A stretch of 51,467 bases of DNA, taken from assembly GCA_035635555.1 (NCBI GenBank), contig DASQAT010000058.1:1-51467 (forward strand). Reading direction: 5' to 3'. Every line of letters begins with the position of its first letter. Position 1 is the first letter of the stretch. The DNA is from Candidatus Dormiibacterota bacterium (GTDB taxonomy: Bacteria; Acidobacteriota; Polarisedimenticolia; Gp22-AA2). The notes below the pieces were generated by a model. That model saw nothing but the letters and a program-made list of their open reading frames with translations, was not told the origin of the DNA and did not search any database. This document shows, in pieces, positions 1 to 51,467 of the stretch. The position numbers and the translations under genes were made by a program.

Positions 1-412
1 CGGACCAGAAGCCCCTGTACGGCCGGCTCGGCAGGGAACTCCTCGGGACTCGCTTCGTCTGGCGCACCCACTCGGCCTCCGCCCGCCGCGACCGGGGCAA
101 CCCGCTGTTCCCGATCAACCACACGAACGCCCGGCTGCGCCATTTCCTGGCGCGCCTGCGGCGCCGTACCTGGTGCGTCAGCAAAAAGCGCCTGTGGCTG
201 CAGGCCCATCTCGCTATCGCCACGCTGTGGTCGAACTTCTGCCGCGGCATCACCAACCGCACCGGCACCACCCCGGCCCAGGCCGTCGCCATCGCGCCGA
301 GACCCTACCGCCCTGAAGAGGTCCTCGCCTGGAGGCAGGACTGGGGCGCCTTCAGCCCGCCCATCGACCCATGACTCACCCGGTCGATCCGCACGCTTGT
401 CGGGCATTTTCC
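1..412 (+). mobile_element. IS1-like insertion sequence, 3' part, left copy
   Basis: This is the distal part of an insertion sequence, cut off by the window start. It matches the right end of the window (50886-51297, opposite strand) over 412 bp with no indels and about eight mismatches. The shared sequence stops at the end reading ...CGGGCATTTTCC, so the outer IS terminus is GGAAAATGCCCGACA when read inward. The other terminus is outside the window. Family assignment rests on the transposase C-terminus resembling IS1 InsB. Confidence 0.8.
3..374 (+). CDS. IS1-like transposase, C-terminal fragment (left copy)
   Basis: The frame is open from the window edge and ends in TGA at 372-374, giving 123 residues with no start in view. 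The segment DQKPLY, then INHTNARLRHFLARLRRR and a VSKKRLWLQ stretch, parallels the C-terminal third of IS1 InsB (DGWPLY, IERHNLNLRQHLARLGRK, FSKSVELHD), which is the basis for the call. Where IS1 has the catalytic Glu (IERHN) this protein has Asn (INHTN), so the family could instead be a distant IS1 relative. Whether the element is complete cannot be judged because the N-terminal part lies outside the window. A nearly identical copy is at the other end of the window on the minus strand. Confidence 0.75.
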   Translation, partial: DQKPLYGRLGRELLGTRFVWRTHSASARRDRGNPLFPINHTNARLRHFLARLRRRTWCVSKKRLWLQAHLAIATLWSNFCRGITNRTGTTPAQAVAIAPRPYRPEEVLAWRQDWGAFSPPIDP

Positions 413-432
413 AAATAGATCCGAGCCCGGAC

Positions 433-1695
433 CTACCAGCCGGCACGGTCCGCCGGGCGGGACCCGTCGAGCGAAAGGACGAACGACACGAGCGCGCGGC
501 GCGTCGGCGCGTCCGGGAGCGCCTCGGCGTACGACGGCATGGAGTCGCCGACTCCGAACAGCAGCGCGCGCTCGATCGCCCGGGGGGAGGCGCCGCCACG
601 CAGAGCGCAGGCGTGCGTGAGATCGCCCGAACGTGGCGTCTCTTCTCCCGCTCCGTCCCTCCAGCTCGTGTGGGCCTCCCGGGGCGTCATTCCCGCTCCC
701 GTGGATCCGTGGCACGAGGCGCAGCCGAGACTCTCCCAGGCCCGGCGTCCCTCCCGCACGCTCGTGTCGTCGGCCCGGTCCGGCGCGGCCCCGCTTCCCT
801 CTTCGACGCGGCTGCCGGCCGGCTCCGCGCGCAGACCGGTTCCGCGCAGCGAGGGTGAAAATTCCTTGACGGCAAGAACGAGGGCCCAGCGATCCTCCGT
901 CGCGAGCCAGTAGAACGCCGGCATGGAGGCGCCGGTGCCCGCGCCCAGGGTGATCGTCCGGAACAGGTCGGCGTCCTCGGGAGGCCGGCCGGCGGGCGTC
1001 GACTTGAAGCGGTAGCGGCCCGCCACGAAATCGCGAGGGGGGAAGGTGAAGAACCCGGCCAGCTCGCCCCGGCCATCCCCTCCCTCGCCGTGGCAGGCGA
1101 GACAGTGCCGGACATACAGCTCGGAGCCGCGACGCTTCAGCGGGCCGTCGATCGGCGGCGGCGCCGGGACATCGGGCTCGCGTCGTCTCCACTCCGCCCA
1201 GATGTCCCGGTGCGATCGGCCCAGCGCCTGCAGGTAGGCCACGAGGTTCCGCCCCTCCGGGGTCGGTACCGGCCGCCCCGACACGGGCCGGAACAGGTGC
1301 CGAGACGGCGGCATCCTCGACCCCGAGACCAGGACACCGGGGGAATAGAGATGTGCGTAGTGCCAGTCGTCGCTGCGGCGGTGACCCTCGAGACCCAGGT
1401 CGGGGCCGACGCGCGAATCGAGGAGATCGACGGCGGGCCCGGACGGCAATTCCGAATTCCCCGCCGGGCGGGGACGATCGAACAGGGTGTGGCATCGACC
1501 GCAGTTCTCGCGGCGAAAGACCTCCTCGCCCGCCCTCTCGCCGTCGGTGACGAGTGCGCCAGGCGGGCCGGCGGAGTCCTGCGACCGCTCGGTCGTCCCC
1601 GGACGCCCCCCCCCGCAAGCGGGAGAAAGCAGGACCACCACGGCGAGGGGAAGGGCGCGCCCCGTGGGAGACGTTCTATTTCTCGGCCGGCGCAT
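433..1695 (-). CDS. triheme c-type cytochrome lipoprotein of the oxidase operon
   Basis: This 420-residue exported cytochrome has three CxxCH heme c motifs: CGRCH (65-69), CLACH (198-202) and CASCH (325-329). Candidate axial Met ligands lie downstream of each, at M128, M258 and M386. The chosen ATG is followed by a hydrophobic segment ending LLSPAC, a lipobox with C27, so the protein is probably tethered in the periplasm. A longer upstream frame exists, but it lacks a signal and overlaps the previous gene heavily. The first domain (DDWHYAHLYSP, then SRMPPSRHLF) resembles CcoO-type monoheme domains, and the second resembles CcoP/class I cytochromes. It is last in the ctaC-ctaD operon and overlaps the preceding gene by 20 nt. 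Its likely role, by inference, is electron delivery to the oxidase, whose subunit II has no fused cytochrome domain. The IS end lies 20 bp downstream. Confidence 0.88.
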   Translation of the reverse strand: MRRPRNRTSPTGRALPLAVVVLLSPACGGGRPGTTERSQDSAGPPGALVTDGERAGEEVFRRENCGRCHTLFDRPRPAGNSELPSGPAVDLLDSRVGPDLGLEGHRRSDDWHYAHLYSPGVLVSGSRMPPSRHLFRPVSGRPVPTPEGRNLVAYLQALGRSHRDIWAEWRRREPDVPAPPPIDGPLKRRGSELYVRHCLACHGEGGDGRGELAGFFTFPPRDFVAGRYRFKSTPAGRPPEDADLFRTITLGAGTGASMPAFYWLATEDRWALVLAVKEFSPSLRGTGLRAEPAGSRVEEGSGAAPDRADDTSVREGRRAWESLGCASCHGSTGAGMTPREAHTSWRDGAGEETPRSGDLTHACALRGGASPRAIERALLFGVGDSMPSYAEALPDAPTRRALVSFVLSLDGSRPADRAGW

Positions 1696-1990
1696 GGCCG
1701 GCCGGCAGGGCCGGGATCGACGTGGCGCCGGGCGCGGGCGCCGGAGAGCTCCTGCGCGGACGCGCCTGGCTTCGCAACACGAGGGCCACGAACCACGCCA
1801 CGACCAGCGCGAGCGTCCCGAGCAGGAAGAAGATGCTGTAGGCCAGCCCCCGCGCCACACCCGGCGAAGAGGCGGCGGCGCTGCCGCACATGGCGCACTG
1901 CGCGAAAGACCCGGAAGGGGAAGCGAACACGCCCCACACGACGACCGCCAGGGCAGCGGGGAGGCCCGAGAGGCGAGTGCGTCGCATCAT
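1676..1990 (-). CDS. small CxxC membrane protein in cytochrome oxidase operon
   Basis: This is a 104-residue protein. An N-terminal signal-like segment ends near FAQ, followed at once by CAMCGSAAAS, then one strong membrane segment (about residues 48-70) and a basic, proline-rich tail. The CxxC pair would sit outside the membrane just ahead of the helix. The ATG directly follows the stop of the subunit III gene (TAG then ATGATG), and the 3' end overlaps the cytochrome gene by 20 nt, so the three are probably translationally coupled. I do not recognise a named family. Position and CxxC motif suggest a role in oxidase assembly or metal/thiol handling, which is inference only. Confidence 0.7.
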   Translation of the reverse strand: MMRRTRLSGLPAALAVVVWGVFASPSGSFAQCAMCGSAAASSPGVARGLAYSIFFLLGTLALVVAWFVALVLRSQARPRRSSPAPAPGATSIPALPAGHAPAEK

Positions 1991-2584
1991 CTATATAAGA
2001 TACAGCAGGACATACAGGCCGAACCAGATCAGTCCCACGAAGTGCCAGTAGAGCGCGCAGACCTCGATCTTCCGCTGCCTGCTGTCCGGGACCCACAGCT
2101 CTCTCTGTCTCAGGGCGATCACCAGCAACCAGACGACACCGGACAGGGCGTGCGCGGCGTGCACGCCGGTCAGCATGTAAAAGGTCGTCCCGTACGTCGT
2201 TCCGGTGAACGACAGGCCGCCGCGCACGAGCAGGGTCCACTGGGCCGCCTGAAGCCCGAGGAACAGGACCCCGAGGGCGGCGGCGACGACCAGCCAGCGT
2301 CGGAGTCCGCGCGCGTCGAGCGAGCGCAGCGCCCGGACAGCCCGGTGCAAGGCCAGGCTCGACAGAGCGATGACGACCGTGTTGAACCCGGCCAGCCGGA
2401 CCGGCAGCCGGGGCATCCCGGGGCTCGGCCAGGCGGGGCTCGCATAGCGCAGGACGAGGTAGCCGCCGACGAGCCCGGCGAACAGCATCGTTCCCGCCAT
2501 CAGGAAGACGAGAGTGGCGACGCGGTGATTGGCGATCGCCGGGGGATGAGCGGTCTCCCGGTCGGAAAGGAGATGGTTTTTCAT
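1991..2584 (-). CDS. cytochrome c oxidase subunit III-like protein (COX3 family)
   Basis: This is a 197-residue, five- to six-helix membrane protein of the COX3/CyoC/NorE superfamily. The family-typical segments YGTTFYMLTGVHAAHALSG and IEVCALYWHFVGLIWFGLY are both present. It sits in the ctaC-ctaD-ctaA-ctaB operon, 12 nt after ctaB, which fits a structural subunit or assembly factor of the oxidase. At the position where subunit III carries a conserved membrane Glu (E116 in the second copy, in FLGIQAYEW), this protein has Gln115 (FLGLQAAQW). It may therefore be a diverged paralogue, while the copy at 16481-17098 is the canonical subunit III. NorE-like function is an alternative. Confidence 0.85.
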   Translation of the reverse strand: MKNHLLSDRETAHPPAIANHRVATLVFLMAGTMLFAGLVGGYLVLRYASPAWPSPGMPRLPVRLAGFNTVVIALSSLALHRAVRALRSLDARGLRRWLVVAAALGVLFLGLQAAQWTLLVRGGLSFTGTTYGTTFYMLTGVHAAHALSGVVWLLVIALRQRELWVPDSRQRKIEVCALYWHFVGLIWFGLYVLLYLI

Positions 2585-2596
2585 CCGGTTCCCAGG

Positions 2597-3514
2597 CTAC
2601 CGCAGCGGAGGCATGGTCCGGTCGAGGGCCATGAGGCAGAGGAGGGCCGGCAGGTAGACGACCGAGGCCAGAAGCATTCGCCGCGCGGCCCGGGCCGAGG
2701 CGTCCACGAGGATCGGGACGGCGAAGGCGGTCAGGCCCAGTCCGAGGACGATGGCGCCGCAGAAATACACGACGCCGGTCACGTCCAGCATCGTCGGGAC
2801 GAGACTCAACGGCAGGAGGACCAGGCAGTGCGCCAGGATCTGGCGGCCGGTCGCGCTCCCCGCCTCATCCACCACCGGGAGCAGCCGGAACCCGCCGCGG
2901 GCGTAGTCGTCCTTGTACAGCATGGCGATCGCCAGCGCATGCGGCAACTGCCACACGAACAGGATGGCGAAGAGCGCCACGCCGCCCGCGGCGACGTCCC
3001 CGTGTGCCGCGGTCCAGCCGCCGAGCGGAGGGAGCGCGCCGGGGATCGCCCCGACCAGCGTGCAGAGCGTCGTGATCCGCTTCAGCGGCGTGTACACGAA
3101 CACGTAGCTGAGGAGGGTCAGGGCGGCCAGTCCGGCGGTCATCAGATTGACCGTCAGCACGAGATGCAGGAGTCCGGCGACCGAAATGACGGCGGCGAAC
3201 AGGAGCGCGTGCCCCGGATCCAGCCGCCCGGCAGGCAGAGGCCGCAGGCGCGTACGCAGCATGCGGCCGTCCTCCTGGCGCTCCACATACTGGTTGAGGG
3301 CGCTCGTGCCGGCGGCGACCAGGGCCGTCCCGAGGAGCGTGTTGAGGAGGAGGACGATATCAAGCGGACCCTTCGAGCCGAGGTAGAAACCGACGAGTGT
3401 CGTGACCAGGACCAGCGAGGTCACGCGCGGCTTGGTCAGCTCCAGAAAATCGGCCGCCCGCTCACGAGCCCCGATGCGGGAGAAAGGGCGGGCGGCCTCG
3501 TACGACGCGCTCAT
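2597..3514 (-). CDS. ctaB: protoheme IX farnesyltransferase (heme O synthase)
   Basis: CtaB/CyoE/COX10 transfers a farnesyl group from farnesyl diphosphate to the 2-vinyl of heme b, giving heme O, in the cytoplasmic membrane. The 305-residue length is usual. UbiA-family signatures are visible: LTKPRVTSLVLVTT near the N-terminus, NQYVERQEDGRMLRTRLRPLP (the Asp-rich NxxxxxxxD prenyl-diphosphate site), YVFVYTPLKRIT and the second Asp-rich loop around YKDDYARGG. About eight to nine membrane helices are predicted by eye. The ATG overlaps the end of ctaA (ATGA at 3511-3514), so the two steps of heme A synthesis are coupled. Confidence 0.95.
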   Translation of the reverse strand: MSASYEAARPFSRIGARERAADFLELTKPRVTSLVLVTTLVGFYLGSKGPLDIVLLLNTLLGTALVAAGTSALNQYVERQEDGRMLRTRLRPLPAGRLDPGHALLFAAVISVAGLLHLVLTVNLMTAGLAALTLLSYVFVYTPLKRITTLCTLVGAIPGALPPLGGWTAAHGDVAAGGVALFAILFVWQLPHALAIAMLYKDDYARGGFRLLPVVDEAGSATGRQILAHCLVLLPLSLVPTMLDVTGVVYFCGAIVLGLGLTAFAVPILVDASARAARRMLLASVVYLPALLCLMALDRTMPPLR

Positions 3515-4497
3515 ACCGGGCTTCCCGTGGCACGGGCGGGGATGATCGGAACAGCCGCATCCCGGCGCCCCCTGTCCGGCGCCTCCACCGCGAGGCGCAG
3601 TACCGCGGGACGCGCGGCGCGCACCGTCAGCACGAGGCAGGTGGCCAGAAGAAGGGCTCCGACGACGACGTGTGCCGTCGCCGGCAGGACCGCCAGACGG
3701 GTCAGCACCGTGGTGGCACCGAGAGCGATCTGCAGGACGACCAGGCCCACCGCCAGGCGCGCCGGGCGGACCAGATCGACTCGCGCCGAACGGCGCCGCA
3801 GGAAGGGCGCGGCGGAGACACACACCGCGGCGGCGACCACGATCGCCATCACCCGGTGCGCGAAGTGGACGGCGATCTCGAACGACTGCAGCGGAGGGAC
3901 CAGCCGGCCGAAGGACAGAGGCACGTCCGGGATCGCCAGGCCGGCGCCGGTGTGCCGCATCACTGCCCCCAGGATCAGCTGGGCGTACACCAGGCCGGTC
4001 GCGACCGCCGCCGGGATCCACGGCGCCGGCCCATCCCCGGGGCGCGTCGGCGGCGGCTCGAGGTACTCTCTCGAGGTGCAGACCGCCAGCAGCACGACGA
4101 TGCAGAAGAATCCCTGCGCCAGGCAGGCGTGCAGGACCGAGACCGAGGGGGGCAGTCGCAGGAGCACCGTCAGTCCGCCCAGGAGGCCCTGCGCCACGAC
4201 CGCTCCGATCGCCAGATAGGACAGGCGTCTCACCCAGGCCCGCGGCTCGCTCCGGCCGAACCAGACGGCCAGGCCGATGGTCAGGAGGCCGACCAGGGCG
4301 GCGATGAGCCGGTGGCCGTGCTCGAACAGCACCCCGCCCGTCATCGGAGGGAAGAGCCTGCCGAACGACAATGGCCAGTCCGGCACGGCGAGCCCGGAGC
4401 CGGTGCTGGTAACCAGCCCACCGGCGACGAGCAGGACCGCCGTGGCGCAGGCACAGACGACGGCATAGCGATGCCGCCTTCGATCGAAGGGAACCAT
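3511..4497 (-). CDS. ctaA: heme A synthase (COX15/CtaA family)
   Basis: CtaA/COX15 oxidises the C8 methyl of heme O to a formyl group, producing heme A for the aa3-type oxidase. The 328-residue protein has about eight membrane helices arranged as two similar halves. Each half carries the family pattern GSGLAVPDWPLSFGRL (near residue 30) or GAGLAIPDVPLSFGRL (about residue 180), followed by paired His segments (EHGHRLIAALVG and HFAHRVMAIV). Later His residues (VLHAC, TAHVVVG) complete the heme-binding set. The start ATG shares one base with the ctaD stop (TGATG at 4495-4499). A longer upstream extension has no family similarity and is rejected. Confidence 0.95.
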   Translation of the reverse strand: MVPFDRRRHRYAVVCACATAVLLVAGGLVTSTGSGLAVPDWPLSFGRLFPPMTGGVLFEHGHRLIAALVGLLTIGLAVWFGRSEPRAWVRRLSYLAIGAVVAQGLLGGLTVLLRLPPSVSVLHACLAQGFFCIVVLLAVCTSREYLEPPPTRPGDGPAPWIPAAVATGLVYAQLILGAVMRHTGAGLAIPDVPLSFGRLVPPLQSFEIAVHFAHRVMAIVVAAAVCVSAAPFLRRRSARVDLVRPARLAVGLVVLQIALGATTVLTRLAVLPATAHVVVGALLLATCLVLTVRAARPAVLRLAVEAPDRGRRDAAVPIIPARATGSPV

Positions 4498-6239
4498 CAG
4501 GCGCGTGCCGGAGCCGTGGTCGCCCTTGGCGGAACGGGCACCCCCAGCGGGCGATCCTGCGGCAGGAAATCCTCGGTCACCTCGGGAGAGCTGTACTCGT
4601 ACGGTCCGCGGTAGACCGTGGGAATCTTCTCCCCCCAGTTGAGGTGAGGCGCGGGGGACGGGGTCGACCACTCCAGAGAGTTCGCGTTCCAGGGATTGCG
4701 CCCCGCCTCCCGACCCGCGAACAGGCTGTAGATGAAGTTGGCGGCGAACAGGATCTGCGTCGCTCCGAGGAGGAAGGCGTTGACGCTGATGAACTCGTTC
4801 ATCGGCTGCAGGGGCTTCAGGAACTCGTACAGCGTCGGGTCGAAGATGCGCCGCATGTGCCCGGCCATCCCCAGGATGTGCATCGGGAAGAAGGTCAGGT
4901 TGAAGAACAGGAACGACAGGAGGGCGTGCACGGTGTTGACCGTCTGGTTCATCATGCGGCCGAACATCTTCGGGTACCAGTAATTGATCGCCGCGAACAC
5001 GCCGAACAGGCTCCCTCCGAACAGCACGTAGTGCAGGTGGGCCACGATGAAGTAGGTGTCATGGATGAACATGTCTACGGGCGTCGAGGCCATGAAGATT
5101 CCGCTCAGCCCGCCGACGATGAAGGTGGAGACGAAGGCCAGCGCGTTGAGCATCGCGGGGGTGAAATGGATCGAGCCGCGCCACAGGGTGCCGAGCCAGT
5201 TGAACGTCTTGATCGCCGAGGGCACGGCGATGACCATGGTCGAGATCATGAACGCCGTGCCGAGCGCCGGGTTCATGCCGCTCTGGAACATGTGATGGCC
5301 CCAGACGATGAACCCCAGCCCGGCGATCCCCATGAGGGAGTAAACCATCGCCTTGTAGCCGAAGACCGGCTTCCGAGCGAAGGTCGAGAGGATGTCCGAC
5401 ACGAAGCCCATGGACGGCAGGATCATGATGTAGACCGCCGGGTGCGAGTAGAACCAGAACAGGTGCTGCCAGAGGAGGACCTGCCCGCCGCCGGCCGGGT
5501 TGAAGAAGTGCGTGCCGAGCGTCCGATCGAACAACAGCATGCCGAGGGCGGACGCCAGGACCGGGGTGGCCATCAGCTGCAGGATGGCCGTGATGAACAG
5601 CGCCCACACCGACAGCGGCATGCGGAAGAAGTGCATGCCGGGGGCGCGCATGTTCACGATCGTGGTGATGTAGTTCACCGCCCCCATGATCGAGGAGGTT
5701 CCGAGGATGAGGACGCCGACGATCCAGAGCGTCTGGCCGAGCCCCACCCCGGTGTATTGCGGGTCGGCGCTGAGGGGCGGGTAGGCGGTCCATCCGGTCG
5801 CCGCGGTGCCGCCCTCCACGAAGAACGAGGAGGCGACGATCGAGCCGCCGGTCAGCGAGACCCAGAAGGACAGCATGTTCAGCTTCGGGAACGCCATGTC
5901 CCTGGCGCCGATCATCAGGGGAATGAGGAAATTCCCGAACGCCCCCGCGAGGATCGGGATGATCACCAGGAAGATCATGATCGATGCGTGCATGGTGAAG
6001 ATTGCGTTGTAGTGCGCGGGGTCGGCGGGGTTCCAGCTCTCGGGAAGCACCGAGGCCAGCGGGATCTCCTTGTCCGGGAAGCCGAGCTGCCAGCGCACGA
6101 TCATCGCGAGGAAGCCCCCGAGGATCATGAACGTGAGGCTCATGAACAGGAACTGGATGCCGATGATCTTGTGGTCCTGGGAGAAGATGTACTTCGAGAC
6201 GAAGGATTGCTTGTGCGGCTCGTGGTGCTCTGCGGCCAT
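4497..6239 (-). CDS. ctaD: cytochrome c oxidase subunit I (A2-type heme-copper oxidase)
   Basis: This is the catalytic subunit, reducing O2 to water and pumping protons. It has 580 residues and about 12 helices. The heme a ligands are H84 (FTMHASIM) and H403; the heme a3 ligand is H401 (in VAHLHYV); CuB binds H266 plus H315/H316 (WGHHMF). The Tyr that crosslinks to H266 is Y270. The usual D-channel Glu of HPEVY is absent; instead the protein reads YSHPAVY (264-270), the hallmark of A2-type enzymes such as caa3. The K-channel Lys is K344 (VPSAIKTFNW). Two in-frame ATGs exist; 6239 is chosen because a GGAGG lies about 10 nt before it. The alternative ATG at 6266 overlaps the ctaC stop. Confidence 0.97.
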   Translation of the reverse strand: MAAEHHEPHKQSFVSKYIFSQDHKIIGIQFLFMSLTFMILGGFLAMIVRWQLGFPDKEIPLASVLPESWNPADPAHYNAIFTMHASIMIFLVIIPILAGAFGNFLIPLMIGARDMAFPKLNMLSFWVSLTGGSIVASSFFVEGGTAATGWTAYPPLSADPQYTGVGLGQTLWIVGVLILGTSSIMGAVNYITTIVNMRAPGMHFFRMPLSVWALFITAILQLMATPVLASALGMLLFDRTLGTHFFNPAGGGQVLLWQHLFWFYSHPAVYIMILPSMGFVSDILSTFARKPVFGYKAMVYSLMGIAGLGFIVWGHHMFQSGMNPALGTAFMISTMVIAVPSAIKTFNWLGTLWRGSIHFTPAMLNALAFVSTFIVGGLSGIFMASTPVDMFIHDTYFIVAHLHYVLFGGSLFGVFAAINYWYPKMFGRMMNQTVNTVHALLSFLFFNLTFFPMHILGMAGHMRRIFDPTLYEFLKPLQPMNEFISVNAFLLGATQILFAANFIYSLFAGREAGRNPWNANSLEWSTPSPAPHLNWGEKIPTVYRGPYEYSSPEVTEDFLPQDRPLGVPVPPRATTAPARA

Positions 6240-6262
6240 CGGGGCGCGACCTCCGGATTGAC

Positions 6263-6943
6263 TCATGCGGGCGGGACTTCCGCCGGGACGACGTTCGCCT
6301 CCTGTTCCTTCAGCCACTTCGCGAAGGCGTCCGGCTCCAGCACGGTGAGCTGGCCGCGCATCGTGCCGTGTCCGAAACCGCACAGCTCGGCGCAGGCGAT
6401 CTCGTACATGCCGGTCTTCGTGGGCTGCACCCAGACATCGATGGTCAGCCCGGGGACCGCGTCCTGCTTCAGACGGAACGCCGGCACGAAGAAGCTGTGG
6501 ATGACGTCCTTGGACCGCAGCCGGATCTTCACGGGCTCGTTCACGGGGAGGCTCATCTCGTTGTGGATCACCACGTCGTCGGGCGTCTCGAACTTCCCGT
6601 CGGCCCCCTTGTAGTGGATTTCCCAGTCGAACTGCGAGGCGATCACCACGATCTCCTGGTCCGTCGCCGGGATGTGCTCCTTGATGTCCCCCCACAGACG
6701 CTTGCTGCTCAGCCCCAGCGCCACCAGCATCACGGCGGGCACCACCGTCCAGACCACCTCGAGTCTCGAGTTGCCGTGCGTGTAGGTGGCGCGCACGCCC
6801 TGACGGGCGCGGTAGCGGAGGGCGAAATAGAACAGGATCCCCTCCGTGAGGACGAAGGCGGTTCCCGTGACCGCGAGGATCACGTAGAACATCGTGTCGA
6901 TGCTCGCGCTGTAGGTCGAAACGCCTTCGGGCAGCCAGTGCAT
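6263..6943 (-). CDS. ctaC: cytochrome c oxidase subunit II (CuA)
   Basis: Subunit II takes electrons from cytochrome c through a binuclear CuA centre. The 226-residue protein has two N-terminal membrane hairpin helices (about 17-45 and 62-80), then a cupredoxin domain. The CuA ligands are H149 (VIHSFFVP), C184, E186, C188, H192 and M195 in CAELCGFGHGTM. There is no C-terminal cytochrome c domain, so the complex is aa3-like in composition, with the donor encoded separately. The ATG at 6943 is preceded by GAGGAG about 11 nt away. It is the first gene of the seven-gene minus-strand operon behind the promoter at 6990-7019. Confidence 0.96.
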   Translation of the reverse strand: MHWLPEGVSTYSASIDTMFYVILAVTGTAFVLTEGILFYFALRYRARQGVRATYTHGNSRLEVVWTVVPAVMLVALGLSSKRLWGDIKEHIPATDQEIVVIASQFDWEIHYKGADGKFETPDDVVIHNEMSLPVNEPVKIRLRSKDVIHSFFVPAFRLKQDAVPGLTIDVWVQPTKTGMYEIACAELCGFGHGTMRGQLTVLEPDAFAKWLKEQEANVVPAEVPPA

Positions 6944-6989
6944 GAAGTCGGCTTCTCCTCGGGGCAGGTGCTTCCTGGGCGACCGCCGG

Positions 6990-7019
6990 TTTATACGCGA
7001 CCGGGACACGCCAAGTCAA
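6990..7019 (-). promoter_or_regulatory. sigma70-like promoter for the ctaC operon
   Basis: On the minus strand TTGACT (7014-7019) and TATAAA (6990-6995) are separated by 18 nt. Transcription would start near 6983, leaving a leader of about 40 nt that includes the ctaC ribosome-binding site. It points away from the plus-strand operon. Confidence 0.7.
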
Positions 7020-7097
7020 GAGTTTCGCCGCATCCGGCCGGTTGCCGGAGGGGGCCGCACGAGGCCCCGGGCGAGGGGGTGTATGATGACGCCCCTC

Positions 7098-8036
7098 ATG
7101 AGCTCTCCCGCCGCGGTCGCGGTCCATGGGCTGGTGCACGATTACGGCGCGTCCCGTGTCCTGCGCGGCGTCGACTTCACCGTCGGCCAGGGGGAGATCT
7201 TCGGTCTGCTGGGACCGAACGGTGGCGGCAAGACGACGCTGTTCCGCATCCTCGCGACCCTGATGCGACCGGTCGGCGGGCGGGCCCTCGTCTTCGGGCA
7301 CGACGTGGTGCGGGAGGCGCGCGAAGTGCGCCGGTCGATCGGCGTCGTGTTCCAGTCGCCGGCCCTCGATCGCAGGCTCACGGTGCGGGAGAACCTCGAC
7401 GTGCAGGGTCGACTCTACGGACTGGGCGGCGGAGATCTCCGCAGGACCACGGACGAGATGCTGGAACGCCTGCGCCTGCTGGACCGGGCGGAGAGCCGGG
7501 TGGATCGACTGTCGGGCGGACTGATGCGTCGCGCCGAGATCGCCAAGGGGCTCCTGCATAGGCCGCGTCTCCTGCTGATGGACGAGCCGTCCTCCGGGCT
7601 CGACCCGGGCGCGCGTCAGGACCTGTGGGACCTCCTGCGCGATCTGCGCGAGCGCTTCGGAACGACCCTCCTCCTGACCACGCACCTGATGGAGGAGGCG
7701 GATCGCTGCGATCGGCTGGCGATCCTGAGCGAGGGGACGCTGGTGGCCGTGGGCACGCCGCGCGCGCTGAAGAGCGAGATCGGCGGCGACGTCATCGTCA
7801 TCGCGACCGGCGCACCGGCCGAGGTGCGCGACGGGATCGAGAGCCGCTTCGGCGGCCCCGTGCAGGTCGTGGATGGCACGGTCCGTCTCGAGCGGCCCCG
7901 TGGTCACGAGCTGATCCCGCGCATCGTGGAGGCGTTCGCGGATCGCATCGACGCCGTGACGCTGGGGAGACCGACGCTGCTGGACGTCTTCATCCACAAG
8001 ACGGGGCACCGCTTCCTGGGGGACCAGGCGGCATGA
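7098..8036 (+). CDS. ABC transporter ATP-binding protein (exporter, DrrA/NodI-like)
   Basis: This is a 312-residue ABC ATPase of the ABC-2 exporter class. It has Walker A GPNGGGKTT (39-47), a signature reading LSGGLMRRAEIAKG instead of LSGGQ, Walker B LLLMDEPSSGLDPG and the switch His in LLTTHLMEEADR. A C-terminal extension after about residue 220 (ending VFIHKTGHRFLGD) is typical of DrrA/NodI-type subunits. Three in-frame starts exist at 7083, 7086 and 7098. The first two lie inside a TATGAT -10-like element (7082-7087), so 7098 is preferred. It pairs with the downstream permease by an ATGA overlap and opens the plus-strand operon. The exported substrate is unknown; an oxidase-maturation role is inference from position. 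Confidence 0.9.
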   Translation: MSSPAAVAVHGLVHDYGASRVLRGVDFTVGQGEIFGLLGPNGGGKTTLFRILATLMRPVGGRALVFGHDVVREAREVRRSIGVVFQSPALDRRLTVRENLDVQGRLYGLGGGDLRRTTDEMLERLRLLDRAESRVDRLSGGLMRRAEIAKGLLHRPRLLLMDEPSSGLDPGARQDLWDLLRDLRERFGTTLLLTTHLMEEADRCDRLAILSEGTLVAVGTPRALKSEIGGDVIVIATGAPAEVRDGIESRFGGPVQVVDGTVRLERPRGHELIPRIVEAFADRIDAVTLGRPTLLDVFIHKTGHRFLGDQAA

Positions 8037-8827
8037 GACCGCCGTTCGGAGCCGTCCGGGCCCTCGTGTGGCGCGAGGTGATCCGCTTCCTGCGGGACCG
8101 CAACCGGGTCCTCGGGGCCCTGCTGCAGCCGATCATGTTCTGGGCGCTGTTCGGATCGGGTCTCAGGGCCTCGTTCCACCCGCCGGTGCCCGGCGGCTCG
8201 ATTCCGTACGAGGAGTACTTCTTCCCCGGCGTGGTCGTGATGATCCTCCTGTTCACCGCGATCTTCTCCACGGTGTCGATCATCGAAGACCGGCGCGAGG
8301 GGTTCCTGCAGTCCGTCCTGGTGGCGCCGGTCCCCCGCTCGATCGTCGTTCTCGGCAAGGTCCTGGGCGGGACCTGCCTGGCGCTTGCGCAGGGGCTGGT
8401 CCTGCTCGTCCTCGCTCCCCTGGCCGGCATCGGGCTCACTCCCGCCGTGCTGGGCGAGTCGTGCCTGGTTCTGATCCCACTGGCCTTCGCCCTGACGGCC
8501 CTGTCGTTCTGCATCGCCTGGCGCATGGAATCGACGCAGGGGTTTCACGCCGTCATGACGGTCTTCCTGATGCCCCTGTGGCTCCTGTCCGGGGCGCCGT
8601 TCCCGTCCCTCGGTGCGCCCGCGTGGCTGCGGGCGCTCATCCTGGCGAACCCGGTGACTTACGGCCTGGCGGCGCTGCGTCGCGTGCTCTACCCGGCCAC
8701 GGCACCGGTCGTGGCGGGCCTGCCGTCGCTGGGTCTGTCGCTCGTCGTGACGCTCGCGTTCTGCCTCCTGACGTTCGGCGGCGCCCTGACCCTGGCTCGC
8801 CGCACCACGCGCTCGGCAGGCGCATGA
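8033..8827 (+). CDS. ABC-2 type transporter permease
   Basis: This 264-residue integral membrane partner of the ATPase shares an ATGA overlap with it at 8033-8036. It has six hydrophobic segments in the ABC-2 arrangement. The family-typical amphipathic entry FLRDRNRVLGALLQP precedes the first helix, and an EDRREGFLQSVLVAPVPR coupling segment follows the second. Near the C-terminus ANPVTYGLAALRRVLYP is the conserved NPhxyxhxxhR signature of DrrB/NodJ-like permeases. The end overlaps the start of the DUF420 gene by 4 nt. Substrate unknown. Confidence 0.9.
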   Translation: MRPPFGAVRALVWREVIRFLRDRNRVLGALLQPIMFWALFGSGLRASFHPPVPGGSIPYEEYFFPGVVVMILLFTAIFSTVSIIEDRREGFLQSVLVAPVPRSIVVLGKVLGGTCLALAQGLVLLVLAPLAGIGLTPAVLGESCLVLIPLAFALTALSFCIAWRMESTQGFHAVMTVFLMPLWLLSGAPFPSLGAPAWLRALILANPVTYGLAALRRVLYPATAPVVAGLPSLGLSLVVTLAFCLLTFGGALTLARRTTRSAGA

Positions 8828-9252
8828 GCGTGTCCGAGCTGCCGGCGCTGAACGCCTCGCTGAACGCGGCGAGCGCAGTCCTCCTGTCATTCGGATACGT
8901 CTGCATAAGACGAAGGCGGATCGCGGCGCACCGCGTCTGCATGCTCCTGGCGCTCCTGACGTCGGCGCTCTTCCTCGCGTCGTACCTCACCTACCACTAC
9001 CATGCCGGCTCCATGCCTTTCCGGGGAACCGGCTGGACCCGACCCGCCTATTTCACCCTCCTGATCAGTCATACGATCCTCGCGGCCGCCGTCGTGCCGC
9101 TGGCCCTGGTCACGGTGACGCGGGCCGCGAGGGGACGCTTCGACCGGCACGTCGCTATCGCGCGCTACACGCTGCCGATCTGGATGTACGTGTCCATCAC
9201 CGGGGTCGTCATCTACGTGGTGCTGTACGGTCTCGCCTGGCCCCGGCCCTGA
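8824..9252 (+). CDS. DUF420 (YozB-like) membrane protein
   Basis: This is a 142-residue protein with four predicted membrane helices. The family pattern is clear: AALNAASAVLLSFGY-like N-terminus, HRVCMLLALLTSALFLASYLTYHY, a TRPAYFTLLISHTILAAAVVPLALV helix and RYTLPIWMYVSITGVVIYVVLY at the end. The His residues in HRVCM, THYHYHAG-like loop and SHTIL are the ones conserved in DUF420. Members are commonly found beside cytochrome oxidase and SCO/cta genes, and are thought to help oxidase assembly; the exact function is not established. It links the ABC exporter to the Ehr genes, with 9 nt to the next start. Confidence 0.88.
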   Translation: MSVSELPALNASLNAASAVLLSFGYVCIRRRRIAAHRVCMLLALLTSALFLASYLTYHYHAGSMPFRGTGWTRPAYFTLLISHTILAAAVVPLALVTVTRAARGRFDRHVAIARYTLPIWMYVSITGVVIYVVLYGLAWPRP

Positions 9253-9261
9253 GGAGCGCCT

Positions 9262-9783
9262 GTGGCTCTGTTGTTCTCGAAGATGTGGCGCACCGGGATC
9301 GTCACCGAGGATCTCGGCCCCGGCGGTCCTGAGACGCTGCGCGTGGCGCGCGCGATCGAGGAGCGCACGCGACTCCTCCTGGGGCGGTCCCTCGCGATCC
9401 GCGAGGTCGACGCCGGCTCCTGCAACGGCTGCGAAATCGAGATCACCGCCCTCGCCAGCCCCGTCTACGACTGCGAGCGCTTCGGCGTCCGCTTCGTGGC
9501 CTCGCCCCGCCACGCCGACATGCTCCTCGTCACCGGGCCCGTGACACGCAACATGGAGCTGCCGCTGCGCAAGACCTGGGAGGCGACCCCCGACCCGAAG
9601 CTCGTCGTCGCCGTGGGCGACTGCGCCCGCACCTGCGGCGTGTTCGCCTCGTCTTATGCGGTCATCGGAGGCGTCGACCGGGTGGTCCCGGTCGATCTGT
9701 TCGTCGACGGCTGCCCGCCGGAGCCTGCCGACATCCTGCGCGGCATCCTGATGGCGCTCGACCGCCTGCCGGGACGGGCATGA
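9262..9783 (+). CDS. Ehr/group 4 hydrogenase-like small subunit (NuoB/HyfI-like, 4Fe-4S)
   Basis: This 173-residue soluble subunit is homologous to NuoB, HycG and HyfI. It would carry the single proximal 4Fe-4S cluster (N2 equivalent). The ligand pattern is complete: C54 and C57 in SCNGCEIE, C121 in GDCARTCGVF and C151 in VDGCPPEPADI. The SCNGCE form and PVDLFVDGCPP are characteristic of the group 4 hydrogenase branch rather than of NuoB, which has two adjacent Cys. The start is GTG with GAGGAG 5 nt upstream. The gene comes first in the module and shares ATGA with the next gene. It is an electron-transfer partner of the large subunit at 14847-16406. Confidence 0.92.
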   Translation: MALLFSKMWRTGIVTEDLGPGGPETLRVARAIEERTRLLLGRSLAIREVDAGSCNGCEIEITALASPVYDCERFGVRFVASPRHADMLLVTGPVTRNMELPLRKTWEATPDPKLVVAVGDCARTCGVFASSYAVIGGVDRVVPVDLFVDGCPPEPADILRGILMALDRLPGRA

Positions 9784-11810
9784 CCTCGACCGATGCGGTG
9801 ATCGGCTGTCTCGTGGTGATGGGGGCCGGCTACCTGGGGGCGGCCCTGCTGGCCGTGCTGCGCGCCGGTCGCAGGTCGGGTGTGGCTCTGGTCACATGCG
9901 GATCGGTGGCGGGCTCCGCCGCGGCGATCCTGGCGCTTCTGTCGGACGCGCAGGCCGGCCTGGGGTTCCCATCGCCCCTACCCGATCTCGCGCTCGTCTT
10001 CCATCTCGATGCCCTCGGCGCCGCGTTCCTCCTCCTGATCGGACTCGTCGGCGCGCCGGCGGCAATCTACTCGCTCGAATACGCGCCCGGCGGCCACTCC
10101 GCCGGAGGCGGCCGGCTCGCCGGGACGATGCTTCCCCTGTTCCTGCTCTCCATGAGTCTCGTCGTCCTGGCCGCGAACGTCTTCACGTTCCTGCTTTCGT
10201 GGGAAGGGATGTCGCTCGCTTCGTACCTCCTGGTGATCGACGAGGGAGACTCCCGCGAGCGCCGGAGCGCCGGCCGCTGGTACGCCGGGATGGCGCACGC
10301 CGGATTCGCCCTGATCGCGGCCGCGTTGTGGCTTCTGGGTGCCAAGACCACGGGGGCGACCTTCGTCGAGATTCGCGAGGCGGCCGCGACTCTTCCATCC
10401 GTGGTTCGCGATGTCGTCTTCCTGCTGGCGCTCTCCGGCTTCGGCTCGAAAGCGGGTCTCGTCCCCCTGCACGTCTGGCTGCCGCGGGTCCACCCCGAGG
10501 CGCCCAGCCATGTGTCGGCGCTGATGTCCGGCGTCATGCTCAAGCTGGGGATCTACGGGCTCCTGCGCGTCGGCCTCGATCTCCTGGGGGGCGGACCGGC
10601 GTGGTGGGGCGGTCTTCTTCTTGCGCTCGGGGTGATGTCCGCGCTGGGCGGCATCCTTTCGGCCCTCGTCGAGAACGACCTGAAACGCCTTCTGGCGCAC
10701 AGCAGCGTCGAGAACATCGGCATCATCTGCATCGCTCTCGGCATCGGGTTCGTGTTCCGGGCCTGCGGCATGACCGGGCTCGCCATCCTGGCGCTGGCGG
10801 CGGCGCTGTACCACGCGATCAATCACGCGGCGTTCAAGGGTCTCCTGTTCCTCGGCTCGGGCGCAATCCTGCAGGCGACCGGTACGCGCAACATGGAGGA
10901 GATGGGGGGACTCATCAAGAGGATGCCGCGGACGGCGGCCCTGTTCCTGATCGGCGCCGCGGCCATCGCGGCGTTGCCGCCGCTCAATGGGTTCGCCAGC
11001 GAATGGATGATCTTCCAGTCCCTCCTCGCCGGGGCCACCCTCCCCTATCCGTTCATGGCCGCGATGATGGCCGTGGCCGCGGGCATACTGGCGCTCACCG
11101 GCGGACTCGCGGCCGCCTGCTTCGTCAAGGCGTTCGGCATCCCCTTCCTTGCGATGCCGCGCTCGCTCCGATCCGCCGAGGCGCGGGAAGCGCCCTCATC
11201 GATGCAGCTCGCGATGGGCGTGCTCGCCACGGCCTGCGTCCTGCTCGGAGTCCTGCCCTTCCTGATGGCGCCGCTCCTGTCGAACGCCTTCCGCGATCTG
11301 CCGGGACTGTCCGGCGTCCAGGCCGCCTTCAGGATAGGCGTCGTGATGGAGGCGGGACCGGGCGCGGCCGGCGTCTCTCCGACCATCCTGGCCCTGTGCC
11401 TGCTGGTCGCGGGCGCTCTCCTGCCGTGTGCCCTGCTCGCGATCGGCGCGGCGCGTACCGCGCGGCGGGCGGAGACCTGGGGCTGCGGCCGCGCCACACA
11501 GACGGCGCGCATGGAATACACCAGTACAGCCTTCGCCGAGCCGCTGCGCCGGGTGTTCACCGATCTCTACAGGCCGACGAAGGACATCGCGATCGATTTT
11601 CACCCGGAGTCGAAGTACTTCGTGCGCTCGATCCAGTACAAGAGCAGTATCCGGACCTGGCTGGAGAATACCTTCTACAGACCCCTGTTCGACCTTGCGC
11701 GACCTCTGGCGGGCACCGGGCGGCTCATCCAGAGCGGTTCGCTGCACGTGTACGTCGCCTACATCGTGGCGGCGCTCCTGCTCCTCCTGCTGCTCGCGAG
11801 GTGGCTGTGA
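9780..11810 (+). CDS. Ehr antiporter-like membrane subunit (HyfB/NuoL-type)
   Basis: This 676-residue protein of the NuoL/MrpA/HyfB family has about 14-16 helices and a long C-terminal tail ending in a membrane helix, as in HyfB. The ion-translocation residues are in place: Glu in FLLSWEGMSLASYLLV, Lys in GFGSKAGLVPLHVWLPRVHPE, and His/Lys in YHAINHAAFKGLLFLGSG. A Pro-Glu-Ala-Pro turn (HPEAPSHVSALMSG) follows the Lys helix, as in all antiporter-like subunits. The stop overlaps the start of the HyfC-like gene by one base. The subunit is predicted to pump protons or sodium across the cytoplasmic membrane. Confidence 0.93.
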   Translation: MTSTDAVIGCLVVMGAGYLGAALLAVLRAGRRSGVALVTCGSVAGSAAAILALLSDAQAGLGFPSPLPDLALVFHLDALGAAFLLLIGLVGAPAAIYSLEYAPGGHSAGGGRLAGTMLPLFLLSMSLVVLAANVFTFLLSWEGMSLASYLLVIDEGDSRERRSAGRWYAGMAHAGFALIAAALWLLGAKTTGATFVEIREAAATLPSVVRDVVFLLALSGFGSKAGLVPLHVWLPRVHPEAPSHVSALMSGVMLKLGIYGLLRVGLDLLGGGPAWWGGLLLALGVMSALGGILSALVENDLKRLLAHSSVENIGIICIALGIGFVFRACGMTGLAILALAAALYHAINHAAFKGLLFLGSGAILQATGTRNMEEMGGLIKRMPRTAALFLIGAAAIAALPPLNGFASEWMIFQSLLAGATLPYPFMAAMMAVAAGILALTGGLAAACFVKAFGIPFLAMPRSLRSAEAREAPSSMQLAMGVLATACVLLGVLPFLMAPLLSNAFRDLPGLSGVQAAFRIGVVMEAGPGAAGVSPTILALCLLVAGALLPCALLAIGAARTARRAETWGCGRATQTARMEYTSTAFAEPLRRVFTDLYRPTKDIAIDFHPESKYFVRSIQYKSSIRTWLENTFYRPLFDLARPLAGTGRLIQSGSLHVYVAYIVAALLLLLLLARWL

Positions 11811-12751
11811 TGGTCCCTTACCTGCTCGAGGGGCTGCAAGGGTTCCTGACCCTGGCGCTTTCGCCTGGACTCATCGGGTTCGTCCGCCTGCTCAAGGCGC
11901 GCATGCAGGGACGGCGCGGGCCGGGGATCCTCCAGCCGTACCGCGATCTCGCGAAGCTTCTGAACAAGGAGCGGGTCGTCTCGACGCAGGCGTCCTGGAT
12001 CTTCCACGCCGCCCCCGGCATCCTGTTCGCCTCGACGCTCGTCGCCGGTCTCCTGGTGCCCCTCGTCGCCGCTCCCCTGCCTCTCGACCGTGTCGGCGAT
12101 CTCGTGGTCGTGGTGTACCTGCTTCTCCTCGGCACCTTTTTCCTGGCCCTCGCCGGGCTCGACACGGCCTCGGCCTTCGGGGGGATGGGTTCCAGCCGGG
12201 CCATGACGATCGCCGCTCTGGCCGAGCCCACGATTGCCCTGGCGATCTTCGGCATGGCGGTGGCGGCCGGCTCGACCAATCTGGGGGAGATCGTGGCGCG
12301 CACCCTCAGCCATCCCGAGGCGACCCTCAGCGCCGGCCATCTGATGGCCTTCGCGGCCCTGTTCATCGTCATGCTGGCGGAGACCGGCCGCCTGCCGGTG
12401 GACAACCCCGCGACCCATCTCGAGCTCACGATGATCCACGAGGCGATGACCCTGGAATATTCGGGCCCCTATCTGGCCCTGGTGGAGTGGTCCGGGCAGA
12501 TGAAGTTCTTCTTGTTCCTGGCGCTCCTGTCGAACCTGGTCTTCCCCTGGGGCGTGTCGGTCGAGATGACGCCGGGGGCGATCCTCGTCGGAGTCGGGGC
12601 CCTCGTCCTCAAGCTCGTCGTCCTGGCCACCGGTCTCGCGATCCTCGAGACCCGGCTGTCGAAGCTGCGCCTGTTCCGCGTCCCCGAGCTCCTGGGTGTT
12701 TCGTTCCTCCTGGCGCTTCTGGCGATCACCTCCTCATTCCTGGTGAGGTAA
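11810..12751 (+). CDS. Ehr membrane anchor subunit (HyfC/HycD/NuoH-like)
   Basis: This 313-residue subunit is homologous to NuoH. It anchors the hydrophilic arm and couples the redox site to the membrane pump. The cytoplasmic loop MQGRRGPGILQPYRDLAKLL matches the family's GRxGPxxxQxxxDxxKLL signature. The Glu-rich loop reads AETGRLPVDNPATHLELTMI, followed by HEAMTLEYSGP, the conserved charged funnel in this family. About eight helices are visible. It starts on the last base of the HyfB-like stop codon, and 4 nt separate it from the next gene. Confidence 0.93.
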   Translation: MVPYLLEGLQGFLTLALSPGLIGFVRLLKARMQGRRGPGILQPYRDLAKLLNKERVVSTQASWIFHAAPGILFASTLVAGLLVPLVAAPLPLDRVGDLVVVVYLLLLGTFFLALAGLDTASAFGGMGSSRAMTIAALAEPTIALAIFGMAVAAGSTNLGEIVARTLSHPEATLSAGHLMAFAALFIVMLAETGRLPVDNPATHLELTMIHEAMTLEYSGPYLALVEWSGQMKFFLFLALLSNLVFPWGVSVEMTPGAILVGVGALVLKLVVLATGLAILETRLSKLRLFRVPELLGVSFLLALLAITSSFLVR

Positions 12752-12755
12752 AACG

Positions 12756-13415
12756 ATGTCCGCCGAAATCTTCGCGCGCCTCGTGACCCTGGCTTCGAGT
12801 CTCGTCCTCCTCTCCGGGATCTCCGTCCTGTGGCGGCACAGTCTGCCGGCCTATATCCGGACGTTCGCGCGCCAGTCGTTTCTGTTCGTCCTGGCGATCC
12901 TTCTGGTGGCGGTGCAGGTCTCCGACGTCCAGCTCTACGTCGTCGCCGCGCTGGTGTTCGTGATCAAGGCGGTGTTCATCCCCCGCGTCCTGCGCCGCGT
13001 GCAGCGCCACGTCGGCGCCGACATCGAAGTCCGCCCGTACGTCAACACTCCCGTGAGCCTCCTGCTCGCGGGTGTCCTGACCCTCCTGTCGTATGCCGTC
13101 GCCTCGCCGGTCGTGAACCTGGGCGCCCTGCCGACGCGCGGAGGAATCCCGCTGGCGCTGGCGACGGTGTTCGTTGGCCTCCTCATCATCGTCAGCCGCA
13201 AGAGCGCTCTCACGCAGATCATCGGGTTCCTGGTGATGGAGAACGGCATCGCGCTGCTCGCGATCCTCGCGACATTCGGCGTCCCTCTCATCGTGGAGCT
13301 CGGCGTGTTCCTGGATGTCCTTCTGGGCGTCCTGGTCATGCAGGTGTTCGTGTACCGCATCCGTGAGACGTTCGACACGATCGACGTCGATCGCCTCAAG
13401 CACCTGAGGCATTGA
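12756..13415 (+). CDS. Ehr small membrane subunit (HyfE-like, NuoK-related)
   Basis: This 219-residue hydrophobic protein has six to seven helices. The second half resembles NuoK/MnhC: SRKSALTQIIGFLVMENGIALLAI holds the conserved Glu in a membrane helix (VMENGI), which in NuoK is required for proton pumping. The N-terminal half is the extra segment typical of HyfE. The order B-C-E-F-G of Hyf operons is followed except that HyfD is missing. The gene is preceded by GAGGTAAAACG and starts with ATG at 12756. Confidence 0.9.
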   Translation: MSAEIFARLVTLASSLVLLSGISVLWRHSLPAYIRTFARQSFLFVLAILLVAVQVSDVQLYVVAALVFVIKAVFIPRVLRRVQRHVGADIEVRPYVNTPVSLLLAGVLTLLSYAVASPVVNLGALPTRGGIPLALATVFVGLLIIVSRKSALTQIIGFLVMENGIALLAILATFGVPLIVELGVFLDVLLGVLVMQVFVYRIRETFDTIDVDRLKHLRH

Positions 13416-13419
13416 GACG

Positions 13420-14850
13420 ATGCTGCTGATCGCCCTGCTCCTGTGTCCGCTGCTGGCGGCCGCCGTGGCGCTCCCCGGGCTCCTCGGCCCGCGCCTTGCG
13501 GAGAGGACCGGCGCCCTTCTGTCGGGGCTGGCGTTTCTGCTGTCGCTGGTCGTCGCGGCCCGCGTCGCGGCGGAGGGGGTCGTGTCGATAGGTCCCGAGG
13601 AGTTCCTGCGCGCCGACGGACTGTCGGCAATCCTCCTGCTCATCGTGACGGGGGTCGCCTGGGTTGCGATGCAGTTCGGCGCAGGGGAAGACGCCCTCGG
13701 CCGCCGCTACCTCGTTCTGTCCCACACGTTCGTGTTCACCATGCTGCTGGCCGTGCTCATCAACAACCTCGGCATCATGTGGGTGGCCATCGAGGCGACG
13801 ACCATCGCGACCGCCTTCCTCGTCGGTCTGCACCGCACCCGCTCGGCCCTCGAGGCGTCCTGGAAGTACATCCTGATCGGTTCGGTCGGCATCGCCCTGG
13901 CCTTCATCGGGACGGTCCTCTCGTACTTCAACTTCGTGCAGCGGATCGGCGACCTGTCGTACGCCCTTCACTGGACCGTCCTGTCGCGCGTCGCGGCCGG
14001 GCTGGACCCCGACGTGACCCGCCTGGCGTTCGTGTTCCTCCTTGTCGGCTACGGGACCAAGGCGGGGCTGGCTCCGATGCACACGTGGCTTCCGGACGCG
14101 CATTCGGAGGCGCCCGCCACGATCTCGGCCATGATGTCGGGGTCGCTCCTGGCGGTCGCCTTCTACGCCATCCTGCGCTTCAAGGTCGTCGCGGACATCT
14201 GCATCGGGACCTCGTTCACGGACCACATGCTGATCCTGACTTCGGTCACGACGGTCGCGGTGGCGGCGACGCTCCTGGCCCGGCAGGCGAACTACAAGAG
14301 AATGCTTGCCTACTCGAGCGTCGAGCACATGGGCCTCATGTGCCTCGGCTCCGCGTTGGGGTCACTGGGTCTGGTGGCATCGCTCCTGCACGCCCTCACG
14401 CACGCCGCCTCGAAGTCGATGGTGTTCCTGTTGTCGGGTCGAATCCGCGAGCGCTATGGCACGACCCGCATCGGCTCCGTGCGCGGACTGCTCCGTTCCC
14501 TGCCCTGGTCCGGCCCCCTGTTCGCGGGCGGGGTGCTGGCTCTTCTCGGGCTGCCACCGTTCGGGGTCTTCACCTCGGAGATGCTTCTCCTGCGGGCCGG
14601 CTTCCTGGCGGGTCGGCCGTTCGTCACCGGGACCATCCTAGCGCTCCTGGTCTTCGTGTTCATCTCGATGCTGGGGCACCTGAACCGAATGCTGTACGGC
14701 GAGCCGCCGGAGAAGACGCCGGCCGGCGAAGACCCGCGAAGGCTCTGGCCTCTCGCCGTGAACGCCGCAGTCCTCCTCGTGCTGGGGGTCGTCGTCCCGG
14801 GACCCCTGATGCGCCTCCTGGACCGGGCGGCGGGAATCGTGGCTCCATGA
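13420..14850 (+). CDS. Ehr antiporter-like membrane subunit (HyfF/NuoN-type)
   Basis: This is a second Mrp-antiporter-like subunit, 476 residues with about 13 helices. Pump residues are present: Glu in IMWVAIEATTIATAFLVG, Lys in GYGTKAGLAPMHTWLPDAHSEAP and the His/Lys pair in LLHALTHAASKSMVFLLSG. WLPDAHSEAPATISAMMSG is the usual family signature after the Lys. It is somewhat shorter than E. coli HyfF. Its stop shares ATGA with the large-subunit gene (14847-14850), so the pump and catalytic arm are translationally coupled. Confidence 0.92.
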   Translation: MLLIALLLCPLLAAAVALPGLLGPRLAERTGALLSGLAFLLSLVVAARVAAEGVVSIGPEEFLRADGLSAILLLIVTGVAWVAMQFGAGEDALGRRYLVLSHTFVFTMLLAVLINNLGIMWVAIEATTIATAFLVGLHRTRSALEASWKYILIGSVGIALAFIGTVLSYFNFVQRIGDLSYALHWTVLSRVAAGLDPDVTRLAFVFLLVGYGTKAGLAPMHTWLPDAHSEAPATISAMMSGSLLAVAFYAILRFKVVADICIGTSFTDHMLILTSVTTVAVAATLLARQANYKRMLAYSSVEHMGLMCLGSALGSLGLVASLLHALTHAASKSMVFLLSGRIRERYGTTRIGSVRGLLRSLPWSGPLFAGGVLALLGLPPFGVFTSEMLLLRAGFLAGRPFVTGTILALLVFVFISMLGHLNRMLYGEPPEKTPAGEDPRRLWPLAVNAAVLLVLGVVVPGPLMRLLDRAAGIVAP

Positions 14851-16406
14851 GCCTTCAAGATGCCCTGCGCGAGCACGGCGCCACCGGATTCGTGGTGCAG
14901 GGAAATCGGAGCCGCTGCTCCATCTCCAGGACGGCCGCCCGCGGAGTGGCCCAGTCGCTCCTGTCGCGCTTCTCGCTGGAGCTGTACCTGATGCTGGCGA
15001 GCGACCGCCGGGCCACGAAGGGAGCGTTCGAGATCCTCTGGCTGTGGGCCGATCCGCGCCGGAACTCATTCGTCGAGGTCACCACGGATGTTCCGGAGGG
15101 CAACCCCTCCTTCCCCTCCATCGCCACGCTGTCGTATCCCGCCTCGCGCTACGAGCGGGAGATCTTCGATCTGTTCGGTCTGCACCCCGAGGGGCATCCC
15201 GACCCGCGTCCTCTCGTGCGTCACGGCTTCTGGCCGGAGAGCTTCCATCCACTGCGCAAGGACGCTGGCGTTCCCGGCGACTTCAAGGACCAGGGCCAGC
15301 CGTTCCCCTTCCAGCAGGTGGAGGGTGAGGGGATCTTCGAGATCCCGGTCGGCCCCGTGCACGCCGGCATCATCGAGCCGGGACACTTTCGATTCAGCGT
15401 GAACGGCGAGACCATCATCAACATGAAGACGCGCCTTTACTACACGCACAAGGGAACCGAGAAGCTGTTCGAGGGGCGCGCGCCGGACGACGGTGTACCT
15501 CTGGCGGAACGGATTTCCGGCGACACCTCGGTCGGCCATCCGCTCGCCTATTGCCAGGCGCTCGAGACCTTGGCGGGGGCCGTGGTCCCGCCACGCGCCC
15601 TGTTCCTGCGCGTGGTTCTGCTGGAGCTGGAGCGCCTGTACAACCACGTCGCGGATTTCGGAGCCATCGCCAACGACACCGGGTTCGCCGTGGCGCAGGC
15701 GCACACCCTCCGGATCCGCGAGGGGCTCCTGCGCCTGAACAAGCGGCTCACGGGCCACCGGCTCCTGCGCGGCGCGCTGCTGCCGGGGGGCCTGCGCGCG
15801 GATCTGCCCGCAGACGCCGCCTTCGTGCGCGAGGTCGATGCGGCTCTGTACGATTTCCTGGAGGTGGTGACGATCTGTCAGGCCAACAGCATGCTTCTCG
15901 ATCGTCTGCGTGGCACCGGGATCCTGACCCAGAAGACGGCTCTGGACCACGGCGTTCTAGGCTATGTGGCACGCGCCTCCGGGATCGACCGTGACGCGCG
16001 GCGCGACCACCCGTTCGCCGCATACGACCGGCTGAAGTTCAGGGTGGCGCTCAGGGATTCGGGGGACGTCCAGGCGCGGGCCGAGATCCGCGTGGACGAG
16101 GCGCGCGAGTCGGTGGCGCTGATTCGCCAGGCCGTCGAAGCGATGCCCGCCGGCGGCGCCGTGCGCGTGCCGCTCGGACCGCTGCCGGCCTGGGAGAGCG
16201 CCTTCGGCCTGGTGGAGGGCTGGCGCGGGTCGATCCTGCACTGGGTGCGGGCCGCCGAGGGGACGCGGCTCGATCGTGTCAAGGTCAAGGACCCATCGTT
16301 CGTCAACTGGCGCCCGCTCACCTTCGCCCTCCTGAAAAACATCGTCCCGGATTTCCCGCTCTGCAACAAGAGCTTCAACCTGTCGTACTCGGGGAACGAT
16401 CTCTGA
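14847..16406 (+). CDS. Ehr large subunit, NuoC-NuoD fusion lacking all Ni-Fe cysteines
   Basis: This 519-residue protein resembles HycE/HyfG. A NuoC-like domain (about 1-165, with FPSIATLSYPASRYEREIFD and DLFGLHPEGHPDPR) is fused to a NuoD/NiFe large-subunit domain. The N-terminal Ni-Fe motif, normally ERICGICGxxH, reads ERISGDTSVGH, so S224 and T227 replace the cysteines. The C-terminal motif, normally DPCxSCTD, reads NLSYSGND, so S513 and G516 replace the other two. The protein stops two residues later, with no tail for maturation cleavage. It cannot hold a Ni-Fe site, which fits the Ehr complexes described between complex I and group 4 hydrogenases. The real substrate is unknown. HyfG/HycE-type H2 activity is excluded by these residues. 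Confidence 0.93.
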   Translation: MSLQDALREHGATGFVVQGNRSRCSISRTAARGVAQSLLSRFSLELYLMLASDRRATKGAFEILWLWADPRRNSFVEVTTDVPEGNPSFPSIATLSYPASRYEREIFDLFGLHPEGHPDPRPLVRHGFWPESFHPLRKDAGVPGDFKDQGQPFPFQQVEGEGIFEIPVGPVHAGIIEPGHFRFSVNGETIINMKTRLYYTHKGTEKLFEGRAPDDGVPLAERISGDTSVGHPLAYCQALETLAGAVVPPRALFLRVVLLELERLYNHVADFGAIANDTGFAVAQAHTLRIREGLLRLNKRLTGHRLLRGALLPGGLRADLPADAAFVREVDAALYDFLEVVTICQANSMLLDRLRGTGILTQKTALDHGVLGYVARASGIDRDARRDHPFAAYDRLKFRVALRDSGDVQARAEIRVDEARESVALIRQAVEAMPAGGAVRVPLGPLPAWESAFGLVEGWRGSILHWVRAAEGTRLDRVKVKDPSFVNWRPLTFALLKNIVPDFPLCNKSFNLSYSGNDL

Positions 16407-16480
16407 CTTGAATCGCGCCCCGGGTCTTGTGCTAAAGTCTCCCGGCCTCGCGGGAACCGGCCGCGGGAGGGAGCCCCAGG

Positions 16481-17098
16481 ATGGCGCACGCTGCGACCCT
16501 GAACGGCGTCGAACGTTACGAGAACCAGCTCACCCCGGGTTGGGGGAAGCTGATGATGTGGGTGTTCCTGTGCTCCGACGCCATGTCGTTCGCGGGGCTC
16601 CTGGCGGCCTACGGGGCGGTCCGGCTGGGGAGCTCGGACTGGCCGGTTCCGGCCACGCACCTGGGTGTGCCGCTCACCGCCCTCAACACCTTCATCCTGA
16701 TCTGCAGCAGCGTCACGATGGTGAAGGCGCTGTCCGCCATCAAGCACGGCGATCGGAAGGGGCTGCTCGGTTACCTCGGAGCGACGATGCTCGGTGGCGC
16801 CACCTTCCTCGGGATCCAGGCGTACGAGTGGACGCATCTGATCATGGAGGGGATGACGATCCAGTCGAACCCCTGGGGCGTCAACACTCTGTTCGGCGCC
16901 ACCTTCTACATCCTGACCGGGTTCCACGGCTGCCACGTCCTCTCGGGAGTCATCTACCTGTTCTGCATCTTCGTGCGGGCTCTCCAGGGGGCGTACAGCG
17001 CCGAGAACAACAGCTCGGTCGAGATCGTCGGCCTGTACTGGCATTTCGTCGATCTGATCTGGATCCTCGTCTTCACATTTGTCTACTTGATCGCCTGA
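16481..17098 (+). CDS. ctaE: cytochrome c oxidase subunit III
   Basis: This is a canonical 205-residue COX3 with about five helices (the short bacterial form lacking helices I and II). The conserved membrane Glu is E116 (FLGIQAYEWTHL). FGATFYILTGFHGCHVLSGV and VEIVGLYWHFVDLIWILVF are signature stretches. It lies 74 nt after the Ehr large-subunit gene and 23 nt before subunit IV, on the opposite strand from ctaC-ctaD. A leader segment holds TTGAAT and TAAAGT 19 nt apart (16408-16438), a weak promoter candidate. The start ATG at 16481 is preceded by CCCCAGG. Compared with the 1991-2584 paralogue, this copy keeps the family Glu and is the likelier structural subunit. Confidence 0.93.
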   Translation: MAHAATLNGVERYENQLTPGWGKLMMWVFLCSDAMSFAGLLAAYGAVRLGSSDWPVPATHLGVPLTALNTFILICSSVTMVKALSAIKHGDRKGLLGYLGATMLGGATFLGIQAYEWTHLIMEGMTIQSNPWGVNTLFGATFYILTGFHGCHVLSGVIYLFCIFVRALQGAYSAENNSSVEIVGLYWHFVDLIWILVFTFVYLIA

Positions 17099-17121
17099 AG
17101 GCGGCGCGGAGGACGGCACAC

Positions 17122-17424
17122 GTGAGCGGAAAGCCCAGCGAGCACGCCGAGCCGAACTACTGGATGGTCTGGCTGTCCCTCGCCGTCCTCACCGTCGTCG
17201 AGCTTCTGGTGGCCCAGGTGCAGGGGGCGCGGGCCTTCGTCATCTTCTCCCTGTGCGCCCTGGCGCTGGTCAAGGCGGCGCTGGTGGCCGCCTACTTCAT
17301 GCACCTGAAGTTCGAGAAGTACGCCCTCATCCTGATCGTCGTGAGCCCGCTCCTCCTGTCGGGCATTCTGTACGTGGGGCTCGTCCCCGACGCCATCACG
17401 CACATTCACTGGCTGGCGCACTGA
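17122..17424 (+). CDS. ctaF: cytochrome c oxidase subunit IV (prokaryotic, caa3 type)
   Basis: This is a 100-residue protein with three hydrophobic segments. The pattern NYWMVWLSLAVLTVVELLVA at the start and LVKAALVAAYFMHLKFEKY in the middle helix is the prokaryotic COX4 signature (small subunit of caa3/aa3-type oxidases). Start is GTG at 17122 with GGAGGA 8 nt upstream. It probably stabilises the oxidase encoded on the other strand together with subunit III. The next gene begins 7 nt after its stop. Confidence 0.9.
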   Translation: MSGKPSEHAEPNYWMVWLSLAVLTVVELLVAQVQGARAFVIFSLCALALVKAALVAAYFMHLKFEKYALILIVVSPLLLSGILYVGLVPDAITHIHWLAH

Positions 17425-17431
17425 CGCGGGC

Positions 17432-18178
17432 GTGGACCGCGGCGGCGCCCTGGTCCTGTACGCCCGCGCGCCGCACGCGGGCCGCGTCAAGACGCGCATG
17501 CTCCCCTGGCTCGACGCCGGCGAGGCGCTCCGCCTGCACCTCGCCCTTCTCGAGGACAGCCTTCGTCTCCTGAGAGCCTGCGCCGTCGCGGCGGGGGCCG
17601 CCCCCTTCGTCTCGATGAGCGAGCCCTGGGAGCCCGAGGACGCGGACGGCTGCGCGGGGATCGCCGAGGCGGCCCGGGGAATGGCGCGTCTTCCTCAGAG
17701 GGGGGCGGATCTCGGCGAACGTCTCCAGGACACCTTCCGGACGCTCCTGGCCCCGGGCCTCGGGCCGGTCGTGGTCATCGGCTCGGACAGCCCGACCCTG
17801 CCCCCGGCGCATCTGACGACGGCGCTCCAAGCGCTCGCGGGCGGCGCCGATGCCGTCCTCGGGCCGGCGGACGACGGCGGCTACTGCCTGATCGGCGCCG
17901 CGCGCGATCTGCCGGGGATGTTCGAGGCGATCCCGTGGGGAACGGAGCATGTCCTGCAGGCCACGCGCGCCGCCCTCGATCGCTGCGGCGCGCGCCTCGT
18001 CCTGCTCCCCTCCTGGCACGATGTCGACCTGCCGCGGGACCTCGAACGGCTGCGCCTCGATCTCTCATCCCGCCGCCCGGACGAAGCCGCGCCGCGGAGG
18101 ACGAGCACCTTCGTGCGGGCGCTGGTCCGCGACGGCAGGCTGCCGCTCCCCCCCGCCCAGTCGCCGGGCCGACCCTAG
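17432..18178 (+). CDS. TIGR04282 family glycosyltransferase-like protein (DUF2064)
   Basis: This 248-residue GT-A-fold protein begins VLYARAPHAGRVKTRM, the nucleotide-binding N-terminus shared by this family and by sugar nucleotidyltransferases. VVVIGSDSPTLPPAHL and DDGGYCLIGA are the other family signatures. The sugar and acceptor are not established for the family. A basic, proline-rich tail follows the domain after about residue 215. It is the last gene of the plus-strand operon. Its TAG stop overlaps the TAG stop of the convergent receptor gene within a shared CTAG (18175-18178). Confidence 0.88.
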   Translation: MDRGGALVLYARAPHAGRVKTRMLPWLDAGEALRLHLALLEDSLRLLRACAVAAGAAPFVSMSEPWEPEDADGCAGIAEAARGMARLPQRGADLGERLQDTFRTLLAPGLGPVVVIGSDSPTLPPAHLTTALQALAGGADAVLGPADDGGYCLIGAARDLPGMFEAIPWGTEHVLQATRAALDRCGARLVLLPSWHDVDLPRDLERLRLDLSSRRPDEAAPRRTSTFVRALVRDGRLPLPPAQSPGRP

Positions 18179-21100
18179 AAATCGATCCGGAATCCGACCT
18201 GGAACCTGCGGCCGAAGCGCCTCTCCCCGTTCACTTGAAGCGGGCCGCTGGGAGTCAGGACCGCGCCGGCCGCGATGTGCGTCTGCGAGAAGGGAGTCGG
18301 CTCGTAGGTGAAGATCCGCAGGTCGTCGCGGTTGAGAAGGTTGAAGACTTCGAACGACAGCGCCGCCGACCGCCGCCCGAGCACGATCATCTTGCGCGCC
18401 TGGAGGTTGACGTCGAAGACCGGATCGTTGCGCTCGCTGTTGCGGTGCAGCTGCACGAAGCGCAGGTTCTGCCCGGGCTCCGCGGCGGTGTAGCCGTAGC
18501 GGGTCCGGAACTGCTGGTAGTCGACGTCGTCGAACGCGAAGAAGCGCGAGATGATCGAGTACGGCAGCCCCGAAGCCCAGGACAGAGACGTCCCCACCTG
18601 CCAGTCGTGCGGGAGGAAGAACGCCGCGTTCAGCTTCACGACGTGTCTCTGGTCGTAGGACAGGTAGCCGGTCTCCGATTCCACCGTGGAGGGGTCGTTG
18701 CCGAGGCGCGACTGGAAGTCTTCGGCGTCCCCCAGCGCGCGCGAGTAGGTGTAGGAGCCCTGCATCTGCCAGCGGCGGGAGAGGCGCCGGGTCAGGGCCA
18801 GCTCGATCCCGCGGTAGCGCGCCTCGTTGAAGTTGCCTACGCGCAGGACCTGGTTGAAAAAGATGTTGTGGATGTAGAGATCGGGCCGCCCGTCGGGGGC
18901 CCGATGGGCGGAGCCGAAATCGAACCCCTGGCTGTTGCCAAGCAGGATCAGGGCGCCCAGCCGGTCGAGAGGCTGGCCGGCCTCGTCGAAGCGCAGGAAG
19001 TGGTTTACGTCGATGTCCTGGAGCTGCTGCCGAAAGCGGCGGTCGACGAAGGTGACCGACAGCGCCACCTCGGGGGCGATCTCGCGCTCGAAGCCGAAGG
19101 TGAGCTCGTCGCTGAACGGGGTCCGGAGATTGCGATCGACCTGCGTCGCCGAGGGGGGCGCCTTCGAGATCAGGGCGCCTACGCCGTCGTCGGGGATCAG
19201 GGTGGGATTGACCCCGTCCGGGTCGTCGGCGTAGTACCGGTTGACCTGGTCCGGTCCCTGCTCCCCGACGATCGTGCTGAGGAACAACTTGTCGAAGTAG
19301 CGCCCCCAGGTCGCGAAGATCTTGGTCCGTCCGTTCGACATCGGGTCCCACGAGACCGACAATCGCGGCGAGAGGTTGTTGTTGGTGATCGCGAAGTTCT
19401 CGCGCACCTGGGGGTTCACGCCGTTCCTGGCGAGCTCCGCCGGATCGGCCCCTACACCCGTCGGCAGGATGCCGAGCGAGCGGAGACTCTCGGAGTCGAA
19501 GGCCACGCTGGCATGGTGCCTCGTGAGCCGTGCCAGCGTCGCCACCCGCAGCGGCTCGCTGATGAACGCTATGGTCTGGTTGATGTTCCCCTGGCCCCTG
19601 AAGATCGGATCCGTCAGGATTCCATGCGGGTCGCCGCTCCCGAACCCTCCGAGCTCGAGCAGGCGATCGAACCCTTCCCCCTCGATCGCCGGCTCGAAGA
19701 AGGAGTAGCCGAAGGTTCTGTCGATCTCGCGCTCGAACCTCACGCCCAGGCCGAGGCTCAGGTTCGGGATCGGCCGGTAGGTGTCCTGGACGTACAGCCC
19801 GGCGGTGACGCCGGTCGCCTCCCCCGAGACCGTGTTCTCGGCCGGCAGGAGGAAGCTCGTCGTCGGGATCGGCAGGACGCTCGTCACCCCTTCCGGCGGC
19901 TCGCAGCTCGGCGGATCGCACGTGACGACGCCGGAGGACAGCACCGGGCGCTCGTTCGTCGTGCGTCCGAAACCCTCCCGCTCGAACACCCCTCCCAGCT
20001 TGATATCGTGGCTCCCCCTGAAATCGGCGACGAAGACGCTCAGGTCCTGGCGCAGGGTGAAGCGCCGGCGCGAGTCGGAGAAGTCCTGGTAGTACGGCCC
20101 GGACGTCACGCCGGTGTCCCGGTTGATGGTGTAGCCGCGGTCGGCGGGCATGGGCCGAAGCTCGTCGTACGGATAGAGAGAGGAGGGGCGCGTCACGTCG
20201 TCCAGCCTGCCGTTGCCGTTCCTGTCCTCGGTCGGGCTCAGGACACCGTCTCCGTTGATGTCCTCCCCAAAATCCAGGATCCCGTTGTGATTGAGGTCCT
20301 CGGCGGGGTCCGCCCGTCCGTTGCAGTTGCGATCTTCACGCTGGGACCCCTCGCACAGTCCCCCCAAGAACTGGACGTAATACTTGTAGCTGAAGACAGG
20401 ATCAAAAGTGTAGGTGTAAACGTACTTCGTGCGGTAGGGCGTGAGATGACCATCGTGATCCAGATCTTCACCGGGATCGAGTTTGCCGTTGAGGTTCGCG
20501 TCTTCGAAGACGTCGAACTTGCCGTCGCCGTCGTAGTCTTCGCCGGGGTCTCTTTCGTAGGCTTCGATCATGCCGTTCTGGTTGGAATCGGTCCAGGTCG
20601 TACCGTTGCCGTTGGTATCCGGTCCGAGGTTCGGCAGGATCGCGGGCCTCTGATCGAAGAACGACGCCGAGGTCTCGAGCGACACCAGGGGGCTCAGGAC
20701 GGCGGTCGATTTGAGCGTCGCCATCGTCCCGCCCATCTTGAGGGTGTAGCCGCTCTCCGCCCGGGTGAAGCTGTTCAGCCCTTCGTTGAGGTAGTCCTGG
20801 GGGTCGTAGTTCAGCGACAGGGCCACGCGGTGACTGGGGCTGGCCTGCCAGGTCACCTTGGCGAACTCGCGCCACTCGCGCACGCCCCGCAGGAACGCCG
20901 CGTTCAACGAGTTCACCGGGTCGTCCCTCTGGATGAACTCGTTGGCCAGGTAGAACCAGGCCCTGTCCTTCAGGAACGGACCACCGATCGACAGGAACGG
21001 CAGGTAGTCGTTGAAGTGCAGGTCCCGCAGGCCGCTCTCCCCCACCCCGGCGTGCAGCCGGGGATCGTCGATCCCGGCGCCGTCGCCATCCAGGATCGAG

Positions 21101-21867
21101 CCGCGCCAGAAGAACTTGAACGTCCCCTGGAACTCGTTCCCGCCCGACTTGGTGACGATGTCCGCGAACCCTCCCTGGGCCCGTCCGAATTCCGCCGTGG
21201 CCCCCGAGGTCTTGATCTGGATTTCCTGAATCGACTCGATATTGAGCTGGGCGCCGATCTTCCCGGTCAGCGGGTCGCTGGTCGATACGCCGTCCACCAG
21301 AGTGACGACATCGGTGTCCCGCGCCCCGTGGATGTTCGGATTGCCGTCGCCGTCCACGTCCGTGACGCCCGGGGCCAGGGTGAGGATGTCCTGGTAATTG
21401 CGCCCCAGGATCGGGAGCGCGTCGACGAACTCCGAGGAGAGGTTCGTCTGCGTGGTGGTCTCCTCCAGGCTGACGACGCTCGGCTTCGCACGCACCTCCA
21501 CCCGCTCCCGCAGCTTCGTCTCGGGGGAAAGAACGATGCGGACCTCGCTGACGCGCCCCGCCGACACCTCCACATCGGAGAGCACGACGCTCGCGAACCC
21601 CTGAAGGCTGACGCGCAGGCTGTAGTCGCGGGACGACGGAAGTCCCGGCACGATGAACATCCCCGCCTTGTCCGTGATCGCACCGCGACCGGTGATCCCC
21701 TGGCCGGCGTTCGCGACCACGACCACGACCCCGGGAAGCGGCACCCCCCCGTCGTCGGTGACCGCGCCGCGCAGGACACCCGTGGTCTGGCCCCAGGCGA
21801 CTCCGGGGATGAGCAGGCAGACGATCATGCCGGCCGCGAACACTGCTGATCCTGGAATCAGGCGCAC
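18175..21867 (-). CDS. TonB-dependent receptor (Oar-like) with EF-hand-like repeat insert
   Basis: This is a 1230-residue outer-membrane protein. A signal peptide ending AWG is followed by a carboxypeptidase-regulatory-like domain (about 28-112), a plug domain (about 125-235, with PILGRNYQDILTLAPGV and VVTLVDGVSTSDP) and a long beta-barrel ending RIDF with a terminal aromatic residue. In the barrel, residues about 417-557 form an insertion of about nine DxNxNGxxDxxED motifs resembling EF-hand/dockerin calcium loops. Two Cys in the insert and two elsewhere (CDPPSCEPP) are unusual for the family. Start is GTG with AAGGG upstream, inside a small hairpin. The gene follows recG by 27 nt. Ligand unknown; Oar-type receptors usually import or secrete peptides or large substrates. 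Confidence 0.92.
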   Translation of the reverse strand: MRLIPGSAVFAAGMIVCLLIPGVAWGQTTGVLRGAVTDDGGVPLPGVVVVVANAGQGITGRGAITDKAGMFIVPGLPSSRDYSLRVSLQGFASVVLSDVEVSAGRVSEVRIVLSPETKLRERVEVRAKPSVVSLEETTTQTNLSSEFVDALPILGRNYQDILTLAPGVTDVDGDGNPNIHGARDTDVVTLVDGVSTSDPLTGKIGAQLNIESIQEIQIKTSGATAEFGRAQGGFADIVTKSGGNEFQGTFKFFWRGSILDGDGAGIDDPRLHAGVGESGLRDLHFNDYLPFLSIGGPFLKDRAWFYLANEFIQRDDPVNSLNAAFLRGVREWREFAKVTWQASPSHRVALSLNYDPQDYLNEGLNSFTRAESGYTLKMGGTMATLKSTAVLSPLVSLETSASFFDQRPAILPNLGPDTNGNGTTWTDSNQNGMIEAYERDPGEDYDGDGKFDVFEDANLNGKLDPGEDLDHDGHLTPYRTKYVYTYTFDPVFSYKYYVQFLGGLCEGSQREDRNCNGRADPAEDLNHNGILDFGEDINGDGVLSPTEDRNGNGRLDDVTRPSSLYPYDELRPMPADRGYTINRDTGVTSGPYYQDFSDSRRRFTLRQDLSVFVADFRGSHDIKLGGVFEREGFGRTTNERPVLSSGVVTCDPPSCEPPEGVTSVLPIPTTSFLLPAENTVSGEATGVTAGLYVQDTYRPIPNLSLGLGVRFEREIDRTFGYSFFEPAIEGEGFDRLLELGGFGSGDPHGILTDPIFRGQGNINQTIAFISEPLRVATLARLTRHHASVAFDSESLRSLGILPTGVGADPAELARNGVNPQVRENFAITNNNLSPRLSVSWDPMSNGRTKIFATWGRYFDKLFLSTIVGEQGPDQVNRYYADDPDGVNPTLIPDDGVGALISKAPPSATQVDRNLRTPFSDELTFGFEREIAPEVALSVTFVDRRFRQQLQDIDVNHFLRFDEAGQPLDRLGALILLGNSQGFDFGSAHRAPDGRPDLYIHNIFFNQVLRVGNFNEARYRGIELALTRRLSRRWQMQGSYTYSRALGDAEDFQSRLGNDPSTVESETGYLSYDQRHVVKLNAAFFLPHDWQVGTSLSWASGLPYSIISRFFAFDDVDYQQFRTRYGYTAAEPGQNLRFVQLHRNSERNDPVFDVNLQARKMIVLGRRSAALSFEVFNLLNRDDLRIFTYEPTPFSQTHIAAGAVLTPSGPLQVNGERRFGRRFQVGFRIDF
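20197..20619 (-). repeat. EF-hand/dockerin-like acidic repeat block inside the receptor barrel
   Basis: Residues about 417-557 contain successive Asp/Asn/Gly loops such as DYDGDGKFDVFED, DANLNGKLDPGED, DRNCNGRADPAED, DLNHNGILDFGED, DINGDGVLSPTED and DRNGNGRLDD. The spacing is that of calcium loops (D-x-[DN]-x-[DN]-G). They are separated in two groups by a Tyr-rich stretch (about 466-487). The repeats are degenerate at DNA level. Confidence 0.8.
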
Positions 21868-21876
21868 GATTTCGGA

Positions 21877-21891
21877 CCCTTCGTTGAAGGG
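21877..21891 (-). promoter_or_regulatory. small hairpin over the receptor ribosome-binding site
   Basis: The 27-nt gap between recG and the receptor gene holds a five-base-pair inverted repeat (CCCTT / AAGGG with a five-base loop). Its 3' arm is on the Shine-Dalgarno-like AAGGG about 9 nt before the GTG start. It could lower translation of the receptor from the recG transcript; no experiment supports this. Confidence 0.35.
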
Positions 21892-21894
21892 ATT

Positions 21895-24000
21895 CTACAC
21901 TATCTGGATGAGTCCCAGCCGTCCGGACCAGCGCCGTTCGAGGTGCAGGACCAGGTCGTGGCGCCGCGGGGAGGTGCCCAGGGAGGCGGCGGTCTCGAAG
22001 GCCTCGCGACGGGCGTCGGCGAGGATGTCGTGGTCGCGCAGGATATCGCCGATGCGCAGGTCCGTGAGGCCGGACTGGCGGGTGCCCAGGAACTCGCCCG
22101 GACCGCGCATCTTCAGATCTTCGCGGGCGATGACGAAGCCGTCCTGGGTCGAGGCCAGGATGTCGAGCCGGCGGCGCGCCTCGTCGGTCGCCCGCGGCCC
22201 CGGCATCAGGATGCAGCTGGACTCGTGCGCTCCGCGACCGACGCGGCCGCGGAGCTGGTGGAGCTGGGACAGTCCGAAACGCTCGGCCTGCTCGATCACC
22301 ATCACCGTCGCGTTCCTGACGTCGATGCCGACCTCGATCACGGTCGTCGCGACCAGGATCGGCAGGGCGCCGGAGGCGAAGTCCGCCATGACCGCATCGC
22401 GGTCCTGCGTCTTGAGACGGCCGTGAACGAGACCGACCTTCAGGTCGGGGAAGATCTTCCGCGACAGGGTCCTCTGCATCTCGACCGCGGCCTTCAGGTC
22501 CGCCTGACCGGTCTCCTCCACGAGCGGATAGACGACGTAGACCTGCCGGCCCTCGCCGACCTGCGCCCGCACGAAGTCGTACATCTGCGCCCGCGACTCC
22601 TCACCGCGCACCACCGTCCGGACGGGCCGGCGCCCGGGCGGCATCTCGTCGATGACTGAAAGCTCGAGGTCTCCGTAAACCGTGAGCGCGAGCGACCTCG
22701 GGATCGGCGTCGCGGTCATGACCAGGACATCCGTACGCGCCCCCTTGCCCCGCAGCCCCGCGCGCTGCGCTACGCCGAACCGGTGTTGCTCGTCGATGAT
22801 CGCCAGGCGCAGCGACTTGAACCGCACCTCGTCTTCCAGCAGGGCGTGCGTGCCGACCACAATCGGGATCATCCCCGTGCGCAGGCCGGTCGCCACCTGC
22901 CGGCGGGCCGAGCCGGTCACAGCAGAGGTCAGGAGGCCCACCGTGCGGCCCGTTCCCCGGAGCAGGGTCTGGAACGTTCGATGGTGCTGTTCCGCCAGGA
23001 TCTCGGTCGGCGCCATGAACGCCGCCTGGTGGCCGTTCTCGACGACGAGGAGCGCCGACAGCAGCGCCACGACCGTCTTGCCGCAGCCCACGTCCCCCTG
23101 CAGCAGCCGGTTCATCGGGTGTCCCGACATCAGGTCGTCGGCGATCTCCTTCAAGGTCCTGCGCTGCGCGGGGGTCAGATGAAACGGCAGGACCGCCCGC
23201 AGCCGGGCCCGGATGGCGTCGTCGACGCGCAGACCGGGCTCGCTCGGCCGGGACTCGCGCTCCTGCCGCGCCAGGGCGAATCCGAGCTGCAGGAAGAAGA
23301 ACTCTTCGAAAATCAGCCGCCGGTGGAACGGGGACCGGAACTCGTTCAGCGCATCCAGATCCGCCTCCGCGGGGGGAAAGTGGGCTGAGGCGATCGCCTC
23401 GCGGCGCGCCGGATAACCGCGTTTCTCCGCCAGGCCGGCCGGCAGAGGATCCGGGAAGGACTGCGGCAGGGCTTTCAGGATCGAATGCACCAGCCGCCGA
23501 ATGGCGCGCGAGGACAGACCGGGGAGCCTCGGGTAGACCGGCACGACTCGCCCGGTGTGGATCGACTCCTGGTCGTCGTCCGACAGGATCTCCGCCTGGG
23601 GGCTCTGCAGCACCAGAGCGCGCCGCCCGTAGCGCGAGATGGACGCCTCCCCGTACAGGATCACTTCGCGACCGGCAGGCAGGGCCGTGCGCAGGTACGG
23701 TTGGTTGAAGAAGATCACCCTGATCGACCCGCTGTCGTCCTGGATCAGCGCCTCGAATATGGTGAAACCCCGCGCGCGCGTCCGGCGCAGGACGGACGTC
23801 ACGACCCGCCCGCGCACGGTGGCCTTGAATCCCGGTGTGAGCGAGGCGATCGGGAAGAACCGGCTCCTGTCCTCGTAGCGGAAGGGCAGGTGCAGGAGAA
23901 GATCCTCGATCGTCTTCAGGGCGCGTGCCTCGAGGTCCTCGGCCCTTTTCGGACCAAGCCCTTTGAGGTCACGCAGGGGAGTCGCGAGGGACAGCGCCAT
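21895..24000 (-). CDS. recG: ATP-dependent DNA helicase RecG
   Basis: RecG remodels stalled replication forks and Holliday junctions. The 701-residue protein has an N-terminal wedge/OB domain (about 45-190). Then come helicase motifs: motif I LLQGDVGCGKTVVAL, Ia FMAPTEILAEQH, II DEQHRFGV (DEQH), III VMTATPIPRSLAL, the IV-V region with VATTVIEVGIDVRNATVMVI and VI QLHQLRGRVGRG. The C-terminal RecG motif MRGPGEFLGTRQSG is present. The ATG at 24000 has no Shine-Dalgarno but lies 6 nt after a TATAAT, so the message may be leaderless. A longer upstream frame runs through the promoter region and is rejected. Confidence 0.96.
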   Translation of the reverse strand: MALSLATPLRDLKGLGPKRAEDLEARALKTIEDLLLHLPFRYEDRSRFFPIASLTPGFKATVRGRVVTSVLRRTRARGFTIFEALIQDDSGSIRVIFFNQPYLRTALPAGREVILYGEASISRYGRRALVLQSPQAEILSDDDQESIHTGRVVPVYPRLPGLSSRAIRRLVHSILKALPQSFPDPLPAGLAEKRGYPARREAIASAHFPPAEADLDALNEFRSPFHRRLIFEEFFFLQLGFALARQERESRPSEPGLRVDDAIRARLRAVLPFHLTPAQRRTLKEIADDLMSGHPMNRLLQGDVGCGKTVVALLSALLVVENGHQAAFMAPTEILAEQHHRTFQTLLRGTGRTVGLLTSAVTGSARRQVATGLRTGMIPIVVGTHALLEDEVRFKSLRLAIIDEQHRFGVAQRAGLRGKGARTDVLVMTATPIPRSLALTVYGDLELSVIDEMPPGRRPVRTVVRGEESRAQMYDFVRAQVGEGRQVYVVYPLVEETGQADLKAAVEMQRTLSRKIFPDLKVGLVHGRLKTQDRDAVMADFASGALPILVATTVIEVGIDVRNATVMVIEQAERFGLSQLHQLRGRVGRGAHESSCILMPGPRATDEARRRLDILASTQDGFVIAREDLKMRGPGEFLGTRQSGLTDLRIGDILRDHDILADARREAFETAASLGTSPRRHDLVLHLERRWSGRLGLIQIV

Positions 24001-24006
24001 GGCCGG

Positions 24007-24012
24007 ATTATA
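24007..24012 (-). promoter_or_regulatory. -10 element placing the recG transcription start at its ATG
   Basis: TATAAT on the minus strand ends 6 nt before the recG ATG and no purine-rich ribosome-binding site is present in between. No good -35 box is visible at 16-18 nt upstream. The layout predicts a leaderless recG transcript. Confidence 0.5.
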
Positions 24013-24118
24013 GACGACCGGGCGTCCGGCCCGGGATCGGCGCGGCAGGGCTCTTCCCCGGCTACACTTTCGTGCACAGAGGGCGCGCCAGCCGCAGCGC
24101 TCTGGACTCACAAGTACA

Positions 24119-24147
24119 TTGACCTGCAAGGGTTTGTGTCATATATT
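24119..24147 (+). promoter_or_regulatory. sigma70-like promoter for the HQVAH secreted protein gene
   Basis: TTGACC (24119-24124) and TATATT (24142-24147) are separated by 17 nt. Transcription would start near 24154, about 22 nt before the ATG at 24176. Confidence 0.7.
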
Positions 24148-24175
24148 TTCTGCCACGAGAGGTCCTCGAGGCCAC

Positions 24176-25921
24176 ATGAGAACCATCCGCACAGCGATGG
24201 CGATCGGTCTTCTTTGTGTCCCGGCGGTCGTGCGCGCCGAGGACCATGACGCCACCCTGTCGTCCATCATCGCCCGCGCCTCCGAACGACCGATCCTTCT
24301 CGATGGGGCGCCGCCGGACGCGGGGGACATCCTGGCGGCCGCCGCCGGTGTGGACAGCTTCCCGGTCGGGTGCGCCACACCCCTGTCGCTGCTGCTCGCC
24401 CGGCCTGAGTCTCCGCTGCCCCCTTCGCTGCAGCAGGCGGCGGCCTCGATCGCGGCCCGGCCGGTCCTGGATTCCGAGAAGATCAGCATCGTTCACGAGG
24501 GACGGTTCGCGATCCATTACTCCGGTTCCCTCTCCCCGTCGGGGCTCATGTCGATCGATCGCGACCGGAACGGTGTCCCCGACCTGGTCGACCGGATCGC
24601 GGAGGCGCTCGGTGCGGCGCGCTCGTCCCTGGTGGCGCGCCTCGGATTTCCTCCGCCGGCCGCGGAAGGAGAGCGCCTCGACGTCTTCGTCGTGGCCCTC
24701 GGACGCGGCATCGAAGGATTCGTCGTGCCGCGCATCGAGGGAGGCGTGTCAGCCGAAGGTGGTGTGCCGGGACGCTCCCCCTTCGTGATCCTCGACGCGG
24801 GTCTCACCGCCGATCGGGTGATGCCCGCGACCCTGCACCAGGTCGCGCACCTGTCGCTCCTGTCGCTGTCCGCGCGCGCTCCTCTCTATTGGGCCGAGGG
24901 GACCGCCTCGTACCTGACCCTCCTGGCGACCGGCGACCTGCGGGCGCACGACGCGGCGCTGCGCGCCCGGCTGTCGCTCCCCGGCCGCGGCCTGGCGTCG
25001 GACAGCCTCCTCCTGATGGAAGGCGGTCTCCTGTGGCCGCAGTTCCTGTCGGAGCGCGCCGGCGACCCATCCATCGTGAGGCAGATCTGGCAGGAGAGCG
25101 CTGCGCAGGGGCTGGATCCGCTGGCGGCGACCGATTCCGTTCTGCGGCGGTCGGGCCGATCTCTTGCGGAAGCGGCTCGCGAATACGCCGCCTGGAACCT
25201 GTTCACGGGGGACAGGGACGATGGCCAGCACTACGCCTCGGGTCGATTCCTCCCGGCCTCCTCCCTGTCACCGGCCGGATCCGAGACGCCGGTCCGGTTC
25301 GAGCCGGCCGAGCCCGTCGAACCGCTCGGCTCCACGGCCTTCCGACTCCCCGGGGACGGCCGGCGCGGCACAGTCGACTTCGAGTTCTCCGCCGAGGGAG
25401 GCCATCCGGGAGCCGATCTCCTGGTGTTCTACCGCCCGTGGGGCCCGCAGCCGGTCCTGGTGCCGGTCCTCTTCGACGCCTCCGGGAGCGGCCGCGTCTC
25501 GGTTCCCTGGGCCGACGCCCGCGAAGCCTGGATCGTCCTGCGCAACGACGCCCTTCCCGGCGGCGGCAGCGCACGGTTCGAGGCCAGGGCCCTTGCCGAT
25601 CCCTACGCACCGTACGATCTCGCGTCGTTCACGGCCTCGGAGATGGGGGGATCGATGCTCCTGGAGTGGACGACCGCTTCCGAGAAGGGGCTCGTGGCCT
25701 GGAACGTCTACCGCGCCGAGACACCGGGCGGCCCGTTCACGCGGCTGAACTCGGTGGCCGTCCCGGCCATGGGGGACAGCGCGTCGGACACCGGCTACAT
25801 CTTCGTGGACGACGTCGCCCGACCCGGGCGCCGCTACTACTACCTGCTGGAAGGTCTCACCGATCTCGGTCTCCCGCAGCGCTCGCATGTCGCCAGCGGC
25901 CGGATCGCGTCGGTGCGGTAG
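24176..25921 (+). CDS. secreted MXAN_6640-like protein with degenerate HExxH site
   Basis: This is a 581-residue secreted protein with a signal peptide ending near VRAED. The segment SIDRDRNGVPDLVDRIAEAL is followed by LDVFVVAL, and a putative metallopeptidase core comes next. The expected zinc motif HExxH reads H221-Q-V-A-H225, so the catalytic Glu is replaced by Gln. The downstream WAEGTASYL (E241) corresponds to the third-ligand segment in related putative metallopeptidases (MXAN_6640 type). Residues about 480-581 look like a fibronectin-III-like domain (LLEWTTASEKGLVAWNVYR). It may be a pseudo-enzyme or a binding protein. It has its own promoter and converges with the CRTAC1 gene, 4 nt apart. 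Family assignment is from remembered motifs and is moderate. Confidence 0.72.
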   Translation: MRTIRTAMAIGLLCVPAVVRAEDHDATLSSIIARASERPILLDGAPPDAGDILAAAAGVDSFPVGCATPLSLLLARPESPLPPSLQQAAASIAARPVLDSEKISIVHEGRFAIHYSGSLSPSGLMSIDRDRNGVPDLVDRIAEALGAARSSLVARLGFPPPAAEGERLDVFVVALGRGIEGFVVPRIEGGVSAEGGVPGRSPFVILDAGLTADRVMPATLHQVAHLSLLSLSARAPLYWAEGTASYLTLLATGDLRAHDAALRARLSLPGRGLASDSLLLMEGGLLWPQFLSERAGDPSIVRQIWQESAAQGLDPLAATDSVLRRSGRSLAEAAREYAAWNLFTGDRDDGQHYASGRFLPASSLSPAGSETPVRFEPAEPVEPLGSTAFRLPGDGRRGTVDFEFSAEGGHPGADLLVFYRPWGPQPVLVPVLFDASGSGRVSVPWADAREAWIVLRNDALPGGGSARFEARALADPYAPYDLASFTASEMGGSMLLEWTTASEKGLVAWNVYRAETPGGPFTRLNSVAVPAMGDSASDTGYIFVDDVARPGRRYYYLLEGLTDLGLPQRSHVASGRIASVR

Positions 25922-25925
25922 GTCC

Positions 25926-27683
25926 TCATTTTTCCGGGACCCGTGTCCCTTTCCCCTGCTCGAGCGTCACGAACCGATCGACCGGCAACGCGGCGAATTC
26001 TTCCCTGAACCCGCTGCGGCCGGGCCAGCGCACGATCACCCGGTCGATCGTCGCGGCCGACCCCAGCCCGAAGTGCAGCCGGCGGTCGCCCTGGGACAGG
26101 TACGACATCCCCGTGCGGGCGTAGCGCACCTGGCGCGCGCCGCCGGCCTCGAGCGCGACGAACGCCCCGATCGCGTCGCGATTCGGCGGCGCGCCGGCGA
26201 GGGTGATCGTGACCCAGTGACGGCCGGGGCTGCCCGTGTTGCGCAGGAGGAGGGCGGGGCGATCGCTCTGCGTCAGGACGATGTCCTCGTCTCCGTCGTC
26301 GTCGTAGTCGAAGGGGACGGCGCCGCGGCCGACGTACAGCCCGCCGAGGGGCGCCGCGGCCGGATAGGCCAGACGTTCGAAGCGGTCGCCGCCGAGGTTC
26401 CGGTACAGCGCCGCGCGCTGCTCGAACGTGATCGTGTCGCTGTAGAGACCGATGTTGTCGATGATGTGTCCGTTCGCCACGAAGACGTCCAGGTCGCCGT
26501 CGTTGTCGGCGTCGAAGAAGAACGTCCCGAAGCCGAGATCGAGCAGTGACGGCGACCCGAGCCCCGAGACGAAGCTGCGGTCGGAGAACAGGCCATGGCC
26601 GTCGTTGTGGTACAGCTCATTGGTCTCCTCCGACAGGTTGGTGACGAAGATGTCCAGAAGACCGTCGTTGTCGTAATCGGCCATGTCGGTCCCCATCCCC
26701 GCCTGCGGCACGCCGTCCTCCGACAGCGCCGTGCCGGCATACTGGGCCACCTCCTCGAAGGTGCCGTCCCCCCGGTTTCTCCACAGAAAATTCGGCGTGT
26801 CGTCGTTGGCGACGTAGATGTCCTGGTCACCGTCGCCGTCGTAGTCGCCGAAGACGACGCCCAGACCCTTGCCGGTCGTGTCCACGATCCCGGCCCTCTT
26901 CGAGACGTCCTCGAACGTCCCGTCCCCCCGGTTCCTGTAGAACGCGTCCGGCTGCGGATCGAAGTTGCGCGGGTGGCAGACCGTCCGATAACCGGGCCGG
27001 TTCTCGCCGCAGTAGAGGTTGTTGGCCTCATCGAAGGCGACATAGTTCGCCACGTACAGGTCCAGGTCGCCGTCGCCGTCGGCATCCGCCAGCGAGGCGC
27101 TCGTCGCCCAGAGGCCGTTGGCCGCCCCGGATCGGTTCGTCGCGTCCGTGAACGTGCCGTCGCCGTTGTTGCGGTACAGGACGTTCGGACCGTAATAGGT
27201 CACGTACAGATCGCGATCGCCATCGCCGTCCACATCCCCCGCCACGCAACCGAAGCCGTACCGATCGGGTCCGCCCACACCCGCCTTTTCCGTGACGTCC
27301 TCGAATCGTCCGTGCCCGAGGTTGCGATACAGCGCCGAGCGCAGGGGGCCCTTCGGCGTGAACCCGGGGAGCCGGCCGCTCTGGACAAAATAAATGTCTT
27401 GAAGACCGTCGCCGTCGTAGTCGAACACGCACACGCCCGAGCCGAGCGTTTCGAGGATGAACTTCTGTCCGGTGGCGCCGTTGACGTGGCGGAACCGGAT
27501 GCCCGCCGCGGCGGTGACGTCCTCGAAACGGGCCCCGTCCGGACCCAGCGACGCCGGATCGGTCCCTGGCGAGGGGGCGGGATCCCGCGCACCCCCCGGG
27601 CAGGCCGACATCAGCGAGGCGAGCGCCGCCAGAAGCAGGACGGCGGCGGGTCGTTCCGGACCCGCGCGAGGCGCCGCGCTCAC
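25926..27683 (-). CDS. CRTAC1-family VCBS/FG-GAP repeat protein with ASPIC/UnbV domain
   Basis: This 585-residue exported protein has an N-terminal hydrophobic segment ending LMSAC, a borderline lipobox. It then has about six FG-GAP/VCBS blades with calcium-type loops (DYDGDG, DVDGDGDRD, DADGDGDLD, DYDGDGDQD, DYDNDG, DADNDGDLD). It closes with an ASPIC/UnbV domain (NRDAIGAFVALEAGG, IDRVIVRWPG). Such proteins form beta-propellers and are abundant in Acidobacteriota and Planctomycetes; their role is unclear. Start is GTG, overlapping the stop of the upstream TPR gene (GTGA at 27680-27683). This two-gene pairing is a recurrent arrangement and suggests they act together. Confidence 0.92.
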   Translation of the reverse strand: MSAAPRAGPERPAAVLLLAALASLMSACPGGARDPAPSPGTDPASLGPDGARFEDVTAAAGIRFRHVNGATGQKFILETLGSGVCVFDYDGDGLQDIYFVQSGRLPGFTPKGPLRSALYRNLGHGRFEDVTEKAGVGGPDRYGFGCVAGDVDGDGDRDLYVTYYGPNVLYRNNGDGTFTDATNRSGAANGLWATSASLADADGDGDLDLYVANYVAFDEANNLYCGENRPGYRTVCHPRNFDPQPDAFYRNRGDGTFEDVSKRAGIVDTTGKGLGVVFGDYDGDGDQDIYVANDDTPNFLWRNRGDGTFEEVAQYAGTALSEDGVPQAGMGTDMADYDNDGLLDIFVTNLSEETNELYHNDGHGLFSDRSFVSGLGSPSLLDLGFGTFFFDADNDGDLDVFVANGHIIDNIGLYSDTITFEQRAALYRNLGGDRFERLAYPAAAPLGGLYVGRGAVPFDYDDDGDEDIVLTQSDRPALLLRNTGSPGRHWVTITLAGAPPNRDAIGAFVALEAGGARQVRYARTGMSYLSQGDRRLHFGLGSAATIDRVIVRWPGRSGFREEFAALPVDRFVTLEQGKGTRVPEK

Positions 27684-28888
27684 GGCCGATCCCCCGTCTG
27701 CACTTCCAGGGCGGCCCCCTGGGAGCGGGACTGCAGGTCGTTGAAGATCGTCATCTCTTTCTGGAACAGGTCCTGCTCGCCGCGCGCCATGTAGATGCCG
27801 GCCAGATAGTAATGCGGCTCCGCGAGCTGGGGGTTCATCGCGATCGCCTTCCGGAGCGCCTCGATCGCCTGGTCCATCCGGTTGGCCTTGGCGTAGGCCC
27901 GTCCCAGCTCCGCGAGCGCGCGATCGTTTCTGGGGTCCAGGGAAAGACAGAGCTCGAGCTCCCGCCTGGCCCCCTCCAAGTCATCGAGCGCGATGTAGGT
28001 CGAGCCCAGATGAAGATGGACCTGGGGGTCGCCCGGGTCCTGGCGTGCGATCGTCTGGAACTCCAGGAGGGCCGTCGTGTAGTCTTCACTGTTGAAGGCG
28101 GCGACCCCCCTGATGCGGTGGTCGCGCACGCGCTCCTCGACGTGGGCCCGCGACAGGGCCTCCTGTTGCGTCCTGCGCCAGCCCACGGCCTCGTCCCCGC
28201 GGCCGAGACGGGTCGCGATCGTCACCAGGTGGCTCAGCGCGCCGAGGTGCGAGGGCGAGAGGTCGTGGACGTGGCGCATCTCCCCCGCCGCCTCCACGAG
28301 CGCGCTCTTCTGCTCGAGGGCCAGACCCAGCACGTAGTGAGCCTCCGGATTCGCGGGCTGCCGGGCGATGACCCTTCGCGCCCCGGCTTCGGCTTCGGCC
28401 GATCGTCCCATGCGGACGTCGAGGAGGGCCCCCTTCAGGCCGGCGACCGGATTCTCGGGATCGCGCTGCCTCACCTCCGCCAGGATCGCCGCCGCCTCGT
28501 CGTAGCGTCCCGTATCGATGCAGACGGACGCCAGGCCGATGCGGGCGCCGATCGAGGCGGGCTCTATCAGGAGTGCCGCGCGGAAGCTCTCCTCGGCCTG
28601 TTTCCACCGATCGCTGCGGGCGTAGATCGATCCGAGCGCCTCCAGGACGCGCCTGTCCCGTGGCGCGCCGCGCAAAGCGCTCGCGAGCTGTGCTTCGGCC
28701 CCCTTCAAGTCCCCCTGCCTGTAAAGCTGCAGACCGGCCTCGAGCGAAGCCGGCCGGATCGGCCCGTCGTCCGCGCTCCTCTCCGTGGCGGGGGCGGACG
28801 TGCCGCCGCCCGGGCCGCAGGCCCAGAGCAGGGGGACGACCGCGAGCGCGCAGAGCGTCGTCGCGGTTCGCACGTTCGAGAGAGGCAT
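27680..28888 (-). CDS. TPR-repeat lipoprotein
   Basis: This is a 402-residue protein. A signal peptide ends LLWAC (C24) and is followed by a Gly/Ser/Ala linker. About eight to nine tetratricopeptide repeats follow from about residue 50, with the W-LG-Y-A-F-A-P pattern visible in LEALGSIYARSDRWKQAEESFRAAL-like units and NPQLAEPHYYLAGIYMARGE at the end. It is a protein-protein interaction scaffold, likely anchored in the envelope. It is co-translated with the CRTAC1 gene. A TAAAAT element lies 6 nt before the ATG with no Shine-Dalgarno between, so this may also be a leaderless start. Confidence 0.88.
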   Translation of the reverse strand: MPLSNVRTATTLCALAVVPLLWACGPGGGTSAPATERSADDGPIRPASLEAGLQLYRQGDLKGAEAQLASALRGAPRDRRVLEALGSIYARSDRWKQAEESFRAALLIEPASIGARIGLASVCIDTGRYDEAAAILAEVRQRDPENPVAGLKGALLDVRMGRSAEAEAGARRVIARQPANPEAHYVLGLALEQKSALVEAAGEMRHVHDLSPSHLGALSHLVTIATRLGRGDEAVGWRRTQQEALSRAHVEERVRDHRIRGVAAFNSEDYTTALLEFQTIARQDPGDPQVHLHLGSTYIALDDLEGARRELELCLSLDPRNDRALAELGRAYAKANRMDQAIEALRKAIAMNPQLAEPHYYLAGIYMARGEQDLFQKEMTIFNDLQSRSQGAALEVQTGDRP

Positions 28889-28894
28889 CCCGTC

Positions 28895-28900
28895 ATTTTA
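28895..28900 (-). promoter_or_regulatory. -10-like element at the TPR gene start
   Basis: TAAAAT on the minus strand ends 6 nt before the ATG at 28888, the same layout as at recG. No clear -35 box is seen. Confidence 0.35.
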
Positions 28901-28981
28901 GCAGCAGAGGAGATTGTCCCCCGCGGGTCGCGTCAGGTGGAGGAGGTCCCGGGACGAGGGCCGCGAGCGTCCGTTTCTCGG

Positions 28982-28987
28982 TATACT
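28982..28987 (+). promoter_or_regulatory. -10-like element before argS
   Basis: TATACT precedes the argS start by 23 nt and would start transcription near 28994, leaving a short leader with AGGAGG at 29001-29006. A -35 box is not obvious. Confidence 0.4.
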
Positions 28988-29010
28988 GCGCCGCGCCCGA
29001 AGGAGGGTCC

Positions 29011-30972
29011 TTGGAAGACATCAAGCAGGCGGTCGCCGGCGCTCTCGAGACGATTGTGCGGGAGAAGTACGAGGCGGCCCCGGGCCTGATCGCCGTGGAG
29101 TATCCACCACGGCCGGGGATGGGTGACCTCGCCACACCCGTCGCCTTCGAACTGGCGAAGCGCCTGCGGCGCCCGCCGCGGCAGATCGCCCAGGAGCTGG
29201 CGGCCTCGTTCCCTGCGCTGCCGGGTGTGCTCCGCGTCGAGGCGGGCGGGGCCGGCTATCTGAATATTTTCCTCGATCGCACAGCCGCCGCGCGCGCGCT
29301 GGCGCGCGAGATCGAAGCCCCCCCCCGGCCCGCCGGGGGCCAGGGCAAGATCATCGTCGAGCACACCAACATCAACCCGAACAAGGCGGCGCACATCGGC
29401 CACCTCCGGAACGCCGTGCTCGGCGACACCCTGGCCCGCTGCCTGCGGTTCTTCGGCCACGAGGTGGAGGTGCAGAATTACATCGACGACACGGGTGTGC
29501 AGGTCGCCGACATCGTGATCGGCTTCCGCGAGATCCTGCGCGCGGGACTGGATGAGGCGCGGGCGGTCCCCGGGAAGTTCGACGTCTTCTGCTGGGACCT
29601 CTACGCGCGGGTCACGGACCTGTACGAGCAGAGACCCGAGACGCAGGAGCTCCGGCCGGCGGTCCTCAAGCACCTCGAGGAGCGCCAGGGGGACGACGCC
29701 GGGCTCGCAGCGTACGTGGCGCGGCGCATCGTGAACTGTCATCTCGACACCATGACGCGAATCGGCGTCCGTTACGACCTCCTGCCGTGGGAGAGCGACA
29801 TCCTGGCCCATCGCTTCTGGGATCGCGCGTTCGAGCTCCTCAAGAAGAAGAAGGCGATCGAGCGCGTGACCACGGGCGATCGCGCGGGCTGCTGGGTGAT
29901 GCCCCTGGAGGGGCCGCGGTTCGCCGAGCTGAAGGAAGGCGAAAAAATCATCGTGCGCAGCAACGGCACGGTGACCTACGTGGGCAAGGACATCGCCTAC
30001 CAGCTGTGGAAATTCGGCCTGCTCGACGCCAACTTCGACTATGCCGTGTTCCGGAGCGAGGGGGACGGCCACATCGTCTGGACCAGCACCAGCGATCAGA
30101 GGGAGCGGCAGGCCGAGCACCCCGGGTTCGGCGGAGCGGAGCGCGTCTACAACGTCATCGACGTGCGTCAGGGATACCTGCAGGCGATCGTCGTCGAGGG
30201 TCTGAAGGCGCTCGGGCACGCGGCCCAGGCGGAGCGCTCCATCCATTTCGCGTACGAGATGGTGGCGCTCACGCCCGCGAGCGCCGGGAAGCTCGGGGTG
30301 TCCCTGTCGGACGAGGACCGTCAGCGCTCGTACGTCGAGATGTCGGGCCGGCGCGGCCTGGGTGTGAAGGCCGACGACCTCCTCGACGCGCTCGAACGTC
30401 AGGCCCTCGACGAGATCAAGTCCAGGAACCCCGGGATCGAACAGGACGAGTCGCGCGCTCTGGCGCGCGCCATCTCGATCGGCGCCCTGCGCTATCTGAT
30501 GGTGAAGTACACGCGCAACCGGGTCCTGGCGTTCGATTTCGACGAGGCGCTGTCGTTCGAGGGGGAGACCGGTCCCTACCTTCAGTATGCCGTGGTGCGG
30601 GCGGGCGGAATCTTCGAGAAGATGGCGACGGCGGGCGGACCGGACGAAACGACCGCCGCCCGCTGGGCGCGCGAGACGACGTTCGACCTGCCGCCGGGAG
30701 AGGCGGCCGAGGAGCACTGGGCGCTCCTGACGCTCATCGCCCGGTTCCGCGAGACGGTCCAGCAGGCGGTGGAGTCGCTCGAGCTTTCGCAGATCGCCAA
30801 GTACGCCTTCACCCTGGCGCAGCGATTCAATGCCTTCTACCACAAGTACCCCGTGATGCAGGAGCCCGACCCGCGCTTCAAACAGGTTCGCGTGGTGCTC
30901 ACGTACCTTTTTCTTTCCCAGATGCGGCACGCCTTCGGCCTGATGGGAATCCCCGAGCCCGAGAGGATGTAA
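29011..30972 (+). CDS. argS: arginine--tRNA ligase
   Basis: This class I aminoacyl-tRNA synthetase charges tRNA-Arg with arginine in the cytoplasm. The 653-residue protein has the N-terminal Add-1 domain, then the catalytic Rossmann fold with NPNKAAHIGHLRNAVLGD (HIGH at 128-131). The KMSKS-equivalent loop reads MSGRRG (from M444), a common substitution in ArgRS. The C-terminal DALR anticodon-binding domain starts with the family's GETGPYLQYAVVRA (about 530) and ends FGLMGIPEPERM. The start codon is TTG, four bases after a perfect AGGAGG; no other start fits the domain boundary. Confidence 0.96.
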   Translation: MEDIKQAVAGALETIVREKYEAAPGLIAVEYPPRPGMGDLATPVAFELAKRLRRPPRQIAQELAASFPALPGVLRVEAGGAGYLNIFLDRTAAARALAREIEAPPRPAGGQGKIIVEHTNINPNKAAHIGHLRNAVLGDTLARCLRFFGHEVEVQNYIDDTGVQVADIVIGFREILRAGLDEARAVPGKFDVFCWDLYARVTDLYEQRPETQELRPAVLKHLEERQGDDAGLAAYVARRIVNCHLDTMTRIGVRYDLLPWESDILAHRFWDRAFELLKKKKAIERVTTGDRAGCWVMPLEGPRFAELKEGEKIIVRSNGTVTYVGKDIAYQLWKFGLLDANFDYAVFRSEGDGHIVWTSTSDQRERQAEHPGFGGAERVYNVIDVRQGYLQAIVVEGLKALGHAAQAERSIHFAYEMVALTPASAGKLGVSLSDEDRQRSYVEMSGRRGLGVKADDLLDALERQALDEIKSRNPGIEQDESRALARAISIGALRYLMVKYTRNRVLAFDFDEALSFEGETGPYLQYAVVRAGGIFEKMATAGGPDETTAARWARETTFDLPPGEAAEEHWALLTLIARFRETVQQAVESLELSQIAKYAFTLAQRFNAFYHKYPVMQEPDPRFKQVRVVLTYLFLSQMRHAFGLMGIPEPERM

Positions 30973-31023
30973 GACGCTGCGCGCGCGCCGCGCCGACCGC
31001 CGGGCGGCCGTCCGACGCTGTGC

Positions 31024-31029
31024 TATGAT
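31024..31029 (+). promoter_or_regulatory. -10-like element before the S55-protein gene
   Basis: TATGAT is followed 10 nt later by the chosen ATG, matching the layout at 7082-7098. The -35 region is not recognisable. It covers the alternative ATG at 31025. Confidence 0.4.
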
Positions 31030-31039
31030 CCTCTTCCGA

Positions 31040-32863
31040 ATGAATCGTTTATCGCGTCTCCTCTGGCTCATCCTGCCACTCCTCGCCGCGCGCCCGGCAA
31101 TCGCCCAGGAGATCTTCCCGTTCAGCGAGGTCAAGACCGGCATGAAGGGGATCGGGAAGACCGTGTTCAGCGGCACCCGGGTGGAGGACTTCCAGGTCGA
31201 GGTGATCGGCACGCTCGAGCACGTCGGTCCGAGGCGCAACCTCATCCTGGTGCGGCTGTCGGGCGGCCCGCTCGCGAACACCGGCGTGCTGAGCGGCATG
31301 AGCGGCAGCCCGATCTTCTTCGGTGACCGGCTGGCGGGCGCCGTGGCCTACACCTGGGGTTTTGCGCGCGAGCCGGTGGCGGGGGTGACGCCGATCCAGG
31401 AGATGCTGGAGGTCGAGGAGAAGGAGTCCCCCGCCTCGAACCTGCCCGGGGCGCGCCGCACCGCGGCGCCCGTCACCGGCAACCCGCTGGCCCTTCTCAG
31501 GGATCCACGCGGACTGCCCGCCCACTTCACGTCCTACTTCGACGCCATCTCCCCCGCGCCCGGGAGTCCGCCGGGGATGACTCCGATCGCGACACCCCTG
31601 CTGTTCACAGGCGTGACGCAGCGGGCGATGGATCGCCTGGCGCCGGTGCTGGCGCGCGGCGGTCTCGTTCCGGTGCAGGGCGGTGCTGTGGGGAAATCAC
31701 AGACCACGACCGGAGCGGCCGAGGCGAAGATCGTCCCCGGCGGCGGCGTCGGGATGAAGCTGGTCCGCGGGGACGTCGAGTTCGCGGCCATCTGCACCGT
31801 CACCTACCGCGACAAGGACAAAGTGATGGCCTGCGGTCACCCGCTCCTGAACCTGGGCCCGACCGACCTCATCATGACCACCGCCCAGGTGAACGGCCTG
31901 TTCCCGTCGCTCCAGGAATCGTTCAAGTTCGCCTCCGCAGGCGAGGAGGTCGGCGCCTTCCGCCAGGACCGCTCCACCGGCGTGTTCGGCTATCTCGGCA
32001 AGAGGCCGCGGCTGATTCCGGTGCGCCTCGAGCTGCAGCCGCAGATGGGGCGGTCGCAGCACTACGCGTTCGACATCGTCGAGGATCCGTTCCTGGCCCC
32101 CTATCTGCTGTATGCGGCTCTCAACGGCATCCTCAGCAGCGAGGAGAAGGATTACGGCGAGGTCACCCTGTCCTACAGGGAGGGCTCCACGATCCAGGTG
32201 TCGGGAGAGGAGGACATCGAGCTCCGGAACCTGTTCGCCGGCGACCTTGCGTCGATCTACACGTCGGGCACGGTCGCCTTCATCACGCAGCTCCTGCTCA
32301 ACAACGAGTACCACCCCGTGCACGTCAATGGCATCAATCTGATCCTCGGTTACGTCGATGAACGGCGCACGGCCCGGGTGGAGCGGGCCTGGGTGAGCAA
32401 GGACCACGTGCGCCCCGGGGAGACTGTCCAGGTTTCGGCGATACTCAAGCCGTTCCGCGGCCCCGAGGTCACCCGCCAGATCGACATCAAGATTCCCGAC
32501 GAAGTCACCCAGGGTCGCCTGGTCCTGCAGGTCGGGGACGGCATGACGCTGGCGCGTGTCGAGGACGAAGGGGGGGACAGCGACGATTTCCACCCGAAGG
32601 ATCTGGGGCAGCTCATCTGGCTCATCAACCATCTGCGCAGCAACGACAAGGTGTACGCCGTGCTGTCCCGCGCCGACAATGGCATCCTGTTCCAGGGACA
32701 GAGGCTTCCCAACCTGCCGCCCTCGGTTGCTCAGGTGATGGTGCGGCCGCAGACACGCGGCAATTACCTGAGGCTGTGGTACCGTGGCGTGGCCGAGGAA
32801 ACCCTCGACACGGACTACATGCTCGCCGGCTTCAAACAACTGGCCATCGACGTGGAGGAATGA
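31040..32863 (+). CDS. secreted SpoIVB (S55) peptidase-domain protein
   Basis: This is a 607-residue protein. A signal peptide ends AIA before QEIFPFSEVKTGMKG. The S55-type nucleophile motif is SGMSGSPIFFGDRLAGAVAY with S90, and a GH motif is at ACGHPLLNLG (H267). SpoIVB has these in the opposite order (GH first, GMSGSPI later), so the domain is circularly permuted relative to SpoIVB, as I recall for similar acidobacterial proteins. The C-terminal half holds beta-rich domains. An ATG at 31025 exists, but it lies in a TATGAT -10-like element (31024-31029), so 31040 is preferred. First of a five-gene operon, 2 nt before the next start. Confidence 0.82.
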   Translation: MNRLSRLLWLILPLLAARPAIAQEIFPFSEVKTGMKGIGKTVFSGTRVEDFQVEVIGTLEHVGPRRNLILVRLSGGPLANTGVLSGMSGSPIFFGDRLAGAVAYTWGFAREPVAGVTPIQEMLEVEEKESPASNLPGARRTAAPVTGNPLALLRDPRGLPAHFTSYFDAISPAPGSPPGMTPIATPLLFTGVTQRAMDRLAPVLARGGLVPVQGGAVGKSQTTTGAAEAKIVPGGGVGMKLVRGDVEFAAICTVTYRDKDKVMACGHPLLNLGPTDLIMTTAQVNGLFPSLQESFKFASAGEEVGAFRQDRSTGVFGYLGKRPRLIPVRLELQPQMGRSQHYAFDIVEDPFLAPYLLYAALNGILSSEEKDYGEVTLSYREGSTIQVSGEEDIELRNLFAGDLASIYTSGTVAFITQLLLNNEYHPVHVNGINLILGYVDERRTARVERAWVSKDHVRPGETVQVSAILKPFRGPEVTRQIDIKIPDEVTQGRLVLQVGDGMTLARVEDEGGDSDDFHPKDLGQLIWLINHLRSNDKVYAVLSRADNGILFQGQRLPNLPPSVAQVMVRPQTRGNYLRLWYRGVAEETLDTDYMLAGFKQLAIDVEE

Positions 32864-32864
32864 C

Positions 32865-35126
32865 GTGGCGTCACGCCCCGCCTTTCTGCTGTTCGCCCTG
32901 ATCCTTGCCGCCTTCCCGGCTTCGACCTTCGCCGTTTCGCCGATTCTCTGGACGCTCGAGACCTTCGACGATTTCGAGAAGGGGAAACCGGACGGGGCGG
33001 CGGTGGCGGCCGGCGGCGAGCTGGTCCTGGCGCCCGCCCTGCGACCCCTGAAGATTCCGGCGATCGAGCAGGCGTCCGAGCCGTTCCTGTGGTCGCAGGC
33101 GGTGGACAGCAAGGGCACTCTGTACGTCGGCGGCGGCAACGGGGGCAAGATCTACCGCGTCCCTAAGGGAGCCCAGGGATCCTTGTATTACGAGACCGGC
33201 GACCTGGCGGTGCACGCGCTGGCGGTCGACAAGAACGACGTGGTGTACGCCGCCACGCTCCCGCAGGGAAAGATCTACCGGATCACGGGGGAGGCCAAGG
33301 GGGAGGTCTACTATGCGCCGGAGGACCGCTATCTCTGGGCCCTGGCGTTCTCGCCTCGAGGCGAGCTCTTTGCCGCCACAGGCGAGCGCGGCATCGTCTA
33401 CCGGGTCGCGGCCAAGGGGAAGGCCGAGATCTTCTTCGACAGCGAAGAGTTTCACATCGTCTCCCTCGCCTTCGACCAGGGCGGCAACCTGCTGGCGGGC
33501 ACCGACGGCAAGGGGCTCCTGTATCGGATCGCCCCGGACGGCAAGGCGACCGTCCTGTACGATTCTCGTCTGCGCGAAATGAACGCGATCGTGGTCGATC
33601 CGAAGGGGGTGGTCTACGCCGCCGCCATCGGCACGGAGGGGGAGCCGCCCGCACCGCCCCCGCCTCAGATGCAGCCGCCCGCACAGGAGCGCGAGACGCC
33701 GCCGGCGAAGGGAAGCCTGCCGCCCCAGGTGGTCATTCCCGGGGTCGAGTCGGGCACGACAGCCACGGTCACGGTCACCGCCAGCGCCACGGGGGCGCCA
33801 TCGGTCGCGCCGGGCCCCGCTCCGAAGAGCGAGGTGTACAGAATCGATCCGGACGGCACGGTCACCACGCTGTGGTCGTCGCCGAGCGAGGTCGTCTATT
33901 CGCTGGCCCTCGACGCCTCCGGCCGCCCGCTGGCGGGGACAGGTGAGCCTGGCCGCGTCCGCGTCCTCCTCGGCTCGCAGCAGAGCACGCTGCTCGCGAA
34001 GCTGCCCGAATCCCAGGTGACATCGCTCGTGAGCGGGCAGGGGCACCAGATCTTCGCGGCCAGCAGCAACGTCGGCAGGGTGTATCTCCTCGACACCGCG
34101 ACCGGCGAGGCGGGAACCTATCTCTCCCCGACCTGCGACGCCCAGACGATCTCGAAGTGGGGTCGCATCTCCTGGCGCGCCAGCGTGCCGGGGGGAGCCC
34201 GCGTGGAGGTGGCGACCCGGTCGGGCAACTCGGGCGTGCCGGACTCGACTTGGAGCGAATGGTCGACCGCCTACCCCAGCCCCGACGGGAGCGCGGTCGC
34301 GAGCCCTCCCGCGCGTTTCCTGCAGTGGCGCGCCCGGCTGGCGCGCCCGGGTGGCGGGGCCGGCCCCTCTCTGCAGGCAGTGTCGGTGGCCTACCTGCAG
34401 GCCAACCTTCCGCCCGCCCTGAAGCGGGTCTCGGTCGAGCCTCCAGGGGTGGTCCGCGAGAGGCTCCCCTACGCGGCCGAACCCGATCCCCAGGACCTGG
34501 CGTTCACGGGCATCCGGGTGAACCCGGACACCGGAGCCCTCACGTCTCAGCCGCCGCAGCTTCCGGAGAAGAGGGTCTTCGTGCGCGGCATGCGCGCCCT
34601 CGACTGGGACGCCGAGGACCCCAACGGTGACGTCCTGGTGTTCGATCTCTCCTTCAAGGGGGAGGGGGAGACGGCGTGGAAACCGCTGGCGAAGGGGCTG
34701 CGCGACAGCTATTTCGCCTTCGACTCGGCCCAGGTCCCGGACGGGCTCTATCGCGTGCGCATCGAAGCGAGCGACGCGCCGTCGAACCCGTCGGGCCAGG
34801 CCAGGACGGCGAGCCAGGTCAGCGATCCCTTCCTGGTGGACAACACCCCCCCCTCGGTGCAGGTGACGGCGCGCCGCACCGGCAAGGACGTGACCGTGGA
34901 AGCGAGCGCCACCGATACGCCGGGCCCGATCGCGCGCGCCGAGTACTCGCTGGATGGCGGACGCTTCGTGACGGTAGCGCCGATCGACGGGGTTTCCGAC
35001 TCGCGCTCCGAGACCTACAGCATCCCTCTCCCGTCGCTTCGCGGCGGGGAGCACACGGTCATCGTCAAGGTGACCGACCTCCTGGGCAACACCGGGGCCG
35101 GTAAGACGACCTTCACCTCCGATTGA
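32865..35126 (+). CDS. secreted beta-propeller protein with C-terminal Ig/Fn3-like domains
   Basis: This is a 753-residue protein with a signal peptide ending TFAVS. Residues about 60-400 carry repeated propeller-like blades (LYVGGGNGGKIYRVPKG, VVYAATLPQGKIYRITG, LLAGTDGKGLLYRIAPDG). They are interrupted at about 265-325 by a Pro-rich linker (PPAPPPPQMQPPAQ). The C-terminal part contains Y_Y_Y/Fn3-like beta domains (SVEPPGVVRERLPY, DWDAEDPNGDVLVFDLSF, VDNTPPSVQVTARR). Start is GTG with GGAGGA upstream, 1 nt after the S55 gene stop. Function unknown. The operon position suggests joint action with the S55 protein and the peptide transporter. No enzyme motif is seen. Confidence 0.8.
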   Translation: MASRPAFLLFALILAAFPASTFAVSPILWTLETFDDFEKGKPDGAAVAAGGELVLAPALRPLKIPAIEQASEPFLWSQAVDSKGTLYVGGGNGGKIYRVPKGAQGSLYYETGDLAVHALAVDKNDVVYAATLPQGKIYRITGEAKGEVYYAPEDRYLWALAFSPRGELFAATGERGIVYRVAAKGKAEIFFDSEEFHIVSLAFDQGGNLLAGTDGKGLLYRIAPDGKATVLYDSRLREMNAIVVDPKGVVYAAAIGTEGEPPAPPPPQMQPPAQERETPPAKGSLPPQVVIPGVESGTTATVTVTASATGAPSVAPGPAPKSEVYRIDPDGTVTTLWSSPSEVVYSLALDASGRPLAGTGEPGRVRVLLGSQQSTLLAKLPESQVTSLVSGQGHQIFAASSNVGRVYLLDTATGEAGTYLSPTCDAQTISKWGRISWRASVPGGARVEVATRSGNSGVPDSTWSEWSTAYPSPDGSAVASPPARFLQWRARLARPGGGAGPSLQAVSVAYLQANLPPALKRVSVEPPGVVRERLPYAAEPDPQDLAFTGIRVNPDTGALTSQPPQLPEKRVFVRGMRALDWDAEDPNGDVLVFDLSFKGEGETAWKPLAKGLRDSYFAFDSAQVPDGLYRVRIEASDAPSNPSGQARTASQVSDPFLVDNTPPSVQVTARRTGKDVTVEASATDTPGPIARAEYSLDGGRFVTVAPIDGVSDSRSETYSIPLPSLRGGEHTVIVKVTDLLGNTGAGKTTFTSD

Positions 35127-35137
35127 GAGCAGGGAGA

Positions 35138-36772
35138 ATGCGACCGAGGAGCCTTCGCGGCGTTGCGGTCACGCTCCTCGCCGCCGCCCTCCTCTCCGCC
35201 TGCACGTCCTCCCCGCCTGAAGACCGGGGGGCCGTCGCTCCATCGGACTACGGTGGACGCTTCGTCTATCCTCTCCGGACCGAGCCGGCCACGCTGAATT
35301 TCGTCACGGCGAGCGACCAGCCGGCCGACCTGGTGTCCCGGCTGGTCGGCGACAGCCTCGTCGACCGGGACGTCGACATGAATATCGTGCCGCGTCTGGC
35401 GGAGTCGTGGGAGTCCTCCGACTCGGGGCGCGTTTTGACCTTTCACCTCCGCGCGGGTGTGCGGTTTCACGACGGACAGCCGCTGACCAGCGCCGACGTG
35501 AAGTACACGTACGAGCGCGTCATCGACCGGAAGAATCACGCGCTGGGACATCTCGACGGCTTCCTGCCGGTCGAGCGTCTCGAGACCCCCGACGACAGGA
35601 CCGTGCGCGTGGTGTACCGATTCCCTTACGCCCCCGCACTGTCGGCCTGGGAGATGCCGATCCTGCCCCGCCATCTGTATGAAAAGGAGGATTTCCTGAC
35701 GTCGCGCTTCAATCGCGCCCCGATCGGCACCGGCCCGTTCCGCTTCGTGTCCTGGGAGCCCGGCCGCCGCATCGTGCTGGCGTCGAACCGGGAGTACTGG
35801 GGCGGGCGGCCCTACGTCGATACGCTGGAGCTGCCGATCATCCCGACACAGGAGACGACGCTCATGGCGCTGCTCGCCGGAGAGATCGACTACGCCTCGC
35901 TGACCCCGGTGCAATGGGATGCCTACAGCAGGGACCCGGCGTTCACCCGGCGTTTCGCGACCGTCAGCTACCTGTCTCTGTTCTTCTACTACATCGCCTG
36001 GCGGGCGGACGGTTCGAACCCGTTCTTCTCCGATCCCGAGGTCCGCCGCGCCATGGCGCTGGCTCTCGACCGGGAGGAGTACGTCCGCGCGGTCCTGCAC
36101 GGCCTCGGGCAGGTGTCCTTCTCCCTGTTCCATCCCGCCATCCTGCCGCCCGACCCGGACAGCCGGCCGCTGCGTCACGACCCGCGGGCGGCGGCGGCGC
36201 TCTTCGATCACGCCGGATGGCGGCTGGACCCGAAGACCGGACTGCGGAGCAAGAACGGCAGGCCCTTCCGGTTCACGCTCCTGATTTTCAGCGGCGGCGA
36301 GGACCACGCGCAGTTTTCCCAGGTCGCGCAGGAATCCTTGCGCGCCCTCGGCATCGACATGAGAATCGAGAGACTCGATTGGCCGGGGTTGTGGGCCCGT
36401 CTCAAGACGGGGGACTTCGAGGCGGCCCTGTCCGGGACCGTTCCGGCCGGCGATCCGGACGATGTGGTCTACGGGATGCTGCACTCATCGCAGATCGGGG
36501 ACGGGCGCAACTACGCGGGCTTCCACGATCAGGAGATCGACGCCTGGATCGAGGAAGGACGGCGCGCCATCGACCCGCAAGCGCGCTCCGCCTGCTACCG
36601 CCGCATCGCGAAGCGGGTCGAGGAGCTGCAGCCCTACACCTATCTTTTCTTTCCCAAGGTCCTCGCCGCCCTGTCCCGCAGGGTGACGGGCGTCGAACCC
36701 TCGCCGCGGGGCCTCATCGTGCAGTATCCCGGCGTGATCCGCCTCAAGATCCGCCAGCAGCCGGGCGGATGA
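35138..36772 (+). CDS. peptide ABC transporter substrate-binding lipoprotein (SBP_bac_5)
   Basis: This 544-residue DppA/OppA-like binding protein is anchored by a lipobox LLSAC (C22). The family entry FVYPLRTEPATLNFVTA and the conserved LAESWESSDSGRVLTFHLR-like segment are followed by GVRFHDGQPLTSADVKYTYERV. IGTGPFRFVSW and DPEVRRAMALALDREEYV are further hallmarks. It captures peptides or similar ligands in the periplasm and hands them to the two permeases. The stop overlaps the start of the first permease by 4 nt (ATGA at 36769-36772). No ATPase genes (DppD/DppF type) follow, so they must be supplied from elsewhere. Confidence 0.93.
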   Translation: MRPRSLRGVAVTLLAAALLSACTSSPPEDRGAVAPSDYGGRFVYPLRTEPATLNFVTASDQPADLVSRLVGDSLVDRDVDMNIVPRLAESWESSDSGRVLTFHLRAGVRFHDGQPLTSADVKYTYERVIDRKNHALGHLDGFLPVERLETPDDRTVRVVYRFPYAPALSAWEMPILPRHLYEKEDFLTSRFNRAPIGTGPFRFVSWEPGRRIVLASNREYWGGRPYVDTLELPIIPTQETTLMALLAGEIDYASLTPVQWDAYSRDPAFTRRFATVSYLSLFFYYIAWRADGSNPFFSDPEVRRAMALALDREEYVRAVLHGLGQVSFSLFHPAILPPDPDSRPLRHDPRAAAALFDHAGWRLDPKTGLRSKNGRPFRFTLLIFSGGEDHAQFSQVAQESLRALGIDMRIERLDWPGLWARLKTGDFEAALSGTVPAGDPDDVVYGMLHSSQIGDGRNYAGFHDQEIDAWIEEGRRAIDPQARSACYRRIAKRVEELQPYTYLFFPKVLAALSRRVTGVEPSPRGLIVQYPGVIRLKIRQQPGG

Positions 36773-37752
36773 TCCCCTTCCTGGTCCGCCGGGCGCTTTC
36801 GTCGGTGCCGACGCTTCTCGGGATCTCGGTTCTGACCTTCGCGATCCTCAACCTGCTGCCGAACGATCCGATCCAGGTCTGGTCGGGCGGAGGCTATTAC
36901 TCGGCCGAGGCGGTCGAGCATCTGCGATCCGAGCTGCGCCTCGAGCAGAGTCCCGCGGCCCGCTACGCCTCCTGGGGTCTCGCCCTCCTGCGGGGCGACC
37001 TGGGCCGATCGATGCGCGACGGACGCCCCGTCGCCGCGGTCATCGTCTCGGCTCTCCCCTGGACGCTGCTGTTGAATTTCTGCTCCGTGATCCTGATCTA
37101 CGGCGTGGCGGTGCCGTTCGGACTGTTCGGGGCCTCGTCCCCCGGCTCGATCGCGGACCGTCTCGGGCGCGCCCTCCTGATCCTCCTCTATGCCGTGCCC
37201 TCGTTCGCCGCGGCACTCCTGCTGCAGCAATGGTTCGCGGTTCGCCTGGGATGGCTCCCCCTCCAGGGAGTCCCGGACCGCGGCGCCACGGCACTGGGAA
37301 CGACCGCCTCCCTGGCGCGCCACCTGCTCCTGCCGACCATCTGCCTGGCGCTCAGCGGCTGGGCGCTCGTCGCGCGCTACGCGCGCGCCGCCTTCCGCTC
37401 CGCCCTGGGAAGGGAGTTCCTGGCGGTGGCGCGCGCCAAGGGTCTGTCCCGGCTGCGCGCCTCCGGGCACGTGGTCGCGAATACCGCGGTCCCGTTCATC
37501 ACGCTGCTCGCGACGATCGTGCCGGGGCTGGCGGGGGGAAGCGTGATTGTCGAGCAGATCTTTTCCCTGCCGGGAGTCGGCCGGCTCTACCTCACCTCGA
37601 TCGAGGCGCGTGACTATCCCGTCGTCGTCGGTCTGACCCTGCTCTCCGCCGTGCTGGTGCTGTCGGGGCATCTCCTGGTGGACGTCCTTTATCTCGTGGT
37701 CGATCCACGGATCCGGTCCGGGCTCCTGGACGAGCGCTCCGATGCAGCCTGA
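36769..37752 (+). CDS. peptide ABC transporter permease (DppB-like)
   Basis: This 327-residue permease has six helices and begins with the DppB signature PFLVRRALSSVPTLLGISVL. The coupling (EAA) loop is GREFLAVARAKGLSRLRASG. EQIFSLPGVGRLYLTSIEARDYPVV is the conserved DppB stretch near the end. It forms the channel with the DppC-like partner. It overlaps its neighbours by 4 nt upstream and 11 nt downstream, so the three transporter genes are tightly coupled. Confidence 0.94.
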   Translation: MIPFLVRRALSSVPTLLGISVLTFAILNLLPNDPIQVWSGGGYYSAEAVEHLRSELRLEQSPAARYASWGLALLRGDLGRSMRDGRPVAAVIVSALPWTLLLNFCSVILIYGVAVPFGLFGASSPGSIADRLGRALLILLYAVPSFAAALLLQQWFAVRLGWLPLQGVPDRGATALGTTASLARHLLLPTICLALSGWALVARYARAAFRSALGREFLAVARAKGLSRLRASGHVVANTAVPFITLLATIVPGLAGGSVIVEQIFSLPGVGRLYLTSIEARDYPVVVGLTLLSAVLVLSGHLLVDVLYLVVDPRIRSGLLDERSDAA

Positions 37753-38722
37753 ATCGCGACCGGCTATCTTCGTCGTTCTGGCCACCGCGCTTGCCGGGCT
37801 GCTCGCGCCGCTCCTGGCGAACGATCGACCGATCCTCGCCCGGGTGGGCGGACATCTCACCGCGCCCGCGCTCGCCGAGCTTCCGATCGTCGGACGCCTG
37901 TTCGACGATCCGAGCGCGAACCTCGTGGACTGGGGCGCCGCGCCCGCGCCGCTGCAGACCGGTGCGCCGCGCGTCCTCCTGATGCCGCCCGTTCCCTATT
38001 CCTACCGCGGCATACACCTGGACGAGGCGCTCCGGCCCCCCTCGCGCTCCCATTGGATGGGGACGGACGCGCTGGGACGGGACCTGCTGGCGCGCGTTCT
38101 GCACGGAGCGAGCCTGTCGCTCCTGGTGGGATTCGGGGCCACGGCGCTCGCCCTTCTGATCGGATTCTGCCTGGGGGCGCTCGCGGTGATGCGTGGCGGT
38201 CTGCTCGATCTTCTGATCGTGCGCGTCGTCGACGTGGTGGCGTGCTTCCCGCCCTTCGTCCTGGCTCTCGCCTTCATGGCAGCCCTGGGTCGAGGCGGGG
38301 TCTGGCCGATGGTTGCCGGCATCGGCCTCAGCCGCTGGACCACGATCGCCCGCTATGTGCGCGGAGAGATCCTGCGCCACCGGGGCGGCGCAGTCTGGAT
38401 CTCGGCGCGGGCCGCCGGCGCCGGCGGGGTCCGCCTGGTCGTCCGGCATCTCCTGCCCCTCCTGGCCGCGCCCCTCGCGGTCCTGGCGTCGTTCGGGGTG
38501 GCCAACGCCATCGTTCTGGAATCCGGGCTGAGCTTCCTCGGCTTCGGCGTCAGCCCTCCCGCGCCGTCCTGGGGATCGATCCTCGCCGAGGCGCGCGGCT
38601 CGCTCGACGCCGCCTGGTGGCCCGTCTTCTTTCCGTCCGCCGCCCTGGTGATCGTCCTGTCGTCCCTCTGCGCCGCGGCCGAGAGCGCGGCCGCAGGCGA
38701 GTCCCGGGTCACTCGCTCCTGA
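37742..38722 (+). CDS. peptide ABC transporter permease (DppC-like)
   Basis: This 326-residue permease carries the DppC-type SHWMGTDALGRDLLARVLHGASLSLLVG motif, where HxxGTDxxGRD is diagnostic. The EAA loop is WISARAAGAGGVRLVVRHLLP, somewhat diverged from the EAA consensus. ESGLSFLGFGVSPPAPSWGSIL is the conserved C-terminal motif. An N-terminal insertion of about 80 residues between helix 1 and this motif is longer than usual. Last gene of the operon; its 3' end overlaps the convergent GGDEF gene by 14 nt. Confidence 0.93.
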   Translation: MQPESRPAIFVVLATALAGLLAPLLANDRPILARVGGHLTAPALAELPIVGRLFDDPSANLVDWGAAPAPLQTGAPRVLLMPPVPYSYRGIHLDEALRPPSRSHWMGTDALGRDLLARVLHGASLSLLVGFGATALALLIGFCLGALAVMRGGLLDLLIVRVVDVVACFPPFVLALAFMAALGRGGVWPMVAGIGLSRWTTIARYVRGEILRHRGGAVWISARAAGAGGVRLVVRHLLPLLAAPLAVLASFGVANAIVLESGLSFLGFGVSPPAPSWGSILAEARGSLDAAWWPVFFPSAALVIVLSSLCAAAESAAAGESRVTRS

Positions 38723-39776
38723 CCTCCGCGGCAATGTGGCAGACGCGGTTTCTCCCGCGGCTCTTCGCCTGGTACAGGGCGCGGTCGGCCACGGCGACAA
38801 GCTCGGGGCCGTTGATGGCGTCCGCCGGAAACGCGGCGACCCCCAGGCTGACGGTGACGTGCAGAGGGCGCAGCGTGCCGCCGACGCTGAGAGGGTTCCG
38901 CTCGACCTCGGCCCGGATCTTCTCGGCGACCGGCAGGGCGTCCTCGATCGCCGCCTCGGGGAGGAGGACGACAAACTCCTCGCCGCCATACCGCGCCACG
39001 GCATCCGATCGTCGCAACGCCCGCGCGGTCAATTGCGCCACGTGCCGCAGCACTTCGTCACCGGCCTGGTGGCCGTGGGCGTCGTTGAAGCGCTTGAAGT
39101 GATCGATGTCGATCATGACGAGGGAGACGGGCCGTTCCAACCGCCGGGCATGCTCGACCTCCTGCTCCAGGAGGGTCCTGAAGTGCCGGTGGTTGAAGAC
39201 TCCCGTGACCCCGTCCAGCTCGGCCAGCCTCTTGGTCGCGAGCAGCAGGCGCTGCGTCTCGACCGCCACGGCGGTCATGTCGGCGCACCGCTTCAGCACT
39301 TCGAAGTCTTCGGGGTCGAAGGCGTGGCGCCTGCGGCAGGCGACGCGAAAGGCGCCCATCACCAGGCCACGCGCCTTCAGGGGAATCGTCATGTCGCTCT
39401 TCATTCCCGGAGTCTTCACGCTCTCGCTGAAGCGCATCTCTGCCGGGACGTCGTTTCTCCACAGGGCACGGTCCCTGCTTATGACCCATCCCAGAAGGTG
39501 CGAGGCGTCCGCCGGCAGACGCTCCGGCTCGCGAGGCGAAGCCGGGGCGCGCCTGCTGATCTCGCGCACGAGGATGCTCTCCCCTTCCAGGAGCCCGAGC
39601 GCCGCGCCATCGACGGGGAACAGCCGCCGGAGCGAGCGGGCGATCGTCTCGAGGACACTGTCGAGATCGTTCGCGCCCGCGGTGGCGGACGCGATCTCCA
39701 TGAAGGAAAGAAGAATCCTGCGGTCGGAGGAATCGGAGGCCCGGTGCGAGGGATCGGCCTGGTTCGCCTCCGTCAT
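38709..39776 (-). CDS. diguanylate cyclase (GAF-GGDEF)
   Basis: This is a 355-residue signalling protein. A GAF domain (about 30-185) is followed by a GGDEF domain (about 190-350). The catalytic motif is GGEEF in AVARYGGEEFVVLLPE. Five residues before it is an RxxD inhibitory site (RRSD), so c-di-GMP product inhibition is expected. LDGVTGVFNHRHF, VMIDIDHFKRFNDAHGHQAGDEVL and LGVAAFPADA complete the domain. It makes c-di-GMP from two GTP, probably in response to a small molecule bound by the GAF domain. It starts 2 nt after larE and belongs to the bioY-larE operon. Confidence 0.93.
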   Translation of the reverse strand: MTEANQADPSHRASDSSDRRILLSFMEIASATAGANDLDSVLETIARSLRRLFPVDGAALGLLEGESILVREISRRAPASPREPERLPADASHLLGWVISRDRALWRNDVPAEMRFSESVKTPGMKSDMTIPLKARGLVMGAFRVACRRRHAFDPEDFEVLKRCADMTAVAVETQRLLLATKRLAELDGVTGVFNHRHFRTLLEQEVEHARRLERPVSLVMIDIDHFKRFNDAHGHQAGDEVLRHVAQLTARALRRSDAVARYGGEEFVVLLPEAAIEDALPVAEKIRAEVERNPLSVGGTLRPLHVTVSLGVAAFPADAINGPELVAVADRALYQAKSRGRNRVCHIAAEVRSE

Positions 39777-39778
39777 CT

Positions 39779-40591
39779 TCAGACGGCCGGCGCCGACTGC
39801 ACCGACGGTCGCCCCCCGGGCCTGTATCCGTGGGGATCGATCACCGCGGCGCGGAAGCCGGCGGCGAGGACGGCCTGGATCACGAGATTCCCCTCGGAGG
39901 GGAAGGAGGATTTCACGAGTCCTTCGCGGTCCAGCTCGACCCGCGCCCCTTCCCCCTGGACGCGGACGCGCACCTGGCGATATCCCAGGGCCCTGATCGC
40001 CGCCTCGGCACGCTCGACGCGCAGGAGCGCCGCGCGGGTCACCGGCACGAAGCGGGGCAGGCGCGAGGCCAGACAGGCCATCGCCGGCTTGTCCCAGGTC
40101 GGAAGCCCCAGGCGGTGGGAAAGGGAGCGCACCATCTCCTTGGTCAACCCTGCCTCGACGAGCGGCGCGCGCACGCCCGCCTCAGCCGCCGCCCGCATGC
40201 CGGGCCGATCGTCTCCCAGGTCGTCGGTGATGGCGCCGTAGACGAGCGTCCGTCCGCCGGCCGCGACCGCCAGCGTCTTCAGCACTTCGAACAGTGCGGT
40301 CTTGCAGTAGTAGCAGCGCAGGGCGTCGTTGCGCGCGTAGCGCGGATCGTCGATTTCGCGCGTCTCGACGAACCGATGCCCCGCACCGATGAGACGCGCG
40401 AGGAAGCCCGCCTCCTCCCGTTCGGAGGCGGCCAGGGACGGGGACACCGCCGTGATGGCGACAGCACTGTCGCCCAGGACGTCGAATGCGACCTTCAAGA
40501 GGAGCGTGCTGTCCACGCCGCCGGAGAAGGCGACGAGGCAGGGACCGATGTCCCCGAGAATTCGCTTCAGCTCTCCGTGACGGGTTTGCAT
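39779..40591 (-). CDS. larE: LarE-family ATP-dependent sacrificial sulfur transferase
   Basis: This is a 270-residue PP-loop protein. The ATP-binding loop is VAFSGGVDSTLLLKVAF, and DDPRYARNDALRCYYCKTALFEVL is the family's second conserved region. TWDKPAMACLASRLPRF contains the Cys that, in Lactobacillus plantarum LarE, gives up its sulfur to build the nickel-pincer nucleotide cofactor. LarE normally works with LarB and LarC; neither is in this window. Start ATG at 40591 overlaps the end of bioY by 25 nt. A longer upstream frame overlapping bioY is rejected. The substrate could be a different nucleotide in this context. Confidence 0.92.
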   Translation of the reverse strand: MQTRHGELKRILGDIGPCLVAFSGGVDSTLLLKVAFDVLGDSAVAITAVSPSLAASEREEAGFLARLIGAGHRFVETREIDDPRYARNDALRCYYCKTALFEVLKTLAVAAGGRTLVYGAITDDLGDDRPGMRAAAEAGVRAPLVEAGLTKEMVRSLSHRLGLPTWDKPAMACLASRLPRFVPVTRAALLRVERAEAAIRALGYRQVRVRVQGEGARVELDREGLVKSSFPSEGNLVIQAVLAAGFRAAVIDPHGYRPGGRPSVQSAPAV

Positions 40592-41184
40592 CGCAGGTAC
40601 CCGGCATGAATTCCGGTCGCGACGACGACCTTCGCGAGGTCGAAGAGAACGAACGGCAGAACACCCGCGCGGAACGCCGCGGCCGGATCCCCCAGGACCA
40701 CAGACAGCCACGCGAGCCCGCAGGCGTGAATCGTTGCCGCGCCGAGCAGGAACGCCAAGGCTGCAGGGAGCACTCCGCGCCCCCCGATCCTCTTGATCGC
40801 CGAGCCGACGACGAACGCCGCCGCGATGAATCCAACCAGGTATCCACCTGTCGGCCCGAGGAGGTACAGCGGACCGGAACCGGGAAGCGCGAAGACCGGC
40901 AGACCGGCCATCCCCATGAAGATGTAGGACGCCTGGCTGACGGCGCCGCCCCGGGCGCCGAGGACCGCGCCGGCGAGGAGGACCGCGAGTGTCTGAAGAG
41001 TGCCCGGAACGGGTGTCATGGGGAGCGGGATGGAGACCTTGGCCGCCACCCAAGTCAGGAGGGCGAAGCCGACCACGAGCATCCCCCGCGCAATGGGCCT
41101 TTCCAGGGGTCCGACATGAGCCTGTAAGCGTGCGTCCGCCGTACCGCTCATGCTTCCGGGAATATTCGCCGATTTCAGGCTCAT
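40567..41184 (-). CDS. bioY: BioY family biotin transporter substrate-binding component
   Basis: This is a 205-residue ECF-type S component with six helices. Signature stretches are VSIPLPMTPVPGTLQTLAVLLAGAVLG, YIFMGMAGLPVF and GPTGGYLVGFIAAAFVVG, as in BioY. It binds biotin; transport may need shared EcfA/EcfT units that are not encoded here. ATG at 41184 has GAGGAGG directly upstream. A promoter lies at 41237-41266. First gene of the bioY-larE-GGDEF operon. No BirA operator-like palindrome was recognised in the leader. Confidence 0.93.
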   Translation of the reverse strand: MSLKSANIPGSMSGTADARLQAHVGPLERPIARGMLVVGFALLTWVAAKVSIPLPMTPVPGTLQTLAVLLAGAVLGARGGAVSQASYIFMGMAGLPVFALPGSGPLYLLGPTGGYLVGFIAAAFVVGSAIKRIGGRGVLPAALAFLLGAATIHACGLAWLSVVLGDPAAAFRAGVLPFVLFDLAKVVVATGIHAGYLRCKPVTES

Positions 41185-41236
41185 CGACCCTCCTCGACGA
41201 CGGCTTCTTCAGCCCGGTATCGTCGGCAGGCTGGGC

Positions 41237-41266
41237 ATTGTAGGGCGCTGTCGCTTCGTCTGTCAA
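41237..41266 (-). promoter_or_regulatory. sigma70-like promoter for bioY-larE-GGDEF
   Basis: On the minus strand TTGACA (41261-41266) and TACAAT (41237-41242) are separated by 18 nt. The start site would be near 41230, giving a leader of about 46 nt before the bioY ATG. Confidence 0.75.
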
Positions 41267-41303
41267 TCAATCGGCCCGATTTCTCTTCCGTCACAACTTT
41301 TCC

Positions 41304-41332
41304 TTGACAGCCTCTGACCTTCACCGTATATG
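41304..41332 (+). promoter_or_regulatory. sigma70-like promoter for the giant subtilisin-family gene
   Basis: TTGACA (41304-41309) and TATATG (41327-41332) are separated by the optimal 17 nt. Transcription would begin near 41339, leaving an untranslated leader of about 220 nt. It is back to back with the bioY promoter. Confidence 0.78.
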
Positions 41333-41338
41333 GGCAGC

Positions 41339-41559
41339 GCATCAACAGATTCGCCGTAATTTGAGCACTGCCGACTGCTGGATCGTTAAAACTTGAGTGA
41401 GGTCGTAGTGGGGGGGCTCCCATTCGCCTGCCTCTCCCCTGATCAGGGGTCCGGTAGGTTCACGCCTTCCGTTTTTTCAGCCTCCGGGCTTTGCCCGGGG
41501 GTAGTCATGGCCTCTTTTTCCGCCGCAGAAGCTTTCGCAGCCCACCAAGGAGGACAAGA
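41339..41559 (+). promoter_or_regulatory. long structured 5' leader of the giant subtilisin-family gene
   Basis: This stretch has no gene. It contains a 14-bp perfect palindrome CCCCTGATCAGGGG (41436-41449) and a nine-base-pair hairpin with a TTT loop (41481-41501). A T-run (41472-41477) precedes the hairpin and another (41514-41519) follows it at a distance. An AAGGAGG (41547-41553) precedes the ATG at 41560. I could not match it to a known riboswitch. The intergenic region from 41185 to 41559 otherwise holds only the two divergent promoters. Confidence 0.5.
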
Positions 41560-44500
41560 ATGAACGCACTTTCGAAGATAAAGTGCAACCGGACGACCCT
41601 TATCATCCTGGGTCTGTGCCTCGTACTGGCCGGACCGGCGATGCTGCTGTGGGCATCCCGTGCCCCAGTTGCCCTTCCTGACGGAGGGGGCATCGATGCT
41701 CAGATGGAGCAGCTGGAGATCGAGCGAATCTCGCACGCCCAGCTGCCTCATGCGACGCTGCGTCCCGAGGGGTTCTCCCCCTTCGGGCAGGCGTTCAAGA
41801 ACGGGCCGGCCAGGACCAAGGGGGATTCCGCCGGGCTCCTGCGGATGAACATCGGTGACATGGACCCGAAGAATCCTGACGCGCTCCTCTCTGCCATGCC
41901 GGCGGAGCTCCGCCTCGGCGAGAAGGAGAAGCAGGGTCTCGGTCCGAAAGGCTCCCTGACGCCCGGTCTCAACTACGCCATGTTGAGCCCGCAGGCTGTG
42001 TCCTCGAAGTCTCTCGATGCCGTCCTCGAGGGGATACGCTCCTCGGCACGGATCATCAGCGTGGGGCAGAACGCCACCCTCTTGATTTACGTGTCGGCCG
42101 GCCAGATCGGTCAGATGCGCCAGAACCCGGACGTCGTCTTCTTCCAGGGGATGCCTCCGGGAGACAAGATCAACCTCACAACGGCCAGAACACCGCTCAT
42201 CGAGGCGGCCCGCGCCGTCGACCCGAACCTGCTGCTGGAGGTGTCCCTCGTCCCGGGAAGTGACGCGGCCGCCGCGCGGCAGGAGATCTCCCGCGTTCCG
42301 GGCATCGGAAACATTTCCGATTATGGTCCCGCCGGCTCGGCTCTGCTGGTGCGCGCGGACTACAAGGCCTTGAGCAAGCTGGCCCGGATCAAGGACATCC
42401 TGAACATCCAGGAAAGCATGGAAATGATGTCCCTCAACGCCAGGAACGTGCCGGCGGTCCAGGTCGGCACCGACCAGTTGTCGAACCAGGCCAGGCCGTT
42501 CGATGATGCGGGCCTCGACGGCGGCGGCAGCGGCGCCCTCCTCTGCACGAACAACCCGGCGCAGGCCTGCACGACCGACGCAGGCTGCACGGCGCCCGGT
42601 CTCTGCCGGCTGCAGTTCTACAACAACGGCACGGCGGCCGTGCCGCCCCAGATCGTCGGCGTGCTGGACAACGGGATCAGCGCGGACACTCCGAGCTTCG
42701 CACATAGCGCCACGCAGGTGACCACCATCGTCAATCCATTCGGTCCGGCGCACCGGAAGATCCACTCGATCATCAACGTGCGCGACAACGGCAATGACTG
42801 CGACGCGATTCTTGACGGGGGCGGCAGCCACGGCAACATAGTCGCCTCGGTCATCGCGGCCTGGCCGACCGGCGTCGGCGCCTTCGCCACCCGCACGAGC
42901 ATCGGCCTCAACGGACAGCCGCGGGGCTCCAATCTGGACGGTGTGGCGCGCCGGTCGCGCATCATCGTGTCTGATATCGCCGACAAGAGCCGCTGCACCT
43001 TCAACTCCCTGGTGGAGCGCGGCGGCAACGTCGATCCGGGCAGCCTGGCCTCCCGCCTGGGCGAGTTCATCTGCCCCAAGAGTGGCGGCACGGGTGCCTG
43101 CGCCGGGATCACCGGCGGCGGCACCGAGGTCCACATCGCCGTGACCCCCTTCGGCGCGCCGGACAACTTCTCGACCGTCCAGTTCCAGGGGAACGACGGC
43201 AAGTATCTCCAGCAGTCGGTTGACATCGACACGTTCCTCTACAACAACCGTGATTTCACGGTCGTCGGACCGGCCGGGAACAGCGGCGTCCTGATCAGCT
43301 CGAGCCGGCCCGATTTCTGGACACCCCGCGTGATTCCGGACTTCTTCGATGGAACCGACACGGATGACTGCGTACCGCCCTGCGACCCGGCCCACTACGT
43401 GGTCAGGAACATCCAGATCCCGCCCCCGATGACGGCCAAGAACATCATCACGGTCGGCGTCACCCGCGCGGACGAGGACACCTTCTTCAAGGATTTCGAC
43501 AATCTTGCGAACATGGCGACTTATTCGTCCCGCGGTCCCGCGACGCCTGAGTCGCTCCGCATGGCCCCCATCGTGGACGCGCCGTGCTGCGACCTGGGAG
43601 CCGGGGTCTTCGACTTCTCGTCGGTGGCCGGGTTCCGCAGTCGCGACGACGACAACCTCGGGCCGGTCGACGCCACGATCGACGAGGGGAACTACGGATC
43701 GTCCTACGGCGCCGCGGCGGTCACTGGGGCGGCAGCCCTGGTGCGCGACTACTTCGCGCAGGGCGCCTATCCGACCGGAGCGCAGGTCACGGGGAATCGA
43801 GTCCCGAACGTCTCCGGCGCCCTGGTGAAGGCGGCCATGGTCGCCTCGGCCAGGTTCACGACGAATATCCGGACCCCGGGTGAGGGGGGCAAGACGACAC
43901 CGGACAAGATTCTGCGGCGGTCGCGTTTTGCAGATCTCGGGACGATCTCGAACCATAACATCGGCCTCATGGGGAACAGCGAGCAGGGTTACGGACGCGT
44001 CGTGATGACCAGCGTTCTGCCGCTCGCGAACTTCTCGAAGCACTTCCGCGTCGGTGGTGTCGATCCCGCCAATGGCGTGAGATGGACCGCCGGCAATACT
44101 CCTCCGGGGCCGATGCACTGGGAGTATCCGGCGGAAGGGCTCCTCGTCTGGGACGACATCGCGACGGGTGAGCTCGCCATCGACAACGCGCACACGTCTC
44201 AGACGCACACCTTCCGCGTGACTTCCGCCGAGTGTGCGGTGGCGGCCGACGGGGGTCAGGTCGCCTCCGCCGGACAGCTGCGCGTCGGGCTGGCCTGGAC
44301 CGATCCTCCCTCTCTCCCCGGCGCCGGCGGACCGCTGGTGAACGATCTCGACCTCGTGCTCGAGAGTCCGGGTCCGAACAACTGTCTGGGTGCCGGCGAT
44401 ACCAAGCCGGATGGCACCATCTGCCCGGCCGGCTCGGAGACCGACAACTTGTTCTATGACGGGAACCGCTACGGATCCAGCAGGAACCCGTTCGTCGACC

Positions 44501-47500
44501 AGTGGTCCCTGGCGAGAGTGTCCGGCCAGCCGGAGACTCACGATCCGCGGAATCCACAGGAAGCTATCCACCTGACTTTCGACCGCAACAATGACACGAG
44601 CCCGGCCGATTCTCAGATCTATACAGGGACCTGGCGGGTCACGGTGAAGAGGGGCGCCGGCGGCGCGGTTGCGGGTTCGATCACGATCACCGGCCCGAAC
44701 GAGGATGCGAACGGCAACCGTCGCCTGGACGCCGGAGAGGATACGAACGCGAACGGCCTCCTGGACCTGGGTGGACAAACGTACGCCCTGCTCGTTTCGG
44801 GGCCGGTCTTCAAAGATGCTGCCGAACCGCCTCCTGCGAAGGGCCCCGCGGCCTTCCCGCAGAGCGCGGTCACGCTCGACAAGATCAGGTACTCGTGCGA
44901 GGACACGATGGTCGAGACGATCGTGGACTCTACTCCGGGTGCCGGCGCGAGCAGGTCGTCCGCTTTCGCCACGTTCGTCGTCCGCAATGCCGCGGGCGCC
45001 ATCGTCGATACCGAGTCTAACGTCCCGTTCGCCGGGTGTGGCTGCGGCGCTGGCACGGAATCGTCAGCCATCCCGATTCGCAACGTCCCGTCCCCCGCGC
45101 CGAACAACGGCATCCTCGAGGCGGACACGGGGATGACGATCACCAATACCTACGCCCCGCCAGGCCAGGTGGTCGTCACCGCCTCGGTCAAGGTCGACTG
45201 CTCGCCGAACTTCGTCACCAGTTCGTTCATCATTCCGCAGACTCAGGGATTCGGTCCCCAGATCGCCAACAATGGCGGTACCTTCCTGAGGCCGGGGACC
45301 CAGAGCGCGGGGTTCGGTCCCCAGACCCAGATCGGCGGCGGCTGCGACAACGACGACAGCCTCGACGCGGGCGAAGTCCTGACCTACGGAATCGCGCTGT
45401 CCAACCGCGGCCGCGACTGGCCCGGTGACAGATCGGACGATTACGATGACGTGAAGGCCACCCTCACCCCCTCCGGGACCGGCGCGGGTGCCATCACCGT
45501 TCTCGACTCGCCGAAGAACCTGGGTCGGATCCCGCCCGGCCAGCCCCAGGGGGCCTACTTCCACGTCTCCGTCAACGCCGCGGCGGCAAACGCCCTGGCC
45601 ATTACCGATCGTCAGGTGACGATGACGCTGACGCTGGACTCCCTGAACAAGGGGCGGCGGATCAGCCAGCAGTCGTACACGTTCACGAACGTCATCAACG
45701 CCGATCGCGAGACGCTGCACTACTCGACTGACTGTCTCGCGGGGCCGGGGCTGACCTGCCGCGGCGTGCGCGACCTGAACCGTAACCAGCTCATCGACCG
45801 CCCCGACGTCATCGACCCGGTGCTCCTGTTCATCCTGCCGGACGAGGACGTCACCTTCTCGTCCCTGTTCACGACGATCGGCCCGGGCAGCACCCTCGTC
45901 AGCAACACCCTCGGCGAAGATCTGAACAACAACGGCGTCCTGGACGCGACCGAGCCGGACGTCCTTCCGAACGGCATTCTGGACCGCGGCATCCTGATCG
46001 CCGCCTCGGGGCCGACGGTGGGCGGCGACAAGGTGCCCTGGAATTTCGACTCCAACAACGGTGGATGGCTCTCGGTTCGTCATCCATCGAGCACCGCGAC
46101 GAACATCAACGCCAACCCGATGTGGGAGTACAAGACCAACGGAATATGCGGCTTCCAGACCTCCGGCGGGTTGAACAAGTTCGGCATCTGGCACACGGGT
46201 GACGGCGACGTGGCGACGCCTGTCCCCGGCACCCCGTGCGACAACTACTCCGTCCCGAACTCCATCACGACGGAAAACAGGGTCGAGCTCGTCGTCGACG
46301 TCCTGCAATCTCCCGTCATCGCCAAGGTCAATCAGCTCCCCGACACTCGCGGCTTCTCGTACGGCGTCGAGTTCAAGCGGCTTGGAGTCAACGTCAACGA
46401 CGAAGTCTGGGACGCGGGCTACACCGGGACGGCTATCAACATCGACAACGACCTGGACAACGACACGACCGACAACTTCCTGAACCAGGAGCTGGACGAC
46501 TACTACGCCCGTTACGGTGTCTGGCCGTACGGCAGCGTCGTCAACCTTGCCGCCGGGAACGGCTTCGGGTACGGCGGAATTGATCCGAGCAGCTACTTCC
46601 CCTACCAGAGGACGTTCGGCCCGCTCAACGACCCGAACGGCGGCACCCCCTTCGATGGAGGCTTAGAGACCGGCTTCACCGGCAACATCGCGGCCTCGAG
46701 CGGAGGCTCCACGCGCATTTCTCCCATCCCGCCGGCAGTTGACCAGGACTACCAGAAGTTCCCGCAGCCCGGCTCGGCTGTTCAGGGCGTCTGCACCGGC
46801 GGCACCAACCCCGGTGGTCCCTGCCAGTCGAACACGGACTGCGCCGGTGGCGGCACCTGCACGCTGGAGAGCATCACGATCGCCGGGCCGGTCCGGAACT
46901 TCGAAGAGACGCTCGTCGGCTTCGAGGGCGGGTTCTCCGTTCCAACCTTGTTCGGGACCTCGTCCCCCGAGGGCACGGGCGGCATCTACAACGCGGGCCC
47001 GGCCGGAAACCGCTGGGGGATCGCCTTCGGCTTCTGGAGCATCGAGTCGCTCACTCTGGCCCAGGACTACGGCTTCGGCCTGGACGACGTCGTCTTCGAG
47101 TGGGACGAGTTCCACCCGAAGGACGAGTCGGCCTTCGCCCCGCCACACGCTCCGGCCTGCAGTCGGTTTGGGACGCCAGGGAACCCGGCCGGAGGCCAGT
47201 GCGCCACCATCACGGTCGACCGCACCAGCCTGTACGAGTGCGAAGAGTCGGTCGAGATCACCGTCGACGACCCGAAGCTGGCTGGCGCACCGCCCGCGAG
47301 TGTCCAGGTCATGATAGTCAGCGACAGCGACTCGGACACTTTCTCCACGTCCCGGTTCACCGTCCTGAAGCCGAACACCAAGCGCTACACGCTGGCGTCG
47401 GTCGGGGGCGGTCTGTTCAGGGGCAACGTCACCTTCTCCGGGACCTCCAACACGTCCAACAACGTCTTCGTCCAGGCCGGCACCGACGTGCAGTTCATCG

Positions 47501-50500
47501 TCTACTACCTCGACCCGAACTGCGACGGTGATGGCGACGGTCAGGCGGGCGAAGACCTGTTCGACAATCTGGACGGTGACGGCGTCAACACCGCGACGGA
47601 CAACTGTCCTCTCATCTACAACCCCACGCAGGCGGACGCCGATCTCGACGGTGTCGGCGACCTGTGCGACAACTGCGTGAGCGTGTCCAACGCCAGCCAG
47701 GACGACGCGAACGCCGACGGCGTGGGTGACGCCTGCGAGTTCGACGACGTGGACGGCGACGGTGTGGAGAACGGCACCGACAATTGCCCGGACGTCTACA
47801 ATTCCAGCCAGGCCGGAGTCTGCGTCAACGGCACCAATAATGGCGTGAGCTGCCTGGCGGACTCGACATGTACGGGAGGCGGCACCTGCTCCAAAGTCCG
47901 CGGCTTTGCGTGCTCCAGCGGCACACAGGACCTCGACGGCGACGGACGGTTCGACGTCGCTGACAACTGCGTGCTGTCGTCCAACGGCAACCAGCGCAAC
48001 CTCGACGGGGACGGTCTGGGTGACTCCTGCGACGGCGATTGCGGCCTCCTCACGGTGGTGAAGATCTGCAGCAACGCGCCGGCGACAACCTGCACGAGCA
48101 ACACCGATTGCCCTGCGGGCGGCACGTGCCAGACCGAGGTGCGTCACGCTCCGTCGGCAAACTGCTCCATCAGCGACGACGACGCCGACGTCGACGGCGT
48201 GCCGGACAACGTGGACAACTGCCCCGACATCGCCAACCCGGCGATCATTCCGACCACGAACCGGCAGCTCGACAGCGACCGCGACGGCCTGGGGGATGCC
48301 TGCGACCCGGCCGGATCGCTGGACGATGACTTCAACGGCATTCCGGACGACCTGGTCTCCTTCGCCGGGACGGTGGCCTGCCAGCAGGTGGACCTCGCCA
48401 ACCTGTCGGTCCTGCAGGCGGTCTACACCGACATCGACGGCGACCACGATCTCTTCCCCGATCCCGGCGAGACGGGGCTGGTGCAGGTCCGAGTCCAGAA
48501 CAACGGCAAGGCCCTGACGGGGGCGAGCTTCGTTCTCACGTCCTCCGATCCGAATGTCGACTGCATCACGTTCCCCAGAATCGTGGCCGGGGATCTGCCG
48601 GCGGGTGGTTCGGTCCTGCTCGGGAGCCTGACGCCGCTGCAGACCGGATCGAGCTTCACGTTCCGCGCCAAGAACACTCTGGAGAGCACGGCCGCGAGCA
48701 CCGCCAAGATCCACCTCTGCGTCACCGCGATCTCCAACGAGGTCCTCGGAGGTACGGCGTGCTTCGACCTGCTGGCCGACCTCGACATAGCAGGTGGCGG
48801 CAGCGAGACGTTCATCGCCGGACCGGACGGCATCCCGGGCAACACAGATGACGGCACGCTGGAAGAGACCTTCGACACGGACCGCAATGGCGACGGCAAG
48901 TTCTCGACCGACGACATCTTCCGGCTGCAGGACGCCGGCTCGGGTCTCGTCGGCCACGCCACCTACATCCATGGCAGCGCGACGGGCGTCGGCACGGACG
49001 TGGTCGCGGGTATCGCCTGCGGCGGGTACTCCACACCGGCCCAGGGGAACCCCGCCTGCATCCTGCAGCCGAACTTCCCGATGGACTGGCACTTCCATTG
49101 CCCGACCGCGGACGGCCTGCCCACCGGCAAGTGTCCGAACACCGAGCCGGGCGGCTTCGGCGCGGGGGGCCATGTCCCGTGCGTCGGCGGCTGCTCCTAC
49201 CAGACGCCGGCCGACGGTCAGAGGGCGTTCACGCCGCCAAACTCGTTGCACATGGGGGCGCACTTCGATTCAGCTTCGGCCGCGAACGGCGACTCGACGC
49301 ACCTGCGCACTCTGCAGGCCCTGCAGTCGAATCCGATCAACATGGCCTACGCCCCGCGCAGCGCGTCCGATCTGAAGTTGTCGTTCTACCACATCGTCGA
49401 CATCGTCGGCGGCGACGCCGTCAGCGGCGGTGTGGGACTGTGCCACGACTGCGCCCTGGTCCAGATTCAGACCGACCGCAACCACGACCCGGCGGTGGAT
49501 GACTGGGGCCCCTGGTCGACTCTGGCGCCGTTCCAGAACATCTACGACAAGCAGGTCCGTGCGTGGAGCAACTTCGGGCCACAGTACTGCGAGATCACGC
49601 CGGTCGACACGGGCACGGCTCCGCCCGCTCCGCGTGGCGTGCACGAAACGATGTGCTTCAACGAGCGCGCCTGGTCGCACTGCGGCAGCGCTGGCGGCAC
49701 GGGCGCCAGCCAGGCCTTCAATTGCTCCGGTGGCGTCGTCGATCCCGGCGGCACGGGCGTCTGGGTCCAGTCCAAGTTCAACCTGGACGGTTTCCTCGGT
49801 CAGCGGATCCGGATCCGGTGGATCGCCCAGACCTGGAGCCTGGACAACGTATCCGATTCGTACTTCGAGCGTGGCCCGGGATGGAGCGATACGCCGCATG
49901 ACGACGGCTGGTGGCTCGACAATATCGACATCACCGGCGTGGTCACGGCTCAGGTCACACCCGACCCCGACCCGAAGCCGCCGGTCCCGGGCAGCTGCCC
50001 CACCGGGCTTGCAAACTGCGACGAGAACGCCTCCTCGACGGACAAGGGGACGCTCCCGGCGATCAAGGTGACAGACCTGCAGGGGAACGTGTTCGGAGCC
50101 AGCCTGTCGCCCGTGGCAGGACAGTCGATCCTCGTCACCGGGGCCGCATCGAGCATCCCCGGAGGATGCACGAGCGGCGGTGCGCAGTTCCAGTTCACCA
50201 AGAACGGCAGTCTGGTCCAGGATTGGAGCAGCAATCCGGTCTACAGGGATACGGCCACTGAATACAGCCCGACCTACCGTGTCCAGGTTCGCTGCAGCTC
50301 GGATACCTCCTGCACCAGTGTCAACGGCGCCTCTGTCAAGCTCGCCATCTATGACGGAGTCAACACCGATTCGGACTGCGGCCTGTCGCTAGGGAACACA
50401 GGCGTCACGTACGTGGGCGGCACGACCAAGACCACAACCCTGACCTTCAGCCCCGCTGGAGGCTCGCTGGATATCTACAAGGGCGGTGTTACGACTCTGG

Positions 50501-50835
50501 GCACGGGCAACGGCTTCGTGGGTCTCGGTCCGACTTGGCAGCATGTCGCCACCACATGCTTCCGGAACAACTCGGCCAACCCCACACCCGCACTGGACCA
50601 GACGGCGGATCCGAACCCCGCCATCGGTGCAGCCACCTTCTACGTGGCGAACTGTGCGGTGCCTGGTGTGCTCAACGGCGCGCTTGGCTTGGTGCAGCCG
50701 AACAGGTGCTTCGGTGGTGCCACTCCGAACGCGGCGTGCTTCTCCAGCGCCACGTGCGGCACGGGCACCTGCCTCACCGCGGCCACTGTGAACAGCTCCG
50801 CAACGCCGGCATCGGCAACGGCCTGCCAGCCGTAA
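41560..50835 (+). CDS. giant secreted subtilisin-family (S8) protein with TSP3 repeats
   Basis: This is a 3091-residue protein. A hydrophobic signal/anchor (about 14-32) is followed by a prodomain-like region and an S8 domain (about 360-850). The triad is intact: D370 (GVLDNGI), H424 (GSHGNIVAS) and S715 (YGSSYGAAAV). The oxyanion Asn is N574 (GPAGNSG). A beta-sandwich follows (LAWTDPPSLPG, VNDLDLVLESP). Further on are EF-hand-like loops, several large beta domains, a thrombospondin-3 array (about 1985-2249) and a Cys-containing C-terminus. Five C-x(6-9)-C-x5-C-x(4-5)-C cassettes are scattered along the chain. No PEP-CTERM or other sorting tail is evident. Strong promoter upstream, AAGGAGG at the ATG, and a strong terminator downstream. 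Likely secreted or surface-attached; the substrate is unknown. Confidence 0.9.
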   Translation: MNALSKIKCNRTTLIILGLCLVLAGPAMLLWASRAPVALPDGGGIDAQMEQLEIERISHAQLPHATLRPEGFSPFGQAFKNGPARTKGDSAGLLRMNIGDMDPKNPDALLSAMPAELRLGEKEKQGLGPKGSLTPGLNYAMLSPQAVSSKSLDAVLEGIRSSARIISVGQNATLLIYVSAGQIGQMRQNPDVVFFQGMPPGDKINLTTARTPLIEAARAVDPNLLLEVSLVPGSDAAAARQEISRVPGIGNISDYGPAGSALLVRADYKALSKLARIKDILNIQESMEMMSLNARNVPAVQVGTDQLSNQARPFDDAGLDGGGSGALLCTNNPAQACTTDAGCTAPGLCRLQFYNNGTAAVPPQIVGVLDNGISADTPSFAHSATQVTTIVNPFGPAHRKIHSIINVRDNGNDCDAILDGGGSHGNIVASVIAAWPTGVGAFATRTSIGLNGQPRGSNLDGVARRSRIIVSDIADKSRCTFNSLVERGGNVDPGSLASRLGEFICPKSGGTGACAGITGGGTEVHIAVTPFGAPDNFSTVQFQGNDGKYLQQSVDIDTFLYNNRDFTVVGPAGNSGVLISSSRPDFWTPRVIPDFFDGTDTDDCVPPCDPAHYVVRNIQIPPPMTAKNIITVGVTRADEDTFFKDFDNLANMATYSSRGPATPESLRMAPIVDAPCCDLGAGVFDFSSVAGFRSRDDDNLGPVDATIDEGNYGSSYGAAAVTGAAALVRDYFAQGAYPTGAQVTGNRVPNVSGALVKAAMVASARFTTNIRTPGEGGKTTPDKILRRSRFADLGTISNHNIGLMGNSEQGYGRVVMTSVLPLANFSKHFRVGGVDPANGVRWTAGNTPPGPMHWEYPAEGLLVWDDIATGELAIDNAHTSQTHTFRVTSAECAVAADGGQVASAGQLRVGLAWTDPPSLPGAGGPLVNDLDLVLESPGPNNCLGAGDTKPDGTICPAGSETDNLFYDGNRYGSSRNPFVDQWSLARVSGQPETHDPRNPQEAIHLTFDRNNDTSPADSQIYTGTWRVTVKRGAGGAVAGSITITGPNEDANGNRRLDAGEDTNANGLLDLGGQTYALLVSGPVFKDAAEPPPAKGPAAFPQSAVTLDKIRYSCEDTMVETIVDSTPGAGASRSSAFATFVVRNAAGAIVDTESNVPFAGCGCGAGTESSAIPIRNVPSPAPNNGILEADTGMTITNTYAPPGQVVVTASVKVDCSPNFVTSSFIIPQTQGFGPQIANNGGTFLRPGTQSAGFGPQTQIGGGCDNDDSLDAGEVLTYGIALSNRGRDWPGDRSDDYDDVKATLTPSGTGAGAITVLDSPKNLGRIPPGQPQGAYFHVSVNAAAANALAITDRQVTMTLTLDSLNKGRRISQQSYTFTNVINADRETLHYSTDCLAGPGLTCRGVRDLNRNQLIDRPDVIDPVLLFILPDEDVTFSSLFTTIGPGSTLVSNTLGEDLNNNGVLDATEPDVLPNGILDRGILIAASGPTVGGDKVPWNFDSNNGGWLSVRHPSSTATNINANPMWEYKTNGICGFQTSGGLNKFGIWHTGDGDVATPVPGTPCDNYSVPNSITTENRVELVVDVLQSPVIAKVNQLPDTRGFSYGVEFKRLGVNVNDEVWDAGYTGTAINIDNDLDNDTTDNFLNQELDDYYARYGVWPYGSVVNLAAGNGFGYGGIDPSSYFPYQRTFGPLNDPNGGTPFDGGLETGFTGNIAASSGGSTRISPIPPAVDQDYQKFPQPGSAVQGVCTGGTNPGGPCQSNTDCAGGGTCTLESITIAGPVRNFEETLVGFEGGFSVPTLFGTSSPEGTGGIYNAGPAGNRWGIAFGFWSIESLTLAQDYGFGLDDVVFEWDEFHPKDESAFAPPHAPACSRFGTPGNPAGGQCATITVDRTSLYECEESVEITVDDPKLAGAPPASVQVMIVSDSDSDTFSTSRFTVLKPNTKRYTLASVGGGLFRGNVTFSGTSNTSNNVFVQAGTDVQFIVYYLDPNCDGDGDGQAGEDLFDNLDGDGVNTATDNCPLIYNPTQADADLDGVGDLCDNCVSVSNASQDDANADGVGDACEFDDVDGDGVENGTDNCPDVYNSSQAGVCVNGTNNGVSCLADSTCTGGGTCSKVRGFACSSGTQDLDGDGRFDVADNCVLSSNGNQRNLDGDGLGDSCDGDCGLLTVVKICSNAPATTCTSNTDCPAGGTCQTEVRHAPSANCSISDDDADVDGVPDNVDNCPDIANPAIIPTTNRQLDSDRDGLGDACDPAGSLDDDFNGIPDDLVSFAGTVACQQVDLANLSVLQAVYTDIDGDHDLFPDPGETGLVQVRVQNNGKALTGASFVLTSSDPNVDCITFPRIVAGDLPAGGSVLLGSLTPLQTGSSFTFRAKNTLESTAASTAKIHLCVTAISNEVLGGTACFDLLADLDIAGGGSETFIAGPDGIPGNTDDGTLEETFDTDRNGDGKFSTDDIFRLQDAGSGLVGHATYIHGSATGVGTDVVAGIACGGYSTPAQGNPACILQPNFPMDWHFHCPTADGLPTGKCPNTEPGGFGAGGHVPCVGGCSYQTPADGQRAFTPPNSLHMGAHFDSASAANGDSTHLRTLQALQSNPINMAYAPRSASDLKLSFYHIVDIVGGDAVSGGVGLCHDCALVQIQTDRNHDPAVDDWGPWSTLAPFQNIYDKQVRAWSNFGPQYCEITPVDTGTAPPAPRGVHETMCFNERAWSHCGSAGGTGASQAFNCSGGVVDPGGTGVWVQSKFNLDGFLGQRIRIRWIAQTWSLDNVSDSYFERGPGWSDTPHDDGWWLDNIDITGVVTAQVTPDPDPKPPVPGSCPTGLANCDENASSTDKGTLPAIKVTDLQGNVFGASLSPVAGQSILVTGAASSIPGGCTSGGAQFQFTKNGSLVQDWSSNPVYRDTATEYSPTYRVQVRCSSDTSCTSVNGASVKLAIYDGVNTDSDCGLSLGNTGVTYVGGTTKTTTLTFSPAGGSLDIYKGGVTTLGTGNGFVGLGPTWQHVATTCFRNNSANPTPALDQTADPNPAIGAATFYVANCAVPGVLNGALGLVQPNRCFGGATPNAACFSSATCGTGTCLTAATVNSSATPASATACQP
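47512..48306 (+). repeat. thrombospondin type-3 calcium-binding repeat array
   Basis: Residues about 1985-2249 of the giant protein contain repeated units such as DLDGDGVNTATDNCP-type loops, followed by DADLDGVGDLCDNC, DANADGVGDACE and DRDGLGDACD. The spacing DxDxDGxxDxxDNC and the paired Cys are typical of TSP3. Two four-Cys cassettes are interleaved with the array. Repeats are degenerate at DNA level. Confidence 0.9.
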
Positions 50836-50853
50836 CGGCGGGAGGTAACTCTG

Positions 50854-50885
50854 GGGGGGCCCTTTTTGGGCCCCCCTTTTTTTTT
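50854..50885 (+). terminator. strong rho-independent terminator after the giant protein gene
   Basis: A nine-base-pair stem, GGGGGGCCC / GGGCCCCCC with a TTTTT loop (50854-50876), is followed by nine T residues (50877-50885). It begins 18 nt after the stop codon. The IS end starts at the very next base. Confidence 0.93.
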
Positions 50886-51467
50886 GGAAAATGCCCGACA
50901 AGCGTGCGGATCGACCGGGTGAGTCATGGGTCGATGGGCGGGCTGAAGGCGCCCCAGTCCTGCCTCCAGGCGAGGACCTCTTCAGGGCGGTACGGTCTCG
51001 GCGCGATGGCGACGGCCTGGGCCGGGGTGGTGCCGGTGCGGTTGGTGATGCCGCGGCAGAAGTTCGACCACAGCGTGGCGATAGCGAGATGGGCCTGCAG
51101 CCACAGGCGCTTTTTGCTGACACACCAGGTACGGCGCCGCAGGCGCGCCAGGAAATGGCGCAGCCGGGCGTTCGTGTGGTTGATAGGGAACAGCGGGTTG
51201 CCCCGGTCGCGGCGCATCGAGGCGGAGTGGGTGCGCCAGACGAAGCGAGTCCCGAGGAGTTCCCTGCCGAGCCGGCCGTACAGGGGCTTCTGGTCCGACT
51301 CGAGAACGACGGGCGCGGTGGGAGCAACGCGGCGCAGGCGGCTGAGGACTTCGTGCACGGCCCTATGGGACTGGGACGGGCGACGGCCGTGGAGAGCCTC
51401 GTGCTCGGCCCTGAGCCGCCGCTGCCTCGGGGTGAGCCGTCCCTTGCGCCGCAGCGGTCCGACGGCG
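50886..51467 (-). mobile_element. IS1-like insertion sequence, 3' part, right copy
   Basis: This copy begins with the terminus GGAAAATGCCCGACA at 50886 and runs off the window end. Bases 50886-51297 match the left copy (1-412) in inverted orientation. The other end of the element is missing. Confidence 0.85.
50924..51466 (-). CDS. IS1-like transposase, C-terminal fragment (right copy)
   Basis: The frame is open to the window end and terminates at TGA (50924-50926), giving 180 residues without a true start. It extends further N-terminally than the left copy: a basic segment (LTPRQRRLRAEHEALHGR) and VVLESDQKPLYGRL, whose Asp matches the IS1-type DGWPLY motif. A GTG near 51358 is in frame, but there is open sequence upstream, so the real start is probably beyond the window. 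Differences from the left copy include Met for Ala in HSASxRRD. Confidence 0.8.
   Translation of the reverse strand, partial: AVGPLRRKGRLTPRQRRLRAEHEALHGRRPSQSHRAVHEVLSRLRRVAPTAPVVLESDQKPLYGRLGRELLGTRFVWRTHSASMRRDRGNPLFPINHTNARLRHFLARLRRRTWCVSKKRLWLQAHLAIATLWSNFCRGITNRTGTTPAQAVAIAPRPYRPEEVLAWRQDWGAFSPPIDP

Follow-up and report, generated by a model that had tools for sequence, protein, structure and literature searches.

What does a complex do that is built like a membrane-bound group 4 [NiFe] hydrogenase and has lost every ligand of its metal site? The question is raised by a tight six-gene operon, hyfI-B-C-E-F-G, in a 51,467-nt stretch of DNA (contig DASQAT010000058.1 of a Candidatus Dormiibacterota bacterium placed by GTDB in the Acidobacteriota), hereafter called the window. 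Its last gene, hyfG, is an intact, open reading frame of the HyfG/NuoCD type. The product, P0001, matches the Pfam families Complex1_49kDa and Complex1_30kDa, and its best PDB sequence match is E. coli HycE (7z0s_E, E 4e-68), followed by complex I NuoD and P. furiosus MBH. The CxxC...CxxC Ni-Fe ligands of active group 4 [NiFe] hydrogenases are not found in P0001; alignment with HycE and the family alignment both put S224, T227, S513, and G516 at these positions. The protein ends one residue past the L2 motif and thus has no cleavable tail (33 aa in E. coli HycE and HyfG). An AlphaFold2 model (pLDDT 92.4) has HycE as its top structural match in the PDB (7z0s_E, TM 0.94). The original prediction, made from the sequence, that the four cysteines are replaced, that the extension for maturation cleavage is absent, and that the fold is well conserved was borne out in all three respects; it also read the last motif correctly as NLSYSGND, but the block conserved across the family extends further, as NKSFNxSYxGxDL. 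Its view that this is a functional lineage and not a decaying one is upheld by 66 homologues from many phyla that lack the four cysteines at the same places, which rules out sequencing error or decay as the cause of the changes.

Table 1. Features of the operon and its flanks, with positions in the window.
Feature	Position	Strand	Remarks
ABC permease	8033-8827	+	overlaps start of DUF420-like gene
Membrane protein resembling DUF420 oxidase-cluster proteins	8824..9252	+	9 bp before hyfI; no Pfam match
hyfI/ehrS-type small subunit, NuoB-like, 173 aa	9262..9783	+	one predicted [4Fe-4S] site, C54, C57, C121, C151, and fifth conserved C125; no fused ferredoxin domain
hyfB-type antiporter-like membrane subunit	9780..11810	+	E142, K224, K353 conserved
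hyfC (NuoH-like) membrane subunit	11810..12751	+	E139, D198, E205 conserved
hyfE (NuoK-like) membrane subunit	12756..13415	+	
hyfF antiporter-like membrane subunit	13420..14850	+	E125, K214, K332 conserved
hyfG/ehrL-type large subunit (P0001, 519 aa)	14847..16406	+	NuoC-like N-domain and NuoD/hydrogenase-large domain; all four Ni-Fe Cys substituted
Former L1 motif ERISGDTSVGH (residues 221-231)	15507..15539	+	S224, T227 replace Cys; invariant D226 at 15522-15524
D277 codon	15675..15677	+	corresponds to D139 of complex I Nqo4; present in all 66 Ehr, variable in Cys-intact hydrogenases
Former L2 motif NKSFNLSYSGNDL (residues 507-519)	16365..16403	+	S513, G516 replace Cys; N507, K508, D518 invariant; C-terminal tail absent
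Cytochrome c oxidase subunits III and IV (cox3, cox4)	16481..17424	+	directly after hyfG, 74 bp gap

The combination of homology to group 4 hydrogenases and complex I, four missing Ni-Fe cysteines, and antiporter-like subunits in the operon upholds the earlier assignment to Ehr, a known family of which the window gene is one more member. The original descriptions, by Coppi in 2005 and Marreiros in 2013, reportedly concern a group 4-like complex without Ni-Fe ligands and with antiporter-like subunits. The window complex is almost certainly a six-subunit Ehr, with the gene order of the Rv0082-Rv0087 type. That it is not a Ni-Fe hydrogenase, as also predicted, is supported by the replaced cysteines and by the maturation genes: HypD is missing from the window's genome (G000, 99.2% complete) and from every member of its order searched, so that no Ni-Fe cofactor can be made, and was found in 135 of 294 genomes of the phylum. 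In M. tuberculosis, Rv0082-Rv0087 are listed as oxidoreductase, oxidoreductase, HycD, HycP, HycQ, and HycE (PMC6901956), and have been called an EHR of undetermined function that is not a hydrogenase (PMC6728331), in the parts of these papers covered. Other sources, likewise covered in part, suspect redox-coupled translocation for Ehr (PMC6349859) or report that the Ehr proteins of G. sulfurreducens rise on formate (PMC7894505). Function is given as unknown throughout the literature covered, and neither an assigned function for Ehr nor a description of a cluster-less form came up in a search of its available portions, with Coppi and Marreiros represented through citing papers; a C. necator fitness study does not treat Ehr in the portion covered.

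Ehr operons are widespread. Among GTDB contigs, the order I-B-C-E-F-G occurs in Acidobacteria, Rokubacteria, Deltaproteobacteria, Chloroflexi, and one cyanobacterium, while Nitrospirota and others have B-C-E-F-G-I; plasmid copies are found in Rhodococcus, Rhizobium, Burkholderia, Variovorax, and Methylocalor. Many loci (L038, L042, L044, L057, L074, L096-L098) carry a small Rv0081-like ArsR-type regulator gene just upstream, and the regulator beside a related operon has M. tuberculosis Rv0081 as its best PDB match (6jmi, E 2.7e-22). Upstream of the Nitrospirota operons lie genes for one or two small homologous proteins with the motifs NPNHPNLTIWHNKI and VCLFVGIHCHQSN (L056 210-1576, L053 540-1049). 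Two genomes of the window's genus (L161, L162), without window-type Ehr at this site, have another Ehr type with a ferredoxin-fused small subunit. No gene for a HyfH/NuoI ferredoxin-type subunit, formate dehydrogenase, NADH module, or other electron-input module is present in the window operon; two separate nuoD loci lie elsewhere in the genome. Across Ehr loci, no conserved electron-donor gene adjoins the operon, the only recurring neighbors being the ArsR regulator and scattered genes, and no adjoining sulfur-metabolism genes were seen.

The ancestry of the complex was read from two trees. Ehr had been described as lying between complex I and the group 4 hydrogenases. However, in the first tree, rooted on a NuoD outgroup and with SH-aLRT branch support, it is part of a clade (support 100, starred) nested within active group 4 hydrogenases, beside HycE/HyfG (82). 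In the second, three Cys-intact proteins form the sister group of Ehr as a whole (support for Ehr 95, starred), and the Nitrospirota homologues L053-L056 group with the window sequence in the trees. The sister proteins (L082 9861-11510, L083 9231-10844, L099 8833-10509) have all four Ni-Fe cysteines and no C-terminal tail, their genomes have HypD, and they appear to represent an uncharacterized hydrogenase-like type in the same phylum. Since this Cys-intact sister is also tail-less, the Ni-Fe cysteines were lost after the tail, most simply once. The window complex descends from group 4 hydrogenases: its Ni-Fe site and maturation tail have gone, and the Glu, Lys, and His residues that make up the proton channels of its membrane arm have been kept, being conserved in HyfB, HyfC, and HyfF. 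A position inside active hydrogenases with cysteines in relatives had been named in advance as evidence against the prediction; at the level of the clade, the trees give this in part. The large subclade to which the window sequence belongs is nevertheless Cys-less throughout, and the conclusion of a functional Cys-less lineage therefore stands. A second Cys-less lineage, with ERFTGTSAVAH / ATFGLSTAEGDR (L121 3670-5226) and ERFAGSTAFSH / ATFGLSVAENDR (L122 8632-10206), does not fit the main Ehr signature and is not included in the counts given here, which cover 66 Ehr large subunits. In Chloroflexi, four group 4 hydrogenase large subunits (L062 6247-8010, L063 9782-11587, L064 9791-11482, L066 9782-11596) have an in-frame UGA at the second L1 Cys (ERICGI-UGA-GCVHST), a candidate selenocysteine in an unusual position; a hairpin 3′ of the L062 UGA folds no better than shuffles.

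In place of the Ni-Fe ligands, Ehr has conserved residues of its own. D226 and D277 are invariant in all 66 large subunits, as are I176, E262, H267, R376, D383, W488, N507, K508, and D518, and S513 and G516 are each found in 65 of 66. In Cys-intact hydrogenases, position 226 is I, V, or A and position 277 mostly E, F, L, or G; the sister group has A or V at the first and G at the second. D277 aligns with D139 of complex I Nqo4, but the Nqo4 quinone-site residues H38 and Y87 correspond to I176 and G225 in P0001, which thus lacks the complex I quinone-site pair. The conservation pattern suggests that the former Ni-Fe site became a fixed polar site in its own right, formed by D226, D277, N507, K508, and mostly S513 and N511, with the shared R376, D383, E262, and H267; judging from their positions in homologous structures, these residues would line one cavity. 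Neither the two gained invariant aspartates nor the fifth cysteine and cluster-less forms of the small subunit (described below) are mentioned in the portions of the literature covered, and priority for the first two is uncertain.

In the window's HyfI, the motif GDCARTCG carries C125, and this residue is conserved with the four cluster ligands in nearly all of the window clade, Nitrospirota and a Rhodococcus plasmid among them. In several other Ehr and in the sister group, HyfI is longer and carries an N-terminal ferredoxin-like domain, which is intact in some proteins and degenerate in others. Six genomes of one Chloroflexota class encode small subunits in which at least two, and up to all, of the four ligands are substituted. 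The five Cys positions read D, A, A, G, D in L052 (Baikal Chloroflexi); T, P, C, S, D in L163; S, A, C, R, H in L170/L187; N, V, C, R, F in L171/L188; S, C, G, D, S in L172/L189; and C, G, C, H, N in L174/L191, whose genome also has a canonical Ehr. The cases beyond L052 came from a search of its class; its family and order yielded no close relatives. Operons are complete in L163, L188, and L191 (order B-C-E-F-G-I) and in L052 (I-B-C-E-F-G), and starred tree branches force at least two independent cluster losses. All six cases keep D226, D277, K508, and most of the pocket, and in L052 and L163 the channel residues are kept save for a few positions, e.g., K224R in HyfB of L163. Reading frames of the small subunits are open, Pfam Oxidored_q6 is recognized, and a representative is predicted at pLDDT 87. 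These relatives, known from draft genomes, are the strongest new result; they appear to have dispensed with a cluster that is intact in the window's own complex, although L174 and L172 retain some ligand cysteines.

These observations suggest how the complex might work. The account we favor, for which we put the chances at about even, combines Ehr identity with a pump driven or gated at the pocket. Ehr would be an ion pump or valve whose former Ni-Fe cavity holds an acidic pocket, and protonation or ligand binding at D226/D277, not H2 chemistry, would drive or gate ion movement, the event being passed via HyfC to the antiporter subunits. D277 occupies the place of the acidic residue by which complex I links protonation of quinone to pumping. 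The sole redox center of the window clade would be the small-subunit [4Fe-4S] cluster with its extra cysteine, and no electron donor would be wired to it. Because cluster-less relatives still conserve the pocket, we take the cluster to tune or gate the pump, perhaps in redox or O2 sensing, and not to carry energy, the gating role being a guess. The loss of the cluster where the pocket signature stayed also suggests that Ehr pumping need not be redox-driven. That the mechanism is gated at the pocket and not obligatorily redox is a serious possibility that falls somewhat short of even.

A redox pump is nearly as likely for the window's complex. A soluble donor would bind the small subunit at its exposed face and send electrons via the [4Fe-4S] cluster to an acceptor, quinone or some other, located in the former Ni-Fe cavity. 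Protonation of this acceptor would drive pumping, much as in complex I but with a shorter wire. The four ligands and C125 are strictly kept in the window clade, which argues that electrons matter there; the match of D277 to D139 fits such a pump, as do the redox-coupled translocation suspected in PMC6349859 and the formate response in Geobacter (PMC7894505), which, from the parts covered, suggests a redox role. In other Ehr clades, the small subunit still has a fused ferredoxin domain feeding the proximal cluster, which stands against a non-redox reading for the family; redox function is therefore ancestral in Ehr and probably still at work in the ferredoxin-fused clades. However, the quinone residues H38 and Y87 are replaced, the operon has no donor subunit, and complexes that have lost the cluster keep this pocket. 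In its boldest form, the pocket-driven or pocket-gated reading would be a stepwise departure from electron transfer: the invariant two-aspartate pocket took the place of the Ni-Fe site, the ferredoxin wire went next, and some lineages then gave up their last Fe-S cluster, leaving a redox-free machine driven or gated by a proton-coupled or ligand-binding event at the pocket. We consider this sequence less likely than not.

The surroundings of the operon raise a further explanation, in which Ehr is functionally tied to the cytochrome oxidase of the gene cluster. The ABC permease, the putative DUF420-like gene, Ehr, cox3, and cox4 lie on one strand with small gaps, cox1-cox2 are divergent and upstream, and COX1 is also near Ehr in L040, L076, and L080. 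The Ehr operon and the oxidase genes are probably co-transcribed in this organism. However, most Ehr operons have no oxidase nearby, and the DUF420-like gene, cox3, and cox4 occur together without intervening Ehr in G128 and G019 of the same genus and at one locus of the family member G193. In G128, the operon has apparently been deleted: the gap (L203 8330-8500) contains sequence similar to ~20 bp at the start of hyfI and ~27 bp at the end of hyfG. The linkage is thus lineage-specific, a conserved link to the oxidase is rejected as a general rule, and a functional tie seems unlikely. Elsewhere in the window, a very long open frame at 41491-50835 (+; 3114 aa) probably encodes a secreted protein that is subtilase-like and has Asp-rich repeats of the calcium type.

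Less likely again is that the cluster itself reduces a substrate, as in the archaeal sulfane reductase MBS. That complex (6u8y) is homologous and likewise has an incomplete Ni-Fe site, and the extra cysteine beside the cluster would suit such a role, but there is no ferredoxin subunit to supply electrons, sulfur-metabolism genes were not seen beside Ehr, and relatives that share the pocket have lost the cluster. Chance retention of a dead or decaying hydrogenase would explain the absence of Ni-Fe site and HypD and the apparent deletion in a same-genus genome, but is refuted by the strict invariance of the new residues across phyla and by an intact six-gene operon spread over phyla and plasmids, and has next to no probability.

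If the pocket-driven or pocket-gated reading is true, a redox-free relative of complex I would bear on how chemistry is coupled to pumping. Ehr is spread among soil bacteria, nitrifiers, plasmids, and M. tuberculosis; its invariant aspartates are direct targets for mutation, and the natural cluster-less versions offer a clean test of the need for electrons.

Known Ehr are likewise group 4-like, with antiporter-like subunits and no Ni-Fe ligands; in the window clade, the small subunit has a single cluster, a fifth cysteine, and no ferredoxin part. Rv0081-Rv0087 of M. tuberculosis, a putative formate hydrogenlyase/EHR, has by its gene list the same order, regulator-I-B-C-E-F-G, whereas the window operon has no ArsR gene and lies within an oxidase cluster. 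With group 4a HycE (formate hydrogenlyase) and HyfG (hydrogenase-4) systems, the window complex has in common the fold and HyfB, C, E, and F; unlike them, it has no Ni-Fe cysteines, tail, HycB/F or HyfA/H ferredoxin subunits, or HypD. Archaeal MBS, also a group 4-derived complex, is homologous (6u8y_L), but the window complex has no ferredoxin subunit and a different ligand pattern. Complex I (NuoB/CD/H/L/M/N) is homologous throughout and shares the aspartate at D277; the window complex has neither H38 and Y87 nor the NADH module. In O2-tolerant group 1d hydrogenases, the small subunit holds a [4Fe-3S] cluster with six cysteines. Both they and the window complex have extra cysteine beside the cluster, but the window complex has only one, and its position relative to the third ligand is +4, not +5.
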